Shown here: positions 1 through 64,000 of the stretch, in pieces
How positions within the stretch are numbered: position 1 is the first letter of the stretch
Layout of the letters: each line of letters starts with the position of its first letter
Assembly: GCF_024979255.1 (NCBI RefSeq)
Contig: NZ_JANLCN010000005.1
Coordinates: 124,001-188,000 of the forward strand
From: Herbiconiux moechotypicola
Lineage (GTDB): Bacteria; Actinomycetota; Actinomycetes; Actinomycetales; Microbacteriaceae
Reading direction: 5' to 3'
DNA: 64,000 nt
Notes under the pieces: model-generated
The model's database searches: none
Seen by the model: the letters and a program-made list of their open reading frames with translations, nothing else
What the model was told of the DNA's origin: nothing
Program-made: the position numbers and the translations under genes

Positions 1-539
1 GGGTGCGGGCCCATCAAGAACTCGTAGAGGCCCCGGTTCGACCCCGCGCCGACCTGCTGCGACAGCGAGCGGCCGCCGGGGCGCAGCACGCGGGCGATCT
101 CGGCCCAGTCGTTGTAGGCGGGGTGGCGGGAGAGCGCGAGGTCGACGCTCGCGTCGGGGTGGGGGAGCGGGATGCCCGGGGCTGCTTCGACGAGGGCTAC
201 CTCGGCGCCGAAGGGGGCGAGGCGGCGTGTGGCGAGGGCGTGGTTGGGGGGCCAGCCCTCGGTCGCGAGCGCGGTGAGGGGGGCCGGTGCGGGGTGGCTC
301 CCGCGCAACAGGGTCGCGCGCTCCAGCACCTCGGCGTAGACCTCTCCGCCCCCGGTCTGGAGGTCGAGGACCACGGCGACGCCGGGGTCGGCCACACGGG
401 CCGCCGCCAGCCGCGCGTATCCCCAGCTCGGCCGCTGCTCCGTGGCACGACCGTCGAACCAGGCGAAGTCCCAGCCGTCGACGGGCACCGACCCACCCTC
501 GGCGAGCAGCACCTCGAACGAGCGGTCATCCCCAGCCAC
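1..539 (-). CDS. SAM-dependent methyltransferase, class I (3' end outside window)
   Basis: The minus-strand reading frame stays open from a GTG at 539 to the window edge, so the C-terminus is missing. The visible 179 residues contain a Rossmann-like start (VVLDLQTGGGE), then PHPDASVDLAL and DWAEIARVLRPGGR, which is the usual post-motif of class I SAM methyltransferases, and a YEFLMGP stretch after it. It probably transfers a methyl group to a small molecule; the substrate is unknown. The start is supported by a TACCGT hexamer ending exactly 6 bases upstream of the GTG, the leaderless layout seen in many genes here. Family assignment rests on the LRPGG motif and the acidic SAM-binding strand, both seen by direct translation. 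Confidence 0.75.
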   Translation of the reverse strand, partial: MAGDDRSFEVLLAEGGSVPVDGWDFAWFDGRATEQRPSWGYARLAAARVADPGVAVVLDLQTGGGEVYAEVLERATLLRGSHPAPAPLTALATEGWPPNHALATRRLAPFGAEVALVEAAPGIPLPHPDASVDLALSRHPAYNDWAEIARVLRPGGRSLSQQVGAGSNRGLYEFLMGPH

Positions 540-545
540 GACTCG

Positions 546-551
546 ACGGTA
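546..551 (-). promoter_or_regulatory. Putative -10 hexamer TACCGT for the methyltransferase
   Basis: On the minus strand TACCGT is followed by six bases and then the GTG start at 539. Transcription would begin at or next to the start codon, giving a leaderless mRNA. Confidence 0.4.
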
Positions 552-573
552 GCATCGTGCGGGGAACCTGACG

Positions 574-579
574 TAAGCT
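574..579 (+). promoter_or_regulatory. Putative -10 hexamer TAAGCT for the small membrane ORF
   Basis: TAAGCT lies exactly six bases before the ATG at 586, fitting the leaderless pattern of neighbouring genes and supporting that the small ORF is real. Confidence 0.4.
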
Positions 580-585
580 CACCGA

Positions 586-771
586 ATGCTCCACCGTCGT
601 CTCCGCCGTCCGCTCCGCCGCCACCTCCCGCTCCTCCTCGTCGCCCTCCTCGCCCTCGTCACCGCAGCCCTCGTGGTCGCCGCGGTCGTCGTCACGTCCT
701 CCCGGGCCGCGCACGCCCCCGCCACGCACTCCCGGTCCGTGACCGCGTCGGTTCACCCGCACAGCTCATGA
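586..771 (+). CDS. Small single-pass membrane protein, function unknown
   Basis: This 61-residue ORF begins with an Arg-rich stretch (RRLRRPLRR), followed by one clear hydrophobic segment at about residues 14-37 (LLLVALLALVTAALVV) and a short polar tail rich in Ser, Thr and His. That is the layout of a small type II membrane protein or an uncleaved signal anchor. I do not recognise a family. It is divergent from the methyltransferase with only 46 bases between the starts. The evidence for expression is the TAAGCT-N6-ATG promoter layout; the evidence against is its small size and lack of a ribosome binding site. No strong function can be inferred. Confidence 0.5.
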   Translation: MLHRRLRRPLRRHLPLLLVALLALVTAALVVAAVVVTSSRAAHAPATHSRSVTASVHPHSS

Positions 772-865
772 CTGTCGTCGTGCCGGTCGGCCGACGGGGC
801 TTTCGCGTGCGGCGCACAGCTGCGGTGTCGTGCGGCGCCGACTGGCCGGAGACCTTCGTCAGGGG

Positions 866-1633
866 TCAGGGGGTGGGGGTGTGGTCGGGTGAGTGGAGCC
901 AGGCGTCGAAGGTGAGGGTGCCGGTGGTGTGCGGGGTGCCGGCCGTGCCGCGGAGGGCGCCCGAGGCGAGGGCGCGCCAGTAGGTGCCGGGCAGAGCCAG
1001 CTCGAGAACCCGGCGGCGCGCTCCGTCGGCGGCGAGCATCCGTCGCACCAGCTCGGCGAGGCGTTCGTCGCGCGGACCCACGAGGTCGGGCGCGCGCCCG
1101 GCGGGGCCGCCCTCGGCGAGCTCGATGAGCCGGGCACCCACCTCCCTGGCGGCCACGGGGCGGATCAGCGCCTTGGGCACCAGGGAGAGCGACCCGATCG
1201 ACGCCTGGCCGAGCACCTGCTCGGCGAACTCGTGGAACTGTGCGGCGCGCAGCAGCGTCGTGCGCACGGCCAGTGTCGGCCCGAGCATCCGCTCCTGCGC
1301 GAGCTTGCCCGCGTAGTACGAGGCGTCGACGCCGTCGATGCCCACGATCGAGAGCGCCACGTGGTGCGCCACCCCGGCGGCCTCGCCCGCGTCGAGCAGC
1401 GATCCGGTGGCCGACCCGAAGAACCGCACCGCCGCCTTCCCCGAAGTCGTCATCACGCTCGACACGTCGATGACCGCATCCGTCCCCGCGAGTGCCGCGG
1501 CGAGACCCGTCCCCGTGACCACGTCGTGTCCGTCCCGCCGCGAGATCACCACCATCTCGTGCCCGCGCTCCTCGCCGGCGCGCACCACGTGCCTCCCGAC
1601 GGTTCCCCGTCCGCCCGCCACTGCGATCCTCAT
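866..1633 (-). CDS. NAD(P)H-binding NmrA-like reductase / atypical SDR
   Basis: The 255-residue protein opens with MRIAVAGGRGTVGRHVV, a GxxGxxG dinucleotide-binding loop of the atypical short-chain dehydrogenase/NmrA group. It continues with VIDVSSV, an ALSIVGID segment and a YYAGKLAQE motif (Y and K in the SDR YxxxK spacing). These proteins bind NAD(P)H and act as reductases or redox sensors; the substrate is unknown. The start at 1633 was chosen over an upstream in-frame ATG because GAGAGGA lies about 7 bases before it. It is transcribed alone and toward the small ORF at 586; the 94-base gap 772-865 shows nothing clear. Length is usual for the family. Confidence 0.82.
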   Translation of the reverse strand: MRIAVAGGRGTVGRHVVRAGEERGHEMVVISRRDGHDVVTGTGLAAALAGTDAVIDVSSVMTTSGKAAVRFFGSATGSLLDAGEAAGVAHHVALSIVGIDGVDASYYAGKLAQERMLGPTLAVRTTLLRAAQFHEFAEQVLGQASIGSLSLVPKALIRPVAAREVGARLIELAEGGPAGRAPDLVGPRDERLAELVRRMLAADGARRRVLELALPGTYWRALASGALRGTAGTPHTTGTLTFDAWLHSPDHTPTP

Positions 1634-1752
1634 GCCGTCATCCTCTCGCCTGTCCGTCCGGGCGCACACGCGCCGTCGCATCCTCGACGACGCAGCCCCG
1701 CCGGATGTGAGGTGGAGGTGCGCACCCGCGCCACCGGGACGAGACTGGCGGC

Positions 1753-2217
1753 ATGGAGCAGAGAGTCGACTTCCTCACCGTGTCCACCGCCGACCTCGAT
1801 GTGGTGAGGACCTTCTACCGCGACGGTCTCGGCTGGCAGCCGCTGCTCGACGTGCCCGGTGAGATCGTGTTCTTCCAGGTGGGGCACGGCCTCGTGCTGG
1901 GGCTCTTCGACGCGGAGGCGTTCGCTCGCGACCTCGGCGACGACGCGACCGGGGTGGGTAGCGGGCCCCGCGCATCCGCGGCTCGGCCGGCGGGGTTCAC
2001 GCTGTCGCACAACGTGGACTCTGCGGAGGAGGTCGACGAGGTGGTCGACCGGATGCGCGCGGCCGGCGGCGAGGTGCGCAAGAGCCCGCAGGCGGCGGCG
2101 TTCGGCGGCTACCACGCCCACGTCGCCGGGCCCGACGGGGTGCTGTGGGAGGTCGCGCACAACCCGGGATGGAGCGTGGAGGCCGACGGGACGGTGCGGC
2201 TCGGCGTGGTGGAGTAA
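1753..2217 (+). CDS. VOC (glyoxalase/dioxygenase fold) family protein
   Basis: The 154-residue protein has a single VOC module pair: it starts with [26 protein letters not shown], the first beta-alpha-beta unit, and ends with a second unit containing [21 protein letters not shown]. In this superfamily such units form a metal-binding half-barrel used for dioxygenase, epimerase or antibiotic-binding roles. The conserved Glu in LWEVAHN is a likely metal ligand. The reaction is not predictable from sequence. It sits between the NmrA-like gene and tag. The hexamer GAGACT is six bases before the ATG, consistent with leaderless expression. Confidence 0.85.
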
Positions 2218-2272
2218 GGGTGCGACGGGGTCTCCGGCCGCCGATGTCGGTGGCGTCTGGCAGGCTGCCTCC

Positions 2273-2869
2273 ATGAGTTCAGAGTCCCCCGCCTTCGACC
2301 CGCACGACGGCACCTGCGGCTGGGCCAACGGCTCCGCGGCCATGCGGGCCTATCACGACGCGGAGTGGGGCGTGCCGAGTCACGACGACCGGCACCTGTT
2401 CGAGATGCTCGTGCTCGAGGGAGCGCAGGCGGGTCTCTCCTGGGCCACCATCCTCGGCCGCCGTGCGGGGTACGCGGCCGCGTTCCACGACTTCGACCGC
2501 GCGGCCGTCGCCGCCATGACCGACGACGAGCTCGAGGTGCTCATGGGTGAGCCCGGCATCATCCGCAACCGGCTGAAGATCTTCGGCACCCGCAAGAACG
2601 CGCTCGCCTTCGGCCGGGTGCAGGAGGAGTTCGGCAGCTTCGACTCCTACCTGTGGGGGTGGGCGCCCGACGGTGGGCCGATCGTCAACCACCCGACCGG
2701 TCTCGGCGATCTGCCGGCCACCACGCCGCTCTCCGACGCCCTCGGTAAAGACCTCAAGAAGCGTGGCTTCACCTTCGTCGGCTCCACCATCGTCTACGCC
2801 TACCTGCAGTCCACCGGCGTGGTCGACGACCACGTCGACAGCTGCCCGGCGAAGTCGAAACGGGCCTGA
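2273..2869 (+). CDS. tag: DNA-3-methyladenine glycosylase I
   Basis: The protein excises 3-methyladenine from alkylated DNA, opening base-excision repair. It has 198 residues, close to the usual size of Tag. The zinc snap is intact: Cys15 and His28 (13 apart) pair with His187 and Cys191 (4 apart), the same spacing as Cys4/His17/His175/Cys179 of the E. coli enzyme. The conserved CGW, YHDAEWG and EGAQAGLSW segments are present. The ATG at 2273 was chosen because the first conserved Cys follows 14 residues later and CAGGCT lies six bases upstream. The gene ends 26 bases before gabT, but gabT seems to have its own promoter. Confidence 0.95.
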   Translation: MSSESPAFDPHDGTCGWANGSAAMRAYHDAEWGVPSHDDRHLFEMLVLEGAQAGLSWATILGRRAGYAAAFHDFDRAAVAAMTDDELEVLMGEPGIIRNRLKIFGTRKNALAFGRVQEEFGSFDSYLWGWAPDGGPIVNHPTGLGDLPATTPLSDALGKDLKKRGFTFVGSTIVYAYLQSTGVVDDHVDSCPAKSKRA

Positions 2870-2883
2870 AACAGGGGAGCGGT

Positions 2884-2889
2884 TAGGCT
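2884..2889 (+). promoter_or_regulatory. Putative -10 hexamer TAGGCT for gabT
   Basis: TAGGCT ends six bases before the gabT ATG at 2896, suggesting a leaderless transcript independent of tag. Confidence 0.4.
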
Positions 2890-2895
2890 CGGAGC

Positions 2896-4245
2896 ATGGC
2901 CTCCTCGACTGGATTCTCCGTTCCGCAAGAGCGCAAGCTCGTCACCGAGCTGCCCGGCCCGAAGTCGCGTGAGTTGCACGAACGCCGCCGCGCGGCCGTG
3001 TCGCGCGGCGCCGGAACGCTGGCGGACATCTACATGGACCACGGCTCCGGGGCCATCCTCGTCGACGTCGACGGCAACCAGATCATCGACCTCGGTTGCG
3101 GCATCGGGGTCACCACCATCGGTCACGCGCATCCGGAGGTCGCGGCGGCGGCGGCCGCCCAGGCCAGCAAGCTCACCCACACGCTCTTCACCGTCACGCC
3201 CTACGACAACTACGTGAAGGTGGCCGAGAAGCTCGCCGAGATCACGCCGGGCGACTTCGAGAAGCACTCCATCCTCGTGAACTCCGGTGCCGAAGCCGTC
3301 GAGAACGCGGTGAAGATCGCGCGCAAGTACACGGGCCGTCGCGTGATCGCCACGCTCGACCACGCCTTCCACGGGCGCACGAACCTCACCATGGCCATGA
3401 CCTACCGCCCCTGGCCGGAGCGCGCGGGCATGGGCCCGATGCCGGGGGACATCTTCAGCGTGCCGATCAGCTATCCCTTCCGCGACCCCGAGGGCATGAC
3501 GGGCGAAGAGGCAGCGGAGCGCACCATCGACTACATCGTCACCCACATCGGCGCCACCGAGCTGGCCGCGCTGTTCGTCGAGCCGATCCAGGGCGACGGC
3601 GGAGTCGTCATCCCGGCACCCGGCTACTTCAAGCGGCTCAGCGAGTTCTGCACCGAGAACGGCATCGTGTTCGTGGCCGACGAGATCCAGGCGGGGATCG
3701 CCCGCACGGGCGCGTGGTACTCGATCGAGCACCACGGGGTGGTGCCCGACCTGGTCACCAGCGCGAAGGGCATCGCGGGCGGGTTCCCGCTCGCGGCGGT
3801 GACGGGTCGCGCCGAGATCATGGATGCGGTGCAGCCCGGCGGCATCGGCGGCACCTTCGGCGGCAACCCGGTGTCGACGGCGGCGGCGCTGGCCGTGTTC
3901 GACATCATCGAGCGCGACGGGCTCATCGCCGAGGCGCAGCGCGTCGAGCGCGCCTTCGTGGAGCGCATCGGCGACTGGCCCTCGCGATTCCCGATCGTGG
4001 GCGAGGTGCGCGGCAAGGGCGCCATGTTCGGCGTGGAGCTGGTGCTGCCCGGCACGAAGAAGCCGCATCCCGAGGCGCTGAAGGCGATCATCCAGCACGC
4101 CGCGTCGCAAGGGGTCATCGTGCTCGACTCCGGCAGCTGGGACAGCGTGCTGCGCTTCCTGCCCTCCGTCGTCATCTCGGAAGCCCTCATCGATGACGCC
4201 GCCACCGTCATCGAGCAGAAGCTCGCGGAGCTCTCCGCCGCCTGA
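2896..4245 (+). CDS. gabT: 4-aminobutyrate aminotransferase (class III, PLP)
   Basis: GabT moves the amino group of GABA to 2-oxoglutarate, giving succinate semialdehyde and glutamate. The 449-residue protein carries the class III aminotransferase signature ADEIQAG with Asp262, which pairs with the PLP pyridine nitrogen, and the Schiff-base Lys291 in SAKGIAGG. NSGAEAVENAVK binds the PLP phosphate. The N-terminal part matches actinobacterial GabT proteins (TELPGPKSRELHERR). No succinate-semialdehyde dehydrogenase is next to it, so the second step must be encoded elsewhere. It faces the penicillin-binding protein gene tail to tail, with a palindromic repeat between the two stops. Confidence 0.93.
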   Translation: MASSTGFSVPQERKLVTELPGPKSRELHERRRAAVSRGAGTLADIYMDHGSGAILVDVDGNQIIDLGCGIGVTTIGHAHPEVAAAAAAQASKLTHTLFTVTPYDNYVKVAEKLAEITPGDFEKHSILVNSGAEAVENAVKIARKYTGRRVIATLDHAFHGRTNLTMAMTYRPWPERAGMGPMPGDIFSVPISYPFRDPEGMTGEEAAERTIDYIVTHIGATELAALFVEPIQGDGGVVIPAPGYFKRLSEFCTENGIVFVADEIQAGIARTGAWYSIEHHGVVPDLVTSAKGIAGGFPLAAVTGRAEIMDAVQPGGIGGTFGGNPVSTAAALAVFDIIERDGLIAEAQRVERAFVERIGDWPSRFPIVGEVRGKGAMFGVELVLPGTKKPHPEALKAIIQHAASQGVIVLDSGSWDSVLRFLPSVVISEALIDDAATVIEQKLAELSAA

Positions 4246-4307
4246 CGCGCCGCGCCACCGAGCGCCCGCATCCGCCGGCCCGCTCTCAACCCGACGGCGC
4301 GACGGCG

Positions 4308-4372
4308 ACAACGCCACGCCTCCGGCGAACCGACGCGTAGAGCGGCGCGGTCGACGGCAGGCGTGGCGTTGT
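4308..4372. repeat. Tail-to-tail palindromic repeat, copy 1
   Basis: A perfect 14-base inverted repeat (ACAACGCCACGCCT at 4308-4321 and its complement at 4359-4372) lies between the convergent stops of gabT and the penicillin-binding protein gene. Its 8-base core arms CGCCACGC/GCGTGGCG are 41 bases apart and the spacer carries GAGCGG at position 21. The same layout recurs at 25408-25465 and 47503-47559. It may act as a bidirectional terminator or be a REP-like element. Confidence 0.7.
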
Positions 4373-4389
4373 GGCCGCGCCAGCCGGGA

Positions 4390-6768
4390 TCAGCCGCCGG
4401 TGCCCGTGCCCCCGGTGCCGCCGCCCGCGCCGCCCGTGCCGCTCGAGCCGCCGGTGCCGCTGCTGCCGCCCGTGCCCGCGGCGGGGGTGGGCGTCGGTGT
4501 CGGCTCGGCCGGGGTGTCGTCGCCCTCCTCCGGATCGGTCTCGGGGTCGGGAGCCGGCGCCTCACGCGTGGGCGTGGGCGTCGGGGTGGCCGTGGGGGTG
4601 GGCGTCGGGGTCGGCTCGTCATCGTCGTCCGACGTCGAGCGCCCGTTGACGAGCGGCTCGTACGGGTCGGGGAAGTCCCCGCCGCCGAGCACCTCGTCGT
4701 TCGCCGTCATCACGGAGCGCCAGATGCGGTGCCGCACCGACGACCCCGTCCAGTCGTTGGGGTACACCTCCGTCATCGACACGTTGCCTGACACGTTCCC
4801 CACCCACACCGCGGTGGCGGCGGCGGTCGACGCGCCGACCATCCAGGTGTCCTTCTCGTTGTCGGTGGTGCCGGTCTTGCCGATGTGGGTGATGCCGTCG
4901 TAGGGGTTCGACGCCGTCGCGGTGCCGCTCTGGATGGGGCCGAGCATGGCGTAGGCGACCGTGGCCGCGATGTTCGCATCCATGGCCTGGTGGCAGTCGG
5001 CCTGCGGCGTGGCGATCTCCGCCCCGGTGGAGTCGAGGATGCGGTCGATCGCGACGGGCGAGCAGAACACCCCGCTCGCGGCGATGCCGGCGTAGGCGGC
5101 CGCCATGGTCAGGGGCGCGATCTCGTTGGTGCCGAGCACCGAGGAGGGCTGGGTGTCGAGCTCGGCACCGTCGGCGCGGTGCACCCCGAGCGACTCGGCC
5201 GTGGAGCGGATCGAGCACAGGTCGAGCTGTTGCGCCATCTCGACGAAGGCGTTGTTCACCGAGTTCGTGAGCGCCGACTGCACCGACATGGTGCCGGGCC
5301 GTGAGCTGCCGTCGTTGGCCGGCTCCCACATCCCGCCCAGTTGCTGGCAGCTGTTGGTGAAGGTCGACATGTCCCACTCGCGCTCGTTGCCGCTCACCCG
5401 CTCGGAGAGGGTGTGCCCCTGCTTCAGCCACTCGGCGAGCGCGAACACCTTGTAGGTCGACCCGACCTGGAAGCCCGACGAGCCGCCGTAGTCGATGTCG
5501 GTGTTGTAGTTCACCGCGGTCTCACCGGGCTGAGCCGTCGACGGGTCGTCGTCGAAGCTGGTGTTCTGCGCCATCGCGAGGATGCGCCCGGTGCCCGGCT
5601 GCACGGTGACGATGGTGGAGCCCAGGTCGACGTCTTCGTAGGTCGCCGGGATGTACTCCTGCATGGTCTCGTTCGCGTTGGCCTGCAGAGCGGTGTTGAG
5701 GGTGGTGTAGATCTCGTAGCCGCCCTGCTTGAAGTGCTGCCACCGCTCGTCGGCGGTGTCGCCGAAGGTGGGGTCGTTCTTCACGATCCAGGTGACGTAG
5801 TCGCAGAAGTAGGCGGCCCCGTCGGCCGCGGCCTGGCAGCCGGTGGTCGGCTCGGTGATGTTGGGCGTGATGGGGGTGGCGACGGCCTCGTCGTACTGGG
5901 CCTGCGTGATGGAGTTCTCCCGCAGCATCGACGCCAGGATGTCCTCGTCGCGCCGCGCCTTGTTGGCGTCGAGGTTCTCGGGCTCGTCGATGCGCAGGCC
6001 GTTCGGCTCGTTGACCGTGGCGGCGAGGGTGGCGGCCTGCGCGAGCGTGAGGTTCGCCGCGCTCACCCCGAAGTAGTACTGCGCCGCCGCCTCGATGCCG
6101 TAGACCGAGCCGCCGAAGTTGGCGATGTTGAGGTACCCGAGCAGGATGTCGTCTTTCGAGTACTGCTTCTCGAGCGCGATCGCGAGCCGCATCTCGGAGA
6201 GCTTGCGGTCGATCGACTCGGTGGTGGCCGCCTCGTAGGCCGCTTCGCGCTCGGCCTGCGTGTCCATCATCTCGGCCTGCTGCACGAGGATGTTGCGCAC
6301 GTACTGCATCGTGATGGTCGAGGCCCCGCTCTCCACGCCGCCCGAGGCCACGTTGCCGAGCGCCGCGCGCAGGGTGGAGGCGATGTCGACGCCGGAGTGC
6401 TCGTAGAACCGCGGGTCTTCGGTGGAGACGACGGCGTCTTTGACGAACTGCGAGATCTGGTCCCAGCCCACCTCCTGGCGGTTCTGGTCGTAGACGGTGG
6501 CGAGGAGGGTGTTCGTGCCGTCGGCGTTCGTGGCGTAGATCTGCGACGCCTCGGCGAGGGTGCCGGGGCGGATGGAGTCGGGCAGGGTGTCGAGCACGTC
6601 GACCGAGCGGGATGCGTACACGCCGGTCACGGCGACGGCCGGGATGGCCATCACGCTCACGAGGAGGGCGGCCACCATGCTGAGCGCGAGCATCATGCCG
6701 ACCGGGCGTTTCGTGCCGTCGATCAGCCGCTGGAACCAGCTGACGAGACGGTGGGGACTTTCGGGCAT
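4390..6768 (-). CDS. Class A penicillin-binding protein (glycosyltransferase/transpeptidase)
   Basis: This bifunctional enzyme polymerises lipid II and crosslinks peptidoglycan outside the membrane. The 792-residue protein has a cytoplasmic N-terminus, one membrane span at about 23-50, a GT51 domain with the catalytic Glu117 in STEDPRFYEHSGVD and the STITMQYVRN motif, and a transpeptidase domain with SxxK (Ser437-Lys440), SVN (503-505) and KTGT (631-634). The C-terminus from about residue 690 is a long Pro/Thr then Gly-rich tail, typical of actinobacterial wall-spanning linkers. The start at 6768 was chosen because the basic N-terminus and membrane span follow; TACGCT lies seven bases upstream. 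Confidence 0.93.
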   Translation of the reverse strand: MPESPHRLVSWFQRLIDGTKRPVGMMLALSMVAALLVSVMAIPAVAVTGVYASRSVDVLDTLPDSIRPGTLAEASQIYATNADGTNTLLATVYDQNRQEVGWDQISQFVKDAVVSTEDPRFYEHSGVDIASTLRAALGNVASGGVESGASTITMQYVRNILVQQAEMMDTQAEREAAYEAATTESIDRKLSEMRLAIALEKQYSKDDILLGYLNIANFGGSVYGIEAAAQYYFGVSAANLTLAQAATLAATVNEPNGLRIDEPENLDANKARRDEDILASMLRENSITQAQYDEAVATPITPNITEPTTGCQAAADGAAYFCDYVTWIVKNDPTFGDTADERWQHFKQGGYEIYTTLNTALQANANETMQEYIPATYEDVDLGSTIVTVQPGTGRILAMAQNTSFDDDPSTAQPGETAVNYNTDIDYGGSSGFQVGSTYKVFALAEWLKQGHTLSERVSGNEREWDMSTFTNSCQQLGGMWEPANDGSSRPGTMSVQSALTNSVNNAFVEMAQQLDLCSIRSTAESLGVHRADGAELDTQPSSVLGTNEIAPLTMAAAYAGIAASGVFCSPVAIDRILDSTGAEIATPQADCHQAMDANIAATVAYAMLGPIQSGTATASNPYDGITHIGKTGTTDNEKDTWMVGASTAAATAVWVGNVSGNVSMTEVYPNDWTGSSVRHRIWRSVMTANDEVLGGGDFPDPYEPLVNGRSTSDDDDEPTPTPTPTATPTPTPTREAPAPDPETDPEEGDDTPAEPTPTPTPAAGTGGSSGTGGSSGTGGAGGGTGGTGTGG

Positions 6769-6864
6769 ATGCGCCAGCGTACGGCGGGTCTTGGGGAAGT
6801 GCCTGGGAGCACCCCGCCGAAACACCCCATGCGGCACACCCGTGCGACGCGGGGCCGCTGTGCC

Positions 6865-6870
6865 TAGGGT
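6865..6870 (+). promoter_or_regulatory. Putative -10 hexamer TAGGGT for the DinB-like gene
   Basis: TAGGGT ends six bases before the ATG at 6877, in the 108-base divergent gap shared with the penicillin-binding protein gene. Confidence 0.4.
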
Positions 6871-6876
6871 GAGCCC

Positions 6877-7410
6877 ATGACCGAGAGCATCGACATCCTC
6901 GAAGACGCCTTCACGCGCATCCGCGACACCGTTCGCCGAGCCACCGGAGGCCTCGGCCCCGACCAGCTCGGCCACCGGGTGGGGCTCGAGGCGAACACCA
7001 TCGCGTGGCTGGTGTGGCACCTCACGCGGGTGCAGGACGACCACGTCTCCGAGCTCGCCGGCACCGAGCAGGTGTGGGAGTCGGGCGGGTGGCGCGAGCG
7101 CTTCGGGTTGCCGTTCGCTCCGGATGCGACGGGCTACGGGCAGACGGCGGCCGAGGTGACGCAGGTGGCGGGGCCGGGGGTGACGGCGGATGCGCTGATC
7201 GGCTACCACGAGGCCGTCTACACCGCGACGGTCGGCTTTCTGCGCTCGCTCGACGGGTCGGCCGCCGCGGCCGAGCTGGAGCGGGTGGTGGACGAGTCGT
7301 GGACGCCGCCGGTGACGATGGCGGTGCGGCTCGTGAGCGTGATCAGCGACGACCTGCAGCACGCCGGGCAGGCGGCGTTCGTGCGGGGGCTGCTGCCCGC
7401 GGAGGACTGA
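6877..7410 (+). CDS. DinB/DUF664-like four-helix protein
   Basis: The 177-residue protein matches the DinB-like, thiol-transferase fold common in actinobacteria. It has the metal-binding His pattern of that fold: LVWHLTRVQDDH near residue 48, a mid-protein ALIGYHEAV helix and a C-terminal DDLQHAGQAAFVRGLL. Proteins of this group use mycothiol or bacillithiol as a cofactor in detoxification, but many are uncharacterised; a thiol-dependent role here is inference. It is divergent from the penicillin-binding protein gene and converges with the Nudix gene 42 bases away. TAGGGT-N6-ATG supports the start. Confidence 0.82.
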   Translation: MTESIDILEDAFTRIRDTVRRATGGLGPDQLGHRVGLEANTIAWLVWHLTRVQDDHVSELAGTEQVWESGGWRERFGLPFAPDATGYGQTAAEVTQVAGPGVTADALIGYHEAVYTATVGFLRSLDGSAAAAELERVVDESWTPPVTMAVRLVSVISDDLQHAGQAAFVRGLLPAED

Positions 7411-7452
7411 GCCGGTGGCGGTGGGCCGACGACGGGGTGCCGCGACGCTTTC

Positions 7453-7920
7453 TCAGCGAACGAAGCGCGCCGCCTCCACCCCGTCGAGCGCGTGGGCGAT
7501 GCGGGCGCGCATCTCGTCGCTCATGGGCGGGAGGGCGTCGAGCGGGAACCACCGCACATCCGTGTTCTCGCCGTCGGCCGGGAACGGCTCGCCCGAGCGG
7601 TAGCTCATGCGGAAGGTGATGTCGATGTACTGCGTCTGGTCGCCGTTGGGGTAGGTGACCGTCGGGATGACGTGCACCCAGCACAGGTGCTGCGCCTCCG
7701 CCACGATGTCGGCCTCCTCGAGCACCTCGCGGGCCGCCGCGACGGCGGGCTCCTCGCCCGGGTCGATGATGCCGGTCACGGGCGTCCACTCCGCGTTGTC
7801 GCTGCGCTTCACGAGCAGCACCTCGTCGCCCCTGGCCACCACGGCGGTCACCCCGCACAGCCACAGCGGGTCGTGCCCGATCTTCTCGCGCAGGGCCAGG
7901 ACGAACTCAGGGGTCGGCAT
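7453..7920 (-). CDS. NUDIX hydrolase
   Basis: The enzyme should hydrolyse a nucleoside diphosphate linked to another group, releasing a metal-bound phosphate product. The Nudix box runs GIIDPGEEPAVAAAREVLEEA, fitting Gx5Ex7REUxEE, although the glycine after EE is replaced by Asp (EEADI). The protein is 155 residues, normal for a single-domain Nudix enzyme, with an N-terminal LREKIGHDPLWLCGV segment often seen in actinobacterial members. TAGGCT ends six bases upstream of the ATG at 7920. Nine bases separate it from the GyrI-like gene upstream. The substrate cannot be assigned. Confidence 0.88.
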   Translation of the reverse strand: MPTPEFVLALREKIGHDPLWLCGVTAVVARGDEVLLVKRSDNAEWTPVTGIIDPGEEPAVAAAREVLEEADIVAEAQHLCWVHVIPTVTYPNGDQTQYIDITFRMSYRSGEPFPADGENTDVRWFPLDALPPMSDEMRARIAHALDGVEAARFVR

Positions 7921-7926
7921 GCCCCG

Positions 7927-7932
7927 AGCCTA
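7927..7932 (-). promoter_or_regulatory. Putative -10 hexamer TAGGCT for the Nudix gene
   Basis: On the minus strand TAGGCT lies exactly six bases before the ATG at 7920. It overlaps the end of the upstream GyrI-like gene, so the Nudix gene may have its own leaderless transcript. Confidence 0.4.
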
Positions 7933-8601
7933 CCCGCGGGGGAGCAGGGCGATGGGCTGGCGGAGGAGGGTGCGGAGCTTGGCGGGGGCGGTGCGGCGGA
8001 GGTCGCTGAGGTAGATCTCGTGGTGGCGGCCGCGCATCGTGTAGCCGGAGGAGGGGATGAAGCGGTCGTGCATCTCCTGGAGGATCGAGGCCTCTTCGTC
8101 GAAGGGGCCCACGTGCAGGGTCTGGGCGCACAGGCCCTCGTCGAGGGTCTCGAGGCGCACGACGGGGGCTGAACCGGCGACCGACGCGCCAGAAGCAGAG
8201 CCCGAACCCGACCCGGCCGCCGCGGCTCGCGCATCCTGAACCATCGTCTCGGTCGTCCACTCGGGCACCATCACGAGCAGCGTCCAGTCCCACTGCGACT
8301 TGTCGCGCGCCGAGGTGTACGACGCCAGGTCGGGCGCCGACCACAGGCCTTCGAGGGGCATGACCACGTAGTCACGGCCGAGCAGCTTCTTGCTGGCGAA
8401 CTTGAGCTTGTAGGCCACGGGGAAGATTGCCTCCACGGCTGCGCCGAACTCGGGCGAGTCGTTCGGGTCGCCGTGGCCGTCGACCATGAGGTAGCGCGTC
8501 GGCGGCACCGTGAGCATCCGCAGTTCGTGGTGGCGGCCCGGCCGGTAGGCGTCGAGCGACTTCTTGAAGTCGGTCTTGGTGTCGCCGCCGGTCGCCGCCA
8601 T
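7930..8601 (-). CDS. GyrI-like domain protein
   Basis: The 223-residue protein has the N-terminal FKKSLDAYRPGRHHE and MLTVPPTRYLMVDGHGDPN segments of the GyrI-like (SOUL/effector-binding) family, and a C-terminal SGYTMRGRHHEIYLSDLRRTAPAKLRTLLRQP that closes the fold. Such proteins bind small hydrophobic or cationic ligands and some hydrolyse toxins; none of this is specific here. A Ser/Gly/Ala-rich insert (about residues 128-146) interrupts the middle. It starts 11 bases after the purF stop on the same strand, so it may be co-transcribed with purF. Confidence 0.83.
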   Translation of the reverse strand: MAATGGDTKTDFKKSLDAYRPGRHHELRMLTVPPTRYLMVDGHGDPNDSPEFGAAVEAIFPVAYKLKFASKKLLGRDYVVMPLEGLWSAPDLASYTSARDKSQWDWTLLVMVPEWTTETMVQDARAAAAGSGSGSASGASVAGSAPVVRLETLDEGLCAQTLHVGPFDEEASILQEMHDRFIPSSGYTMRGRHHEIYLSDLRRTAPAKLRTLLRQPIALLPRG

Positions 8602-8612
8602 CGGATGCGCGT

Positions 8613-10073
8613 TCAGCTCAGCTGGTTGGCCTCGACCCAGGCGAGGTACTCGGGAGTGACCGTGCCCGTGACGTAGTCGCCCGTGAAGCAGCTCATCTCG
8701 AGGTCTTTCACGAAGGGCGAGCCCTGCGTGATGGCCGCGAGCATGTCGTCGACCTCCTGGTAGATGAGGTGGTCGGCGCCGATGGCCGCCGCGATCTCGG
8801 GGATCTTGCGGTCGTGCGCCACGAGTTCATGCCGCGAGGGCATGTTGATGCCGTACACGTGCGGGTAGCGCACGGGCGGCGCGGCCGAGGCGAAGGTGAC
8901 CTTGTTGGCGCCGGCGGCGCGGGCCATGTCGACGATCTCCTTCGAGGTGGTGCCGCGCACGATCGAGTCGTCGACGATGAGGATGTTCTTGCCCTTGAAC
9001 TCGGCCGACATGGCGTTGAGCTTCTGGCGCACCGACTTCTTGCGTGCCGCCTGCCCGGGCATGATGAAGGTGCGGCCCACGTAGCGGTTCTTGTAGAAGC
9101 CCTCGCGGTACTCCACACCGAGCTTCTGGGCCACCTGCATGGCCGCGGGCCGGGAGGAGTCGGGGATGGGCATGACCACGTCGATGTCGCCCATCGGCGT
9201 GTACTTCGCCACCGTGTCGGCGAGGCGGTTGCCGAGCCGCAGCCGCGCCTCGTACACCGAGATGCCCGAGAGCACCGAGTCGGGCCGAGCGAGGTAGACG
9301 TACTCGAACGAGCACGGCACGAGGCGCGGGTTCGGTGCGCACTGCTTCGCGATGAGCTCGCCGTCCATCGTGATGAACACGGCCTCGCCGGGCTCGACGT
9401 CGCGCACCACGTCGAAGCCGAGGCTCTCCATGACGAGCGACTCGCTGGCCACGATGTACTCCATCTGCCCGCTGTCGAGCAGCCGGCCGCCGATGGTGAG
9501 GGGCCGGATGCCGAAGGGGTCGCGGAACGCCAGCAGGCCGTGCCCGGCGATCATGGCGATGGTGGCGTAGGAGCCCTCGACCCGCTCGTGCACGCGCGAG
9601 ACGGCGGTGAAGATCTGGTCGGGGTCGAGCGAGAGGCCGGTGATCTGCGACTGCAGCTCGTTGGCGAAGACGTTGAGCAGCACCTCGGTGTCGGAGCTCG
9701 TGTTGAGGTGGCGGCGGTCGACGTTGTAGAGCTCGCTGGTGAGCTCGCGCGTGTTGGTGAGGTTGCCGTTGTGCACCAGGATGATGCCGTAGGGCGCGTT
9801 CACGTAGAACGGCTGCGCCTCCTGCTCGGCCGAGGCCTTGCCCTGCGTGGCGTAGCGCACGTGGCCGAGGCCCATGGTGCCGAGCAGCGACCGCATGTCG
9901 CGGGTGCGGAAGGCCTCGCGCACCTGGCCCTTGGCCTTCACGATGTGGAAGATGCTGCCCTCGGCCGTGGCGATGCCCGTCGAGTCCTGCCCCCGGTGCT
10001 GCAGGAGGAGGAGGGAGTCGTAGACGAGTTGGTTGACGGGCTCAGCCGAAACGATGCCCACGATGCCGCACAT
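8613..10073 (-). CDS. purF: Amidophosphoribosyltransferase
   Basis: PurF makes 5-phosphoribosylamine from PRPP and glutamine, the first step of purine synthesis. The 486-residue protein begins MCGIVGIV, so the N-terminal nucleophile Cys is exposed simply by Met removal and no propeptide is present. The glutaminase part includes HRGQDSTGIA, GLGHVRYATQG and VHNGNLTN. The PRPP loop is ILIVDDSIVRGTT. The start is fixed by the obligatory Cys2; TAGACT lies seven bases upstream. In many actinobacteria purF is followed directly by purM on the same strand; here purM lies about 11 kb away on the other strand. Confidence 0.96.
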   Translation of the reverse strand: MCGIVGIVSAEPVNQLVYDSLLLLQHRGQDSTGIATAEGSIFHIVKAKGQVREAFRTRDMRSLLGTMGLGHVRYATQGKASAEQEAQPFYVNAPYGIILVHNGNLTNTRELTSELYNVDRRHLNTSSDTEVLLNVFANELQSQITGLSLDPDQIFTAVSRVHERVEGSYATIAMIAGHGLLAFRDPFGIRPLTIGGRLLDSGQMEYIVASESLVMESLGFDVVRDVEPGEAVFITMDGELIAKQCAPNPRLVPCSFEYVYLARPDSVLSGISVYEARLRLGNRLADTVAKYTPMGDIDVVMPIPDSSRPAAMQVAQKLGVEYREGFYKNRYVGRTFIMPGQAARKKSVRQKLNAMSAEFKGKNILIVDDSIVRGTTSKEIVDMARAAGANKVTFASAAPPVRYPHVYGINMPSRHELVAHDRKIPEIAAAIGADHLIYQEVDDMLAAITQGSPFVKDLEMSCFTGDYVTGTVTPEYLAWVEANQLS

Positions 10074-10230
10074 TGCTGCCAGTCTACCGCCTGTGCAGCC
10101 CTGCTCGGGCGGTGCGCATCCGGTGTTCGACCGTTGTCGAGATCGGATGCCTCCGTGCTCTATGCTGAGCCGGTCGAGGGGGTTCCGACGTAGGCGCCCC
10201 GACCCGTCGTTCCCTACCTGAGAGGCACCG

Positions 10231-12597
10231 ATGCCCCGCTCCGCTCCGCGCGCCCGCCGCGCCTCCGTCGCCGCGCTGGCCGGCGCGGCCCTCGTGCTGT
10301 CGAGCCTCGCGGCGGCGGCTCCCGCGTCTGCCGCCACGCCGTCGGGCTCGGTGCCCGCGACCGTGACCCCGGATGCGGGTGACGGCCGGGTCGTGATGCC
10401 GGAGTTCCAGCCGGAGTCGTACGTCGCCGCGGCAGCCGAGCTGCCGGCCGAACTCGTCACCGCGATCGCGAACGACCTCGGCGAGACCCCGGAGGAGTAT
10501 CTCGCGGGTGCCGATGCGGCCGCCGTGGCGGTCGAGGTGGTGGCCGGGCTCGAGGAGTCGGGCGTCGCGGTCGCGTCGTCGCGCCTTGAGGGCACCGAGC
10601 TCGTGGTGACCGTCGCGTCCGAGTCCGACGTGGCGGCGGTCGAGGCCGTCGACGCCACCGCCGAGGTGGGCGAGGCGCCGGGCCGCGAGGCCTACGCCGA
10701 CGTGGAGTTCGAGGCGCTGGCCGACCTGGTGGGCGGACAGGGCTACATCTTCGGCAACAGCTCGGAGCAGGGCCTGTGCTCGACGGCGTTCAACGGCCGT
10801 GACCGCGACTCGGGCGCCGCGCAGTTCGTGACCGCGGGCCACTGCGACTTCGACGGCCGCGACAGCCGCGTGTTCGAGGCCGTGCAGCCACGGCCGAACG
10901 TGGTCGACGCGGCGGGCGCTCTGCTCGGCACGGTGGTCTCGGGCAGTTTCCAGTTCGGCAACGAGTACGACGGCGGCCTCATCGCCACCAACTCGGGCTG
11001 GACTCCGAAGGGCACCGTGGGCACCTGGAACTCGGGCGCCAACAACGGACCGGTCACGGCGGGCACCCCCCAGGCGGTGCGCGACTACGGCGACACCATC
11101 ATCGGCCAGAGCGTGTGCAAGTCGGGGCGCACCACAGGGTGGAGCTGTGGCACCGTGAAGGACGTAGATCAGCTCGTGAACGTGAGCGGGCAGGAGGTCA
11201 ACGCCGACGTCGTGCGCAGCATGTGCACCAAGCAGGGCGACAGCGGCGGCGCCGTGGTGTCGGGCGGGTACGCGGTGGGTCTCATCTCCGGCGGGCAGGA
11301 GGGCTCGTGCGACTCGGGCAGCACCGCGATCACCGCGATCTTCCCCATGATCGGCGGCTCGGAGCCCGGCTTCCAGTACGGCTCGATCGTCACCCTCGAA
11401 GAGAACTGGGGCCTCTCGGTGAGTGCCCCGGCGCCGGTGGTGAACACGACGGTCGTCACCTCGGGCACCGTGTCGGGAACCCTCCCGAACGGCACCGGCA
11501 ACTACGCCGTGGCCATCAGCATCGATGGCGACGAGGTGCAGTTCGCCGATGTCGCGAGCGACCGCAGCTGGAAGCTGTCGCCCACGGGGCTCACCCCGGG
11601 CCTGCACAGCTACACCGCCTACTCCGTGTTCGGCTTCGGCGAGGCGATCTCGCGCTCCTCGACGGTCAGCGGTTCGCTGTTCGTCGGCACGGTGGACCGT
11701 ATCGCGGGGGCCGACCGGTACGAAGGGGCGGTGAAGATCTCGCAGGCGGGCTTCCCGGGCACGGCTCCGGTGGTCTACATCGCGACCGGGCAGAACTATC
11801 CGGATGCGCTGAGCGCGGGCCCCGCGGCCGTGGCCGAGGACGGGCCGCTGCTGCTGGTGACGCAGGGGTCGATCCCCACCTCGGTGTCAGACGAGATCAA
11901 GCGACTCGCTCCGGAGCGGATCGTGATCGTGGGCGGGCCGAACTCGGTGTCGTCGGGTGTGCAGACCGCTCTCGGCAAGCTCGTGAAGGGCGTGAAGGTG
12001 ACGCGTCTGTCGGGCGCCGACCGGTACGTGGCGAGTCAGAACGTGGTCGAGTCGGTCTTCGGCGGCCAGGTGATCGGGCACGCCTATGCGGCCACGGGCA
12101 CCAACTTCCCCGATGCGCTGTCGGCCGGGGGCGCCGCGGGTGCGGCGGGTGAACCCGTGGTGCTGGTGAACGGGCCGGCGTCGTCGGCCGACCATGCCAC
12201 GCTCGACGTGCTCCGCGCCATGAGCACCACCGACATCACGGTCGTGGGCGGGCTGAACTCGGTCTCGAGGGGTGTTGCCGACTCGCTGAAGGCGGTGCCC
12301 GCATCCGTCGACCGGGTCGCGGCGGCCGACCGCTATCTCACCTCGATCGCGCTGAACGACGACGCCTTCACCGAGAGCGACACCGTCTACCTCGCCACGG
12401 GCACCAACTTCCCCGACGCACTCGCCGGCGGTGTGCTCGCGGGCGCGAACGGTGCGCCGCTCTACGTGGTGCCCGGCGACTGCGTGCCTCAGGGCGTGCT
12501 CGACGGCATCCGCTCGCTCGGCGCGACCACGGTCGTGCTGCTCGGTGGCCAGAACTCGCTCGGTGCGGGGGTGGCGTCGCTGACCGCCTGCCGGTGA
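10231..12597 (+). CDS. Secreted S1 trypsin-like protease with three CWB2 cell-wall repeats
   Basis: A 788-residue exported protein. A twin-Arg-containing basic start and hydrophobic stretch (about 11-33) end in a signal peptidase site near ASA/A. Residues 45-165 resemble an alpha-lytic-protease-type propeptide. The S1 domain holds His204 (TAGHC), Asp247 (EYDGGLI) and Ser338 (GDSGG). A linker domain follows (about 400-480), then three cell-wall-binding repeat 2 modules (about 488-788), each with a DRxxGADRY-like start and ATGTNFPDALS motif. The CWB2 part should hold the protease on the wall. It likely cleaves extracellular protein. A GAGAGG site precedes the ATG, and a hairpin terminator follows. 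Confidence 0.9.
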   Translation: MPRSAPRARRASVAALAGAALVLSSLAAAAPASAATPSGSVPATVTPDAGDGRVVMPEFQPESYVAAAAELPAELVTAIANDLGETPEEYLAGADAAAVAVEVVAGLEESGVAVASSRLEGTELVVTVASESDVAAVEAVDATAEVGEAPGREAYADVEFEALADLVGGQGYIFGNSSEQGLCSTAFNGRDRDSGAAQFVTAGHCDFDGRDSRVFEAVQPRPNVVDAAGALLGTVVSGSFQFGNEYDGGLIATNSGWTPKGTVGTWNSGANNGPVTAGTPQAVRDYGDTIIGQSVCKSGRTTGWSCGTVKDVDQLVNVSGQEVNADVVRSMCTKQGDSGGAVVSGGYAVGLISGGQEGSCDSGSTAITAIFPMIGGSEPGFQYGSIVTLEENWGLSVSAPAPVVNTTVVTSGTVSGTLPNGTGNYAVAISIDGDEVQFADVASDRSWKLSPTGLTPGLHSYTAYSVFGFGEAISRSSTVSGSLFVGTVDRIAGADRYEGAVKISQAGFPGTAPVVYIATGQNYPDALSAGPAAVAEDGPLLLVTQGSIPTSVSDEIKRLAPERIVIVGGPNSVSSGVQTALGKLVKGVKVTRLSGADRYVASQNVVESVFGGQVIGHAYAATGTNFPDALSAGGAAGAAGEPVVLVNGPASSADHATLDVLRAMSTTDITVVGGLNSVSRGVADSLKAVPASVDRVAAADRYLTSIALNDDAFTESDTVYLATGTNFPDALAGGVLAGANGAPLYVVPGDCVPQGVLDGIRSLGATTVVLLGGQNSLGAGVASLTACR

Positions 12598-12619
12598 GCG
12601 CGGTGAGCGCATGAGCGCG

Positions 12620-12639
12620 GAGTGCCCGGCGGGGCACTC
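12620..12639 (+). terminator. Hairpin terminator after the protease gene
   Basis: GAGTGCCC and GGGCACTC form a perfect 8-base stem with a 4-base loop, 22 bases after the protease stop. No long T run follows, as is common in high-GC actinobacteria. Confidence 0.55.
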
Positions 12640-12700
12640 ATAGCCTCGTCCAAGGTTCGCGCAATGGTCCTGATAACCGGCGTTCCTAGCGTCGGGGATC

Positions 12701-13975
12701 ATGAAGCTCGCCTCGCGCCTCAGGCGCATCCGAACCCGCACCTGGATCATCGCCGGGGTCGCCGCCGTCGTGGTCGTGGGGGGTGGCTCCACCTGGGCCG
12801 TCCTCGCGGCCACCGCGTCGTCTGCCCAGGCCAGCGCCCCCACCGTGAGCACCTCGGTGGCGGCCGCGCTCGAGACGCTCGAGAAGACCATAGACACCTC
12901 GGGCACGCTCGCGCCCACGGTGCAGGAGAACGTCGACTTCGCGGTGTCGGGCACCGTCACGGGTGTGAACGTGGTGGCGGGCACCACGGTCGCCGCGGGC
13001 GACGTGCTGGCGACCGTCGACACGCTCACCGTGAACGCCGAGGCGCTCTCGGCTCAGGCGACCCTCGCCAAGGCTCAGGCCACCCTCGCCGCCGCCGAGG
13101 AGGACGACGACGGCAGTGACGAGTCGGCCGCGCAGATCGCCGCCGACGAGGCGGCCGTGGCGGTGGCCCAGGCAGACGCCGACGAGGCCACCGCGGCGAT
13201 CGCCGACGCGACCCTGGTGGCTCCTGTCGCCGGGCTCGTCACCGCGGTGAACCTCGAGGTGGGCGACGTGGTGTCGGGGTCGTCGTCTTCGGGCAGCGGA
13301 TCGTCGGGCGCGACCGGATCGACGGGCGGGTCGACCTCGAGCACCACCACGAGCACCTCGCAGTTCACCATCGTCTCCACCGACTCCTGGCAGGTCTCCC
13401 TCTCGGTCGGTGAGACCGACGTGGCGAACGTCGCCGTGGGCGACCAGGTCGAGCTCTCCACCGACGACGGCACCGCCTTCTTCGGCACCGTCTCGGAGGT
13501 CGGTCTGCTTCCGTCGACCACCTCGGGTGCGGCGACCTACCCCGTGACCGTCGCGGTCACCGGCTCGCCGGAGGGCCTCTACGACGGCATCTCGGTGACC
13601 GCCTCGATCGTCTACGAGCGCCGCACCGACGTGCTCACCGTGCCGAGCGCGGCGGTGACGACGGATGCGGACGGCGCCTCGACCGTGACGGTGGTCGCCG
13701 ACGACGGCACCGAGACCGTCACCACCGTGACCGTGGGTGAGACCAGCGGCACTCTCGTCGAGATCACCGAGGGACTCGCCGAGGGCGACCTCGTGAAGGT
13801 GGAGACCTTCACTCCCGGTTCGGGCAACAGCGGCACCGACGGCTCGACCGAGCAGGGCGGCACCGGCCAGTTCCCGGGCGGCGGCGAGCTGCCGGAGGGC
13901 TTCGACCCGAGTCAGATGGGCGGCGGCCAGGGCGGCTTCCCGGGCGGCACCGGCGGCACCACGGGAGGCAACTGA
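12701..13975 (+). CDS. MacA/HlyD-like membrane fusion protein of an ABC efflux system
   Basis: The 424-residue protein has one N-terminal membrane anchor (about 15-40), then a lipoyl-like half (SGTVTGVNVVAGTTVAAGDVLATVDT), an Ala/Glu-rich coiled-coil hairpin (about 105-175) and the second lipoyl half (LVAPVAGLVTAVNLEVGDVV). A beta-barrel region follows with TVPSAAVTT. The last 45 residues are a Gly/Pro-rich tail. In MacAB-type systems this protein links the membrane pump to the outside. It heads a five-gene operon and its stop overlaps the next start by one base. TAGCGT lies eight bases before the ATG. Confidence 0.86.
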   Translation: MKLASRLRRIRTRTWIIAGVAAVVVVGGGSTWAVLAATASSAQASAPTVSTSVAAALETLEKTIDTSGTLAPTVQENVDFAVSGTVTGVNVVAGTTVAAGDVLATVDTLTVNAEALSAQATLAKAQATLAAAEEDDDGSDESAAQIAADEAAVAVAQADADEATAAIADATLVAPVAGLVTAVNLEVGDVVSGSSSSGSGSSGATGSTGGSTSSTTTSTSQFTIVSTDSWQVSLSVGETDVANVAVGDQVELSTDDGTAFFGTVSEVGLLPSTTSGAATYPVTVAVTGSPEGLYDGISVTASIVYERRTDVLTVPSAAVTTDADGASTVTVVADDGTETVTTVTVGETSGTLVEITEGLAEGDLVKVETFTPGSGNSGTDGSTEQGGTGQFPGGGELPEGFDPSQMGGGQGGFPGGTGGTTGGN

Positions 13976-14697
13976 TGCGCCCCGTCATCGAGCTGACCGG
14001 CGCGCGCAAGGTCTACCGCTCCGGCACGATCGAGTTCGAGGCGCTGAAAGGCGTCGACCTCTCCATCGAGCGCGGTGAGTACGTCGCCATCATGGGCCCT
14101 TCGGGCTCGGGCAAGTCGACCCTCATGAACATCCTGGGCTGCCTCGACACCCTCACCACCGGTCACTACCGGCTGGCCGGCCACGACGTCGACGACCTCG
14201 ACGAGGTCGACCTGGCCGAGATCCGCAACCGCGAGATCGGCTTCGTGTTCCAGCAGTTCAACCTGCTGCCCTCGCTCGAGGCGTGGCGCAACGTGGAGCT
14301 GCCGCTGATGTACGCGCGGGTGCCCGCCGCCGAACGGCGGAAGCGGGCGGAGCGGGCGCTGGAGAGAGTGGGCCTCGGGTCGCGGCTGGCGAACAAGCCG
14401 GGCGAGCTCTCGGGTGGCCAGCAGCAGCGCGTGGCCGTGGCCCGAGCGCTCGTGGGCGAGCCCACCATGATCCTCGCCGACGAGCCCACGGGAAACCTCG
14501 ACTCCGTCTCGACCGCCGACGTGCTCGGGCTGTTCGACGAACTGCACGAGCTCGGCCGCACGATCGTGCTCATCACGCACGAGCAGGAGGTCGCCGAGCG
14601 CGCCCGCCGCATCGTGTGGGTGCGCGACGGCGCGATCAAGCACGACGGCCCCTCCGGCGACGCCAAGCACCTGGTCGGATCGGCGGGTGCCGCGTGA
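13975..14697 (+). CDS. MacB-type ABC transporter ATPase
   Basis: The 240-residue nucleotide-binding subunit powers the efflux pump. Walker A is GPSGSGKST (about 42-50), the Q-loop is [22 protein letters not shown], a hallmark of the LolD/MacB group, the signature is LSGGQQQRV, Walker B is [12 protein letters not shown] and the switch His is in LITHEQEVA. Its ATG shares one base with the upstream stop, and its own stop overlaps the permease GTG by four bases, so the three genes are translationally coupled. Substrate is not predictable; related systems export antimicrobial peptides or macrolides. Confidence 0.93.
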
Positions 14698-15926
14698 ATT
14701 GGACCGAGACGCTCGGCACCAGCTGGGCGGCGGTGCGCTCGCATGGCCTGCGCTCGCTGCTCACGGTGCTCGGCATCCTCATCGGGATCGCCGCCGTCAT
14801 CATGACCGTGGGCCTCGGCCTCGGCACGCAGAAAGACGTCAGCGAGCAGATCAGCTCGCTCGGCAGCAACCTGCTCATCGTCTCGCCGGGGTCGAGTACC
14901 GACAGCTCCGGTGTGCGGGGCGGGTTCGGCACCGGATCGACGCTCACCGCGGCCGACGCTGCGGCGCTCGCCTCCACCGTGAACGCCCCCGACGTGGCCG
15001 GTGTCGCCGCCGAGAAGACCACCTCGCTCTCGCTCGAGGCGAACGACACCAACTGGACCACCAGCGTGACCGGCACCACCCAGTCGTGGCTCGACGTGCG
15101 CTCGCGCGAGCTGTCGGCGGGATCGTTCATCACCGAGGACGACGAGCTGTCGTCGGCCGCCGTGACCGTGCTCGGCTCGGAGACGGCGACGGAGCTCTTC
15201 GGCACCACCAACGTGGTGGGGCAGTCGGTCACCATCGACGGGCGCACCTTCGAGATCGTGGGTGTGCTCGCCTCGGCGGGCTCGGACTCGTCGTCGAACC
15301 TCGACGACATCGCCATCGTGCCGCTCTCCACAGCGGCGAACCAGCTCATCGGCGGCACGGACTCCAGCTCGGTCTCCACCATCTACGTGAAGGCCGCGTC
15401 CGACACCCAGCTCGCCGCGGCCTACCAAGAGGTCGAGTCGGTTCTGCTCAACCTCCACGCCATCACCGACGCCGACTCGGCCGACTTCACCATCAGTTCG
15501 CAGAATGCGCTGGTCGACACGGCCACCTCGATCTACCAGACGCTGACTGTGCTGCTCACCGGCATCGCCGGGCTGTCGCTGCTCGTCGGCGGCATCGGCG
15601 TGATGAACATCATGCTGGTGTCGGTCACCGAGCGCACTCGCGAGATCGGCCTGCGCAAGGCCCTCGGCGCACCGCCCTGGGCCATCCGGAGGCAGTTCCT
15701 CGCGGAGGCCGCCATCCTGGGCCTCACCGGCGGCGTGCTCGGAGCCCTGCTCGGGATCGGTGCGGCCCTGGTGCTGCCCGGCGTCATCGGCTCCTCCATC
15801 GTCATCTCGCCCGCTGCGGTCGGCGTCTCCATCGGCGTCGCCATCGCGATCGGGCTCGTCTTCGGGGTCTACCCCGCCACCCGGGCCGCACGACTCGCCC
15901 CCATCGACGCGCTCCGCAGCGAGTGA
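14694..15926 (+). CDS. MacB/FtsX-type ABC transporter permease
   Basis: The 410-residue permease has the four-span layout of the MacB family: one span at the N-terminus ([19 protein letters not shown]), a large extracytoplasmic MacB periplasmic core domain (about 45-285), then three C-terminal spans with the conserved [29 protein letters not shown] motif and a closing [18 protein letters not shown]. The GTG start at 14694 overlaps the ATPase stop (GTGA). It forms the membrane part of the pump with the ATPase and should act on a substrate outside or in the outer membrane leaflet. Confidence 0.92.
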
Positions 15927-15958
15927 CCTCCTCCGTCCCCACTCAGAAAGACCACACC

Positions 15959-16960
15959 ATGAAGCTCAACCGCACCCTGTCCATCCGAACGGGATTCGTG
16001 CTCGCCGCGGCCGGCGTACTCGCCCTCTCGGCCTGCTCCTCCTCCACGACGGCCTCGTCGACCTCCACCCCGGCGGCCACCGCCGCACCCCAGATGCAGG
16101 AGTCGGGCGGTGGCGGGGTCTCGGGAGAGATCGCCGCGATCACGGGCACCACCCTCCAGGTGCAGGACACCGACTCGCAGACGGCGGTCAGCTACACCGA
16201 CAGCACCACCATCACCTCGACCGTGGCGGCGGCGCTCAGCGATGTCACGGCGGGGGTGTGCGTGACGACGCTGTCGTTCTCGGGGATGCCGGGCGACTCG
16301 TCGGACTCCGACTCGGGCACGGACTCCAGCACCGACACCGATTCCGCCGCCGCGACGTCGGTGGTCATCTCGGATGCGGTCGACGGCGCGTGCGACTCGG
16401 CCGGCTTCGGCGGCATGGGCGGCGCGATGGGCGGCGGCAGCCCGCCGAGCGACATGGCCGACGGGGGCTCGGGCGATTCCGACGCGACCCCGCCGAGCGG
16501 CGCACCGGAGGGCGGGATGCCCACGGACGCCCCCGACGGGGCTGACGCCGGCTCGGGCGGCGGCATGCAGGGCGGCGGCTTCGGCGGTGCCACGAGCGGC
16601 CTGGTGACCGCGGTCTCCGGGTCGACCATCACCGTGCAGACCACCGACGCCGACGGCGCCACCAGCACCGCCGATGTGACGGTCGACGACAGCACGAGCT
16701 ACACCCGCACCACCACCGCGGACTCCTCCGCGCTCGTCGTGGGCGCCTGTGTCACCGCTCGCGGTGAGTCCGACGACAGCGGTGCCGTGACGGCCACCAC
16801 GATCGCGGTCTCCGAGGCCGGCGACGAGGGATGCTCCACCGGGTTCGGTGGAGGGTCGGGCGGCCCCGGCGGTGGCGGCTTCGGCGGGGAGGGCGGCCAG
16901 GGCGGCCCCGGTCGCTCCGGAGACTCGACCGGCACCGACGGCACCACGAGCGGGAGCTGA
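15959..16960 (+). CDS. Gly/Met-rich lipoprotein with two DUF5666-like beta domains
   Basis: The 333-residue protein has a lipoprotein signal ending in LSAC (Cys26). Two similar beta-rich segments ([30 protein letters not shown] and [27 protein letters not shown]) resemble DUF5666-type repeats and are separated by a Gly/Met/Pro/Asp-rich linker. A second Gly-rich tail closes the protein. I cannot assign a function. The gene lies inside the efflux operon, 32 bases after the permease and 2 bases before the second fusion protein, so a partner role at the cell surface is likely. The leader between permease and ATG is C-rich and G-poor. Confidence 0.8.
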
Positions 16961-16962
16961 CC

Positions 16963-19233
16963 GTGGCGGAGCGCGACGACGACGCCCGGTCGAAAGCCAT
17001 CGACGACGCGATCGGGGGGCTGTTCGCGAGGCAGGATGCGACGGGTGAGGTCGCGAAGGCCACCGGCGGCGGCGTGCTCGCCCGAGCGGCCGACAATGCC
17101 GACGAGGACGGTGAGACCGCACTGGCCAAGCCCGGCGGCGTCGCGAAGGCGAAGGCCAGGCGGCGGCGCAACCGACGCATCCTGGCCGCCGTGACCGCCA
17201 CGGTCGTGCTGGTCGCGGCCGGTGGCGGAGCGGCGTTCGCGCTCACCCGGGGTTCGGGCGGCGAGTACCGGACCGCGGTGGCCGAGCTCGGCGGCGTCGA
17301 CGAGACGCTCGCGCTGAGCGGCACCGTGGCGGCGGCGAGCCGCAGCGACTCCGCGTTCCAGGTGGGCGGCACCGTGTCGTCGGTCTCGGTCGCCGTGGGC
17401 GACACCGTGTCGGCGGGGCAGCAGCTGGCCGCACTCGACACCACCGATCTGCAAGACGCGGTCGACGCCGCGCAGGAGGCGGTGACCGAGGCCGAGGAGC
17501 AGCTGGAGAGCGACCTGGAGGCCCAGTCGTCGACGTCGAGCACCAGCACGACGGATTCGTCGTCGAGCTCGGGCGGGTCGGCCGGCGGCGCGGCCTCGGG
17601 CGGATCCGCCGGAGGCTCGGGGTCGGGCGGGTCGTCGGGGTCGGGCGGCTCGGGGTCGGGCGGATCGAGCGGCTCCGGGTCGGGCTCGGGCGGATCGAGC
17701 GACTCAGGGTCGGACATCGACACCGAGGCCGTCGAGGCGGCCGTCGCGGCCGTGACCGCGGCGCAGGAGGCGCTCCTCGCCCAGTACGACACCGCGTCCG
17801 CGGCCGTCGCGGCCACGCAGGAGACCATCGCCACGAGCGACGCCGCGTGCCAGCCGTTCCTCGAGGCGACCCTCGACGAGATCACCGCGGGCGACGACTC
17901 GGGTGACGCCACCGGCGACGCGACCGCTGCGACGGACGCGACCGCCGAGGGCGACGCGACCGACGAGGGTGCCGGTGACGGCTCCTCGGACGGGTCGGTC
18001 TCCGACGGCACGTCCACGCTCGACGCCATCAAGGCGGACCTCGCGGCCTGCCAGGCGGCCATCACCGAGGTGCAGACCGAGCAGGTCGCGGCGAACGACG
18101 CCCAGAGCACCCTGCTCGACCTCATGAGCCAGCTCGACGACGCCGTCGCCGCGCTGCAGGCGGCCGTCGCCGGAGAGTCCGGCGACACCACGTCGGAGGA
18201 CACCACGACCGACGACTCCACGACCGACGACACCACCACCGACGACTCGGGCACGGAGGACTCCGGCACCGAGGACTCGGACTCCGACTCGGACGACAGC
18301 GACACCGTGGCCACCACCACCTCGGCGACCGCCTCGCGGACGTCGAGCGCGACGACCATCGTGCTGGCCGCATCCGTCACCGCGGTCGACACGAGCAGCG
18401 GCTCGGGAACCTCCGGAACCGGCGGCTCGTCGTCGGGCGGCACGAGCAGCACCATCACGGCCGAGACCATCGTCGCCGACCAGGCCGCGATCGACCTCGC
18501 CGAGGCGGAGCTCGCCATCGCCCAGCAGGAGCTGACCCTCGCCACCCTCACCAGCCCGATCGCCGGAACCGTCGCGGCCGTCTCGATCGCGGCGGGCGAC
18601 ACCGTCTCGGCGGGCTCGACCTCGGCCGTCGTCACCGTCCTCGGTGAGGACGGGTACATCGTGACCTCGACGGTCACCCTCGCCAACGTGTCCAAGCTCG
18701 CGGTCGGCCAGACCGCGACGGTGTCCCTCGCCTCGAGCGACGCCGAGCTGACCGGCGTGGTGAGCTCGATCGGCGTGCTGAACGTGTCGACCGACTCCTC
18801 GACGCCCTCCTACGACGTGACCGTCGCGATCGACGACACCGGTGACCAGACCCTCCTCATCGGTGCCTCGGCGCAGGTGGAGGTGGCGGTGGCCTCGCAG
18901 GTGGCGGTGCTCACCGTTCCCACCTCGGCGGTGCACCGGTCGGGCGCGGACTACACGGTCGACGTGCTCTCCGGCGGCGAGGTGCAGTCCACGCCGGTGG
19001 AGATCGGCGCCATGGGCGACGAGCGCACGGAGATCGCGTCGGGCCTCGACGAGGGCGCCGTGGTGGTGCTCGCCGACCTCAACGCCGACGTGCTCGGCGA
19101 CGACTCCGAGACCGAGAGCACCGGGCTCAGCGGACTCGGCGGCGACTCGTCCACCATGGGCGGCTCGGGTATGACGTTCCAGGGCGGCCCGGGTGGCGGC
19201 TCCGGCTTCTCCGGGGGCCCGCCCTCGCAGTAG
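16963..19233 (+). CDS. Large HlyD-like efflux membrane fusion protein with low-complexity inserts
   Basis: The 756-residue protein starts with a cytoplasmic basic segment (about 1-75, ending KARRRRNRR), a membrane span (about 76-98), and a lipoyl half (GTVSSVSVAVGDTVSAGQQLAALDT). The coiled-coil hairpin is interrupted by several Ser/Gly and Asp/Thr/Ser-rich inserts, for example about 188-250 and 405-450. The second lipoyl half is TLTSPIAGTVAAVSIAAGDTVSAGS, followed by a beta-barrel and a Gly-rich tail. It is almost twice the usual size because of the inserts. It is the second fusion protein of this operon; GTG starts two bases after the lipoprotein stop. Confidence 0.84.
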   Translation: MAERDDDARSKAIDDAIGGLFARQDATGEVAKATGGGVLARAADNADEDGETALAKPGGVAKAKARRRRNRRILAAVTATVVLVAAGGGAAFALTRGSGGEYRTAVAELGGVDETLALSGTVAAASRSDSAFQVGGTVSSVSVAVGDTVSAGQQLAALDTTDLQDAVDAAQEAVTEAEEQLESDLEAQSSTSSTSTTDSSSSSGGSAGGAASGGSAGGSGSGGSSGSGGSGSGGSSGSGSGSGGSSDSGSDIDTEAVEAAVAAVTAAQEALLAQYDTASAAVAATQETIATSDAACQPFLEATLDEITAGDDSGDATGDATAATDATAEGDATDEGAGDGSSDGSVSDGTSTLDAIKADLAACQAAITEVQTEQVAANDAQSTLLDLMSQLDDAVAALQAAVAGESGDTTSEDTTTDDSTTDDTTTDDSGTEDSGTEDSDSDSDDSDTVATTTSATASRTSSATTIVLAASVTAVDTSSGSGTSGTGGSSSGGTSSTITAETIVADQAAIDLAEAELAIAQQELTLATLTSPIAGTVAAVSIAAGDTVSAGSTSAVVTVLGEDGYIVTSTVTLANVSKLAVGQTATVSLASSDAELTGVVSSIGVLNVSTDSSTPSYDVTVAIDDTGDQTLLIGASAQVEVAVASQVAVLTVPTSAVHRSGADYTVDVLSGGEVQSTPVEIGAMGDERTEIASGLDEGAVVVLADLNADVLGDDSETESTGLSGLGGDSSTMGGSGMTFQGGPGGGSGFSGGPPSQ

Positions 19234-19241
19234 GAGCCTCA

Positions 19242-19308
19242 GTTCTGCATAAGAATCCGGGGTGGCGTCTCCATAGTGTGGATGCCACCCCGGATTCTTA
19301 TGCAGAAC
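19242..19308. terminator. Long perfect inverted repeat, probable terminator
   Basis: A 25-base arm (19242-19266, beginning GTTCTGCATAAG) is perfectly repeated in reverse complement at 19284-19308, with a 17-base loop that can pair further (TCCA/TGGA). It begins nine bases after the stop of the efflux operon. The arms contain AT-rich stretches that differ from the surrounding DNA, so a mobile-element remnant is also possible. Confidence 0.6.
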
Positions 19309-19406
19309 CGTGCGGCACCCCCACGCGGCCGGTATCCCTCCCGAGGGGGAGGCGGTTCCGACCCGAGCGGGATGCCCGCTGCTCGCCTCGCCGCTTGGCT
19401 GGAGGC

Positions 19407-20873
19407 ATGACCCAAGACACCGTGCCTGTCGCCCCATCCGCCCGGCCGAGGCCGGTGGCACCGCGACGGATGCGCGCAGCGCTCGCCGGAGCCGCCACCG
19501 CGCTCGCGCTCGTGCTGGCCGGATGCACCTCGACCGGAGGGGTGGGGCAGACGACCGCGACGGCGGTGCTCGACCCGGTCGCCCTCCCCGACACCCCGGT
19601 CGGCGAGCACGCCGCCTGGGTCGTGGCCGCTCTCAACGGCGAGCTCGACGCCGACCAGGTGCGCATCGCCGCTCCCGACCGGCTGGCCCGCGTCGCGCTC
19701 GACGAGATCTCGCCGCAGGAGCTCGCCGACGTCTTCGAGCAGCTCGCCGCGCAGGGACCCTGGACGCCCACGGCCGTGCAGGCGGTGGGGTCGCAGGCGG
19801 TCGTCACCCTCCACTCGCCCACCGCCGACGCCCTCGACCTGCAGCTCGTGCTCGACGCCGACGACCGCATCACGGGGCTGCTCTTCGTGCCGTCCGCCGC
19901 CGAGCGCGTCGCCGCCACGAGCTGGGGCGAGCTCGAGTCCGCCGTCGAGGCGCTCGCCGCGCCCACGCGGCTGGTGGTGACCGAGGTGGCCGCCGCAGGC
20001 GCTGCAGATGCCGCATCGGGGCCGGTGTTCTCCGCCGGTACCGATCCGGGCGACCCACTCCCCTCCGGCTCGGTCTTCAAGCTCTACGTGCTCGGGGCCG
20101 TCGCCGACGCCGTCGCGGCGGGCGAGCTCGCCTGGAACCAGGAGCTCACGCTCACCGACGACGTGAAGAGCCTCCCCTCTGGCGAGCTGCAGAACGAGCC
20201 CGCCGGCACCGTCGTGACGGTGCGCGACGCGGCCGAGGCCATGATCTCGATCAGCGACAACACCGCCACAGACCTGCTCGTGCAGGCGGTGGGCCCGGAT
20301 GCGGTGGAGCGCGCCTTCGCCGACTTCGGTCAGGCCGACCCGTCGGCGAACGTGCCCCTGCTCACCACACGGGCGCTGTTCCAGCTCGGCTGGGGAGCCT
20401 CCGAGGAGGAGACCGCAGCGCGTGAGGCTTGGAACCACGCCGACGAGACGCAGCGGCGCGCACTGCTGGCCGCCCTTCCCACGGGCCCGATCGACGTGGA
20501 GGCCTCGGCTGTCACCACCCTCGTGTGGCAGGAGGGCCTCGACTGGTTCACGACCGCCGACGACCTCACCGCCGTCCACCGCGGTCTGCAGGAGCGGGCT
20601 GCGGCGGGCGAGGTGGGCGCCCCGGTGCGGGAGATCCTCGCCGTGAACGACGGGCTCGGCGACGCGGTGTTCGGTGAGAGGTGGCCGTACGTCGCCTTCA
20701 AGGGCGGCAGCTCCGTGGGGGTGCTGGCGGGCAGCTGGTACCTCGAGCGAGACGACGGTCGCGCGTTCACCGTGTCGATCCAGAGTGCGAGCGACGACCC
20801 GGCGGCGCTCGCCGATCAGACGGGGTTCTTCGGCCAGGTGGCCGACGCGGTGGCTCTGCTCGAGTCGGAGTGA
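19407..20873 (+). CDS. Lipoprotein serine hydrolase, class A beta-lactamase-like
   Basis: The 488-residue protein has a basic N-terminus and a lipobox LAGC (Cys40). After an N-terminal domain (about 60-165) it shows class A beta-lactamase fold motifs: SxxK at Ser222-Lys225 (SVFK), SDN at 283-285 (SISDN), and KGG near the end (AFKGGSSVG). The Glu of the class A omega loop is not obvious. Homologous actinobacterial proteins are annotated as serine hydrolases; hydrolysis of beta-lactams is possible but not shown. The start was chosen by the GGAGG directly before the ATG and the lipobox position. It lies alone between a terminator and purM. Confidence 0.85.
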   Translation: MTQDTVPVAPSARPRPVAPRRMRAALAGAATALALVLAGCTSTGGVGQTTATAVLDPVALPDTPVGEHAAWVVAALNGELDADQVRIAAPDRLARVALDEISPQELADVFEQLAAQGPWTPTAVQAVGSQAVVTLHSPTADALDLQLVLDADDRITGLLFVPSAAERVAATSWGELESAVEALAAPTRLVVTEVAAAGAADAASGPVFSAGTDPGDPLPSGSVFKLYVLGAVADAVAAGELAWNQELTLTDDVKSLPSGELQNEPAGTVVTVRDAAEAMISISDNTATDLLVQAVGPDAVERAFADFGQADPSANVPLLTTRALFQLGWGASEEETAAREAWNHADETQRRALLAALPTGPIDVEASAVTTLVWQEGLDWFTTADDLTAVHRGLQERAAAGEVGAPVREILAVNDGLGDAVFGERWPYVAFKGGSSVGVLAGSWYLERDDGRAFTVSIQSASDDPAALADQTGFFGQVADAVALLESE

Positions 20874-20950
20874 CCGGAAGGGCCGGGCGGGCTTCCGGCT
20901 CGACGTAGGGAATGGCTGTGCTCGCCGCGCGCGTCCGCGAGAATGGTGGC

Positions 20951-22060
20951 ATGAGCAACAGCTACGCCGAGGCCGGGGTCGACACGGAAGCGGGCGACCG
21001 CGCCGTCGAACTGATGAAGGCCGCGGTGCAGCGCACCCAGGGCCCCGAGGTGCTCGGCGGGGTCGGCGGCTTCGCGGGACTCTTCGACGTGTCGGCGCTG
21101 CGCTCGTTCGCGCATCCGCTCCTCGCCACCTCGACCGACGGCGTGGGCACCAAGATCGCCATCGCACAGGCGCTCGACAAGCACGACACCATCGGGCAAG
21201 ACCTCGTGGGCATGGTCGTCGACGACATCGTCGTGGTGGGCGCCCGCCCCCTCTTCATGACCGACTACATCGCCTGCGGCCGGGTGGTGCCCGAGCGCAT
21301 CGCCACGATCGTCGCCGGCATCGCCAGAGCGTGCGCCGAGACCGGTACCGCGCTGGTCGGCGGCGAGACCGCCGAGCACCCCGGCCTCATGGGCCCCGAC
21401 GACTACGACGTGGCGGGCGCCGCCGTCGGCGCGGTGGAGGCGGACGCGGTGCTCGGGGCCGACCGCGTGCGGCACGGCGACGTGGTGCTGGCTCTGGAGT
21501 CGTCGGGCCTGCACTCGAACGGGTTCTCGCTGGTGCGGCACATCCTCGCGGGCGCCGGCCTGTCGTACACCGATCGTTCCGACGACTTCGGCGGCGTGAT
21601 CGGCGAGGTGCTGCTCGAGCCGACGAGGCTCTACACGGGCCCGCTGGTGCGCGTGCTCGCCCGCCTCGAGCTCGCCGGGGCGGTGCACTCGCTCTCGCAC
21701 GTGACCGGCGGTGGCATCGCCGCCAACCTCGCTCGCGTGCTGCCGCGCGGGTCGTGGGTGGAGGTCGACCGGTCGAGCTGGTCGCCGGCGCCGGTGTTCC
21801 GTGTGCTGTCGTCGATCGCGGGCACCTCGCTCGAGAGCGCGGAAGGCACCTGGAACCTCGGTATCGGGTTCTTCGCGGTCGTGGCGGCCGAGGCGGCGGA
21901 TGCGGTGACGGCGGCGATCGAGGCCGAGGGCATCCGCACCTGGCCGGTGGGCACGGTGTCGACGACGGCGCTCCCGGATGCGGGCGACGTGGCGTTCGAG
22001 CAGGGCGCCAAGGGTGTCGACGGCGGTGCGGTGCGGCTCGTGGGGAGCTACGCGGGCTGA
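20951..22060 (+). CDS. purM: Phosphoribosylformylglycinamidine cyclo-ligase (AIR synthetase)
   Basis: PurM closes the imidazole ring of FGAM to AIR with ATP, the fifth step of purine synthesis. The 369-residue protein has the usual MSNSYAEAGVD start, the ATSTDGVGTK phosphate-binding loop, the MVVDDIVVVGARPLFMTDYIA strand and the GGETAEHPGLM and SSGLHSNGFSLVR motifs. The HVTGGGIAANL segment is also present. The start at 20951 has GAGAAT six bases upstream and matches the family N-terminus. A hairpin covers the stop codon. DUF3073, a common downstream neighbour in related genomes, is absent here. Confidence 0.96.
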   Translation: MSNSYAEAGVDTEAGDRAVELMKAAVQRTQGPEVLGGVGGFAGLFDVSALRSFAHPLLATSTDGVGTKIAIAQALDKHDTIGQDLVGMVVDDIVVVGARPLFMTDYIACGRVVPERIATIVAGIARACAETGTALVGGETAEHPGLMGPDDYDVAGAAVGAVEADAVLGADRVRHGDVVLALESSGLHSNGFSLVRHILAGAGLSYTDRSDDFGGVIGEVLLEPTRLYTGPLVRVLARLELAGAVHSLSHVTGGGIAANLARVLPRGSWVEVDRSSWSPAPVFRVLSSIAGTSLESAEGTWNLGIGFFAVVAAEAADAVTAAIEAEGIRTWPVGTVSTTALPDAGDVAFEQGAKGVDGGAVRLVGSYAG

Positions 22061-22070
22061 CCGGCCCGCG
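22051..22070 (+). terminator. Hairpin over the purM stop codon
   Basis: CGCGGGC and GCCCGCG form a 7-base perfect stem whose 6-base loop TGACCG contains the purM stop. It may reduce read-through into the gene at 22083. Confidence 0.4.
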
Positions 22071-22082
22071 TGAGGAGCGACC

Positions 22083-22421
22083 ATGGCGGCACCCGTCCCC
22101 TCCGAGCAGGCGCTCGCGCTGTTCGACCGGGTGGCGGCCGAACTCGGCGACCCCGCCATCACCCGCGGGCGCATGATGGGGCGGCCGATCCTCAGCCGGG
22201 CCGGCACCATGTTCGCGTGCCTGAACGGCGAGTCGATCGGGCTCAAGCTGGGCGCCGGAACCCCCGAGCACAGCGGTGCCCTCGCCGTGCCCGGTGCCGA
22301 ACTGTTCGACCCGGGCGGGGCCAAGCGCCCTTTCAAGGACTGGGTGAGCCTCCCGGTCGACTCCGGAGACGAGTGGGTTCCCTTCGCAGTGTTCGCGCTC
22401 GCCTACGTGGCCTCGGCCTGA
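22083..22421 (+). CDS. TfoX N-terminal-like small protein
   Basis: The 112-residue protein contains RGRMMGRPILSRAGTMFACLNGESIGLKLG, which resembles the R-x-MFGG-x-G-x-x-x-x-G-x-x-FA core of TfoX N-terminal domains, and a closing FKDWVSLPVDSGDEWVPFAVFALAYV helix. In Proteobacteria TfoX controls competence, but single-domain actinobacterial relatives have no known role. A GAGGAG ribosome site lies six bases before the ATG. It is 22 bases after purM on the same strand and converges with the AlkA-like gene. The similarity is from motif recognition only and should be treated as provisional. Confidence 0.75.
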   Translation: MAAPVPSEQALALFDRVAAELGDPAITRGRMMGRPILSRAGTMFACLNGESIGLKLGAGTPEHSGALAVPGAELFDPGGAKRPFKDWVSLPVDSGDEWVPFAVFALAYVASA

Positions 22422-22463
22422 CCGCGGACGCCCTGCCCGCGACGCGCCACACCTCGAAGCGCC

Positions 22464-23420
22464 TCACCGCGCATCCGCCACCCGCTTCTGGTGCGCATCG
22501 AACTCCACCCGCAGCAGCAGCGTGACCCACGTGCGGTACGGCGCCCACGACTCGGAGAGGTCGGTGAGCTCCTCGGCCCCCGGCCGGTGCGGGAGACGGT
22601 AGGCGAACTCGACCGCCTCGGCGAAGCGCTGCATGCCCACCGGGGCGTGATCGGGGTCGCCCGCGCCGCGCAGCAGGATCAGCTCGGCCGAGAAGGGACC
22701 GATGCCGGGCAGTTCCTGCAGCAGGGCGAAGGCCTCGTCGCGGGGCATGCCGCGGAGGGAGGCGCTGTCGAACGCGCCGCGCCGCGCCGCCTCGCCGAGC
22801 GAGCGCAGCCGCTCGACCTTCGCCCCGGTCAGCCCCGGGAACCCGCTGAGGCCGCTGAGCACCGACGGCGACGGGAACGCCCAGTGCGTGACCCCGTTGA
22901 TCTCCACCCCGACGCCGAGCTCCTCAGCCATGCGCCGTTTCACCTCGGCGGCCTGCGTCATGCGCGTGCGCTGGCCGATGATCGACCAGGCCGCTGCCTC
23001 GTACCACGACCAGAAGCACACCGGCCGGAGCCCCGGATAGCGCAGCTGCAGCTCGCCGACCACGGGATCGAGCTCGCCGACCGCTTCGAACCCGGAGCCG
23101 TCGACGTCGAGCGACAGGATGCGCTCCACCTGGGCCCGGGCGGCCGACAGCTCCGGACGCGTGAGCGGCTTGCCGGCGAAGAGCCGCCCGCGCACCGTGC
23201 CGTCGGGAGACTGGTCGAGGCTGGCGCCGATCGTGCGCCACGACCCCTCCAGGGCGAACGCCAGGTCGAGCCGCCCCGTGTCGTCGTCGGCCCCGCCGAA
23301 CGACGCCGGGCCGAAGCCCTCGAGAAAGCGGATGCTCGACCGCAACGAGAACGGACCTCGCGGTTCGATGGTGAACGACCCGCGGGGCGCCGCTGCGGCG
23401 AGCTCGCGGGTGTCTGTCAT
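22464..23420 (-). CDS. AlkA-like DNA-3-methyladenine glycosylase II (HhH-GPD)
   Basis: The 318-residue protein should remove alkylated bases from DNA. It has an N-terminal AlkA-type beta domain (about 1-120), then a helical HhH-GPD part with FWSWYEAAAWSIIGQRTRMTQA (first helices) and the helix-hairpin-helix LQELPGIGPFSAELILLRG. The catalytic Asp is likely in GDPDHAPVG after it. The ATG at 23420 has a strong AAGGAGG site six bases upstream and was preferred over an in-frame upstream Met. It is divergent from the small gene at 23494. With tag this makes two alkylation-repair glycosylases in the window. Confidence 0.87.
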   Translation of the reverse strand: MTDTRELAAAAPRGSFTIEPRGPFSLRSSIRFLEGFGPASFGGADDDTGRLDLAFALEGSWRTIGASLDQSPDGTVRGRLFAGKPLTRPELSAARAQVERILSLDVDGSGFEAVGELDPVVGELQLRYPGLRPVCFWSWYEAAAWSIIGQRTRMTQAAEVKRRMAEELGVGVEINGVTHWAFPSPSVLSGLSGFPGLTGAKVERLRSLGEAARRGAFDSASLRGMPRDEAFALLQELPGIGPFSAELILLRGAGDPDHAPVGMQRFAEAVEFAYRLPHRPGAEELTDLSESWAPYRTWVTLLLRVEFDAHQKRVADAR

Positions 23421-23481
23421 GGGGCCTCCTTCGTTCATCCTGGAGCATGCCCCCGACATCGGCAACGGCCGTCGACGCGAG

Positions 23482-23487
23482 TACCCT
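23482..23487 (+). promoter_or_regulatory. Putative -10 hexamer TACCCT
   Basis: TACCCT ends six bases before the ATG at 23494 in the divergent gap with the AlkA-like gene. Confidence 0.35.
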
Positions 23488-23493
23488 GGGGGC

Positions 23494-23718
23494 ATGACTA
23501 CACCCGCGCTCGCGCACCTGTCCGGCGGCCCCCTCGACGGGCAGACCATCCCCCTCGACGACGGAGCGCCCGAAGAACTGGTGTTGCCCTACAGCGAGGG
23601 CCAGCTGGTGTACCACTTCGTGTCGGCCACCGACGGCGCCGAGGGTCCGGCCACGGCGACCTACCGGTTCAACGAGGTCTCCGAGATCCTCTTCGAGGGC
23701 AAGTACGACGAGCACTGA
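23494..23718 (+). CDS. Conserved-looking small hypothetical protein
   Basis: A 74-residue acidic protein without membrane segments. It contains LSGGPLDGQTIPLDDGAPEELVLPY and ends YRFNEVSEILFEGKYDEH; the GGPLDG opening resembles small actinobacterial and phage proteins of unknown role that fold as a beta sheet. I do not recognise a function. The start is supported by TACCCT-N6-ATG. It runs convergently into the AraC-family gene 16 bases downstream. Confidence 0.7.
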   Translation: MTTPALAHLSGGPLDGQTIPLDDGAPEELVLPYSEGQLVYHFVSATDGAEGPATATYRFNEVSEILFEGKYDEH

Positions 23719-23733
23719 GCCCGATGCCGCCCG

Positions 23734-24537
23734 TCAGGCCGGGCGGGCGTGCGCGTGCAGGGTCGTGCGCGTCGGCGGCTCGCCGACGAAGCGGATGTAG
23801 CGCCGCGAGAAGTGCGGGTAATCGGCGTAGCCGAGTTCGGCCGCCAGCGCGCTGAGGTCGGTCTCCGGATGCGCGTGCAGCGTCGTCGCCGCCTCCTGCA
23901 GTCTGCGGCACTCGATCAGCCACTTCGGTGTCACGCCGATCTGCTCGCGCACGAGTCGCTCGAGCGACCGCACCGAGAGAGAGCAGCGGTCGGCGAGCTC
24001 TGAGCTGCGCAGAATGCCCGGGTCGGTCTCGGCGAGGCGGCTCACCTCGTTGGCGAGGAGCCCGCGCTCTCCCATCCGCGCGGCGATCGGGGCGAGCCAT
24101 CGCCGCAGCGCCGCCACGAGGGCGAGGCGCCGGGTGCTCGGATCGGTGCCGTGCATGGCCGACGCCACCGCCGCATCCGTGCCGGGGACCGGGAACGGGA
24201 TGATCGCGCCGAGGAGCTCTTTCGCCTCCTGCTGCTGCAGCAGAAGGGTGGCCGCAGGGCGGAACAGCACGCCCACGCCCCAGGAGGTGCCGCGGAGCGT
24301 CGTGATGGAGACGCGTGGGTCGGGGCCTGCGAGCACGGTGCCGGTGGGCTGGAAGACCACGTTCACCGCGGGGTAGCTGAGCACGCGCTGGGGGCGTTCC
24401 GTGCCGACCGGCAGGGCCCAGCTCACGACCCAGACGTGGCGCACTAGGTGCTCAAGACCGGCGCCGAGCTCGAAGCGGTCGAACACGACCGAGGGGTCGC
24501 CCGGGTTGAGGTGGCCTCGCGACTGCGGCTGCGTCAC
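23734..24537 (-). CDS. AraC family transcriptional regulator
   Basis: The 267-residue protein has an N-terminal ligand-binding part (about 1-150) with VVSWALP and LSYPAVNVVFQPTG, then a C-terminal AraC DNA-binding domain with two HTH motifs: RSSELADRCSLSVRSLERLVREQIGVTPK and TDLSALAAELGYADYPHFSRRYIRFVGEPPT. GTG at 24537 was chosen because GGAGGAGGAG precedes it; a Met 27 codons further upstream lacks a site. It is divergent from the VOC gene at 24636, so it may control that gene. The ligand is unknown. Confidence 0.88.
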   Translation of the reverse strand: MTQPQSRGHLNPGDPSVVFDRFELGAGLEHLVRHVWVVSWALPVGTERPQRVLSYPAVNVVFQPTGTVLAGPDPRVSITTLRGTSWGVGVLFRPAATLLLQQQEAKELLGAIIPFPVPGTDAAVASAMHGTDPSTRRLALVAALRRWLAPIAARMGERGLLANEVSRLAETDPGILRSSELADRCSLSVRSLERLVREQIGVTPKWLIECRRLQEAATTLHAHPETDLSALAAELGYADYPHFSRRYIRFVGEPPTRTTLHAHARPA

Positions 24538-24635
24538 GGCGACTCCTCCTCCACCGAACCCGATCCCCGACGACTTCTCCACAGTGTCGCACTTGTTCAA
24601 GACCCCCGCCCGTGCCACCGCCTAACGTGGCCGCC

Positions 24636-25151
24636 ATGACCACAGAACGCACGACCGGTGTCACCGGCGACCACACCACCGACGGGCTCCCGCACGGCTC
24701 GACCTCACTCACCCCGCACATCGTCGTCTCGCCCGCGGCCGAGGCGATCGAGTTCTACCGCTCCGTGTTCGGGGCCTCCGTCGTCGACGTCACGCGCTTC
24801 CCCTCCGAGGGCGGCGGCGAGGTCGTCGCACACGCGGTGCTCGACTTCGGTCACGGCATGCTCACGCTGAGCGACCCGCTGGAGGAGTATGGCCTCGTCG
24901 CCCTCGATCCCGCGGTGGGTCATCCCTACTCGCTGGCGCTCTACGTGCCCGAGGTCGACGCGGTCACGGCCGCGGCGGAGGCGGCCGGCGCCACCGTGCG
25001 CGAGCAGCCCGCCACCTTCGTCTCAGGCGACCGCTTCGCCTCGGTGCTCGACCCCTTCGGCATCCGCTGGTCCATCATGACCCGCGTCGAAGACCTCTCC
25101 GCCGCCGAGAGCGCCAGCCGCGTCGCCGCCTGGGCCACCACCCAGGGCTGA
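24636..25151 (+). CDS. VOC family protein (PhnB-like)
   Basis: The 171-residue protein has the layout of PhnB-like VOC proteins: TPHIVVSPAAEAIEFYRSVFGASV, then VVAHAVLDFGHGMLTLSDP, HPYSLALYVPEVDAVTAAAEAAGATV and the closing DRFASVLDPFGIRWSIMTRVED. Function of this group is mostly unknown; some confer resistance or act as dioxygenases. It is divergent from the AraC regulator, and TAACGT lies seven bases before the ATG, so regulation by that protein is likely. The gene ends before a 529-base non-coding stretch. Confidence 0.86.
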   Translation: MTTERTTGVTGDHTTDGLPHGSTSLTPHIVVSPAAEAIEFYRSVFGASVVDVTRFPSEGGGEVVAHAVLDFGHGMLTLSDPLEEYGLVALDPAVGHPYSLALYVPEVDAVTAAAEAAGATVREQPATFVSGDRFASVLDPFGIRWSIMTRVEDLSAAESASRVAAWATTQG

Positions 25152-25250
25152 CCCCCGCCGCGCCACCCCGCTTTCCCACCCCACCTCGCCATCCTGCCCG
25201 CGTTGAGCTGACCTCCTCCGGCGCTGAGCTGACCTTTGCTCCGTCCCACC

Positions 25251-25345
25251 TCGTCGGGCACCGCCAGGCCCCGCCTCCGCCCTGCCTCGTCGGGCACCGT
25301 TCGGCACCGCCCTGCCCCGTCGGGCACCGCGCCCTGCCCCGTACG
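25251..25345. repeat. Degenerate tandem copies around CGTCGGGCACCG
   Basis: CGTCGGGCACCG occurs at about 25251, 25287 and 25318, each followed by variants of CCCTGCC(C/T)CG, so units of about 36 and 31 bases have been duplicated and have diverged. Confidence 0.5.
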
Positions 25346-25404
25346 GCTCCGCTCACCCCGAGTCCACCTCCGACACCCACCCCTCCGCCGCCCGCTGCGG
25401 CGCG

Positions 25405-25470
25405 CAACGCCACGCAAGACGCGAGTCGGCGCACGGAGCGGGGGCGGAGGCCGTCTGGCGTGGCGAACTG
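25405..25470. repeat. Tail-to-tail palindromic repeat, copy 2
   Basis: CGCCACGC at 25408-25415 and GCGTGGCG at 25458-25465 are 42 bases apart. The spacer has GCGA at position 6 and GAGCGG at position 21, exactly as in copy 1. Confidence 0.65.
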
Positions 25471-25625
25471 CACGCACCACGGGCGTGGCGGCCCGTCCTC
25501 CGAATCGTGGGCGAGGTTCGCCACTCCTGGCTGACATCACCGTTTCTGGCGGGCCGAAGACCGTCACGCGTGGCAAACCGCCGGGGGCGGGTGAGGTGGG
25601 CCGGTGCCTGGTGCGGGGTGGGCCC

Positions 25626-25701
25626 AGCTGCGCGGATGGAAATCAGCTGCGCGGATGGATAATCAGCTGTGCGGGAGGGGTCAGCCGCGCGGGTGAGGGG
25701 T
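25626..25701. repeat. Tandem repeat of AGCTGCGCGGATGGA units
   Basis: Units of 18-20 bases (AGCTGCGCGGATGGAAATC, then a TAATC variant, then AGCTGTGCGGG and AGCCGCGCGGG) run from the non-coding region into the last codons of the IclR-type regulator. The first two are nearly identical; the last two are diverged. Confidence 0.55.
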
Positions 25702-26481
25702 GCGGAGGGCCTTGGTGAGGGTGTGGGCGTGGTCGAGGAGGAGGCGGCCGAGCTCGGGGCGGCGGTCGGGGCGGAAGCGGGACTCGACGCCGGTGAGGCT
25801 GAGGGCCCAGGCGGGTCGGCCGGTGGCGTCGAAGACGGCGGCGCCCATGCCCCAGCTGCCCTCGAGGATGAGCGCCGGGTTCACCGCGTAGCCCGCTTCG
25901 CGCGTGAGGGCGATGCGGTCGCGCAGTTCCGCCCTCGAGTGCGACGCACCCCACTCGCGCTCGAGGTGTGCGCGGTCGAGGTACGCGTCGACCTCCGCCT
26001 CGTCGAGGTGCGACAGGATCGCGAGACCGGCCGACGCGACCCCGAGCGGGAACCGCTTGCCCTCGTAGAGCACGAACGAGCGAATCGGGAAGCTCCCCTC
26101 CTCCCGCAGCAGGCACACCGTCTGATCGCCCCTCCGCACCGAGAAGAAGGCGCTCTCACCGGTCTCCCGGGCGAGCGCGCGCACGCTCGACCTCGCCGCC
26201 TCCGACACGTCATAGCGGTCGGCCGCCTGCGCCCCGAGGAGGTAGAGCTCGGGCCCGAGGAACCAGAGGCCCCGGGCGCTGTCGTGATCGGTGAACCCCT
26301 CCCGCGCGAGCGACGCCAGCAGCCGATGGGCCGTGGGCCGGGTGAGCCCCGCGGCGTGCGAGACGGCCAGCGTGGTGGCGCCGTCCGGATGCTGGGCGAC
26401 CGCTCTCAGAACGCTCGCGACCCGGAAGACCACCTGGGTCCCCGGTGCACCCTCGCCACGACCCGATGTCGACTTGTCCAT
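25681..26481 (-). CDS. IclR family transcriptional regulator
   Basis: The 266-residue protein has an N-terminal winged HTH (FRVASVLRAVAQHPDGATTLAVSHAAGLTRPTAHRLLASL) and a C-terminal IclR effector domain with RYDVSEAARSSVRALARETGESAFFSVRRGD, PLGVASAGLAILSHL and AVNPALILEGSWGMGAAVFD. It is divergent from the CoA-transferase/thiolase operon and is therefore the likely regulator, as PcaR or similar proteins are for aromatic or keto-acid genes. TATGCT lies six bases upstream of the ATG at 26481, and ATAT arms flank the start. A perfect GGTGTCC/GGACACC palindrome stands between the two genes. Confidence 0.9.
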   Translation of the reverse strand: MDKSTSGRGEGAPGTQVVFRVASVLRAVAQHPDGATTLAVSHAAGLTRPTAHRLLASLAREGFTDHDSARGLWFLGPELYLLGAQAADRYDVSEAARSSVRALARETGESAFFSVRRGDQTVCLLREEGSFPIRSFVLYEGKRFPLGVASAGLAILSHLDEAEVDAYLDRAHLEREWGASHSRAELRDRIALTREAGYAVNPALILEGSWGMGAAVFDATGRPAWALSLTGVESRFRPDRRPELGRLLLDHAHTLTKALRTPHPRG

Positions 26482-26487
26482 ATTGTG

Positions 26488-26493
26488 AGCATA
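26488..26493 (-). promoter_or_regulatory. Putative -10 hexamer TATGCT for the IclR gene
   Basis: On the minus strand TATGCT-N6-ATG places the transcription start at the start codon at 26481. The AT-rich run stands out in this GC-rich DNA. Confidence 0.45.
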
Positions 26494-26571
26494 TCGGCGC
26501 GTGGCGTCCGCGCAGTGGTGGCTGTAGGTGCGCGATGGTTGACCGACGGCGAACGACCTGCCTACTGTCTC

Positions 26572-26592
26572 GGTGTCCACCTATTGGACACC
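26572..26592. promoter_or_regulatory. Putative IclR operator palindrome
   Basis: GGTGTCC and GGACACC are perfect 7-base arms separated by ACCTATT, 27 bases before the CoA-transferase start and 91 bases from the IclR start. IclR-family proteins bind short palindromes in such divergent gaps. Confidence 0.5.
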
Positions 26593-26618
26593 ACGACTCG
26601 TGACTCGAAGGAGCGTCC

Positions 26619-27329
26619 ATGGGCAAGATCAGGCATGGCGCGATCGACGCGCTGGAGGGCAGCCTCCACGACGGCGCCGTGATCGCGGTCGGCGGCTTCG
26701 GCCTGAGCGGCAACCCCACCGAGCTCATCGAGGCCGTGCGGGAGCTCGGTGCGATCGATCTCACCATCGTGTCGAACAACATGGGCGTCGACGGAAAGGG
26801 ACTCGGCCTGCTGCTCGAGAGCCGCCAGGTGCGCAAGGTGATCGCGTCGTACGTGGGCGAGAACCGGCTGTTCGCCGAGCAGTATCTCCGTGGCGAGCTC
26901 GAGGTGGAGTTCGTGCCCCAGGGAACCCTGGCCGAACGCTTGCGAGCGGGCGGGGCCGGCATCGCGGGCTTCTACACCAAGACCGGGGTGGGCACACCGG
27001 TGGCCGACGGCAAGCCCGTCGAGGTGTTCGACGGCGAGCGCTACGTGCTGGAACGCGGGATCGTCGCCGATCTCGCCCTGGTGCACGCCTACCGGGCCGA
27101 CCGCGAGGGCAACCTCGTCTACCGTCACACGGCCCGCAACTTCAACCCGCTCGTCGCCACCGCCGGGCGCATGACCGTGGCCGAGGCCGAGGAGGTGGTC
27201 GACGGCTGGCTCGACCCGAACGCGGTGGTCACTCCCGGAATCTACGTACAGCACCTCATCGCAGCCGCACCGCGCGTCAAAGACATCGAACAGCGCACCG
27301 TGCGACCGCGCACCATGGCGAACAGTTAA
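26619..27329 (+). CDS. 3-oxoacid CoA-transferase subunit A
   Basis: Subunit A of a two-protein CoA-transferase that moves CoA from succinyl-CoA to a beta-keto acid such as acetoacetate or 3-oxoadipate. The 236-residue protein has the family I start DGAVIAVGGFGLSGNPTELIEAV, the SNNMGVDGKGLGLLLE segment and the GTLAERLRAGGAGIAGFYTKTGVGT motif characteristic of ScoA/PcaI/AtoD. AAGGAGC lies seven bases before the ATG. Subunit B follows after nine bases, then a thiolase. The IclR regulator favours a pcaIJF-like role; absence of other pca genes favours acetoacetate use. Both remain open. Confidence 0.92.
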   Translation: MGKIRHGAIDALEGSLHDGAVIAVGGFGLSGNPTELIEAVRELGAIDLTIVSNNMGVDGKGLGLLLESRQVRKVIASYVGENRLFAEQYLRGELEVEFVPQGTLAERLRAGGAGIAGFYTKTGVGTPVADGKPVEVFDGERYVLERGIVADLALVHAYRADREGNLVYRHTARNFNPLVATAGRMTVAEAEEVVDGWLDPNAVVTPGIYVQHLIAAAPRVKDIEQRTVRPRTMANS

Positions 27330-27338
27330 GGAGCCCCC

Positions 27339-28034
27339 ATGCCCTGGACCCGAGACCAGATGGCGGCCATCGCCGCCGCCGAACTCCGAGACGGCGAGTA
27401 CGTGAACCTCGGCATCGGCATCCCCACCCTCGTCGCCAACCACCTCCCGCCGGGCGTCGACGTGACCCTGCAGAGCGAGAACGGACTCCTCGGTATGGGC
27501 CCCTTCCCCGTCGAAGGGGAGGAGGACGCCGATCTCATCAACGCGGGCAAGCAGACCGTCACCCTCCGGGAGGGTGGCAGCTACTTCGACTCGGCGACGA
27601 GCTTCGGCATGATCCGGGGCGGCCACGTCGCGAAGGCGATCCTCGGCGCGCTCCAGGTGGCGGCCAACGGAGACCTCGCCAACTGGACCATCCCCGGCAA
27701 GCTCGTGAAGGGGATGGGTGGGGCCATGGATCTGGTGGCCGGCACGCCCCGAGTCATCGTCATCACCGACCACGTGGCTAAGGACGGCTCGCCCAAGATC
27801 GTCGCCGAGTGCGACCTCCCCCTCACCGGCGCGGGCGTGGTCGACCGCATCATCACCGACCTCGCCGTCTTCGACGTCGTCGCCGCGCACCTCGTGCTGC
27901 GCGCACTCGCCCCCGGCGTCACACTCGCCGAACTGGAGTCGAAGACGGATGCCGTCTTCACCGCCGAGATGGACGAGACTGGGGTGGGCGCGGCCACCGC
28001 CGCCCGGCCCGCCAGCGAAGGAGCACCGGCATGA
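27339..28034 (+). CDS. 3-oxoacid CoA-transferase subunit B
   Basis: Subunit B carries the catalytic Glu that forms the CoA thioester. In this 231-residue protein it is in [16 protein letters not shown], matching the family SENG motif. Other family segments are [46 protein letters not shown] and [23 protein letters not shown] precedes the ATG. The stop overlaps the thiolase start by four bases (ATGA), so the operon is tightly coupled. Together with subunit A it forms the hetero-oligomeric transferase. Confidence 0.93.
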
Positions 28035-29209
28035 GCGTCGTCATCGCGGGGTATGCCCGCACCCCGTTCGCGAAGTACTGCGGCCGGTTCGCGGCCGTCC
28101 CGGCGACCGAGCTGGGCGCGGCGGCGATCCGTGCCGCCCTCGACCGCGCCGGGGTCGAGCCGGGCGACGTCGACCGGGTGCTCGCCGGCCAGGTGCTGCA
28201 GGCCGCCGCGGGCCAGAACCCGGCCCGGCAGGCGGCCGTCGCCGCCGGCATCCCGCTCACGGTGCCCGCCCTCACCCTCAACGCCGTGTGCCTCTCCGGC
28301 ACGGAGGCGATCATCTCCGGCGCCCGGCTCATCGAGGCCGGCGAGGCCGACATCGTCGTGGCTGCCGGCCAGGAGTCGATGTCGCTCGCGCCGCACGCCT
28401 GGCCAGGCTCCCGGGCCGGCATGCGCTACGGCGCGATCGAGTTCATCGACACCCTCGAGCACGACGGCCTCACCGACGCCTTCGAACGCAGGTCGATGGG
28501 CGTCTCCACCGAGGAGCGCAACGACGGTCTGTCGCTCTCCCGCCACGACCAGGATGCGTGGGCCGCCGCGTCGCACGCGCGCCTCGCCGCCTCGGCCGAG
28601 TTCCAGCGCGGCGAGATCGCGCCCTTCGAACTGGCCGGCAGACGGGGCGCCGTCACCACGATCGACACCGACGACGGGCTCCGGGCCGACACCACGATCG
28701 AGACGCTCGCCGCGTTGCGGCCGGCCTTCGGTTCTGGCGGCACCATCACGGCCGGCAACTCGTCCCAGATCACCGACGGCGCCGCCGCCGTGGTGCTGAT
28801 GAGCGAGCGGATCGCGGCCGAGCGAACGGACCTCACACCCCTGGCCCGCATCGTGGCCACCGCCACCGTGGCCGGCCCCGACGTCACCCTGCACGCCCAG
28901 CCCGCGCAGGCCATCGCCGCGGCTCTCGCGAGGGCCGGCCGGAGCGCGGGCGAGCTGTCCGCGGTCGAGATCAACGAGGCCTTCGCCGCCGTGGCGGTGC
29001 ACTCCACCCGGCTGCTCGGGGTCGACCCGGAGATCGTGAACCGCCACGGCGGCGCGATCGCCCTCGGGCACCCGATCGGCGCCTCGGGCACGCGCATCGT
29101 GGGCACTCTCGCCCGCATCCTGAACCAGACCGGGCCCCGTGCCCTCGGCGCCTCGGGTATCTGCGGCGGCGGTGGTCAGGGCGCCGCGGTGCTGCTCGAA
29201 GCCGTGTAG
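28031..29209 (+). CDS. Acetyl-CoA C-acyltransferase (thiolase II)
   Basis: The 392-residue enzyme cleaves a beta-ketoacyl-CoA with CoA to give acetyl-CoA and a shorter acyl-CoA. The nucleophile Cys is in [14 protein letters not shown], the catalytic His in [15 protein letters not shown] and the second Cys in [27 protein letters not shown] is also typical. Substrate is acetoacetyl-CoA or 3-oxoadipyl-CoA, following the CoA-transferase encoded immediately upstream. The NAVCLSG form is closer to acetyl-CoA acetyltransferases than to classical PcaF, but this is a judgement by eye. It is the last gene of the operon. Confidence 0.92.
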
Positions 29210-29340
29210 TCCTCTCCGGGGAGGGCACCCCGTGCTCCCGGTCCAGGGGTGGCGCAATAGCGGTCGGCGCGGCCCCGCGCATCCGTTCCCCACCCCGTGA
29301 TTCCGGGGCGGTCGCGGTGTGACGAGTCGGCGTAATGGCT

Positions 29341-29370
29341 CTGTTACACCTCTCGCCCTCTCCGGTAACA
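29341..29370. promoter_or_regulatory. TGTTACA/GGTAACA inverted sites before the ABC-monooxygenase operon
   Basis: CTGTTACACC (29341-29350) and GGTAACA (29364-29370) form an inverted pair of GTGTAACAG-like half-sites around TCTCGCCCTCT (29351-29361). GAGACT is six bases before the ATG at 29392, so the sites sit over the likely -35 region. Similar sequences precede three other transcription units of the window. Confidence 0.45.
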
Positions 29371-29391
29371 CGGCGCTGTGAGACTCGACGC

Positions 29392-30297
29392 ATGCCCGCC
29401 ACCCAGGCCTCCGTCGCCCCCGCCTCCGAGCTCGAGGTCGACTTCGCCCACGCCTCGACGGTGCTCGCCGTCGACGCGCTGAGCGTGACCTACGGCTCCG
29501 GGGAGTCGGCCCACCGGGCCGTCGACAGTGCCACCTTCCGCATCGCGCACGGCGAGCGGGTCGCCCTCGTCGGAGAGTCGGGAAGCGGGAAGACCACGCT
29601 CGCCCTGGCCATCGCCGGGTTCCTGCTCGGCGACGCCGTCACCATCGACTACGCCGGCCTCGAGCTCGGGGGTGAGCCGCTCCGCCGTGGCTCGGTGAAG
29701 GGTCTGCCGCAGAAGACCCCAGGCATCACGATGGTGTTCCAGGATGCGATGACCTCGCTCGACCCGGTATGGACCATCGGCAGTCAGCTCGCCGCCGTGC
29801 TGCGCGGCGCCGAGGGGCTGCGCCGGTCGCAGGTGAGAGAGCGCTCCGAGCACTGGCTGAGGATGGTGGGGCTGCACGACACCGAGCGCGTGCTCGGCGC
29901 CCGCCCCTACGAGCTGAGCGGCGGCATGCGCCAGCGCGCCATGCTCGCCATCGCCCTCTGCAGCCGCCCGCGCCTCCTCATCGCCGACGAGCCCACCAGC
30001 GCCCTCGACGCCTCCCTCGCCCGCGAGATCATGGACCTGATGGTCGACCTCACCGAGGACTTCGGCACCTCGGTGCTCGTCGTGAGCCACGACATCCACC
30101 TCTGCCAGGAGTACGCCGACCGCATCCTGGTGATGCTCGGCGGGGTGATCGTCGACGACGTGCCCGCCGCCGAGGCGGCTGCACGGGCCACCCACCCCTA
30201 CACCAAGGGCCTCATCGAGTGCGTGCCCACCCTCGAGTCGGCCGGCCTCGACGAGCTGCCCACCCTCGCCGGGCTGCGCGAGGCGGGCGCCTGGTGA
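29392..30297 (+). CDS. Dpp/Opp-type ABC importer ATPase 1
   Basis: The 301-residue ATPase contains Walker A GESGSGKTT, the Q-loop MVFQDAMTSLDPVWTIGSQL typical of peptide/nickel importers, the signature LSGGMRQRAM, Walker B LLIADEPTSALDA and the switch His in VVSHDIHLC. The HPYTKGL motif near the C-terminus belongs to the oligopeptide ABC family. It heads an operon of two ATPases, two permeases, a binding protein and a monooxygenase. The start at 29392 fits GAGACT-N6-ATG better than a Met 19 codons upstream. Its stop overlaps the next start by four bases (GTGA). Confidence 0.91.
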   Translation: MPATQASVAPASELEVDFAHASTVLAVDALSVTYGSGESAHRAVDSATFRIAHGERVALVGESGSGKTTLALAIAGFLLGDAVTIDYAGLELGGEPLRRGSVKGLPQKTPGITMVFQDAMTSLDPVWTIGSQLAAVLRGAEGLRRSQVRERSEHWLRMVGLHDTERVLGARPYELSGGMRQRAMLAIALCSRPRLLIADEPTSALDASLAREIMDLMVDLTEDFGTSVLVVSHDIHLCQEYADRILVMLGGVIVDDVPAAEAAARATHPYTKGLIECVPTLESAGLDELPTLAGLREAGAW

Positions 30298-31157
30298 CGG
30301 CGCTCGCCGCCGAGCGGCTCACCCGCCGCTTCGGGCACGGCCGCCGCGCGCACACCGCGGTCGACGCCGTCGACGTGGAGTTTCCGGCCGGATCGCGCAC
30401 GGGCATCGTGGGGGAGTCGGGTTCGGGCAAGTCCACCCTCGGCCTCATGCTGGTGGGGCTCGACCGGCCCAATGGCGGGCGCGTGCTGGTCGACGGCGAC
30501 GACCTGGCGCCCCGGATGCGCACCCAGGCCGGTCGCCGCGCGTTCCGCCGCGAGGTGCAGCTCATCGCCCAGGACACCTCCTCGTCGTTCGATCCGCTGC
30601 GCACCCTGCGCGACGCTCTCCGCACCCCCGCCCGACAGCTCGTCGGGCTGAGCATCGACGAGGCGGATGCCCGCATCGCCGAGACCCTCGGAATGCTCGG
30701 CATCGATCCGGCCTTCGCCGACCGGTACCCGCACGAGGTGTCGGGCGGACAGCGTCAGCGGTTCGCGATCGCCCGCGCGCTCGTGGTGCGACCGGGATTC
30801 GTGGTGTGCGACGAGGTGGTCTCGGCACTCGACGTATCGGTGCAGGGGCAGGTGCTCAACTCGCTCAAGCGCTACTGCGCCCAGACCGGGGCCGGCCTCG
30901 CCTTCATCTCGCACGGCCTCCCCGCGACCGCCTTCATCTCCGACCGCCTGGTGGTGATGTACCGCGGGGTCGTGGTGGAGCAGGGGCCGACCGAGCGCGT
31001 GATCGCCGAGCCCGAGCATCCGTACACCCGCCACCTGCTGAACGCCCACCGCGGACCGGGGTTCGAGGAGCACCGCGCCGAGGTTCTGGCGGGCAGCGAA
31101 CCCCTCGTGCCCGCATCGGAGCCGTCCGCCGGCATCGCCCGGGAGGTGACCCGATGA
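30294..31157 (+). CDS. Dpp/Opp-type ABC importer ATPase 2
   Basis: The 287-residue partner ATPase has Walker A GESGSGKST, the signature VSGGQRQRF and a closing HPYTRHLL motif. Two conserved positions differ: Walker B reads VVCDEVVSALDVS instead of the usual DEPVSALD, and the switch region reads ISHGLPAT where ISHDL is normal, but the catalytic Glu and the His are kept. The enzyme is therefore probably active. GTG at 30294 overlaps the stop of ATPase 1; the own stop overlaps the permease ATG (ATGA). Both ATPases are needed to drive this importer class. Confidence 0.9.
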   Translation: MTALAAERLTRRFGHGRRAHTAVDAVDVEFPAGSRTGIVGESGSGKSTLGLMLVGLDRPNGGRVLVDGDDLAPRMRTQAGRRAFRREVQLIAQDTSSSFDPLRTLRDALRTPARQLVGLSIDEADARIAETLGMLGIDPAFADRYPHEVSGGQRQRFAIARALVVRPGFVVCDEVVSALDVSVQGQVLNSLKRYCAQTGAGLAFISHGLPATAFISDRLVVMYRGVVVEQGPTERVIAEPEHPYTRHLLNAHRGPGFEEHRAEVLAGSEPLVPASEPSAGIAREVTR

Positions 31158-32260
31158 CGACCGCCGCCTTCTCCGGCAGCACCGCCGCCGAGCACGGCCG
31201 CAGCTCGGCCACGGTGCGCACGGCCGACTGGTTCCGCCGTCAGCGCTGGTGGCTGCTGCGGGTGATCGCGCTGCCCTTCCAGCTGCTGCTGTTCGCGCTC
31301 GTGGCCTTCCTGCTCGTGCGGCTCATCCCCGGCGACCCCGTTCTCACGGTTACCGGCAATCAGGCCACCGACGAGCAGTACGCGCGCATCCAGGAGCAGA
31401 TGGGGCTCTCGGGCAGCCTCAGCGACCAGCTCGTCGCCTACTTCGCGCAACTGCTGCGCTTCGACCTCGGCACCTCTCTGCTCACCCAGCGCCCGCTGCT
31501 CGAGGAGTTCGGGCAGCGACTGCCCGCCACGCTCGAGCTCGCCACCATGGCCCTCGTGGTGTCGCTGCTGCTCGTGGGCGTGGCGGCCTACTTCGCGGTG
31601 ATCCGTCCGGTACCGGTGCTGAGCGCGGCGATCCGCGGATATGCGCGGGCGGCGGGGGCGATCCCCGACTTCGCGGTGGGCGTGCTCGGCATCTTCCTCT
31701 TCTACGCCACCCTGCACCTCTCGCCGGCACCGCTCGGCAGGCTGTCGCCGCTGCTCTCCACCGCGCCGACGGTCACCGGCCTTCCGTTCGTCGACACCCT
31801 CCTCGCGGGCGACCCGGCACGCACCACCGACATGCTCTGGCACCTCGCCCTGCCCGTGGGGGTGCTCGTGATCGCCCACTCGGCCGTGGTGCTGAAGCTC
31901 CTCGTCGGTCAGCTCGACGACGAGTTGCAGAAGCCGTCCACCCTGTTCCGGGTCTCGACCGGCGCTTCCCACGCGACCGTCGCCCTCAGCGTCTTCCGGC
32001 GGTCCCTGCCGGCTGCCGTGACGATGGCGGGCACCATGTTCGGCTACCTCGTGGGCGGCGCGGTCATCGTGGAGGCCCTCTTCGCCTTCGGAGGGATGGG
32101 CCAATACCTCACCGAGGCGCTCGCCGGGGCCGACCTCACGGCCATGCAGGGCTTCCTCGTGGCGATCGCCGCGGTGTCGCTCGTCGTCTTCCTCGTCGTC
32201 GACATCGTCACCATGCTCCTCGACCCCAGGCGCCGACCCGGCGCGCAGACGGAGGCCTGA
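31154..32260 (+). CDS. DppB-like ABC importer permease
   Basis: The 368-residue permease starts with a cytoplasmic segment and one long span (about 35-58, LLLFALVAFLLVRLIPGDPV), whose RLIPGDP end is a hallmark of DppB/OppB. The extracytoplasmic loop has the QMGLSGSLSDQL helix. Further spans follow, with the EAA-like loop around VSTGASHATVALSVFRRSLPAAVT and GGAVIVEALFAFGGMGQYLTEA. It pairs with the next gene, which starts two bases downstream. The ATG overlaps the ATPase 2 stop. Confidence 0.92.
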   Translation: MTTAAFSGSTAAEHGRSSATVRTADWFRRQRWWLLRVIALPFQLLLFALVAFLLVRLIPGDPVLTVTGNQATDEQYARIQEQMGLSGSLSDQLVAYFAQLLRFDLGTSLLTQRPLLEEFGQRLPATLELATMALVVSLLLVGVAAYFAVIRPVPVLSAAIRGYARAAGAIPDFAVGVLGIFLFYATLHLSPAPLGRLSPLLSTAPTVTGLPFVDTLLAGDPARTTDMLWHLALPVGVLVIAHSAVVLKLLVGQLDDELQKPSTLFRVSTGASHATVALSVFRRSLPAAVTMAGTMFGYLVGGAVIVEALFAFGGMGQYLTEALAGADLTAMQGFLVAIAAVSLVVFLVVDIVTMLLDPRRRPGAQTEA

Positions 32261-32261
32261 G

Positions 32262-33164
32262 ATGACCGCCACGACCGAACCCACGGCCACGACCGCACCC
32301 ACCACCACGCCGCAGGCGACCGTCACGACCAAGACCACGGATGCGCGCCCGCGCCGCCGCGTCATCTGGTGGCGCCTCGTCCCGGCCGCCGTGCTCGCCG
32401 TGCTCGCCCTCATCGGACCCTTCATCACCCCCTACCCGGCCACCCGCGTCTCCGGCACCTCGGGGACCGCGCCCGGGGCCGAGTACTGGTTCGGCACCGA
32501 CTCCACGGGGCTCGACGTGTTCTCGCAGACCCTCGCCGCCACCCAGCTCAACGTGTTCATCGCGGTGAGCGTGGTGCTGCTCGCCACGCTCATCGGGGTG
32601 GTGCTCGGTCTCGCCATCGGGATGAACGAGTCACGCCCCGGCCCGGGTGGCCTCACGGCACGCGGCACCGGGCGCATCGTCGACTTCGTGCAGGCGGTGC
32701 CCTCGGTGATCGTGGGTCTCGTGCTGGTGTCGTTCTTCGGGGCCTCCATCGGCACGATCGTCGTGGCGATCGCCGTCATCCTCGCCCCCATCCAGGTGCG
32801 TCTCGTGCGCGCCGAGGTGCTGCGGGTGCGCGGCGAGGCCTACCTCGACGCCGCACGCATGGCGGGCACCAGCGAGCTGGTGCTCACCCTGCGGCACGTG
32901 CTGCCGAACTCCGTGCGCCCCGCGGTGGCGAACATGTCGGTGCTCTTCGGCGTCAGCGTCATCCTCACCGCGGCACTCGGATTCCTCGGCGCCGGCCTGC
33001 CGCCACCCACGGCCGAGTGGGGCGCGATGATCGCGCGAGGGGCGACGGATGCGGCGGTCGGCCGCTGGTGGCCCGGCGCCTTCCCCGCCCTGGCGCTCGT
33101 GCTCGCGGTCGCCGCCGTGTCGCTCGCCTTCAGTGCCTTTCCGCGGGCCGGTTCCCGGCGCTGA
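32262..33164 (+). CDS. DppC-like ABC importer permease
   Basis: The 300-residue permease has a Thr/Ala-rich cytoplasmic start, a span at about 36-55, then the DppC hallmarks EYWFGTDSTGLDVFSQTL and, in the loop before the last spans, RVRGEAYLDAARMAGTSELVLTLRHVLPNSVRP (EAA motif). GFLGAGLPPPTAEWGAMIARG near the end is family-typical. With the DppB-like protein it forms the channel. After it comes a C-rich, G-poor leader of 121 bases before the binding-protein gene. Confidence 0.92.
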   Translation: MTATTEPTATTAPTTTPQATVTTKTTDARPRRRVIWWRLVPAAVLAVLALIGPFITPYPATRVSGTSGTAPGAEYWFGTDSTGLDVFSQTLAATQLNVFIAVSVVLLATLIGVVLGLAIGMNESRPGPGGLTARGTGRIVDFVQAVPSVIVGLVLVSFFGASIGTIVVAIAVILAPIQVRLVRAEVLRVRGEAYLDAARMAGTSELVLTLRHVLPNSVRPAVANMSVLFGVSVILTAALGFLGAGLPPPTAEWGAMIARGATDAAVGRWWPGAFPALALVLAVAAVSLAFSAFPRAGSRR

Positions 33165-33285
33165 GCGGCGATCCGATCGATCCACCCCCTGCACCTTCAC
33201 TCTCCTCCTCCCGTTCCACCTCCCTCGCTCCATGCCGTCATGCCCGCGCGGCCCCGTGCCGCGCCCTCACCGATAGGACAACGTC
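33165..33285 (+). promoter_or_regulatory. C-rich, G-poor leader before binding-protein gene 1
   Basis: The part 33181-33240 has 34 C and 5 G in 60 bases and is almost free of secondary structure in RNA. Such C>G stretches resemble Rho-loading (rut) sites or unstructured ribosome landing regions. The analogous gap 53047-53183 in the second ABC operon has nearly the same composition. Confidence 0.4.
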
Positions 33286-34956
33286 ATGCCCGAACACAGC
33301 CCGACCACACCCCGCGCCCGGCGCGCACGGCGCACCCCGCGCATCCGGGCCCTCGCCGCCCTCGCCGCGACCTCGGCGGCCGCGCTCCTCCTGGCCTCCT
33401 GCTCAGCCTCGAGCGACGCCGCCACGCCGGCCACCGCCACCGTCATCGAGGCGGTGCCGTCGCTGCCCACCTCGTTCGCCTACGACGACGGCGACTTCAC
33501 CTACGCGGGCTTCGAGTTCCAGGTGAACACCAACGCGCAGCTCATCCGCAACCCCTACGTCGAGAACGCCGACGGCGACCTGCAGCAGGACTACTTCAGC
33601 TTCGAGGGCGAGCTCGCCGAGAGCTACGACGTGAGCGACGACGGACTCACCTACACCTTCCACCTGCGCGAGGGAGTGCTCAGCCAGGCGGGCAACGAGC
33701 TCACCGCCGACGACGTGCTCTGGTCGTACGAGCGCAAGTGGAACACCGCCTCCGTCGCCCCGCTGCTCTCCTCGCCCGCGATCGTCGACCCTGCCCGGCA
33801 GTTCAGCAAGATCGACGACTACACCGTGCAGATCACGGTCGACCGCGCCGGCGACGGCTTCACCCTGCTGGCTCTGCTGGCCAACGTGAGCGCCGACATC
33901 TTCGACAGCACCCTGCTCAAGGAGCACGAGTCGGCCGACGACCCCTACGCCGTGGCCTGGTCGGCCGAGAACGGCAACTACGGCTTCGGCGCCTACATGC
34001 TCGAGAGCATGACCCCGGGCGAGGAGCTCGTGCTGGTGGCGAACCCGAACTACTACGACGGCGAGCCCGAGGTGAAGAAGGTCATCCAGCGCGTAGTGGC
34101 CGACGCCGGCACCCGCACCAACCTCGTGCGCAACGACGACGTGCAGGTGGCGGTGCAGCTGCGCCCCGCCGACCTCGTCGAGCTCGAGGAGTCTGGCGCG
34201 GCGCAGACCTTCCTGGCCGACTCCATCAACTACTCCACCGCCATCCTCAACACCACCTCGGGGCCCTTCGCCGACGAGGCCGTGCGCACCGCGTTCCGCT
34301 ACGCCATGCCCTACGAGCAGATCATCGAAGAGGTCTACAAGGGCCGAGCCGAGGCCATGACCGGCTTCATCAACCCGAACTACCCGGGTGGCACGCTCGA
34401 GGGCCTGGAGCCCGGCAGCTACCAGCCCGAGAAGGCCAAGGAGGTGCTTGAAGCGGCCGGTTACACCGAGCCGGTGCCGATCACGATCCTCACCTCGAAC
34501 GGGGTTCCGGATGCGCAGGAGGTCGCCGTGCAGATCCAGACCTACGCCGCCGACGCCGGGTTCGACGTGTCGATCGACGCCGTGCCCGTGGCCACCGCCA
34601 ACGAGAAGTACTACTCGAAGAACTTCGACGCGTACATCCAGCGCGACCAGGCCATCAGCCAGTCCCCGCCCTACGAGCTGCTGCTGTCGTACACGAAGGA
34701 CTCCCCGCTCAACAACTCCGGCTGGACCAGCGACGAGTACTACGCCGCCGTGGCCGAGGGTGTCGAGGCCGGAGACGCGCTCTCCGAGGCCGCCGGGGTC
34801 GCGTGGAACAAGGCGCAGCAGATCTGGCAGGCCGCGTCGCCGGCCGTGCCGATCGCGTTCATCGAACCGTCGCCCGCCTTCAGCAACACCATCACGGGCT
34901 ACGCCAACCGGTCGGATGCGGTCATCGACTTCTCGAACGTCACCTTCGTCGAGTAG
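33286..34956 (+). CDS. Peptide-type ABC importer substrate-binding lipoprotein (SBP family 5)
   Basis: The 556-residue protein has a basic N-terminus and a lipobox LASC (Cys39), so it is anchored on the outer membrane face. The SBP_bac_5 fold is visible: LAESYDVSDDGLTYTFHLREGVLSQAGNELTADDVLWSYERKW, then GFGAYMLESMTPGEELVLVANPNYYDGEPEVKKVIQRVV and LNTTSGPFADEAVRTAFRYAMPYEQI. It delivers the ligand to the two permeases. Despite the family name many such proteins bind non-peptide compounds; the following monooxygenase gene suggests a small organic substrate. AGGACAACGTC precedes the ATG. Confidence 0.92.
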   Translation: MPEHSPTTPRARRARRTPRIRALAALAATSAAALLLASCSASSDAATPATATVIEAVPSLPTSFAYDDGDFTYAGFEFQVNTNAQLIRNPYVENADGDLQQDYFSFEGELAESYDVSDDGLTYTFHLREGVLSQAGNELTADDVLWSYERKWNTASVAPLLSSPAIVDPARQFSKIDDYTVQITVDRAGDGFTLLALLANVSADIFDSTLLKEHESADDPYAVAWSAENGNYGFGAYMLESMTPGEELVLVANPNYYDGEPEVKKVIQRVVADAGTRTNLVRNDDVQVAVQLRPADLVELEESGAAQTFLADSINYSTAILNTTSGPFADEAVRTAFRYAMPYEQIIEEVYKGRAEAMTGFINPNYPGGTLEGLEPGSYQPEKAKEVLEAAGYTEPVPITILTSNGVPDAQEVAVQIQTYAADAGFDVSIDAVPVATANEKYYSKNFDAYIQRDQAISQSPPYELLLSYTKDSPLNNSGWTSDEYYAAVAEGVEAGDALSEAAGVAWNKAQQIWQAASPAVPIAFIEPSPAFSNTITGYANRSDAVIDFSNVTFVE

Positions 34957-34989
34957 CCACAGCAGAAACGCAGAAAGAGAGAGCACCAC

Positions 34990-36300
34990 ATGTTCCACTT
35001 GGGATGGTTCGTCGGATCGGGCTTCAGCGTCCAGTCCTGGAACGACACCTGGTCGGGTGTCGGCCGCAAGGAATGGATGAAGGCCGACCTCTACATCGAC
35101 ATGGCCCGCTCGCTCGAGCGCGCCGGCTTCGACTACATGATGTTCGAGGACGGCCTGCTCGTGCCCGACACCTACCAGGGGTCGATGGAGCACTACCTGG
35201 GCAAGGCGATGGAGACCCCGCGCAACGACCCCACCGCGCTCATCGGCATCCTGGGGCGTGAGACCAAGCACATCGGTCTCATCCCCACCATGTCGACGTC
35301 GTTCTACCCGCCGTTCATGGCGGCCCGGATGATCGCCACGCTCGACCATCTCTGCGACGGTCGGGCGGGTGCCAACCTGGTCACCTCGTCGAACCACGGC
35401 GCCGCCATGAACTTCGGGCTCGACCAGCACTACGAGCACGACCTGCGCTACGACATGGCGGGCGAGTGGATCGAGCTGGTGAGTCAGCTGCTGGCGTCGT
35501 GGGAGCCCGACGCCGTGGTGTTCGACGACGAGAAGGGGGTGTTCGCCGACTACCGGAAGGTGCACCAGATCCACTTCGAGGGCAAGTACTACAAGTCGCG
35601 CGGGCCGCTCAACACGCCGCCCGGGCCCCAGGGCAAGCCCGTCATCTGCCAGGCGGGAGGCTCGGGGGCCGGGCGCAAGTTCGCCGCGGCGAACGCCGAC
35701 ACCATCGTGTGCGTGCCCCTCGGCCTCGAGGCCATGAAGGACTACCGCGACGACATCTCGCGCCAGATGGTCGAGGCCGGGCGCGACCCGAAGGACTGCA
35801 AGGTGATGTACCTGGTGAACCCCGTGGTCGCCGACACCGAGCGGGCGGCGCGCGAGATCTACGACGCGCGCCGTGCCGCCCGGCAGTCCGACGACTTCCT
35901 GCACCAGGCCTTCGCCACCATGTCGTACTTCTCGGGCATCGACTTCTCGCAGTTCGACCCCGACGAGCCGATGCCCGACCTCACCGGCAAGGTGAACGGC
36001 CACCAGAGCTCGATGGCCCGCTACGCGAAGGACGGCGAGGGCAAGACCCTGCGCGAGCTCGCCCTCGGGCAGGACGTCGTGGAGTCGATCGAGCTGGTCG
36101 GCACCCCCGAGCAGGTGGCGGAGAAGATGGGCGAGGCGATGGAGTACGTGGGCGGCGACGGGTTCCTGCTGGCCAACAGCATCGACCGGCGGAGCGTCGC
36201 CACCATCGCCGACGGCCTGGTGCCCGCGCTCCGGCGCCGGGGGCTGGTGCGCTCGGAGTACGAGTTCGAGCACTTCAAGGACAACCTGCTGGCGTTCTGA
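34990..36300 (+). CDS. SnaA/NtaA/DszA-type FMN-dependent monooxygenase (LLM) 1
   Basis: The 436-residue luciferase-like monooxygenase uses reduced FMN and O2 to oxidise a small organic compound. NtaA/SnaA features include MFHLGWF at the start, SLERAGFDYMMFEDG, the long SFYPPFMAARMIATLDHLCDGRAGANLVTS segment, SRGPLNTPPGPQGKPVICQAGGS (flavin phosphate region) and DTIVCVPLGLEAMKDYRDDI. AGAAAGAGAG precedes the ATG. It follows the binding protein by 33 bases and is highly similar to the proteins at 44815 and 46179. No flavin reductase gene is seen in the window, so reduced flavin must come from elsewhere. Confidence 0.9.
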   Translation: MFHLGWFVGSGFSVQSWNDTWSGVGRKEWMKADLYIDMARSLERAGFDYMMFEDGLLVPDTYQGSMEHYLGKAMETPRNDPTALIGILGRETKHIGLIPTMSTSFYPPFMAARMIATLDHLCDGRAGANLVTSSNHGAAMNFGLDQHYEHDLRYDMAGEWIELVSQLLASWEPDAVVFDDEKGVFADYRKVHQIHFEGKYYKSRGPLNTPPGPQGKPVICQAGGSGAGRKFAAANADTIVCVPLGLEAMKDYRDDISRQMVEAGRDPKDCKVMYLVNPVVADTERAAREIYDARRAARQSDDFLHQAFATMSYFSGIDFSQFDPDEPMPDLTGKVNGHQSSMARYAKDGEGKTLRELALGQDVVESIELVGTPEQVAEKMGEAMEYVGGDGFLLANSIDRRSVATIADGLVPALRRRGLVRSEYEFEHFKDNLLAF

Positions 36301-36318
36301 GCCGGTCGGGAATCGACC

Positions 36319-36340
36319 TCGTGATCGACTCGTGATCGAC
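36319..36340 (+). repeat. 11-base tandem duplication at the MFS gene start
   Basis: TCGTGATCGAC is present twice in direct succession. The first copy gives a 4-codon ORF (VIDS) at 36321-36335 whose stop overlaps the GTG start at 36332 by four bases. Confidence 0.7.
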
Positions 36341-37531
36341 TCGCAGCAGCCCCGGGTGCGGGCCATCGGCCCGGGGCTGCTCGTCTTCCTCGGCGCCATC
36401 TCGGTGCTCGGCCCGCTCTCGATGAGCATCGTGCTGCCGGGCCTGCCCGAGATGGCGGTGTCGCTCGGTGCCACCGAGAGCGCCGTACAGGTGTCGCTGT
36501 CGGCCTGCGTCATCGGCCTCGCCGTGGGTCAGCTCGTGGCCGGGCCGCTCTCCGACTCGGTCGGGCGGCGGTTGCCGCTGCTCGTGGGCCTTGCGGTGTG
36601 GACCGTCGTGACCGCGCTCTGCGCCTTCGCCCCGACGGTCGAGGTGATGATCGCGCTGCGCCTCGTGCAGGGTCTGACCGGCGGAGTCGGCATGGCCATC
36701 GGGCGAGCTGTCGTGCGCGACCTCGCCGACGGCGACGAGCTGGTGCGGCAGTACTCCCGGCTCGCCCTCGTCTCCGGGGTGGCACCTGTGGTGTCGCCGT
36801 CGCTCGGCACCCTGGTGATGCTCGTGGCGCCCTGGCAGGGCATCTTCGTGGCGCTGGCGGTGGGCGGATGCGCGCTGCTGGTCTACCTGCTGGTGCGGTT
36901 TCGCGAGTCGTTGCCGGCGTCGCGCCGCCGGCCCCCGGGGCTCCGGCGGCTCGTGGCCGACTACCGGGCGTTGCTCGGGTCGTGGTCGTACGTGGCGCCG
37001 ACGCTCGTGGTGGGGTTCGCTTACGCGGCGATGTTCTCGTACGTGCTGTCGTCGTCGTTCGTCTTCCGCGAGGCGTACGCGGTGCCGGCGGCCGTGTTCA
37101 GCATCCTGTTCGGGGTCAACGGTGCCGGGTTCGCGGTGGCGAGCCAGCTGGGCTCGCGGCTCGCGCTGCGGTTCGGGGTGGTGCGCGTGGTGGTGACCAC
37201 GCTGCCGGTGACCTTCGCCGCGTGCGCGACCATGGGCATCCTGAGCCTTGCCGGGGTGGGGGAGTGGTGGGCGCTCGCGGCGCCGCTGTTCGTGATGGTG
37301 ACCTCGCTCGGCGTGGTGATGCCGCTCGGCATGACCTGGGCGATGCGCTCGCAGCCCGAGCGGGCGGGGGCCGCCTCAGGGCTGCTCGGCCTCGGGCAGT
37401 TCGCCATCGGGGGTGCGATCGGGCCCGTGGTGGGGCTCTTCCCCGTCTCGAACCCGCTGGCGCTCGCCGCGGTCACTGCGTGCTGCGTGCTGCTGGCGTT
37501 GGGCATCACCTCGACCGCCCGCTCCCGCTGA
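36332..37531 (+). CDS. Bcr/CflA-type MFS drug exporter
   Basis: The 399-residue protein has about 12 membrane spans. Motif A is in GQLVAGPLSDSVGRRLPLLVG between spans 2 and 3, and SLSMSIVLPGLPEMAVSLG follows span 1, which is typical of the Bcr/CflA group; RAVVRDLADGDE is also family-like. It should export a small molecule using the proton gradient. The GTG at 36332 has no clear ribosome site; it is reached through a 4-codon mini-ORF and is followed by an 11-base hairpin over codons 5-17. It may be co-transcribed with the upstream monooxygenase gene. Confidence 0.87.
   Translation: MIDSQQPRVRAIGPGLLVFLGAISVLGPLSMSIVLPGLPEMAVSLGATESAVQVSLSACVIGLAVGQLVAGPLSDSVGRRLPLLVGLAVWTVVTALCAFAPTVEVMIALRLVQGLTGGVGMAIGRAVVRDLADGDELVRQYSRLALVSGVAPVVSPSLGTLVMLVAPWQGIFVALAVGGCALLVYLLVRFRESLPASRRRPPGLRRLVADYRALLGSWSYVAPTLVVGFAYAAMFSYVLSSSFVFREAYAVPAAVFSILFGVNGAGFAVASQLGSRLALRFGVVRVVVTTLPVTFAACATMGILSLAGVGEWWALAAPLFVMVTSLGVVMPLGMTWAMRSQPERAGAASGLLGLGQFAIGGAIGPVVGLFPVSNPLALAAVTACCVLLALGITSTARSR
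36346..36380 (+). terminator. Strong hairpin inside the first codons of the MFS gene
   Basis: GCAGCCCCGGG (36346-36356) pairs perfectly with CCCGGGGCTGC (36370-36380) across a 13-base loop. It could attenuate read-through from the monooxygenase operon or lower translation of the MFS gene. Confidence 0.4.
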
Positions 37532-37564
37532 CGCCGATCGCGAGGTGCCCCTGCACCGCGGTCG

Positions 37565-37978
37565 TCATCCGGGCGAAGGCTCGTCCCAGCGATGGCTCCA
37601 GGCGACGAGGGGCTGGAGCGAGCGCATGAGGTCGGCACCGCGGGGAGTGAGGGCGTAGCGCACCTGCACGGGGGTGGTGGCGATCACCGTGCGCTCGACG
37701 AGGCCCGCGAGCTCGAGCTCCTTGAGGCGCTGCGACAGCAGGCGGTCGGAGAGGCCGGCCACCGAGGCGACGATCTCGCTGAACCTGTGGGCGCCTCGCG
37801 CGATGGCGAGGAGGATGCCCGAGCTCCAGCGGCGGCCCACCAGCTCGAGCGAGCCCTGGAAGGTGCGGCAGGCGTCGTCGTCGATGCGGTGCCAGGCGAG
37901 CTCGTCGTGGGGGGCGGGGCCGGGGGTGCGGCTGGGGGCAGGGCCGGCGGGCGCTGGAGCCATCGAGGGGGAAGTCAC
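37565..37978 (-). CDS. HxlR family winged-helix regulator
   Basis: The 137-residue protein has the HxlR core: CRTFQGSLELVGRRWSSGILLAIARGAHRFSEIVASVAGLSDRLLSQRLKELELAGLVERTV, followed by RYALTPRGADLMRSLQPLVAW. The conserved first Cys (CRTF) may sense redox or electrophiles. GTG at 37978 has TATCAT six bases upstream, supporting this start over an internal ATG five codons later. It is divergent from the fused oxidoreductase gene and is its likely regulator. An imperfect inverted repeat overlaps its start. Confidence 0.88.
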   Translation of the reverse strand: MTSPSMAPAPAGPAPSRTPGPAPHDELAWHRIDDDACRTFQGSLELVGRRWSSGILLAIARGAHRFSEIVASVAGLSDRLLSQRLKELELAGLVERTVIATTPVQVRYALTPRGADLMRSLQPLVAWSHRWDEPSPG

Positions 37979-37997
37979 TTACCCATGATAAGCCACT
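37973..37997. promoter_or_regulatory. Imperfect inverted repeat, possible HxlR operator
   Basis: AGTCACTTA (37973-37981) and TAAGCCACT (37989-37997) are inverted with two mismatches. The repeat covers the HxlR start and its TATCAT hexamer, so binding would cause autoregulation and could affect the divergent gene. Confidence 0.35.
37985..37990 (-). promoter_or_regulatory. Putative -10 hexamer TATCAT for the HxlR gene
   Basis: On the minus strand TATCAT-N6-GTG gives a leaderless transcript of the HxlR-type gene. Confidence 0.4.
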
Positions 37998-38034
37998 CAC
38001 GGAGGCGTTGCCTCCGCCTCCGGACCGCGACAGC

Positions 38035-40344
38035 ATGGCTGTCATGCCCCACTACGGCCACGCTCTGCGCTTCGGCACCTTCGTCACGCCTCTCAACTCC
38101 CCGGTCGCGGCAGCGGTCGATCGTGCGATCCTCAGCGAGGAGCTGGGGTATGACCTCGTCACGCTGCAGGACCACCCCTACCAGCCGTCGTTCCACGACA
38201 CCTGGACCCTGCTCACCTGGATCGCCGCGCGCACCGACCGCATCCATCTGGCCCCCAACGTGCTCAACCTCCCCCTGCGGCAGCCCGCCGTCCTGGCCCG
38301 TTCGGCGGCGAGCCTCGACCTGCTGAGCGGAGGCCGCCTCGATCTCGGTCTCGGTGCGGGAGCCTTCTGGGACGCGATCGTCGCCATGGGCGGCTCTCGC
38401 CTCACGCCGGGACAGGCCGTCGACGCCCTCGGGGAGGCGATCGACGTCATCCGGGGCATCTGGGACGTCTCCGACCGGGCGCCGCTCCACGCGGGCGGTG
38501 AGCATCATCGTGTCGACGGCGCCAAGCGCGGGCCGGCGCCGGCCCACGACATCCCGCTCTGGATCGGCGCCTACAAACCCCGGATGCTGCGGCTCACCGG
38601 GCGCAAGGGCGACGGGTGGCTCCCTTCCCTCAGCTATCTCCAGCCGGGCGATCTCACCCGCGGGAACGCGGCCATCGACGAGGCGGCCAGGGCGGCCGGA
38701 CGCGACCCGCGCGAGATCAGGCGCCTGCTCAACATCGGCGGTCGTCTCACGGTCGGCGGCGGTGCCCCGACGGCTCCGTACTCGGGAGGGCCGCTCGAGG
38801 GTCCGAGCGGATTCTGGATCGACACCCTGGTCGAGCTCGTCGTGGAGGAGGGGATCGGCACCTTCATCCTGGGCTCCGACGACGAGGGTCAGCTGCGGCG
38901 CTTCGCCGACGAGGTGATGCCCGCGGTGCGGGAGCAGGCCGATCTCGCCCTCCGCGCATCCGGGATCGCGGTCGACGGGGTCGAGCGGCCGGTGCGCAAC
39001 TCCATCTCCCTCGCGAAGCGGCGCGGAGGGATCGACTACGACTCCCTGCCCGACTCGCTCGTGGCGCGGGCCGTCGAGCCGGGGGACGCGGGTTTCGCCC
39101 GGGTGCGCAGCACCTATCTGCGAGGCGGGTCGCCGGGCATCGTGCTGAGGGTGCGGTCGGTGGAGGAGGTCGTCGACGCGCTCGGGTTCGCCCGCGCGCA
39201 TCCGGAGGTCGCCTTCGCGGTGCGCAGCGGCGGGCACGGCATCAGCGGGCGGTCGACCAATGACGGCGGCATCGTGCTCGACCTGTCGGCGCTCGACACG
39301 ATCGAGGTGCTCGACGAGAGCACGCGGCGGGTGCGCATCGGTCCGGGGGCGCGATGGATGGACGTGGCGGCCGAGCTCGCCGCGCACGGCTGGGCGCTGA
39401 GCTCGGGCGACTACGGCGGAGTCGGCGTGGGCGGGCTCGCCACCGCGGGCGGTGTGGGCTGGCTGGTGCGGGAGCACGGTCTGACGATCGATCACCTGAG
39501 GGCGGTGGAGATCGTGCTCGCCTCGGGTGAGGTGGTGCGCGCCTCCGACACCGAGAACAGCGAGCTGTTCTGGGCGGTGCGCGGAGCCGGCGCCAACTTC
39601 GGGGTCGTGGTGGCGTTCGAGTTCGAGGTCGACGAGGTGGGTGAGGTGGGCTGGGCGCAGCTCGCCTTCGACGCGAGCGACACGACCGGGTTCCTCGAGC
39701 GCTGGGGGCGCACTGTGGAGGGGGCGCCGCGCGACCTCACGAGCTTCCTGCTCATGGGCGGCTCCCGGCCGGGCCGTCCGCCGGTGGCGCAGGTGATGGC
39801 CGTGGTGGACTCGTCAGACCCCGCCGTCATCGTGGAGCGCCTGCAGCCGCTGGCCGAGACGGCGCCGCTCGTCGACCAGTCGGTGCAGCTCGTGCCCTAC
39901 GCGGCGCTGATGGCCAACGCGCAGGGCGGCGACCACGACGCCCAGGGCGAGCCTGCGGCACGCTCGGGGCTCGTCGAGCACATCACCCCGGAGTTCGCGG
40001 CGGCGATCGCCCGCCTGCTGGAGAGCGGGGCGGTGTACTTCTTCCAGATCCGGTCGGTGGGAGGAGCTGTCTCCGACGTCGACCCCTCGGCCACGGCCTA
40101 CGCGAACCGGTCGGCGAACTTCTCCGTGATCGCGTTCGGTTCCGACCGCTCGCGCCTCGATGCGCTCTGGGACGAGCTCGCCCCCCACTTCTCGGGCCTG
40201 TACCTCAGCTTCGAGACCGACCTCCGCCCAGAACGCGTCGCCGACGCCTTCCCGCCCGCCACCCTCGCGCGGCTCCGTACCCTCAAGGCGCGCTACGACC
40301 CGGCCAACCTCTTCCGCGACAACTTCAACCTCACTCCGCGCTGA
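38035..40344 (+). CDS. Fused luciferase-like (LLM) oxidoreductase and BBE-type FAD oxidase
   Basis: The 769-residue protein joins two flavoenzymes. Residues 1-325 are luciferase-like (GTFVTPLNSPVAAAVDRAILSEELGYD, LGLGAGAFWDAIVAMGG, DGWLPSLSYLQPGD). Residues 345-769 form a PCMH-type FAD domain plus berberine-bridge C-terminus: VRSGGHGISGRSTNDGG with His401 as probable 8-alpha covalent FAD site, GVGVGGLATAGGVGWLVREHGLTIDH, and YDPANLFRDNFNLTP at the end. The second covalent Cys of bicovalent enzymes is not seen. ATG 38035 was chosen over a TTG nine codons earlier. It probably performs two consecutive oxidations on one substrate. It is divergent from HxlR. Confidence 0.88.
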   Translation: MAVMPHYGHALRFGTFVTPLNSPVAAAVDRAILSEELGYDLVTLQDHPYQPSFHDTWTLLTWIAARTDRIHLAPNVLNLPLRQPAVLARSAASLDLLSGGRLDLGLGAGAFWDAIVAMGGSRLTPGQAVDALGEAIDVIRGIWDVSDRAPLHAGGEHHRVDGAKRGPAPAHDIPLWIGAYKPRMLRLTGRKGDGWLPSLSYLQPGDLTRGNAAIDEAARAAGRDPREIRRLLNIGGRLTVGGGAPTAPYSGGPLEGPSGFWIDTLVELVVEEGIGTFILGSDDEGQLRRFADEVMPAVREQADLALRASGIAVDGVERPVRNSISLAKRRGGIDYDSLPDSLVARAVEPGDAGFARVRSTYLRGGSPGIVLRVRSVEEVVDALGFARAHPEVAFAVRSGGHGISGRSTNDGGIVLDLSALDTIEVLDESTRRVRIGPGARWMDVAAELAAHGWALSSGDYGGVGVGGLATAGGVGWLVREHGLTIDHLRAVEIVLASGEVVRASDTENSELFWAVRGAGANFGVVVAFEFEVDEVGEVGWAQLAFDASDTTGFLERWGRTVEGAPRDLTSFLLMGGSRPGRPPVAQVMAVVDSSDPAVIVERLQPLAETAPLVDQSVQLVPYAALMANAQGGDHDAQGEPAARSGLVEHITPEFAAAIARLLESGAVYFFQIRSVGGAVSDVDPSATAYANRSANFSVIAFGSDRSRLDALWDELAPHFSGLYLSFETDLRPERVADAFPPATLARLRTLKARYDPANLFRDNFNLTPR

Positions 40345-40367
40345 CCGCTGTCGGGGCGGCGGTCAGC
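40340..40367. terminator. Bidirectional terminator overlapping both stop codons
   Basis: GCTGACCGC (40340-40348) and GCGGTCAGC (40359-40367) form a perfect 9-base stem with a 10-base loop. The stop of the fused oxidoreductase lies in one arm and that of the convergent hydrolase in the other. Confidence 0.6.
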
Positions 40368-41076
40368 CGAGTTCGGCGATCGCGTCGGTGATGAGCTTGA
40401 CGACCTCGGCCGGGTGGGAGCGCATGACGAGGTGGGGGGCGTCGATCTCGACGACGGTGCGGAGGCCCGCCCGCTGATAGCCGAAACGCTCCACGTCGGG
40501 GTTGATGGTGTGGTCGGCCGACGACACGATGCCCCAGGCAGGCTTCGTCTTCCAGGCCGCGACCGGCGCCGCCTCGCCGAAGGCGAGGGCGGCCAGCGGG
40601 CGCTGAGACACCGCGAGCACCTCGGCATCGGCGATGTCGACCCCGGCGGCGAACACCGACGGGAAGGCGTCGATCTTCACCGACACGTCGGTGCCCGGCT
40701 CGCCGCCCTCGACCGGGAACGGCGTGTAGACGAGATTCGCCGCGAGGTCGGAGTCGGGGAACCCGCCCTGCAGCTGCCCGAGGCTCTCGCCCTTGTCGAG
40801 CGCGTAGCCCGAGAGGTACACCAGTCCGACGACGTTCTCCGCCACCCCGGCGACGGTGATGACCGCGCCGCCGTAGGAGTGGCCCACGAGCAGCACAGGG
40901 CCCTCGATCTGCTCGACGACCGAGCGGATGTACGCGGAGTCGCCCAGAAGACTGCGGTTGGGCACGGCGGGCACGCGCACGGTGTACCCCTGGTCGAGCA
41001 GCTGCCGTGTGACGGGCGCGAAGCTCGCCGAGTCGGCGAAGGCCCCGTGGACGAGGACGATGGTGGGAGCGGGCAT
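40363..41076 (-). CDS. Alpha/beta hydrolase (EstC-like esterase)
   Basis: The 237-residue protein has the HGAF oxyanion segment (IVLVHGAFADSASFAPVT), the nucleophile elbow GHSYGGAV with the catalytic Ser, and the catalytic His in IDAPHLVMRSHPAEV. The catalytic Asp is probably in SSADHTINPD. This group, common in actinobacteria, contains small esterases and lactonases; the substrate is unknown. GGAAGGA lies eight bases before the ATG. It converges with the fused oxidoreductase gene, sharing a terminator. Confidence 0.88.
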   Translation of the reverse strand: MPAPTIVLVHGAFADSASFAPVTRQLLDQGYTVRVPAVPNRSLLGDSAYIRSVVEQIEGPVLLVGHSYGGAVITVAGVAENVVGLVYLSGYALDKGESLGQLQGGFPDSDLAANLVYTPFPVEGGEPGTDVSVKIDAFPSVFAAGVDIADAEVLAVSQRPLAALAFGEAAPVAAWKTKPAWGIVSSADHTINPDVERFGYQRAGLRTVVEIDAPHLVMRSHPAEVVKLITDAIAELG

Positions 41077-41138
41077 GGCGTGGTTCCTTCCAATGGGAGG
41101 TGGCCTCCCCCACGCTATGCGCCCCGGCGGCCGGTGTC

Positions 41139-41156
41139 GTGATCCCCTCGGGGTCA
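41139..41156 (-). terminator. Possible hairpin after the P-type ATPase gene
   Basis: GTGATCCC and GGGTCAC-type arms fold with one bulged base around CTCG, in the 122-base gap downstream of the metal ATPase. Weak evidence. Confidence 0.3.
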
Positions 41157-41198
41157 CCCCCGGCCGGAGCCGGCATGAGGTGTGTGGGCGCCGCCGCG

Positions 41199-43166
41199 TC
41201 AGCGCTCCCAGGCGCGTCGGCGGAGGAGACGGAGGCCGTTGAGGGCGACGATGACGGTGGAGCCCTCGTGCCCGGCGACGGCGAGGGGGAGTGGCAGGGT
41301 GCCGACGAGGTCCCATGCCACGAGCACCGTGATGAAGGTGGCAGCCACCACGAGGTTCGCGATCACGAATCGGCGGGCACGGCGCGAGAGCCGGATGACG
41401 TTCGGGATGGCCGTCAGCTCGTCGCGGATGACGACGGCGTCGGCGGTGTCGAGGGCGAGGTCGGAGCCGTGCCGGCCCATCGCGACCCCGGTGCTCGCGA
41501 CCGCGAGGGCGGGGGCGTCGTTGACGCCGTCGCCGACCACCATGACGGCGGTGCCGTCGGCCTCGAGGCGGCGCACCGCATCCGCCTTGTCGGCCGGCAG
41601 CAGACGTGCGTGGACCTCGCGGATACCCGTCGCGTCGGCCACCGCGGCCGCGGTCGACTCGTTGTCGCCGGTGAGGAGATGCACGGGGTGGTCGGTGAGG
41701 GCGGCGATCGCCGAGACCGCCGCGGGGGCGTCGTGACGGAGGGCGTCGTGGAGGGTGATGGTGCCGGCGCGCATCCCGTCGACCGTCACCACCACGACGG
41801 TGCCGTCCTCCTCGTGTTCCATGGCCTCCTGAACGACCGACACCGCGCATCCGTCGACCACCCCCTCGACCCCGCGCCCCGGCAGGGCCGTGAAGCCCGT
41901 GGCGGCGGGGTGACCGTGGGGCGCGGCCGCGCGCACGATCGCCTTGGCCAGCGGATGCTCGCTCTCGGCTTCGAGGGCAGCCGCGAACCGCAGCACGGCG
42001 ACCTCGTCGAACGGCGGCACCGCGTGCACCGAGCGCACCTCCGGGGCGCCGACGGTGAGGGTGCCGGTCTTGTCGAACGCGACGAGGCCGGTGCGTCCGA
42101 GGCGCTCCATCACGGTCGCCGACTTCACGAGCACGCCGTGCCGTCCGGCGTTCGCGATCGAGGCGAGCAGCGGAGGCATCGTCGACAGCACCACGGCGCA
42201 GGGCGACGCCACGATCATGAAGGTGATGGCGCGCAGGAGCGCCGCCTGGAACTCGTCGCCGAGGGCGAGCGGCACCCCGAACACGAGCAGGGTCGCCACC
42301 ACGACCCCGATCGAGTACCGTTGCTCCACCTTCTCGATGAACAGTTGCGTGCGGGCCTTCGTGGCCGAGGCGCTCTCCACCAGCGCCACCACGCGGGCGA
42401 TCACCGACTCCGAGGCCGGGCGGTCGACCCGGATGCGCAGCGAACCGGTTCCGTTCACGGTGCCCGAGAGCACGGTGTCGCCCGCGCGACGGCGCACGGG
42501 TGTCGACTCGCCGGTCATCGCGGCCTGGTCGACCTCCGACTCGCCGCGCACGACGGTGCCGTCGGCGCTGATGAGCTCGCCGGGACGCACGAGGATGAGG
42601 TCGCCTGGGGTGAGAGAGGACGAGAGGACGGACTCGGTGGTCTCGTCGCGTCCGCCCTCCGCGCTCACCTCGGTCTGGACGATCCGCTCGGCGCGTTCGG
42701 GCGCGAGGGTCAGCAGCGACGACACCGAGTCGGCCGTGCGCTGGGTGACGATCGCCTCGAGCGCGCCCGAGGTGGCGAAGATGACGATGAGCAGCGCCCC
42801 GTCGAACACCTGGCCGATGCTCGCGGCGGCGATCGCGGCGACGATCATGAGCAGGTCGACGTCGAGGGTCTTCTCGCGGATCGCCCGCAAGCCGGCGAGA
42901 GCGGGCTCCCATCCGCCCGCCGCGTAGCAGGCGAGGTACAGCGTCCACCACGTCCAGTCGGGTGCACCGGCGAGCTGCAGCGGCCAGGCCACGAGGAACA
43001 GCGCGAGCGCGAGGGCCGCCCAGCGCACCTCGGGCAGTCGCGAGCCCGTCCGCACGAGCGAGGGCGGCTTGGGGAGCACACGCCCGCCGTCGCGCACGGG
43101 GCTCGCGGGGGGCGCGTCGCTCGCGTCGGTCTGGACTCCGGATGCGCGACCCGCGGGCGCCGTCAC
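41199..43166 (-). CDS. Heavy-metal P1B-type ATPase
   Basis: The 655-residue pump exports a soft or transition metal with ATP. Motifs are TGES (actuator), SPCAVVLSTMPP (metal-binding Cys in the membrane), DKTGTLTVG (phosphorylated Asp), SEHPLAKAI (HP motif), GDGVNDAPALA and the closing NGLRLLRR. The SPC type fits Zn/Cd/Pb or Cu pumps. No N-terminal CxxC metal domain is present. GTG at 43166 overlaps the ArsR stop by four bases, so both proteins are coupled and metal-regulated. Confidence 0.93.
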   Translation of the reverse strand: MTAPAGRASGVQTDASDAPPASPVRDGGRVLPKPPSLVRTGSRLPEVRWAALALALFLVAWPLQLAGAPDWTWWTLYLACYAAGGWEPALAGLRAIREKTLDVDLLMIVAAIAAASIGQVFDGALLIVIFATSGALEAIVTQRTADSVSSLLTLAPERAERIVQTEVSAEGGRDETTESVLSSSLTPGDLILVRPGELISADGTVVRGESEVDQAAMTGESTPVRRRAGDTVLSGTVNGTGSLRIRVDRPASESVIARVVALVESASATKARTQLFIEKVEQRYSIGVVVATLLVFGVPLALGDEFQAALLRAITFMIVASPCAVVLSTMPPLLASIANAGRHGVLVKSATVMERLGRTGLVAFDKTGTLTVGAPEVRSVHAVPPFDEVAVLRFAAALEAESEHPLAKAIVRAAAPHGHPAATGFTALPGRGVEGVVDGCAVSVVQEAMEHEEDGTVVVVTVDGMRAGTITLHDALRHDAPAAVSAIAALTDHPVHLLTGDNESTAAAVADATGIREVHARLLPADKADAVRRLEADGTAVMVVGDGVNDAPALAVASTGVAMGRHGSDLALDTADAVVIRDELTAIPNVIRLSRRARRFVIANLVVAATFITVLVAWDLVGTLPLPLAVAGHEGSTVIVALNGLRLLRRRAWER

Positions 43167-43582
43167 GTCACCTCTCCCCGCCGGTGCTCCGCATCCGGTG
43201 CGCTGTCGGCCTCGCGGTGGTGGTGGGGCGTGCCGCCGAGCGAGTGCTCGGCCTGGAAGATGGCGTCGGCGACGAGCTGCTGGGCGTGCTCGTTGGCCAG
43301 CCGGTAGATGATGCGCGTGCCGTCCTGGCGAGTGCTCACCATGCGCGCGAGCCGCAGCTTCGCGAGGTGCTGCGAGACCGCCGCGGGGCTCTTGCCCACG
43401 ATCTCGGCGAGCGCGTTCACGGGCAGCTCACCCGCATCCCGCAGCGCCATCACGATGCGCACCCGCGTCGCGTCGGCGAGCATCGAGAACACCTCGACCG
43501 CCAGTTCCACGTACTCGCTGTCGGGCAGCCGCCCGCACCGCCCCGCGCACCCGTCCTCACCTCTACCGCTATCTGCATTCAT
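43163..43582 (-). CDS. ArsR/SmtB family metal-responsive repressor
   Basis: The 139-residue repressor has the ArsR winged HTH (YVELAVEVFSMLADATRVRIVMALRDAGELPVNALAEIVGKSPAAVSQHLAKLRLARMVSTRQDGTRIIYRL). Possible metal ligands are Cys in GCAGRC near the N-terminus and the His-rich C-terminus (AEHSLGGTPHHHREAD), fitting Zn, Co, Ni or Cd sensing. ATG 43582 was chosen because TTTAAT lies six bases upstream, and an ATCTGC/GCAGAT palindrome covers this start. It is co-transcribed with the P1B ATPase. Confidence 0.9.
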   Translation of the reverse strand: MNADSGRGEDGCAGRCGRLPDSEYVELAVEVFSMLADATRVRIVMALRDAGELPVNALAEIVGKSPAAVSQHLAKLRLARMVSTRQDGTRIIYRLANEHAQQLVADAIFQAEHSLGGTPHHHREADSAPDAEHRRGEVT

Positions 43583-43590
43583 ACGCAGAT
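43571..43590. promoter_or_regulatory. ArsR operator palindrome over the start codon
   Basis: ATCTGC (43571-43576) and GCAGAT (43585-43590) are perfect arms with an 8-base spacer. The palindrome covers the ATG at 43582 and touches the TTTAAT hexamer, so repressor binding would block a leaderless start. Confidence 0.5.
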
Positions 43591-43594
43591 TAAA
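43589..43594 (-). promoter_or_regulatory. Putative -10 hexamer TTTAAT for the ArsR gene
   Basis: On the minus strand TTTAAT-N6-ATG places the transcription start on the start codon. The AT-rich hexamer is exceptional for this DNA. Confidence 0.45.
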
Positions 43595-43626
43595 GCACAA
43601 CCCGCGCATCCGGAGAACCTGGCCGC

Positions 43627-43688
43627 GATCGACCCGTCAGTAGGTGCCCCCTGATGCTGTTGACGGGGCACTTACTGACGGGCCGATC
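43627..43688 (-). terminator. Terminator hairpin after the GntR gene
   Basis: Arms 43627-43650 and 43665-43688 are complementary over 24 bases with two mismatches; the core CCCGTCAGT and ACTGACGGG is perfect. It lies directly downstream of the GntR stop and before the ArsR promoter. Confidence 0.6.
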
Positions 43689-43724
43689 GAGATGAAACGG
43701 GCGGGCAGCGCGGGAGGGCGGGGC

Positions 43725-44567
43725 TCAGACCGCGTGGGGGAGGGAGCTGCTCATGGAGGAGATGGCGACGCGGTCGCTGCGGTAGTAGGTGTAGCTGAGC
43801 TCGCGGGCGACGCCGTCCACATCCCGCACCAGCACCTCGTTGAGCAGGATCGGCGCCCCCTCGTCCACCCCGAGGATGGCGGCGGTGCGCGCCTCGCAGC
43901 GGATCGCCTCGATGGTGGAGTGACTCGACCCGAACGGCGCGCCGTACAGCTGGCGGAACGCCTCCTCGTAGGGCGGCGGATTGACGGTGCCGAAGGCCCG
44001 CAACGCCTTCTGCACGAGGTCGGGGTCGCCGGCCACGTAACCGACCCGCAACGAGATCGGGGCGTCGTCGACGTGGAAGCGCGACTCCGAGAGCACCCCG
44101 ATGCGCGCCTCGGTCTCGAGCCGCTTGCGCACCACCGGTGACAGGATGACCCGCTCGGTGCGCGTCTGCTCGATGCACAGCCGCCCCCGGTCGGCACCGA
44201 GCGCCATACCGCGCGGCACCACCTGCCCGCCGTCGACGTGGATCATCTCGTGCACCAGCCGCGTGCCGCTCTTGGTCTGCCGGATGAGCAGGCCTTCGTC
44301 GGCCAGCTGCTGCAGCGCCTTGCGCACGGCGTTGCGGCTCGCGCCGAGCGTCACGGCGAGCGAGTCCTCTGCCAGGGCGTCGCGCGTGGTGAGCTCGCCC
44401 GAGCGCAGGAGGGTGCGCAGCATCTCGTAGGCGCGCCGCGCCGAGGTCTCGCCCGGGGAGGAGACCGGGGTGACCTCGGCGCGATGGCCGTAGAACTCCT
44501 GACGGCGCACGCGTTCGCGCCGGGCGTGGAAGACGGAGGGGCGGTAGTGGTTCAGGTGCTCGCTCAA
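43725..44567 (-). CDS. GntR family regulator (HutC/UTRA type)
   Basis: The 280-residue protein has a winged HTH at about 40-110 (ARRAYEMLRTLLRSGELTTRDALAEDSLAVTLGASRNAVRKALQQLADEGLLIRQTKSGTRLV) and a C-terminal UTRA-like ligand domain with ESRFHVDDAPISLRVGYVA, IEAIRCEARTAAILGVDEGAPILLNEVLVRDVDG and ELSYTYYRSDRVAI. The TTG start at 44567 is preceded by GAAGGATCC, a suitable ribosome site. It is divergent from two monooxygenase genes and so is the best candidate regulator of them, and perhaps of the other units carrying TGTAACA sites. The ligand is unknown. Confidence 0.87.
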   Translation of the reverse strand: MSEHLNHYRPSVFHARRERVRRQEFYGHRAEVTPVSSPGETSARRAYEMLRTLLRSGELTTRDALAEDSLAVTLGASRNAVRKALQQLADEGLLIRQTKSGTRLVHEMIHVDGGQVVPRGMALGADRGRLCIEQTRTERVILSPVVRKRLETEARIGVLSESRFHVDDAPISLRVGYVAGDPDLVQKALRAFGTVNPPPYEEAFRQLYGAPFGSSHSTIEAIRCEARTAAILGVDEGAPILLNEVLVRDVDGVARELSYTYYRSDRVAISSMSSSLPHAV

Positions 44568-44670
44568 GGGTGGATCCTTCGGGAGAAGAGGTGCACGGAT
44601 GACGGCTCTGCTCTTTCACGTTAACGAAAGGAAACGTTCAGGCAACGGCTCCCAGCGAATCGACTCGCAA

Positions 44671-44690
44671 ACGTAACAGGTGGCGTAATC
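44671..44690. promoter_or_regulatory. CGTAACAG/CGTAATC sites between GntR and monooxygenase 2
   Basis: ACGTAACAG (44671-44679) and GCGTAATC lie in the 247-base divergent gap, about 130 bases before the monooxygenase start. They resemble the TGTWACA sites of the two ABC operons. GAGACACGG follows at 44693, whose complement resembles the CCGTGTCTC at 51205. Confidence 0.35.
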
Positions 44691-44814
44691 GGGGAGACAC
44701 GGGGGAGGAATGCGGCTGAAACACGGCGCCTCCAGGGTGGTCTCACGACGAAGGTCCCCGCGGATGCGCGGTGGGCGATTCGCAAACGAGACGCGCAGAT
44801 GAAGGGGGAGCGGG

Positions 44815-46131
44815 ATGTTCCATCTCGGCTGGTTCGTGGGCAACGGCTACGGCCTCAACTCGTGGGGCTCCGACTGGGCGGGCAGCTTCGACCGCAGCTG
44901 GACCGACGCCTCCAACTACATCCAGCTGGCCCGCTCGCTCGAGCGCGCATCCTTCGACTACATGATCTTCGAAGACGGGCTGATGATCCCGAACGCCTAC
45001 GAGGGCAGCATGCGCGCCTACCTCAAGCACGCGCTCGAGGGCCCGCGCAACGACCCGACCGCGCTCGTGGCCGTGCTCAGCCAGCACACCTCGCGCATCG
45101 GCCTCATCCCGACCCTCTCCACCTCGTTCTACCCGCCCTTCATGGCGGCCCGGATGCTCGCCACGCTCGACCACCTCACGCACGGGCGCGCGGGCGGCAA
45201 CCTGGTGACCTCGTCGAGCCATCGCGCCGCCGAGAACTTCGGCCTCGACCAGCACTTCGAGCACGACCTGCGCTACCGCATGGCGGGCGAGTGGGTGGAG
45301 CTGGTGGAGGCGTTGCTGGCCTCGTGGGAGCCGGATGCGGTGGTGTTCGACGAGGCGAGCAACACCTACGCCGACCACACGAAGGTGCACGAGATCGACT
45401 TCGAGGGCGAGTTCTACCGCTCGCGCGGGCCGCTCAACACGCCGCCGGGGCCGCAGGGCCGGCCGGTCATCTGCCAGGCCGGCGGCTCGCCCGCGGGCCG
45501 CGACTTCGCCGCGCAGCACGCCGACACCATCATCGCGGTGCCGCTCGGAATCGACGGGATGCGCGAGTACCGCGACGACATCTCGGAGCGCATGCGGCGG
45601 TTCGGCCGCGACCCCCGCGACTGCAAGGTGATGTTCATGGTCAACCCCGTCATCGGCGAGACCGACGACGACGCCGAGGAGGAGTACTCCCGGCGCTGGG
45701 CGATGCGCGACAGCGAGGCCTATCTCGAGTCGAGCCTCGCGACCATGTCGTACTTCTCGGGCATCGACTTCTCGCAGTTCGACCTCGACGAGCCCATGCC
45801 CGACCTCGCGGGCCAGGTGAACGGGCACCAGAGCTCGATGACCCGCTACGCCAAGGACGGCGCCGACGGCCGCACGCTCCGGCAGCTCGTGATCGGGCAC
45901 GACACCGTCGAGTCGCTGCGGCTCGTGGGCTCGCCCGCCACGGTGGCGGCGCAGATGACCGAGGCCATGGAGCACGTGGGCGGCGACGGCTACCTCTTCA
46001 CGAGCGCCGGCTTCGACCGCCGGCACATCGCCGCGGTGACCGACGGGCTGGTGCCGCAGCTGAAGAAGGCGGGTGCCGTGCGGTCGGCCTACGAGCACGA
46101 GCACTTCCGCGACAACCTGCTCGCGTTCTGA
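44815..46131 (+). CDS. SnaA/NtaA-type FMN-dependent monooxygenase (LLM) 2
   Basis: The 438-residue enzyme is a close paralogue of the protein at 34990: MFHLGWFVGNGYGLNSW, SLERASFDYMIFEDG, SFYPPFMAARMLATLDHLTHGRAGGNLVTSSSH, SRGPLNTPPGPQGRPVICQAGGS, TMSYFSGIDFSQFDLDEPMPDL and a C-terminal EHEHFRDNLLAF. It should oxidise a small organic compound with reduced FMN and O2. AAGGGGGAG lies before the ATG. A paralogue follows after 47 bases, so a sequential or heteromeric action is possible. It is divergent from the GntR regulator. Confidence 0.9.
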   Translation: MFHLGWFVGNGYGLNSWGSDWAGSFDRSWTDASNYIQLARSLERASFDYMIFEDGLMIPNAYEGSMRAYLKHALEGPRNDPTALVAVLSQHTSRIGLIPTLSTSFYPPFMAARMLATLDHLTHGRAGGNLVTSSSHRAAENFGLDQHFEHDLRYRMAGEWVELVEALLASWEPDAVVFDEASNTYADHTKVHEIDFEGEFYRSRGPLNTPPGPQGRPVICQAGGSPAGRDFAAQHADTIIAVPLGIDGMREYRDDISERMRRFGRDPRDCKVMFMVNPVIGETDDDAEEEYSRRWAMRDSEAYLESSLATMSYFSGIDFSQFDLDEPMPDLAGQVNGHQSSMTRYAKDGADGRTLRQLVIGHDTVESLRLVGSPATVAAQMTEAMEHVGGDGYLFTSAGFDRRHIAAVTDGLVPQLKKAGAVRSAYEHEHFRDNLLAF

Positions 46132-46178
46132 GCGCGACACCCCTCTGACTCCCTCATTTCACGAAAGGCGGGCATCCG

Positions 46179-47471
46179 ATGTTCCATCTCGGCTGGTTCT
46201 ACGGCTTCCAGGTGCAGTCCTGGAACGGCACCTGGTCGGGCAGCGACGGCGCCACCGAGTGGATGACGCCCGACATGTTCGTCGAGGCCGCGCAGGCGAT
46301 GGAGCGGGCGGGCTTCGACTGCATGGTCATCGAAGACGCGCTGTTCGTGCAGGACATCTACAAGGGCAGCGCCGAGTTCACCCTCTCGAACGCGTTCATG
46401 GCCCCCAAGCACGACCCCATGCCCTACGTGCCGGTGATGGCGGCGGGCACGAAGCACCTGGGCTTCATCCCGACCGTCACCACCTCGTTCTACCCGCCGT
46501 TCCTGGCGGCGCGCCTGCTCTCCACGCTCGACCACGTGACCGGGGGGCGGGTGGGCGCCAACCTCGTGATGAGCCACAACGACCGCACCGCGCAGAACTT
46601 CGGGCTCGACGGCCAGGCCGAGCACGACCACCGCTACGAGATGGGCGACGAGTGGGTGGAGCTGGTGAACCGGCTCTGGGGCTCCTGGGAGCCGGATGCG
46701 CTGGTGCTCGACGAGGAGGCGCACGTCTACGCCGACCACACGAAGGTGTCGCGCGTCGACTTCGAGGGGTCGTTCTACCGCTCGCGCGGGCCGCTCAACA
46801 CGGCGCCGTCGCCGCAGGGGCGCCCGGTGCTCTGCCAGGCCGGAGGGTCGCCGCGGGGCCGTGACTTCGCGGCGCGCAACGCCGACATCCTGCTCAGCAA
46901 CGTGCAGGGCATCGAGGCGATGAAGGAGTACCGCGACGACATCCGTGCCCGGGCAGCCGCCTTCGGCCGCGACCCCGACGACATCAAGATCGTCTTCCTG
47001 GTCTCGCCGGTGCTGGGGGCGACGGATGCGGAGGCCACTCGCCGCTGGGACCGCATGGTGGCCGCCACCGAGCAGAACCTCGAGGCGAACCTGGCGTTCC
47101 TCTCCTACTACTCGGGCATCGACTACTCCACGCTCGACCTCGACGCGCCCATCCCGCACCTGTCCACCAACGCCAGCCGCAGCACGATCGCGCACACCAA
47201 GGAGCAGAGTGCAGGGCAGACCCTGCGGGAGTACGCCTCGCATCCGGTGCGCTCGTGCGTGGAGCTGATCGGTTCGCCCGACACGGTGGCCGAGCGGATG
47301 GGGGAGGTGGCCGAGGAGGTGGGCGGCGACGGGTTCCTCATCAGCCTGCCGCTCACGCGCCGCACGATTGCGGAGGTCACCGACGGGCTGGCGCCGGCGC
47401 TGCGGGCGCGCGGTCTCATCCGCGACGGGTACCCGCACGCGACGCTGCGGGAGACGCTGAAGGAGTTCTGA
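46179..47471 (+). CDS. SnaA/NtaA-type FMN-dependent monooxygenase (LLM) 3
   Basis: The 430-residue protein is the most diverged of the three paralogues: MFHLGWFYGFQVQSW, AQAMERAGFDCMVIEDA, SFYPPFLAARLLSTLDHVTGGRVGANLVMSHND, SRGPLNTAPSPQGRPVLCQAGGS and LSYYSGIDYSTLDLDAPIPHL. The segment replacing NGHQSSM reads STNASRSTI, so its substrate pocket probably differs from that of the other two. GAAAGGCGG precedes the ATG. It is the second gene of a two-gene operon and ends before a palindromic repeat. Confidence 0.9.
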   Translation: MFHLGWFYGFQVQSWNGTWSGSDGATEWMTPDMFVEAAQAMERAGFDCMVIEDALFVQDIYKGSAEFTLSNAFMAPKHDPMPYVPVMAAGTKHLGFIPTVTTSFYPPFLAARLLSTLDHVTGGRVGANLVMSHNDRTAQNFGLDGQAEHDHRYEMGDEWVELVNRLWGSWEPDALVLDEEAHVYADHTKVSRVDFEGSFYRSRGPLNTAPSPQGRPVLCQAGGSPRGRDFAARNADILLSNVQGIEAMKEYRDDIRARAAAFGRDPDDIKIVFLVSPVLGATDAEATRRWDRMVAATEQNLEANLAFLSYYSGIDYSTLDLDAPIPHLSTNASRSTIAHTKEQSAGQTLREYASHPVRSCVELIGSPDTVAERMGEVAEEVGGDGFLISLPLTRRTIAEVTDGLAPALRARGLIRDGYPHATLRETLKEF

Positions 47472-47500
47472 GCGCCGGCGCGTCGGCGCGGCGCTTCGCT

Positions 47501-47565
47501 TTCGCCACGCGAGAGCGCGATCGGGGCGTGGAGCGGGTCGGTGCGCGGGAGGCGTGGCGTTGCGG
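47501..47565. repeat. Tail-to-tail palindromic repeat, copy 3
   Basis: CGCCACGC at 47503-47510 and GCGTGGCG at 47552-47559 are 41 bases apart, and GAGCGG is again at spacer position 21. It lies between the convergent stops of monooxygenase 3 and the DUF1801 gene. Confidence 0.7.
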
Positions 47566-47567
47566 CG

Positions 47568-47960
47568 TCAGTGGAGCTGCGCGACCCAGGCCGCGAGGGT
47601 CGTGCGGAGGGTCGCCAGGTCGTCGGCGGGGAGGGGCGAGCTCGTGAGGGTCACGACGAGGCGGTTGCGGCCCGCCCACTTCGCGCCGGCCGGGAGCGGG
47701 TCGACGACGATCTCGGGGTGATCGGGCTTGGCGGCCGCGCCGGTGTGCAGCACGAGCTGGACGGCGGTGGGGCGGCGCAGCTGCAGCGTGGCGAAGTCGT
47801 CGGCGAGCGCGTAGTTCGGGGAGTTCCACTTGACGTTCTCGACCACGCCGGGCAGGGCGAGCAGTTCACGACGGAGGACGTCGATGCTCTCGGCGAGGGG
47901 GTGGGCGCGCTCGGCGAGGAGGGCGTCGACCTCGGGCGATCGGGAGGGCGTGGCAGTCAT
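47568..47960 (-). CDS. DUF1801 domain protein
   Basis: The 130-residue protein has the DUF1801/YdhG layout: EVDALLAERAHPLAESIDVLRRELLALPGVVENVKWNSPNYALADDFATLQLR, where the WNSPNY segment is the family core, and a C-terminal LRTTLAAWVAQLH helix. No function is established for the family. Its ATG overlaps the stop of the upstream AI-2E-type permease gene by four bases, so the two are coupled. Confidence 0.82.
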   Translation of the reverse strand: MTATPSRSPEVDALLAERAHPLAESIDVLRRELLALPGVVENVKWNSPNYALADDFATLQLRRPTAVQLVLHTGAAAKPDHPEIVVDPLPAGAKWAGRNRLVVTLTSSPLPADDLATLRTTLAAWVAQLH

Positions 47961-49102
47961 GCGGTAGTGGTGGTGCGTTCGTCGGGCGAGGGCTCGGCGA
48001 AGGGCGGTGCGGCCTCTGTCGGCGGGTTCCAGGCCTTGAGGATGGCCCAGGCGACGGCGGCGATCGGCACCGAGATGACGGCGCCGATGATGCCGCCGAG
48101 GATGGTGCCCGCGGTGAGGGCGACCAGGATGACGAGCGGGTGCAGCTTGAGCGACTTCGCCTGCACCACGGGCTGGAGGAAGTTGCCCTCCAGCTGGTTC
48201 ACCGCGATGACGATGGCCACCACGATCAATGCCACGACCGGCCCGTTCGCCACCAGGGCGACGAGGGCTGCCAGGATGCCCGCCACGGTGGCACCCACGA
48301 TCGGGATGAACGCGCCGATGAACACGATGACCGCCAGCGGCAGCGCGAGCGGCACCTGAAGGATCGCGAGCCCGATGCCGATGCCCGCGGCGTCGACGAA
48401 CGCGATGATCGCCGTGCCGCGCACATAGCCGCCGAGGGTGCGCACGGCGGTGGAGCCGATGCGCCGGCCCCGCTCGAGCCCGCGGCCGGTGAACGGGCGG
48501 AGGAAGAAGGCCCAGATGCGGTCGCCGTCTTTGAGGAAGAAGAACAGCACCACCACGGCCAGCAGCGCACCCGTGATGACCTCGGCCGCGGCCGACACCC
48601 CCGCGAGCGCCCCCGTGCCGAACTGGCTGCTCGTTACGAAGCCGAGCAGCGCATCCCGTGCCCCGTCGATCTGCTCCTGCGAGATCGGGAGCGAGCCCGA
48701 CTGCAAGAAGTCGGCGATGTGGTCGATGCCCTCGACGGCCGAGCTCGACAGCTCCTCCCACTGGCCGCGCACGGCGAACACGATGAGGGTGACGACGCCG
48801 CCGAACACGACGATGCCGCCGATGAGCGTGATCCAGGTGGCGAGGATGGCCGAGAGGCCCCGGCGGCGCAGCCAGCCGATGACGGGCGAGAGCGCGGCGG
48901 CCAGGATGAGCGCGATGAGCACCGGGATGACGACCAGCTTGAGCTGCACGAGCCCGATCACGACCACGGAGACGAGGGCGAGCGTGAGCAGGATCTGCGC
49001 GCTGCGGATGCCGACCTCGCCGAGCCGGTCGGTGAGGAGGGACGCGAGCGTGGGACGCGGGCGGCGGGGATGCGCGGTGGGTGGTGTCGGCTCGGTGCTC
49101 AT
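47957..49102 (-). CDS. AI-2E family transporter (YdiK/TqsA-like permease)
   Basis: The 381-residue membrane protein shows about eight spans. An N-terminal pair of hydrophobic segments (about 35-75) is followed by a span near 85-110, an amphipathic helical region (about 112-165), and the conserved AVVVLFFFLKDGDRIW segment, the FIPIVGATVAGILAALVALV region and the QLEGNFLQPVVQAKSLKLHPLVILVAL motif of the family. Members export autoinducer 2 or act as Na+/H+ antiporters; many are uncharacterised. GGAGGG precedes the ATG. It is coupled to DUF1801. Confidence 0.88.
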   Translation of the reverse strand: MSTEPTPPTAHPRRPRPTLASLLTDRLGEVGIRSAQILLTLALVSVVVIGLVQLKLVVIPVLIALILAAALSPVIGWLRRRGLSAILATWITLIGGIVVFGGVVTLIVFAVRGQWEELSSSAVEGIDHIADFLQSGSLPISQEQIDGARDALLGFVTSSQFGTGALAGVSAAAEVITGALLAVVVLFFFLKDGDRIWAFFLRPFTGRGLERGRRIGSTAVRTLGGYVRGTAIIAFVDAAGIGIGLAILQVPLALPLAVIVFIGAFIPIVGATVAGILAALVALVANGPVVALIVVAIVIAVNQLEGNFLQPVVQAKSLKLHPLVILVALTAGTILGGIIGAVISVPIAAVAWAILKAWNPPTEAAPPFAEPSPDERTTTTA

Positions 49103-49148
49103 GCGACCACCCTCCCACGCGGAGGGTCGCGGCGCTCTCCCGACGTCG

Positions 49149-50282
49149 TCAGAACACGAGCACGGGTTTCACGACCTCGCCCGAGGCGGCGGCTGCCGCC
49201 GCGTCGGGAAGGGAGCGGAAGGGGAACCGCCGTTGCAGCCGCTCGAGCGGGAACCGCCCGTCGCGCCAGGCCGCCACGAGCTCGGGCAGGAAGCTCCGCG
49301 GATCGCTGTCGCCCTGCGCGACTCCGCGGATGACCCTGCCGGGCAGCAGCCGGTTGATGTCGAACGAGGCCCGGGTGCCCTCGGGCGGCGACCCGACCAC
49401 GGCGCATTCACCGCGCGGGGCGAGCGTGGTGACGAGCTGCTCCAGCACCGCGCTGCTGCCGGTGGCCTCGATCGCGGCGTCGACCCCGCGGCCGTCCGTC
49501 GCCTCGAGGAGCGCCCGCGCGAAGTCGCCGTCCGCATCCGGGACCACCGTGACGTGCGCGCCCAGCTCGCGCGCGAGCTCGAGCCGGGCGGGCACCCTGT
49601 CGACCACGACGATCCGCACGCCGGCGACCCGGCCGTCCTGCGCGCCGGGCAGCAGCGCGCACGCCATGACGGCCGCGAGTCCCACGGCGCCGGCGCCGGT
49701 GACGGCGAGAGTCGACCCTGGCGTGGGGCGCAGCACGCGCAGCACCGCGCCCGCCCCGGTCTGCATGCCGCAGCCCAGCGGTGCGAGCACGGCGAGCTCG
49801 TCGTCAGTGGTGTCTGCCGGCAGCACCACCACCGAGCGGGCCGGCACGATCGCCTCGGTGGCGAACGACGACTGCCCGAAGAAGTGGGCGTTCAGTGCTC
49901 CGGATGCGCGGTGCACGGTGGCGGAACCGTCGGCCCGCCGCCCGCCGAACAGGTTGAGGCTCTGGTGCGACTCGCAGGCCGAGGGGTGTCCGGATGCGCA
50001 ACCGCGGCACCGCCCGCACGACGCGAAGGAGAGCAGCACGCGGTCGCCCGGCCGCACGTCGGTGACGTCGTCGCCCACCTCCTCCACGACCCCGGCGCCC
50101 TCGTGCCCCAGCACCCCCGGCAGCGGGAACGGCAGCGCACCGCTCGCGGCTGAGAGGTCGGTGTGGCACACGCCGGTGGCCACGAGCCGCACGCGCACCT
50201 CGTCGGGCCGCACGGCGTCGAGCCGCACCTCCTCGAACCGGAACGGCTCTCCCGCCGCCTCCGTCACCGCCGCGACCGTCAC
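49149..50282 (-). CDS. Zinc-dependent alcohol dehydrogenase
   Basis: The 377-residue MDR enzyme oxidises an alcohol with NAD. Catalytic zinc ligands are Cys in TGVCHTD, His-Glu in LGHEGAGVV and Cys in LAPLGCGMQTG. The structural zinc site has four Cys (CGRCRGCASGHPSAC). The nucleotide-binding loop is VTGAGAVGLAAVM. It resembles aryl-alcohol dehydrogenases and class III-like enzymes of actinobacteria. GTG at 50282 is preceded by GGAGGAG. It is transcribed away from the alpha/beta hydrolase at 50383. Confidence 0.92.
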   Translation of the reverse strand: MTVAAVTEAAGEPFRFEEVRLDAVRPDEVRVRLVATGVCHTDLSAASGALPFPLPGVLGHEGAGVVEEVGDDVTDVRPGDRVLLSFASCGRCRGCASGHPSACESHQSLNLFGGRRADGSATVHRASGALNAHFFGQSSFATEAIVPARSVVVLPADTTDDELAVLAPLGCGMQTGAGAVLRVLRPTPGSTLAVTGAGAVGLAAVMACALLPGAQDGRVAGVRIVVVDRVPARLELARELGAHVTVVPDADGDFARALLEATDGRGVDAAIEATGSSAVLEQLVTTLAPRGECAVVGSPPEGTRASFDINRLLPGRVIRGVAQGDSDPRSFLPELVAAWRDGRFPLERLQRRFPFRSLPDAAAAAASGEVVKPVLVF

Positions 50283-50382
50283 TCTCCGACTCCTCCTGCA
50301 CAGCGCTCCGTCATGGGGCCATCCTTCCCCATCCGCGCCTCACCCATTGCCCGGGGAGAGGACGGGCGGGCAGAGTGGGCGC

Positions 50383-51195
50383 ATGTCCAGACTGAGCGAC
50401 CTGTTCGAGGCGGCGCACGATCCCCGGGCGCCGCTGCTGCACGTGGCGTTCGACACCGGCGATCACGGGCAGCCCGGCCCGGTGGTGGTCATGATCCACG
50501 GCATCGCCTCGTCGGCCGCCACCTTCGTGTTCGTGCGGCCGCTGGTGGAGCCCGGGCACCGGGTGATCGCCATCGAGCTGCTGGGGTTCGGTGGCTCGCC
50601 GGCGCCCGAGAACGCCGAGTACACGCTCGAAGAGCACGTGGCGGCCATCGCCCGCACCATCCGCGAACTCGAGCTCGACCGCCCGTTCGTGCTCGTGGGC
50701 CACTCGCTCGGCACCCTCATCGCCGCCCGTTACGCCGCCACCCACGGCGACCGGGTGTCGAAACTCGTGCTCGTCAGTCCGCCGGTGTACCTCTCGCCCG
50801 ACGAGATCGGCGACCCGCGGGTGCGGGGCGCCGTCGGCGGCTACCTGCAGGCCTACCGCTTCTTCCGCGCGAACAAAGACTTCACCATCGCCCACGCGGC
50901 CGTGGTGTCGAAGCTGCTCCCGGTGAAGCACGTGATGGAGATCACCGAGCAGAACTGGACGGCGTTCGTAAAGTCGCTCGAGCATTGCATCGAGTCGCAG
51001 ACGGTCATCAGCGACCTCGCGCGGGTCGAGAGCCCCATCGAAGTGGTCTACGGCCGGTTCGACGAGTTCCTCGTGCCGGGCAACCTCGCCATCATCGAAC
51101 GGATGCGCGGGGTCACCACGCACGTGGTGAACGCGAGCGATCACATGATCCGCAAGCCGATGGCGCGGGTGGTCGCGGCGGCCATCGGAGCATAG
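50383..51195 (+). CDS. Alpha/beta hydrolase
   Basis: The 270-residue protein has the HG oxyanion motif in VVVMIHGIASSAATFVFV, the nucleophile elbow GHSLGT with the catalytic Ser, a catalytic Asp probably in YGRFDEFL and the His in NASDHMIRKP. It resembles C-C bond hydrolases and haloperoxidase-type esterases; the reaction cannot be stated. CAGAGT lies six bases before the ATG at 50383, suggesting leaderless expression. It precedes the ABC operon by 247 bases, which contain regulatory-looking sites. Confidence 0.87.
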   Translation: MSRLSDLFEAAHDPRAPLLHVAFDTGDHGQPGPVVVMIHGIASSAATFVFVRPLVEPGHRVIAIELLGFGGSPAPENAEYTLEEHVAAIARTIRELELDRPFVLVGHSLGTLIAARYAATHGDRVSKLVLVSPPVYLSPDEIGDPRVRGAVGGYLQAYRFFRANKDFTIAHAAVVSKLLPVKHVMEITEQNWTAFVKSLEHCIESQTVISDLARVESPIEVVYGRFDEFLVPGNLAIIERMRGVTTHVVNASDHMIRKPMARVVAAAIGA

Positions 51196-51204
51196 CTTCT
51201 GTCT

Positions 51205-51225
51205 CCGTGTCTCGCCCTCTGTAAC
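51205..51225. promoter_or_regulatory. CGTGTCTCGCCCTCTGTAAC element before the second ABC operon
   Basis: TCTCGCCCTCT followed by GTAAC is shared with 29351-29368, where CCG is inserted between the two words. It lies just after the hydrolase stop and about 220 bases before the ATPase start. Confidence 0.4.
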
Positions 51226-51260
51226 GCCGTCATGGCAGCAGGAGGCCGTGGGTAAAAACC

Positions 51261-51269
51261 GTGTAACAG
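51261..51269. promoter_or_regulatory. GTGTAACAG site
   Basis: GTGTAACAG is the exact reverse complement of CTGTTACAC at 29341-29349. A GGTAAAAACC stretch precedes it. Confidence 0.4.
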
Positions 51270-51442
51270 CAGCGTCGAGGCGCGCCGATCCGCTTGATCG
51301 GCCGCGCATCCGGCCCCTAGCGTCGAACCACGGCGAGCGACACGCCCCACCGTCTGCAGAGACAGAGCGGCGGCTGTGTCTCCGCTCGGTCCGCGCCCAT
51401 CGGGCGTAGGTGCGCACGTTCCGACCTCCCCGTGGAGCCCCC

Positions 51443-52192
51443 GTGACCCTCGACACCCAGGTAGCCGCCCCGGCCGTCTCCTTCCGGCAGGTGACGAAGG
51501 AGTTCGACGGCGTGCCCGCGCTGGCTCCGGTCGATCTCGACATCCGCCCGGGTGAGTTCGTGTCGATCATCGGCCCCTCCGGATGCGGCAAGTCGACGAT
51601 GCTCCGGCTCGGCTCCGATCTCGACGCCCCCTCCAGCGGCGACGTGGAGCGCTCGAGCGACAACGTCGGCTACGTGTTCCAAGACGCCACTCTCATGCCG
51701 TGGCGGACGGTGCGCCGCAACGTCGAGTTTCTCGGCGCGCTCGACGGCCTGCCGAAGGCCGAGTTGCGCGACCGGGTCGACCGGGCGCTCGCCACGGTCG
51801 GGCTCACCGATTACGCGCACCTGCTGCCGAAGCAGCTCTCGGGCGGCATGCGCATGCGCACGAGCCTCGCCCGCTCGCTCGTGCTCGAACCCGACCTCTT
51901 CTTCTTCGACGAACCGTTCGGGGCGCTCGACGAGATCACCCGCATGCGGCTGAACCAGGAGCTCATGTCGCTCTTCGCCGAGCGCCGCTTCGCCGCCCTG
52001 TTCATCACGCACTCGGTCGACGAGTCGGTGTTCCTGTCGACCCGGGTGCTCGTCATGTCGCCGCGCCCCGGTCACGTGGTGGCGGAGTTCGAGGTGCCGT
52101 TCGAGTACCCCCGCCCGGCGTCGCTGAAGTTCACGCCCGAGTTCGCCGAGCTCGAGCGCCAGGTCGCCACCGCTCTCGGGGAGGTGTCGTGA
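51443..52192 (+). CDS. Taurine/nitrate-type ABC importer ATPase
   Basis: The 249-residue ATPase has Walker A GPSGCGKST (44-52), a Q-loop VGYVFQDATLMPWRTVRRNVEF typical of SsuB/TauB/ThiZ proteins, the signature LSGGMRMRTSLARSL, Walker B LFFFDEPFGALDE and switch His in ITHSVDESVFLSTRV. GTG at 51443 has GGAG five bases upstream; a GTG at 51410 is also possible. Its stop overlaps the permease ATG by one base. It drives uptake of a small organic compound together with the next two genes. Confidence 0.9.
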   Translation: MTLDTQVAAPAVSFRQVTKEFDGVPALAPVDLDIRPGEFVSIIGPSGCGKSTMLRLGSDLDAPSSGDVERSSDNVGYVFQDATLMPWRTVRRNVEFLGALDGLPKAELRDRVDRALATVGLTDYAHLLPKQLSGGMRMRTSLARSLVLEPDLFFFDEPFGALDEITRMRLNQELMSLFAERRFAALFITHSVDESVFLSTRVLVMSPRPGHVVAEFEVPFEYPRPASLKFTPEFAELERQVATALGEVS

Positions 52193-53046
52193 TGCAGACC
52201 GTCGCCGAGAAGCGCGCTTCCGCCGGCGCGGCCGCCGCCGCGGCCCGCCGGGCGCGCAAGAAGACGCAGCCGTGGACCATCCGCATCCTGCCGCCCGTGC
52301 TGTTCTTCGTGGCGATCATCGGGGTCTGGTACCTCATCTCCTACGTGGTGCTCGACCCGGCGCGCCAGTTCCTGCTGCCGCCCCCGCAAGACGTCATCAT
52401 CGAGGGCTTCCTCGCCGAGGAGGCCAGGGCCGACATCTTCTCGGCGGCGTGGGAGTCGCTCAAGGTCGCCGTGATCGGTCTCGCGATCGCCTTCGTGCTC
52501 GGCTCGGTGCAGGCCGTGCTGATGAGCCAGGCGAAATGGATCGAGAACATGCTCTACCCCTACGCGGTCTTTCTGCAGACCATCCCCACGCTCGCGATCG
52601 TGCCGGTGATCGGCTTCTGGTTCGGCTACGAGCTGGCGCCCCGCGTGATCGTGTGCGTCATCATCGCGATCTTCCCGCTCATCATCAACCCGCTGAAGGG
52701 ACTGCTCGGAGCCGACCGGGGACTGCACGACCTCATGACGCTGAAGAAGGCGAGCCGGTGGAAGCGGCTCACGCAGCTGCAGATCCCCTCGGCCATGCCC
52801 GACGTGTTCACCGGCCTGCAGTCCGCCGCGGGGTTGGCCGTGGTCGGCGCGGTCGTGGGCGACTACTTCTTCGGCCGCGGCGCGATCGGTCTGGGGCTGC
52901 TCATCTCCCGCTACAGCGCCCGGCTGCAGGCGGCCGAGATGCTCGCGACGGTGCTGGTCGCGTGCGCGCTCGGCCTCGTCATGTTCTGGATCTTCGGCCT
53001 CCTCGGCCGCAGGATCGTCGGCCGCTGGTCGGATGCGTGGGCCTGA
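52192..53046 (+). CDS. Taurine/nitrate-type ABC importer permease
   Basis: The 284-residue permease has a basic cytoplasmic start, a span at about 31-52, PPPQDVIIEGF after it, and then the BPD_transp_1 core with SLKVAVIGLAIAFVLGSVQAVLM, AVFLQTIPTLAIVPVIGFWFG and the EAA loop LHDLMTLKKASRWKRLTQLQIPSAMPDVFTGLQSAAG. These are SsuC/TauC/ThiX features. The protein probably works as a dimer. A C-rich leader of 137 bases separates it from the binding-protein gene. Confidence 0.92.
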   Translation: MQTVAEKRASAGAAAAAARRARKKTQPWTIRILPPVLFFVAIIGVWYLISYVVLDPARQFLLPPPQDVIIEGFLAEEARADIFSAAWESLKVAVIGLAIAFVLGSVQAVLMSQAKWIENMLYPYAVFLQTIPTLAIVPVIGFWFGYELAPRVIVCVIIAIFPLIINPLKGLLGADRGLHDLMTLKKASRWKRLTQLQIPSAMPDVFTGLQSAAGLAVVGAVVGDYFFGRGAIGLGLLISRYSARLQAAEMLATVLVACALGLVMFWIFGLLGRRIVGRWSDAWA

Positions 53047-53183
53047 ACCCGGCCACCGCCCCCCTCCGCACCACCCGCATCCGCCGCACCACGTCCATCC
53101 GCACCACTCCCGCACCACACATCCGCATCACTCCCGCACCACCACTCCCGCATCACCTCCCGCACAGCGAAAGGATCCGCACC
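53047..53183 (+). promoter_or_regulatory. C-rich, G-poor repeated leader before binding-protein gene 2
   Basis: CCGCACCAC and CCGCATCAC words are repeated about eight times. The part 53101-53160 has 35 C and 5 G in 60 bases. The composition matches that of 33181-33240, which stands in the same place in the first ABC operon. Confidence 0.45.
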
Positions 53184-54344
53184 ATGGCCTCCGCCCCCCT
53201 CCGCACCCTCCGGGTCGCCGGCGCCCTCGGCGTCGCCGGCTCGATGGCCCTCGTGGCCGCCTGCTCCTCCGGTTCCTCCGGCGCCGAGACGAGCGCCACC
53301 CCAGCCGCCGAGGGCGTGCTCTCGGGCATCTGCCCCTCGACCGTCGTCATCCAGGCCGACTGGGAGCCCGAGTCGGAGCACGGCGGCATCTACGAGCTGC
53401 TCGGCGACGACTACACGGTCGACGTCGACAACAAGTCGGTGACCGGCTCGCTCGTGTCCGGCGGCGAGCCCACCGGCGTGAACGTCGAGATCCGCATCGG
53501 CGGCTCGTCGGTCGGCTACCAGCCGGTGCAGTCGCTGCTCTACCAGGACCCCGACATCCTCATGGGTTACGGTCGCGTCTCCGAGACCATCCCCTCGCTC
53601 GAGGAGACCCCCGTCGTGTCGGTGTTCTCGACCCTCGAGAAGAGCCCCTACGCCATCTACTGGGACCCGGCCACCTACCCTGACGCCGAGACCATCGCCG
53701 ACCTCAAGGCCGACGACGTGAAGATCTTCATGGGCTCGGAGGCCACCGTCTGGCAGGACTTCCTGGTGGGCACGGGCGTCATCGACGCCAGCCAGATCGA
53801 CCCCTCGGATGCGCCCAAGCCCGCGACCTTCGTGGCCGCCGGCGGTGCCGTGGCCGAGGCAGGCTTCGCCAGCGCCGAGCCCTACCTCTACGAGGTGGAG
53901 ACGCCGGAGTGGGGCAAGCCGGTGAAGCTGCAGCTCATCCACGACACCGGGTTCCCCGAGTACTTCCAGTCGATGATCGTGCGTGCCGACGACGTGACGG
54001 CGCAGTCGGAGTGCCTGAGCGCCCTGGTGCCGATCCTGCAGCAGGCCGAGGTCGACTACATCACCGACCCGACCGCCACGAACGAGCTCATGGTCGGCCT
54101 GGTCGACGAGTACGCCACCGGCTGGATCTACACCCTCGACAACGCGAACTGGTCGATCGAGGAGCAGAAGGAGCTCGGCCTCGTGGGTAACGGCGCCGAC
54201 GGCGCACTCGGCAGCTACGACGAAGAGCGCGTGCAGACGCTCATCGACCTCGTGGGTGAGTACACCGACTACGACACCTCCTCGCTCACCCCGGCCGACC
54301 TCGTGACGAACGAGTTCATCGACCCGAGCATCGCGCTGCCGTAA
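53184..54344 (+). CDS. NMT1/THI5-like ABC importer substrate-binding lipoprotein
   Basis: The 386-residue protein has a lipobox VAAC (Cys27). The mature part begins CPSTVVIQADWEPESEHGGIYELLG, which is the opening strand and ligand segment of NMT1/SsuA-like binding proteins that recognise thiamine precursors, pyrimidines, taurine or nitrate. WDPATYPDAETIADLKADDVKIFMGSEATVWQDFLVG is the hinge-like region. Related proteins in actinobacteria often belong to pyrimidine or nucleobase-like uptake systems; the ligand here is not determined. AAAGGA precedes the ATG. A strong terminator follows. Confidence 0.89.
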   Translation: MASAPLRTLRVAGALGVAGSMALVAACSSGSSGAETSATPAAEGVLSGICPSTVVIQADWEPESEHGGIYELLGDDYTVDVDNKSVTGSLVSGGEPTGVNVEIRIGGSSVGYQPVQSLLYQDPDILMGYGRVSETIPSLEETPVVSVFSTLEKSPYAIYWDPATYPDAETIADLKADDVKIFMGSEATVWQDFLVGTGVIDASQIDPSDAPKPATFVAAGGAVAEAGFASAEPYLYEVETPEWGKPVKLQLIHDTGFPEYFQSMIVRADDVTAQSECLSALVPILQQAEVDYITDPTATNELMVGLVDEYATGWIYTLDNANWSIEEQKELGLVGNGADGALGSYDEERVQTLIDLVGEYTDYDTSSLTPADLVTNEFIDPSIALP

Positions 54345-54389
54345 GGCGGCGCAGCAGACCAGGGTCGCGCTCCTCCTCGCGGCCCGCCC

Positions 54390-54425
54390 GATCCGCCCCG
54401 CCACCAACCCCCGGCGGGGCGGATC
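54390..54425 (+). terminator. Rho-independent terminator of the second ABC operon
   Basis: GATCCGCCCCGCC (54390-54402) pairs perfectly with GGCGGGGCGGATC (54413-54425) across a 10-base loop, 46 bases after the binding-protein stop, followed by a T-rich run (54426-54455). Confidence 0.75.
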
Positions 54426-54475
54426 GCTTCTGGTTGTCTCTCTGTCTCTCTCTGTGTGACAGATGGTGGGACAGC

Positions 54476-54490
54476 GTGAACAGCATGTAA
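54476..54490. promoter_or_regulatory. GTGAACAG/TGTAAAAC sites before the nitrilase operon
   Basis: GTGAACAG (54476-54483) and ATGTAAAAC follow a TCTCTCTGTCTCTCTC stretch. They resemble the GTGTAACAG sites of the other units; the 280-base gap holds no gene. Confidence 0.3.
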
Positions 54491-54624
54491 AACAAGCGCT
54501 CAACGAGGTCCTGGGGCCTCGTCGATGCGATGGGATAGCAGTGCGCGGGAGACAGACCGGGCACACGAGAGACAGCGAGGACCGATCGGTGGATACCGAG
54601 ACCAGGGTTGCGCGAGGCAGCAGA

Positions 54625-55473
54625 ATGCCCGACAGCTACCGGATCGCCGTGGCGCAGCCGCGCGCCCTCACCGAGCCCGACCACTCGGCCAACGTCGGCC
54701 GTGCCGTCGAGCTCGTGGCCGAGGCGGCCGCGGCCGGCGCGCGCCTCGTGCTCTTCCCCGAGCACAGCCCAGGGCCGTTCCGGGCCGGGCAGGATTACGA
54801 CGCGGCGGGCCCGATCGCCGAGGCGGCGGCCGCCCACGGCATCGCGGTGTGCTGGAGCCGCATGGAGCTGTGCGCCGACGACCGCTGGCGCCTCGTGGTG
54901 TACGTCACCGGCTCCGACGGCGCGACCGTGTTCCGCTACGAGCGCAGCCACCCCGCCACAGTGCCCGCGGGCGACACCGGGGGACACGTGGCCCCGGGTC
55001 CCGTGCTCGGCTCGTTCGAACTCGACGGGGTGCCGATGGGCATCGCGGTGTGCTCGGAGCTCTGGATCCCCGAGACCACCCGGGTGCTCGCGCTCCGCGG
55101 CGCCGAGGTCATCCTCTCGCCCGCGGGCGGCCACTTCACGGCGCTCACCTCGAACTGGCAGCTGCTCGCGAGGGCCCGTGCCATCGAGAACCACTGCTAC
55201 CTCGCCCTCACGAACAATCTCTACGGCGCCGAGCAGGGCGCGGCGATGATCACGGGACCCGAGCATGTGCTCGTGGAGGCCGGTCGGGCCGAGCTCGCGG
55301 TGGCGACGCTCGACCTCGCCCGGGCGCGCTGGCTCCGTGACCAGGACGACTCGCTGGCGGAGCCGAAGCCGTTCGACTCCATCCCGGGGCTGCTGCGCGC
55401 CCGGCGGCCCGAGCTCTACGCCGAGCTGGCGGCTCCGCGCGACGACCTGTTCGACTACGAGACGGGGCGGTGA
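54625..55473 (+). CDS. Nitrilase superfamily (CN-hydrolase) protein, catalytic Lys replaced
   Basis: The 282-residue protein has the CN-hydrolase fold: VLFPEHSPG with Glu46, and IAVCSELWIPE with Cys143, followed by LALRGAEVILSPAGG and RARAIENHCYLALTNN. In active members a Lys stands in YRKxH; here the segment reads FRYERSH, so Arg107 occupies that place. The enzyme should hydrolyse an amide or nitrile, but this change may alter or abolish the activity. ATG 54625 was chosen (GAGG upstream); a GTG at 54589 with AGGA is possible. Its stop overlaps the amidohydrolase start by four bases. First gene of the last operon. Confidence 0.85.
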   Translation: MPDSYRIAVAQPRALTEPDHSANVGRAVELVAEAAAAGARLVLFPEHSPGPFRAGQDYDAAGPIAEAAAAHGIAVCWSRMELCADDRWRLVVYVTGSDGATVFRYERSHPATVPAGDTGGHVAPGPVLGSFELDGVPMGIAVCSELWIPETTRVLALRGAEVILSPAGGHFTALTSNWQLLARARAIENHCYLALTNNLYGAEQGAAMITGPEHVLVEAGRAELAVATLDLARARWLRDQDDSLAEPKPFDSIPGLLRARRPELYAELAAPRDDLFDYETGR

Positions 55474-56921
55474 CCGCGATGACCGCAACCCTCATCCGCG
55501 GTGGGTGGGTGCTCACCGCCGCGACACCGCGCCCGGCCGCGTCCGGTGCCGGTACCGCCGACGGCGCCGCCACCCCCGCCGTCGTCCGCCACGGCGCGGT
55601 GCTGATCGCGGACGGTGTGGTGCAGGCGGTCGGCACGTTCGCCGAGCTCTCCGCCGCGCATCCCGAGGCCCGCGTGCACGGCGGGCCGAACGACATCGTC
55701 ACACCCGGCTTCGTCAACACCCACGGTCACTTCTCCGAGGGCCTCATCACCGGCATCGCCTCGCAGTACACGCTGTGGGAGTGGATCTCGGCGCTCATCA
55801 ACCCGGTCTCCCCCCACCTCGACCGCGAGATGGCCTACACGGGCACGCTGCTCGCGGGCATGCAGATGCTGCAGTCGGGCATCACCACCGCCAACGATAT
55901 GTTCGTCACCGACCCGGGCATCCGTGAGCCGATCACGCCGGGCGTGGTGGAGGCGCTCGACGAGCTCAACCTGCGCGGCGTGGTGTCGTTCGGTGCAGGT
56001 GACATGGGGTCGACCCGGGGCATCGACGCCGAGTTCGACGAGCACGAGGCGTTGCGCGAGGCCGCGGCGGCGAGCCGGCTGAGCACCTTCCGGGTGGGCA
56101 TCGGTGCGGTGGGCGGGCAGTCGGATGCGATGTTCGAGCGGTCGATCGAGCTGGCCGTGAACGGGGTGGGCGGCGGCGGGCACGGCACGGATGCGGGCCC
56201 CGCGGGCTTCGGGGTGCACATCCACCTGCAGGAGATCCGCGAGGAGGTCACCGCCACCATGCAGCGCAAGGGCCTCACCGCCATCGGCTACAGCGAGAAG
56301 GCGGGGCTCTTCGAGGCCCCCACGCTCGCTGCGCACTGCGTGTGGCTCGACCGGGCCGACCGCGACATCCTCGCCCGCAACCGCGTGGGCGTGGCGCACA
56401 ACCCGGTGTCGAACATGATCCTCGCCTCGGGTGTGGCCCCCGTCGCCGAGCTGCGGCAGCTCGGGGTCGACGTGGGCATCGGCGTCGACGGGCCGGCCTC
56501 GAACGACTCGCAGGACATGATGCAGGCCGTGAAGTCGGCCGCGCTGCTCGCCCGCGTGCATCACCAGCAGGCCACCGCGATGAGCGCGGAGGAGGCGTTC
56601 GAGCTGGCCACCATCGGCGGCGCCCGGGCGCTCCGGATGCAGGACACCATCGGGTCGCTCGAGCCCGGCAAGGCCGCCGACCTCATCGTGTTCGACGGCG
56701 ACGCGCCCGCTCTGGCCAACGTGCACGACCCGTTCCAGGCGATCGTGTTCGCCGCGGGCGCCCGCGACATCGCGAGCGTGTGGGTCGACGGCCGGCCGAG
56801 CGTGATGGCCGGCGAGGTCGTCACCGTCGACGCCCGCGACACCGTCGAGCGCTCCCGCCCCCTGGCCCGCCGGCTCGTGCGCGCCGCCGGGCTCGGGCAC
56901 CTCTCGGAGCTGGCGCGATGA
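55470..56921 (+). CDS. Amidohydrolase 1 (AtzA/TrzN/SAH-deaminase subgroup)
   Basis: The 483-residue metalloenzyme should deaminate or dechlorinate a nitrogen heterocycle. Metal ligands are visible: NTHGHFSEG (HxH), the His in GVHIHLQE, the His in LAAHCVWLD and the Asp in GVDGPASNDSQDM. These are typical of the guanine/8-oxoguanine/SAH deaminase and triazine hydrolase group. ALRMQDTIGSLEPGKAADLIVFD is the usual C-terminal beta part. GTG at 55470 overlaps the nitrilase stop; ATG at 55479 is an alternative. The stop overlaps a mini-ORF by four bases. A second amidohydrolase lies at 60926. Confidence 0.9.
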   Translation: MTAMTATLIRGGWVLTAATPRPAASGAGTADGAATPAVVRHGAVLIADGVVQAVGTFAELSAAHPEARVHGGPNDIVTPGFVNTHGHFSEGLITGIASQYTLWEWISALINPVSPHLDREMAYTGTLLAGMQMLQSGITTANDMFVTDPGIREPITPGVVEALDELNLRGVVSFGAGDMGSTRGIDAEFDEHEALREAAAASRLSTFRVGIGAVGGQSDAMFERSIELAVNGVGGGGHGTDAGPAGFGVHIHLQEIREEVTATMQRKGLTAIGYSEKAGLFEAPTLAAHCVWLDRADRDILARNRVGVAHNPVSNMILASGVAPVAELRQLGVDVGIGVDGPASNDSQDMMQAVKSAALLARVHHQQATAMSAEEAFELATIGGARALRMQDTIGSLEPGKAADLIVFDGDAPALANVHDPFQAIVFAAGARDIASVWVDGRPSVMAGEVVTVDARDTVERSRPLARRLVRAAGLGHLSELAR

Positions 56922-57037
56922 GCCGGTCCCGCGCATCCGTCACCGCCCGTGCCGCACTCGGCGCGTCGCGCATCCCGTCCGCCGCGCATGCGTCGGCCAC
57001 CGCCCCGTCCACCACCGCCACCGAAAGCAGCCGATGA
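56918..57037 (+). CDS. Mini-ORF of 39 codons coupling two genes
   Basis: ATG at 56918 overlaps the amidohydrolase stop (ATGA), and the stop at 57035-57037 overlaps the ATG of the ArcS-like gene (ATGA). The product is basic then Ala/Ser/Thr-rich (MSRSRASVTARAALG) without a recognisable domain. Its role may be only to carry ribosomes from one gene to the next. It could also be a remnant of a longer gene. Confidence 0.4.
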   Translation: MSRSRASVTARAALGASRIPSAAHASATAPSTTATESSR

Positions 57038-58167
57038 GCACCACAGCACCCGCGCCCACCTCGGCGCCGACCCCCGACCCCGCCTTGACCGGGCATCCGC
57101 TCTCGCGTGAGGCGCGGCTGGTGTCGTCGCAGCGCAAGATCCGCCTGCCGTTCCGGCTCGACGACAGCATGCGGTTCTACTCGCCGCAGGAGAACGTCGA
57201 CTCGCTCGCGCATCCGCGGGTCGCCGCCTGGCTCGACTTCATCGAGAACACCTGGGCTCCGGATGCGGCGGCCGGCCCTGCGGGCGCCCCGCGCATCGCC
57301 CTGCTGGTGCCGTGCTGCAAGATGAAGCCCTACCTCGTGAGCCGTGAGCACCGGGCCATCAACCAGGCGCTGCTCGATGCGGGCTGGGTGTCGACCGGCA
57401 CCGTGCCGGTGCCCGAGGGGCTCGCCGAGGCCGTCGACCGCGAGGCCGACCCTGCGCTGTTCGACGCGTCGCCGCTCGTGCGCGACGGGGTGGTGCTCGA
57501 CCGCTTCGTGGTGTCGGAGCCGCTCGGCATGGTGCCCTACGAGAACGTGTACCACTGGAACGGCGAGCAGAGCCCGGCCACCTCGTACGACGACCCGGGG
57601 CTGTTCGAGGCGCGCGGCACCTCGGTGTCGCCCGAGCATCCGCTGTTCACCGCCACGCCGGTGGCGGGCGGCAAGTACAGCTGGGGGCCGGGCGAGCGGC
57701 AGGCCTACGTGGCGATGCACAACCGGATGGCCGAGGTGATCGCGGCGTCGCTGGTGCGGCTCGCGCCGTACTACGCGTCGACCGCGGCGTGGCTGAGCCC
57801 GGGGCTGACGCACCGCTCGTTCCTCGCGGGCACCGCGCGGCGGGCCGAGGACGGGCTGGCCTACTCGCGGCGCGGGGTCGACGGGGTGGAGCTGCCGCTC
57901 GTGGGCGTGGGCGACCTGGTGCCGGCGGAGGTGGGGGAGTCGATCACCATGATGCCGACGCAGACGCAGATCGCCGCCGCGAAGGAGGCGCTGACGGCCC
58001 GGCTCGCTGCCACCGGCCGCGCGGCCACCCCCGGCGCCATGCGCGCCGTGTTCGCGCGCGGCGACGGACACGACACCCCGCTCGGCCTGCCCGAGGCACT
58101 CGTGCACCTCACCGCCTGGCTCGACGAGGCCGCGGCCGCGGCCGGTGCTTCGGGAGGGGAATCGTGA
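57034..58167 (+). CDS. ArcS-core (DUF5591) protein in a bacterial operon
   Basis: The 377-residue protein contains LLVPCCKMKPYLVSREH at 91-106, an exact match to the archaeosine synthase core PC-x3-KPY-x2-S-x2-H (Cys94, Lys98, Ser103, His106). A second ArcS-type element is SEPLGMVPYENVYHW at 161-175, followed by SPATSYDDPGLF, like the SPLGxVPxE...YPA..YD part of DUF5591. In archaea the Lys attacks the nitrile of preQ0 in tRNA. No PUA or tRNA-transglycosylase domain is seen here, so tRNA is an unlikely substrate. It is coupled at both ends to mini-ORFs. I infer action on a free 7-deazapurine or a similar nitrile or amine. Confidence 0.75.
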   Translation: MSTTAPAPTSAPTPDPALTGHPLSREARLVSSQRKIRLPFRLDDSMRFYSPQENVDSLAHPRVAAWLDFIENTWAPDAAAGPAGAPRIALLVPCCKMKPYLVSREHRAINQALLDAGWVSTGTVPVPEGLAEAVDREADPALFDASPLVRDGVVLDRFVVSEPLGMVPYENVYHWNGEQSPATSYDDPGLFEARGTSVSPEHPLFTATPVAGGKYSWGPGERQAYVAMHNRMAEVIAASLVRLAPYYASTAAWLSPGLTHRSFLAGTARRAEDGLAYSRRGVDGVELPLVGVGDLVPAEVGESITMMPTQTQIAAAKEALTARLAATGRAATPGAMRAVFARGDGHDTPLGLPEALVHLTAWLDEAAAAAGASGGES

Positions 58168-58223
58168 GCACCCCGAGCGGCACCGGGACCGGCAGCCGCG
58201 CCCGCGCGGGGGTTCCGGCATGA
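58164..58223 (+). CDS. Mini-ORF of 19 codons coupling two genes
   Basis: GTG at 58164 overlaps the stop of the ArcS-like gene (GTGA) and its own stop overlaps the aldehyde dehydrogenase ATG (ATGA). The product is Ser/Gly/Thr/Arg-rich and has no domain. A role in termination-reinitiation is inferred from position only. Confidence 0.35.
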   Translation: MSTPSGTGTGSRARAGVPA

Positions 58224-59668
58224 GCGGCGCGATGCAGGAGGTGCGGGCGGTCGCGACGGGCGAGGTGCTCGGGGCGGTGCCGCTGACCGGTGCCGACGAA
58301 GTCGCGGCGGTGGTCGCGCGCGCCCGGGAGGCATTGCGGGGCTGGCGGCGGGCCGCGCCGCACGAGCGGGCCGACCTGCTGCGGGCCGGATCGGCCGCGC
58401 TCGGCACCCCCGAGACCGTGGAGCGCCTCGCCGCGCTGCACGCGCGCGAGTCGGGCAAGGTCATCGCGCAGGCGCGACACGAGATCCGCGGCGCAGCGCG
58501 CCTGCTCGAGGCCAACGCCGAGCTCGGCCGCATGTGGACCGGCACCATCGCCCCCACCGGCGCCCTGCCCGGCGGAGAGAACGACCTCACCCTCGTCGAA
58601 CAGGTGCCGCTCGGGGTGGTCGTGACGGTCATCCCGTTCAACTTCCCGGTCGAGCTCATGCTCGAGAAGGCAGCCGCCGCGCTCGCCACCGGCAACGTCG
58701 TGATCGTGAAGCTGCCGCCGCAGAACCCGCTCGCCACGCTCGAGACCGTGCGCATCCTGCATGCGGCAGGTGTGCCGGAGGGCGTGTTGCAGGCCGTCGC
58801 GGGCGACACCGCGATGGCTGCCGCGCTCTGCTCCGTGCCGGGGGTCGACGCCGTGTCGCTCACCGGGTCGGTGGGAGCCGGTGTCGCGGTGGCCACGAGC
58901 ACCGCCGCACTCCTGCGCCCGCTGCACCTCGAACTCGGCGGCAACGGCGCGGCGATCGTGCTGCCCGACGCCGACCTCGACCTCGTGGTGTCGGAGACGC
59001 TCCGCGGTCGCCTGCTCATGAACGGCCAGGCCTGCGCCGGCACCAAACGCGTGCTCGCCCACCGCTCCGTCGCCGCCGAACTCACCGCGCGGCTCGAAGC
59101 CGCCCTCCGCCCCATCGCAGCGGTCGATCCGGTGCTCGAGGACGCGCGCCTGGGCCCGCTCATCGACGCCGGCGCAGCCGCCCGGGTGCACACGCAGGTG
59201 GAGCGCGCCGTCTCCGAGGGCGCCACGCGGGTGCTGGGGGAGTCCCGCGAGACACCCGCCGGCCCGGATGCGCGACCCGGCTCCCCGTGGTTCGTGCCGA
59301 CCCTGCTCGCCGGCGTGCCCGCATCCGCCGCCGTCGCGATCGACGACGAGATCTTCGGCCCGGTGTTCACCGTGGTGCCGGTCGACGACGCCGACCAGGC
59401 GATCGACGTGGCCAACGCCTCGAGCCTCCGGCTCACGGCGGCGGTGTTCTCGGCCGACCTGCCGCAGGCGATGGGCATCGCGCAGGAGCTCGACTTCGGC
59501 GGCGTCGTCGTGAACGGCACCAACAACTACCGCCCGCCCGTGGTGCCCTTCGGCGGGGTGGCGCTCGCCGGAGCCGGCCGCGAGGGCATCGGGTACACCA
59601 TCGAAGAGCTCACCCGCTCCCGTTTCATCGCCCTCAAGGGCCTCCGCACCAGAAGGGCACAGCCATGA
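58220..59668 (+). CDS. Aldehyde dehydrogenase family protein
   Basis: The 482-residue enzyme oxidises an aldehyde to an acid with NAD(P). Motifs are VVVTVIPFNFPVELMLEKAAAALATGNVVIVKLPPQNPLA (cofactor loop), LTGSVGAGV, the catalytic Glu in LHLELGGNGAA and the catalytic Cys in NGQACAGTKRV. EIFGPVFTVVPV is also typical. The usual KP of the cofactor motif reads KLP, a small deviation. It lies between a mini-ORF and the aminotransferase, joined by ATGA overlaps; the pair suggests transamination of an amine followed by aldehyde oxidation. Confidence 0.92.
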   Translation: MSGAMQEVRAVATGEVLGAVPLTGADEVAAVVARAREALRGWRRAAPHERADLLRAGSAALGTPETVERLAALHARESGKVIAQARHEIRGAARLLEANAELGRMWTGTIAPTGALPGGENDLTLVEQVPLGVVVTVIPFNFPVELMLEKAAAALATGNVVIVKLPPQNPLATLETVRILHAAGVPEGVLQAVAGDTAMAAALCSVPGVDAVSLTGSVGAGVAVATSTAALLRPLHLELGGNGAAIVLPDADLDLVVSETLRGRLLMNGQACAGTKRVLAHRSVAAELTARLEAALRPIAAVDPVLEDARLGPLIDAGAAARVHTQVERAVSEGATRVLGESRETPAGPDARPGSPWFVPTLLAGVPASAAVAIDDEIFGPVFTVVPVDDADQAIDVANASSLRLTAAVFSADLPQAMGIAQELDFGGVVVNGTNNYRPPVVPFGGVALAGAGREGIGYTIEELTRSRFIALKGLRTRRAQP

Positions 59669-60903
59669 CCGACCTGCTCGACGAGACCGAGCTCGACAGC
59701 TACCGCGACCGCTTCGCCGCGCACCTCTCGCAGACCGTGCCCGGCCGCAAGGAGTTCGTGGTGGGCTCGGCGAGCGGATGCACCCTCACGGATGCGGGCG
59801 GCCGCGACTACCTCGACATGACCTCCGGCATCGCCGTGGCCAACGTGGGCCACTCGCATCCGGAGGTCGTGGCCGCCATCCAGCGCCAGGCCGCCCGCTA
59901 CACCCACGTGAACGTGTACGGCCGCTTCGTGGTGCCCGAGCAGGTGGAGATCGTGGAGCGCATCACGGGGGTGACCGGGCCCGGGATGGACGTGGCGTAT
60001 CTCACCTCGTCCGGCGCCGAGTCGACCGAGTGCGCGCTCAAGCTCGCCCGCAAATACACCGGCCGCCCCAAGTTCGTGGCGATGGAGCGGGCGTACCACG
60101 GCCGCACCCTGGGCGCCCTCTCGGTGAGCTGGCGCGAGGAGTGGCGCAAGCCCTTCGAGCCGCTGCTGCCCGAGGTGGTGTTCGTGCCCTTCGACGACCT
60201 CGAGGCCGCGGCCGCCGCCATCGACGAGCGCACCGCTGCCGTGATCGTGGAGCCCATCCAGGGCGAGGGCGGCATCCGGGTGCCCTCCGACGACTACCTG
60301 CCCGGCCTCCGCCGCCTCACCCGCGAGAAGGGCGCGCTGCTCATCGTCGACGAGGTGCAGGGCGGCATGGGCCGCTCGGGCCGCTGGTTCGCGCACCAGA
60401 ACTGGGACGTCGAGCCAGACATCATCACCATGGCGAAGGCCGTCGGCGGCGGGCTGCCGCTCGGCGCCGTCATCTCGACCCCCGAGATCTTCGCCACCTT
60501 CATCGACCCGCCGCTCTCGCACCTCACCACCATGGGCGGCAACCCGCTCTCCTGCGCCGCGGGCATCGCCGCCTTCGACGTGATGGTGCGCGAGAACCTG
60601 GTCGAGGCGTCGGCCACCAAGGGCGAATACCTGCGGGGACGGCTCGGCGAGCTGCGGGCCGAGTTCCCGGAGGCGATGGTCGACATCCGCGGCAAGGGCC
60701 TGTGGTGCGCGTTCGAGGTGGCGGGCGACGCCAACGTGGTGGCACGGGCCATGCAGGAGCGGGGTGTGCTCGTGGGCTCGGTGCTCAACTCCAGCGGTAC
60801 CGTGCGCGTCACACCGCCGCTCGTGGTGACCGAGGCCGAGATCGACCGCTTCGTCGAGGTGCTCCGCACCGTGCTCGCCGACGGCATCGGAGTCGCCTCG
60901 TGA
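59665..60903 (+). CDS. Class III aminotransferase (PLP)
   Basis: The 412-residue enzyme moves an amino group from an amine or omega-amino acid to a keto acid. It has DMTSGIAVANVGHSHPEVV, TSSGAESTECALKLARKYTGRPK (PLP phosphate binding), IVDEVQGGMGRSG with the Asp that contacts the PLP nitrogen, and the Schiff-base Lys in IITMAKAVGGGLPLG. MGGNPLSCAAGIAAFDV and VDIRGKGLWCAFEV are family-like. It is similar in layout to GabT at 2896 but shorter. The aldehyde formed would feed the adjacent aldehyde dehydrogenase. Its start and stop both take part in 4-base overlaps. Confidence 0.93.
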   Translation: MTDLLDETELDSYRDRFAAHLSQTVPGRKEFVVGSASGCTLTDAGGRDYLDMTSGIAVANVGHSHPEVVAAIQRQAARYTHVNVYGRFVVPEQVEIVERITGVTGPGMDVAYLTSSGAESTECALKLARKYTGRPKFVAMERAYHGRTLGALSVSWREEWRKPFEPLLPEVVFVPFDDLEAAAAAIDERTAAVIVEPIQGEGGIRVPSDDYLPGLRRLTREKGALLIVDEVQGGMGRSGRWFAHQNWDVEPDIITMAKAVGGGLPLGAVISTPEIFATFIDPPLSHLTTMGGNPLSCAAGIAAFDVMVRENLVEASATKGEYLRGRLGELRAEFPEAMVDIRGKGLWCAFEVAGDANVVARAMQERGVLVGSVLNSSGTVRVTPPLVVTEAEIDRFVEVLRTVLADGIGVAS

Positions 60904-60929
60904 CCGGGCTGACGGGGGTGGCGGTATGA
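60900..60929 (+). CDS. Mini-ORF of 9 codons coupling two genes
   Basis: GTG at 60900 overlaps the aminotransferase stop and TGA at 60927-60929 overlaps the ATG of amidohydrolase 2. It encodes only VTGLTGVAV. It is listed because it completes the chain of 4-base overlaps in this operon; it is unlikely to have a function as a peptide. Confidence 0.25.
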   Translation: MTGLTGVAV

Positions 60930-62410
60930 CGGATGCGCGGGACATCGCGCGCCGGGAGGTTCTGGTGCGCGGGGCGTGGGTGATCACCCAGGGGCCGCTC
61001 GGCACGATCGCCGACGCGGCGGTGCACCTGCGCGGCGGGGCGATCGTCGAGGTGGGCGACTGGACCGCGCTGCGGGCCGCGCATCCGGAGCTCGACGTGG
61101 TGGGCGACGGCACCGGAATCGTCGCGCCCGGGTTCGTCAACACCCACACGCACCTCTCCGAGGCGCTCGCCACCGGCATGGGCTCCGAGCTCACGCTGTT
61201 CGAGTGGGGCGAGCGCATTGTGGGCCCGCTCGGGGCGGTGCTCACCCAGGAGGACGCCGCCGAGGGCACCGCCCTCCGCGCCGTGGAGCTGCTGCTCTCG
61301 GGCGTCACGACCGTGAACGACATGTTCGTGCACTGCAACCCGGGCTCGCACGCGAGCGTGGGCGTGGTCGACGGCATCGAGCGATCCGGGTTGCGCGCCG
61401 TGGTGTCGTTCGGGGCGGAGGACGTGGCCGATCCGGCGCTGCCGCCGTGGGCCGGGGTCGACGAGGTGCTGGCCGAGCAGTTCGCGCTCGAGCGGGCGGC
61501 GGCCGAGGCATCCGCCCGCCAGGTGCAGGCCGCGGTCGAGGCCGCGGCGACGGGGGCTCCGGATGCGGGTGCGCCGGATGCGGGTGCGCCGGATGCGGCG
61601 GGCACCGGGCTGGTGTCGTTCCGCTACGGCGTCGGCACCCTGCTCGGGCAGAGCGACGCGCTGCTCGCGGCCGGGGTCGCCGCCACCCGCGAGCACGGCT
61701 GGGCGGTGCACACGCACCTCGCCGAGACACGCGAAGAGCTCGTGGTGGCCAGCCAGCGCTGGCGGGAGCGCACCATCGACCACGCCGACACGATCGGATT
61801 GCTCGACGGACCGCTCATCGCCGGCCATGCGGTGTGGGCGACGGATCGCGACGTGCAGCTGCTCGCCGAGCGCGGCACCGCGGTCGCGCACAACCCCGTG
61901 GCGAACATGATCCTCGGCTCGGGCGTCTGCCCCGTGCCCGTGCTGCGGCGGGCCGGCGTGCTCGTGGGCGTGGCCACCGACGGCGCCGCCTCGAACGACT
62001 CGCAGGACATGTTGCAGGCCGTGAAGATGGCCGCCCTGCTGCAGAAGGTGCACCACATCGACCCGTCGGTGATCGACGCCTCCACCGTGCTGCGCATGGC
62101 CACGATCGACGGTGCCCGCGCCCTCGGGCTCGACCACCTGGTGGGCAGCCTCGAGCCCGGCAAGCGCGCCGACGTGGTGCTCTACCAGGACACCGTCGAC
62201 GTGTCGGTGCTGCACGACCCCGAGGGGCAGCTCGTGTACGGGGCGTCTCCGCGCTCGGTGGCGGCGGTGTTCGTCGACGGGCGGATGCTCGTGAGCGACC
62301 ACCGGTGCGTGTCGGTGGACGAGGCGGCGCAGATCGAGCGGTGCCGGCCGCTGGTGCGGCGCATCGCGCGGGCGTCGGCGCTCGCCGCGGAGGGGTGGTC
62401 GCGGGCGTGA
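60926..62410 (+). CDS. Amidohydrolase 2 (AtzA/TrzN/SAH-deaminase subgroup)
   Basis: The 494-residue enzyme is a paralogue of amidohydrolase 1. Metal ligands are NTHTHLSEA (HxH), the His of AVHTHLAETREE, the His of IAGHAVWATD and the Asp of ATDGAASNDSQDM. It should hydrolyse a C-N or C-X bond in a heterocycle. The insert GAPDAGAPDAGAPDA at about 211-225 comes from a 15-base DNA tandem repeat and is probably a surface loop. It starts by ATGA overlap with the 9-codon mini-ORF and ends by GTGA overlap with the FAD oxidoreductase. Confidence 0.9.
   Translation: MTDARDIARREVLVRGAWVITQGPLGTIADAAVHLRGGAIVEVGDWTALRAAHPELDVVGDGTGIVAPGFVNTHTHLSEALATGMGSELTLFEWGERIVGPLGAVLTQEDAAEGTALRAVELLLSGVTTVNDMFVHCNPGSHASVGVVDGIERSGLRAVVSFGAEDVADPALPPWAGVDEVLAEQFALERAAAEASARQVQAAVEAAATGAPDAGAPDAGAPDAAGTGLVSFRYGVGTLLGQSDALLAAGVAATREHGWAVHTHLAETREELVVASQRWRERTIDHADTIGLLDGPLIAGHAVWATDRDVQLLAERGTAVAHNPVANMILGSGVCPVPVLRRAGVLVGVATDGAASNDSQDMLQAVKMAALLQKVHHIDPSVIDASTVLRMATIDGARALGLDHLVGSLEPGKRADVVLYQDTVDVSVLHDPEGQLVYGASPRSVAAVFVDGRMLVSDHRCVSVDEAAQIERCRPLVRRIARASALAAEGWSRA
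61561..61599 (+). repeat. 15-base tandem repeat inside amidohydrolase 2
   Basis: GGATGCGGGTGCGCC is repeated 2.6 times and encodes PDAGA units. The unit contains the over-represented word GGATGCG. Confidence 0.75.
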
Positions 62411-64000
62411 GCGGGGCGGGTGCAGGTGCGGACGCGCGAACCGGACCGCAGCCGCGGGCGGCCGAGTCGGTCGCGGTGATCGGCGCCGGCCACAACGGTC
62501 TCGTGTGCGCGCTGCTGCTCGCGCGCGCCGGCTTCGCCGTGACGCTCCTCGAGGCGGCAGACGAGGTGGGTGGTTGCGTGTGGACCGACACCGACTCGCG
62601 CGGCCTCCGCCGCGAACGCGGCGCGATCGACCACGGCGGGGTGCACGCCCTGGCGGAGGATCTCGGCCTCGCCGAGCACGGCCTCCGCTTTCGCGAGCGC
62701 GACACCCTGGCGGTGTTCCGCGTGGCGGGCGAGGACCGCCGCTTCGCCGTCTCCGCCGAGGAGACCGCGTCGGCGCTCGGCTCCGACGGACCCGCCTACC
62801 TCGACCTCGCCGAGCGCGCGGCGAGCCTGTTCGGCATGATCGACCGCTTCCCCGAGCCGCCCACCCTCACACAGCTCGCGACGGTGCTCGCGCGCCTGCG
62901 CGGGGGCGACGAGCTCTTCCGTTCGCTGCTCGCGCCCGCCCGCGCCGTGATCGAGCAGGCGGTCACCGATCCGCGCACGCGCGCGGCGCTCGAGCTCTAC
63001 GCCTCGCACAGCCAGATCCCGTCGTGGGCGCCGGGCTCCGGAGCGATGGCGATGATGCTGCCCTCCGGGCACGGGCACGCGGCCGTGCGTCCCGAAGGCG
63101 GTTCGGCGGCGCTGACCGGGTCGTTGCGCCGCGCCTTCGAGGCGGCGGGCGGCACGGTGCGCACGGGCGCCGCCGTGCGTGAGGTGCGGATGGCGGGCGC
63201 GGGCGGCGGGACCGGCGCGCATCCGATCGTCGTGCTCGACTCGGGCGAGAGCCTCGAGGCCGGCCGGGTGGTGTCGACCATCGGGGTGCCGCGCACCGCG
63301 GCGCTGCTCGAACGGGCGGGGTCCGCCCCCGCCGCGCTGCGGCTCGACGCCGCCAGCCAGCGATCGGGGCAGTTCAACGTCTCTGAGCTCACCGTGTCGA
63401 TCACGCGAGCGTCGTCGGCGCCGTTGCTCGACGACGACGCGATCCACTTCGTGCAGAGCGGTCTCGGCGACCTCCACCGCGGGTTCGGCGACCTCATCGC
63501 GGGCCGTCTGCCCGCGTCGCCGTGGGCGATGGTGGCCGACGTTCCGCAAGACGAGGGGGTCACCGGTTCGGCGGTCTGGCTGTCGTCGGTGGTGCCGATC
63601 GAGCGGGCCGACGGGCCGTGGACGAGCGAGCGCGAGCAGCAGGCGGGCGCCGCTGTGATCGAGGCGGTGTCGCGCCAGCTCGATCGCGATGTCGCGCCCG
63701 AGGGCTCCGAGGTGGTGGTGACCGGGCCGCTCGGCTGGGCCGAGCGCATCGGCGGCATCGGCAACCCGAACCACGTCGACCTCACGCTCGACCAGCTCTT
63801 CGGCTGGCGTCCGGCGAGCGGGCGCGGCGCCCGCACCGAGGCGCCGTGGCTCTATCTTGCGGGGGCGGGCGTGCATCCGGGCGGCGGACTGTCGGGGGCG
63901 TCGGGCCGGGCTGCGGCCGAGGCCGTGATCGCGGATGCGCGGGGCGGCGCGCGCGGGAACGGTGCGGGCGGGGTGCGGGGCGTTCTCGCCGGCGCGGCCG
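62407..64000 (+). CDS. FAD-dependent oxidoreductase, phytoene desaturase-like (3' end outside window)
   Basis: The frame is open from GTG at 62407 to the window edge (531 codons). It has the dinucleotide-binding motif SVAVIGAGHNGLVCALLLARAGFAVTLLEAADEVGGCV near residue 20, IPSWAPGSGAMAMMLPSGHGHAAVRPEGGSAALTGSLRRAFEAAGGTV in the middle and the FAD-closing APWLYLAGAGVHPGGGLSGASGRAAAEAVI near the end, all typical of the phytoene desaturase/amine oxidase-like group. Such actinobacterial proteins often oxidise small amines or act in unknown pathways rather than in carotenoid synthesis. The start overlaps the amidohydrolase 2 stop (GTGA). Only a short C-terminal piece is missing. Confidence 0.88.
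   Translation, partial: MSGAGAGADARTGPQPRAAESVAVIGAGHNGLVCALLLARAGFAVTLLEAADEVGGCVWTDTDSRGLRRERGAIDHGGVHALAEDLGLAEHGLRFRERDTLAVFRVAGEDRRFAVSAEETASALGSDGPAYLDLAERAASLFGMIDRFPEPPTLTQLATVLARLRGGDELFRSLLAPARAVIEQAVTDPRTRAALELYASHSQIPSWAPGSGAMAMMLPSGHGHAAVRPEGGSAALTGSLRRAFEAAGGTVRTGAAVREVRMAGAGGGTGAHPIVVLDSGESLEAGRVVSTIGVPRTAALLERAGSAPAALRLDAASQRSGQFNVSELTVSITRASSAPLLDDDAIHFVQSGLGDLHRGFGDLIAGRLPASPWAMVADVPQDEGVTGSAVWLSSVVPIERADGPWTSEREQQAGAAVIEAVSRQLDRDVAPEGSEVVVTGPLGWAERIGGIGNPNHVDLTLDQLFGWRPASGRGARTEAPWLYLAGAGVHPGGGLSGASGRAAAEAVIADARGGARGNGAGGVRGVLAGAA

What the first reader, a model, noticed from the sequence alone, without database searches (positions are those of the whole stretch)
54625..64000. 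Candidate new pathway: an ArcS-core (DUF5591) protein in a bacterial catabolic operon
Seen: the protein at 57034 contains the archaeosine synthase core PC-x3-KPY-x2-S-x2-H exactly, plus SEPLGMVPYE like the second conserved block of DUF5591, but no PUA or TGT domain. Known: in archaeal ArcS the Lys reacts with the nitrile of preQ0 in tRNA. Seen around it: CN-hydrolase, two deaminase-type amidohydrolases, class III aminotransferase, aldehyde dehydrogenase and FAD oxidoreductase in one coupled operon, next to an NMT1-type importer. Inference: a pathway that takes up and breaks down, or salvages, a 7-deazapurine or another heterocycle with a nitrile or aminomethyl group.
Basis: partly seen in the sequence, partly recalled or inferred. 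Interest (0 to 1): 0.85.

Follow-up and report, generated by a model that had tools for sequence, protein, structure and literature searches.

The report
Archaeal tRNA-enzyme core in bacterial catabolic operon
A protein core known from an archaeal tRNA-modifying enzyme also occurs, without its tRNA-binding parts, in bacterial operons that look built to take up and dismantle a guanine-like ring compound, possibly a 7-deazaguanine base such as queuine.

Summary

A scan found 74 loci in Actinomycetota, Chloroflexota, Alphaproteobacteria, one elusimicrobium and one Lachnospiraceae bin. Neighbours recur: deaminase-type amidohydrolases, cyclic-amide-opening enzymes (hydantoinase or PuuE type), ureido/amide hydrolases, enamidase, a decarboxylase-like protein, HpaB, aminotransferase, ALDH, importers. 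Sixteen control windows mostly lack them. The window's genome continues this set about 17 kb past the window and shows no TGT or QueC.

Best reading: catabolism, not tRNA salvage, of a guanine-like fused heterocycle, most plausibly a 7-deazaguanine; the ArcS-core enzyme probably acts early, on the base or its 7-side chain. Substrate and reaction are inferred, not shown.

The parts
51443..52192 (+). ABC importer ATPase
   Evidence: ABC_tran 1.2e-27; start chosen by script
52192..53046 (+). ABC importer permease
   Evidence: BPD_transp_1 2.7e-21
53184..54344 (+). importer substrate-binding protein, no NMT1 match; its family (SBPw) is in 9 of 76 D5591 loci, this one included
54625..55473 (+). CN hydrolase (nitrilase superfamily); 55% identical to the one beside the D5591 gene in L008; family in 14 of 76 loci
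55470..56921 (+). deaminase-type amidohydrolase (AmH1); nearest solved relatives are entries named MTA/SAH deaminase, amidohydrolase and 8-oxoguanine deaminase; family in 59 of 76 loci
57034..58167 (+). D5591: stand-alone DUF5591 (ArcS-core) protein, 377 aa
57310..57351 (+). codons of residues 93-106, PC-x3-KPY-x2-S-x2-H; Cys94, Lys98, Pro99, Tyr100, Ser103 and His106 invariant in 55 sequences
57514..57543 (+). codons of residues 161-170, SEPLGMVPYE block
57586..57609 (+). codons of residues 185-192, YDDPGLFE, invariant in 55 sequences of the bacterial family; in the mixed alignment only Tyr185 of it is shared by all six rows
58220..59668 (+). aldehyde dehydrogenase; 61% identical to the one in the D5591 cluster of L007; family in 23 of 76 loci
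59665..60903 (+). class III aminotransferase (AT3a, 18 of 76 loci)
60926..62410 (+). second AmH1 amidohydrolase
62407..64000 (+). FAD oxidoreductase (Amino_oxidase/CrtO-like), runs past the window to 64101; followed outside the window by methyltransferase, GntR-type regulator and decarboxylase-like NMT1L, then after an interruption HDAC-type hydrolase (other strand), HpaB, regulator, amidase, PuuE-like, amidase, MmgE/PrpD and FAD monooxygenase-like (to about 81300 in window numbering)

Best explanation
The protein is a bacterial subfamily of the ArcS core (DUF5591, with a distant fold likeness to uracil-DNA glycosylases) that works on a small molecule, not on tRNA, inside a catabolic pathway for a guanine-like fused heterocycle, most plausibly a 7-deazaguanine base or nucleoside (queuine, preQ1, preQ0 or kin). 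Proposed course, all inferred from enzyme families: import; 2-amino group removed by AmH1; pyrimidine ring opened by a hydantoinase-, PuuE- or AtzD-type enzyme; ureido part removed by an isochorismatase-type or amidase-type hydrolase; carboxylate lost through the dihydroxyphthalate-decarboxylase-like NMT1L; remaining pyrrole hydroxylated (HpaB, FAD enzyme) or its lactam opened (enamidase); side chain burnt by aminotransferase or FAD enzyme and ALDH. D5591, which in the most divergent locus (L079) stands with a regulator, a BMP-type importer, a MATE-like gene and a guanine-deaminase-family gene, would act early, through Cys94/Lys98/His106, on the base or its 7-substituent.
Against: No step is tested biochemically. 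PMC11298593 also reports that ArcS does not act on free preQ0 base. No riboswitch of any kind reached the gathering score in the 15 loci searched. No nucleoside hydrolase or phosphorylase was recognised among the neighbours, which were only partly profiled. Gene content varies between clades, and the mutual exclusion of ring-opening enzymes is confounded with phylogeny (PuuE type only in Alphaproteobacteria; hydantoinase type in 15 actinobacterial, 2 Chloroflexota and 2 alphaproteobacterial loci). AmH1 is missing in 17 of 76 loci (some are short contigs). 38 of 45 carriers searched have TGT. Enamidase with DUF1185 also occurs without D5591 in other clusters, so that pair does not point to 7-deazaguanine. 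Foldseek alone found no structural match at E<=0.001. In archaeal ArcS the TGT-like domain may be what binds the base (my inference), so DUF5591 alone need not recognise 7-deazaguanine.
Confidence: 0.45

Rival explanations
1. Same catabolic operon, but the substrate is another fused 2-aminopyrimidinone or N-heterocycle (a pterin, flavin fragment, or alkaloid). D5591 kept the fold and cysteine-lysine site of ArcS but lost the link to 7-deazaguanine.
For: The deaminase, ring-opening, ureido-hydrolase, HpaB and enamidase families would suit several heterocycles; enamidase plus DUF1185 recurs in other clusters with dioxygenase or monooxygenase genes.
Against: The other DUF5591 proteins met here are archaeal proteins annotated as tRNA-guanine transglycosylase (TGT and DUF5591 both profiled in one of them), archaeal AF0587 of unknown function, and a viral protein of unknown role; the domain's one studied setting, ArcS, is 7-deazaguanine chemistry.
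Confidence: 0.33
2. About the step, not exclusive with the above: D5591 is a nucleoside N-glycosidase of the uracil-DNA-glycosylase fold that frees the imported base for the deaminase.
Confidence: 0.12
3. About the step, not exclusive with the above: D5591 is an ArcS-like amine (lysine or polyamine) transferase acting on a nitrile, the amidine then being cleared by the HDAC-type and CN hydrolases of the cluster.
For: Motif identity to ArcS-type domains; HDAC/acetylpolyamine-amidohydrolase family in 18 of 76 loci and in the host; CN hydrolase in 14 of 76.
Against: Each of the two hydrolase families is absent from most of the 76 loci as cut; no radical SAM partner like RaSEA was recognised among the profiled families.
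Confidence: 0.2
4. Salvage or tRNA modification: D5591 feeds a 7-deazaguanine to TGT.
For: 38 of 45 carriers searched have TGT.
Against: No TGT and no QueC found in the window's genome at 99.89% completeness (controls ring in 14 and 12 of 14); no TGT found in 7 of 45 other carriers, several of them MAGs; no PUA or TGT domain; ring-opening enzymes beside it.
Confidence: 0.04

Closest known systems
ArcS, archaeosine synthase (TkArcS)
   Same: DUF5591 core with PC-x3-KPY-x2-S-x2-H (as an ArcS signature recalled; seen in the archaeal DUF5591 domains fetched here); ArcS accepts preQ0 nucleoside and nucleotide (PMC11298593)
   Different: no TGT-like domain, no PUA, YDDPGLFE block, lies in a catabolic operon of bacteria; lysine transfer untested
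AF0587 (PDB 2Q07)
   Different: 20% identity, archaeal, function unknown by its title
Queuosine salvage (queuosine hydrolase, queuine lyase, TGT)
   Same: also deals with 7-deazaguanines from outside the cell
   Different: ends in tRNA; no TGT found in the window host. Whether the loci hold such salvage genes was not searched with dedicated profiles. Papers: PMC11130926 and PMC11570991, passages only
Purine, pyrimidine and s-triazine ring catabolism (guanine deaminase, PuuE, hydantoinase, RutB/BiuH, AtzD)
   Same: same enzyme families, differing between loci
   Different: no uricase or allantoicase recognised among the profiled families; D5591, HpaB, enamidase and decarboxylase-like protein added

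Membership tests
DUF5591 / ArcS-core domain (PF17884) | profile match | tested here: met
   55 of 55 members at E<=0.01, best 2e-9; the window protein alone 22.6 bits, below the 26-bit cut-off; profile-profile E=2.6e-13
DUF5591 / ArcS-core domain (PF17884) | fold of AF0587 | tested here: met
DUF5591 / ArcS-core domain (PF17884) | motif PC-x3-KPY-x2-S-x2-H | tested here: met
   54 of 55; the exception (L076) has Ala for the first Pro
ArcS (archaeosine synthase) | TGT-like domain and PUA domain in the same protein | tested here: not met
   only DUF5591 found at E<=1
ArcS (archaeosine synthase) | score of NCBIfam ArcS equivalog models | tested here: not met
   17.5 and 17.6 bits against cut-offs of 600 and 440; best of the one other member tested 37.9
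ArcS (archaeosine synthase) | lysine transfer to preQ0 in tRNA | not testable with these tools
   needs an assay; no TGT or QueC found in the host, so it would have no preQ0-tRNA of its own
ArcS (archaeosine synthase) | radical SAM partner RaSEA | tested here: inconclusive
   none among the profiled families; no dedicated search was made

The most novel reading that the evidence does not exclude
A bacterial catabolic pathway for 7-deazaguanines (queuine, preQ1, preQ0 or their nucleosides), spread sporadically over five phyla (two of them known here from single metagenome bins), in which a stand-alone ArcS-core enzyme opens the attack and alternative cyclic-amide hydrolases open the pyrimidine ring. 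It would be a sink for a eukaryotic micronutrient that bacteria make.
Probability: 0.4. Interest if true: 0.88.

Novelty: new variant of a known kind. Interest (0 to 1): 0.75.

Why it matters
The one studied protein with this core that I know of is archaeal ArcS (recalled, and papers on it read in part). A bacterial family with the intact motif, no tRNA-binding parts and a recurrent catabolic neighbourhood suggests the core can serve small-molecule chemistry, and offers compact proteins for working out the ArcS reaction. If the substrate is a 7-deazaguanine it gives a fate to environmental queuine (one locus is from a deer-colon bin by its title), which gene deletion and metabolomics could test directly.

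Tried and rejected
Chance motif: rejected. Single-sequence searches were weak: phmmer against PDB gave 2Q07 at E=0.33, the single-protein scan of genome contigs confirmed no relative, and Foldseek alone gave nothing at E<=0.001; alignment-based searches and the second structural look decided. First alignment A1 contained a wrong-strand row (L003) and was replaced by A2 and A4. Riboswitch test in 15 of the 76 loci, gathering scores: only an RNase P, an SRP RNA and a tRNA. Plasmids: one record, Rhizobium. Phage collection: no relative at E<=0.01, searched with the L007 protein; viral contigs: only a different DUF5591 protein in two contigs. Relatives of the Lachnospiraceae genome: 1 of 61, the query genome itself. 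Ordinary purine catabolism was considered and set aside because no uricase or allantoicase was recognised among the profiled families and HpaB, enamidase and decarboxylase would be idle; no dedicated uricase search was made. My gene caller missed the D5591 gene in 3 of 76 loci (L006, L064, L079), where it lies. Phylum labels were set by hand from record titles; bins titled only 'bacterium' (L011, L013, L015, L024) were counted as Actinomycetota, in line with the tree.

A4 holds 54 of the 74 loci plus the window; 20 loci (truncated, or close copies) were left out. The 76 loci are 72 of those 74 (L032 and L074 dropped as duplicates of L007 and L008) plus L002, L006, L007, L008; one search uses the 56 of them that are 15 kb or longer. 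Control windows were placed by me at round coordinates on contigs whose length I could guess.

Literature: searches; the lists were capped at 10 to 20 rows where more papers matched. No listed paper was, by title and abstract start, about bacterial breakdown of 7-deazaguanines; the word DUF5591 is in 0 papers. The library lacks most subscription papers, so absence from print is not claimed.
Full report
What is there. The window is part of a 4.28-Mb assembly (contig C34, 99.89% complete). The ORF 57034-58167 encodes 377 residues. Pfam gives a single family, DUF5591, at 22.6 bits (E=1e-4, cut-off 26; residues 87-115); NCBIfam gives two ArcS models at about 17.5 bits. On its own this is suggestive only.

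How widespread. The gene was not found in the 15 other genomes of its genus; it was found in 1 of 40 relatives, itself, and in 4 of 396 genomes of the phylum, itself and one weak hit (9e-4) included. Searching a like sample with PF17884 gives 4 of 396, of which three are this family and one is weak. The tree groups the window protein with a Microbacterium MAG (65% identity) inside an actinobacterial set; the alphaproteobacterial set is separate apart from one Ilumatobacter row. Sporadic presence suggests horizontal transfer, which was not tested formally. The elusimicrobial and Lachnospiraceae members are single metagenome bins and could be misbinned.

The neighbourhood. ORFs of 76 loci were called and clustered. 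By hand-set phylum labels 28 are Actinomycetota, 6 Chloroflexota, 40 Alphaproteobacteria, 2 others. Recurrent families, as loci of 76: AmH1 deaminase-type amidohydrolase 59; NMT1L 35; HpaB 33; amidase 33; FAD monooxygenase-like 33; DUF1989 25; ALDH 23; enamidase-type AmH2 23; PuuE-type 22; isochorismatase 20; hydantoinase 19; class II aldolase 19; aminotransferases 18 and 12; DUF1185 18; HDAC-type 18; CN hydrolase 14; BMP importer parts in 19. In 16 control windows of 20 kb (15 carriers and the host) AmH1 occurs in 2, ALDH in 1, ABC ATPases in 6, NMT1 binding proteins in 1, an amino-acid permease in 1, the other listed families in none; among the 56 loci of at least 15 kb these five reach 47, 17, 23, 13 and 8. 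Control positions were chosen by me at round coordinates, not drawn at random. ABC ATPases are thus little enriched.

What the enzymes are. AmH1 of the window is nearest to solved MTA/SAH-deaminase, amidohydrolase and 8-oxoguanine-deaminase entries; the Lachnospiraceae locus has a guanine-deaminase family member (286.6 bits, cut-off 375.4). AmH2 is enamidase-like (3.8e-108 to 2VUN). NMT1L is nearest to 4,5-dihydroxyphthalate decarboxylase (4.6e-53 to 9JP7). The HDAC-type protein of L022 is nearest to acetylpolyamine amidohydrolases (1.2e-84 to 9GKZ). The hydantoinase-, PuuE-, RutB/BiuH-, amidase- and HpaB-type identifications are, mostly under the equivalog cut-offs, so exact substrates are not implied; in L041 a cyanuric-acid-hydrolase-type ring-opening amidohydrolase (over cut-off) lies near D5591, and in L045 a fragment of one. 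Hydantoinase and PuuE types never share a locus, nor do isochorismatase and amidase, though this is confounded with phylogeny. The simplest inference is that different lineages open and trim one cyclic amide or ureide with unrelated enzymes.

The window's own cluster is larger than the window. Past its end come methyltransferase, GntR-type regulator and NMT1L in the same overlapping chain, an interruption (among others a ROK-like and a xylose-isomerase-like gene, by eye), then HDAC-type (56% to L081), HpaB (68% to the Microbacterium MAG), a regulator, amidase (42% to L048), PuuE-like (32% to L051), a second amidase, MmgE/PrpD and FAD monooxygenase-like (48% to L058), that is, core members of the alphaproteobacterial gene set. 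So the actinobacterial and proteobacterial gene sets meet in this genome, which argues that they serve one pathway.

Mechanism. Shown: homology, motif conservation, linkage. Inferred from families: deamination, ring opening, ureido or amide hydrolysis, decarboxylation, pyrrole oxidation or lactam opening, side-chain oxidation. The inference to a 7-deazaguanine rests on the domain's one studied setting and on the guanine-deaminase-family and PnrA-like importer companions in divergent loci (L079 by profile and clustering; amidohydrolase fragments in L065 and L080 by eye). ArcS of T. kodakarensis transfers free L-lysine to preQ0 nucleoside slowly and to its 5'-phosphate well, but not to the free base (PMC11298593, abstract and sections 7 and 12 read); an older paper calls ArcS an amidinotransferase (PMC5485725, passages). 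A tRNA-free reaction by the core is therefore chemically reasonable. No TGT (PF01702) and no QueC (PF06508) was found in the host, while controls ring in 14 and 12 of 14 genomes; no TGT was found in 7 of 45 other carriers (45 of 74 given). For this host salvage into tRNA is excluded as far as the assembly goes.

Against. No riboswitch in 15 loci. Variable gene content. The enamidase/DUF1185 pair occurs in other settings. No assay. Pterins and other fused pyrimidines remain open. I put homology at about 0.97, a conserved heterocycle-catabolic operon at about 0.85, and a 7-deazaguanine substrate at about 0.4.

Novelty. The word DUF5591 occurs in no paper of the library; the listings of searches, some of them capped, showed no paper on bacterial 7-deazaguanine breakdown. 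The 2024 paper on queuosine-precursor transporters has, in the passages seen, a figure legend with 'possible degradation' pathways as dashed arrows and is otherwise about salvage (PMC11130926).

Noticed in passing
L094:1474-3477 (Natrinema plasmid) and L095:6001-8022, 8736-10700 (Haladaptatus plasmid): Haloarchaeal plasmid proteins annotated tRNA-guanine transglycosylase that carry a TGT-like and a DUF5591 domain in one chain (profiled for Natrinema only); the Natrinema gene is next to a large helicase: could be a 7-deazaguanine DNA-modification system with its own ArcS core.
   Followed up: partly
L092:4338-6581 and L093 (viral contigs of 43.7 and 245 kb): A 747-aa viral protein in L092 with DUF5591 (40.6 bits) and PC-x3-KPF, SEPLGIVPY; L093 has a like match: a virus-encoded ArcS-core protein.
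   Followed up: partly
L089:13326-15110 and L090:11351-13146: Enamidase-like plus DUF1185 ('amino acid synthesis') pair, no D5591 annotated nearby, beside ring-hydroxylating dioxygenase and molybdopterin dehydrogenase genes (Thermomicrobium) or an FAD monooxygenase (Agrobacterium): perhaps a general module of N-heteroaromatic breakdown.
   Followed up: partly
L002:17089-18998 (window numbering 67089-68998, outside the window): A ROK-like regulator and a xylose-isomerase-like gene (by eye) interrupt the catabolic cluster.
   Followed up: no
L006:20247-21370: In the Rhizobium plasmid the HDAC-type gene appears, by eye, as two pieces in different frames, not annotated: a broken gene or a sequencing error.
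   Followed up: no
window 53184-54344: Binding protein of the ABC importer belongs to no Pfam family at E<=0.02, yet its family recurs in 9 of 76 loci.
   Followed up: no
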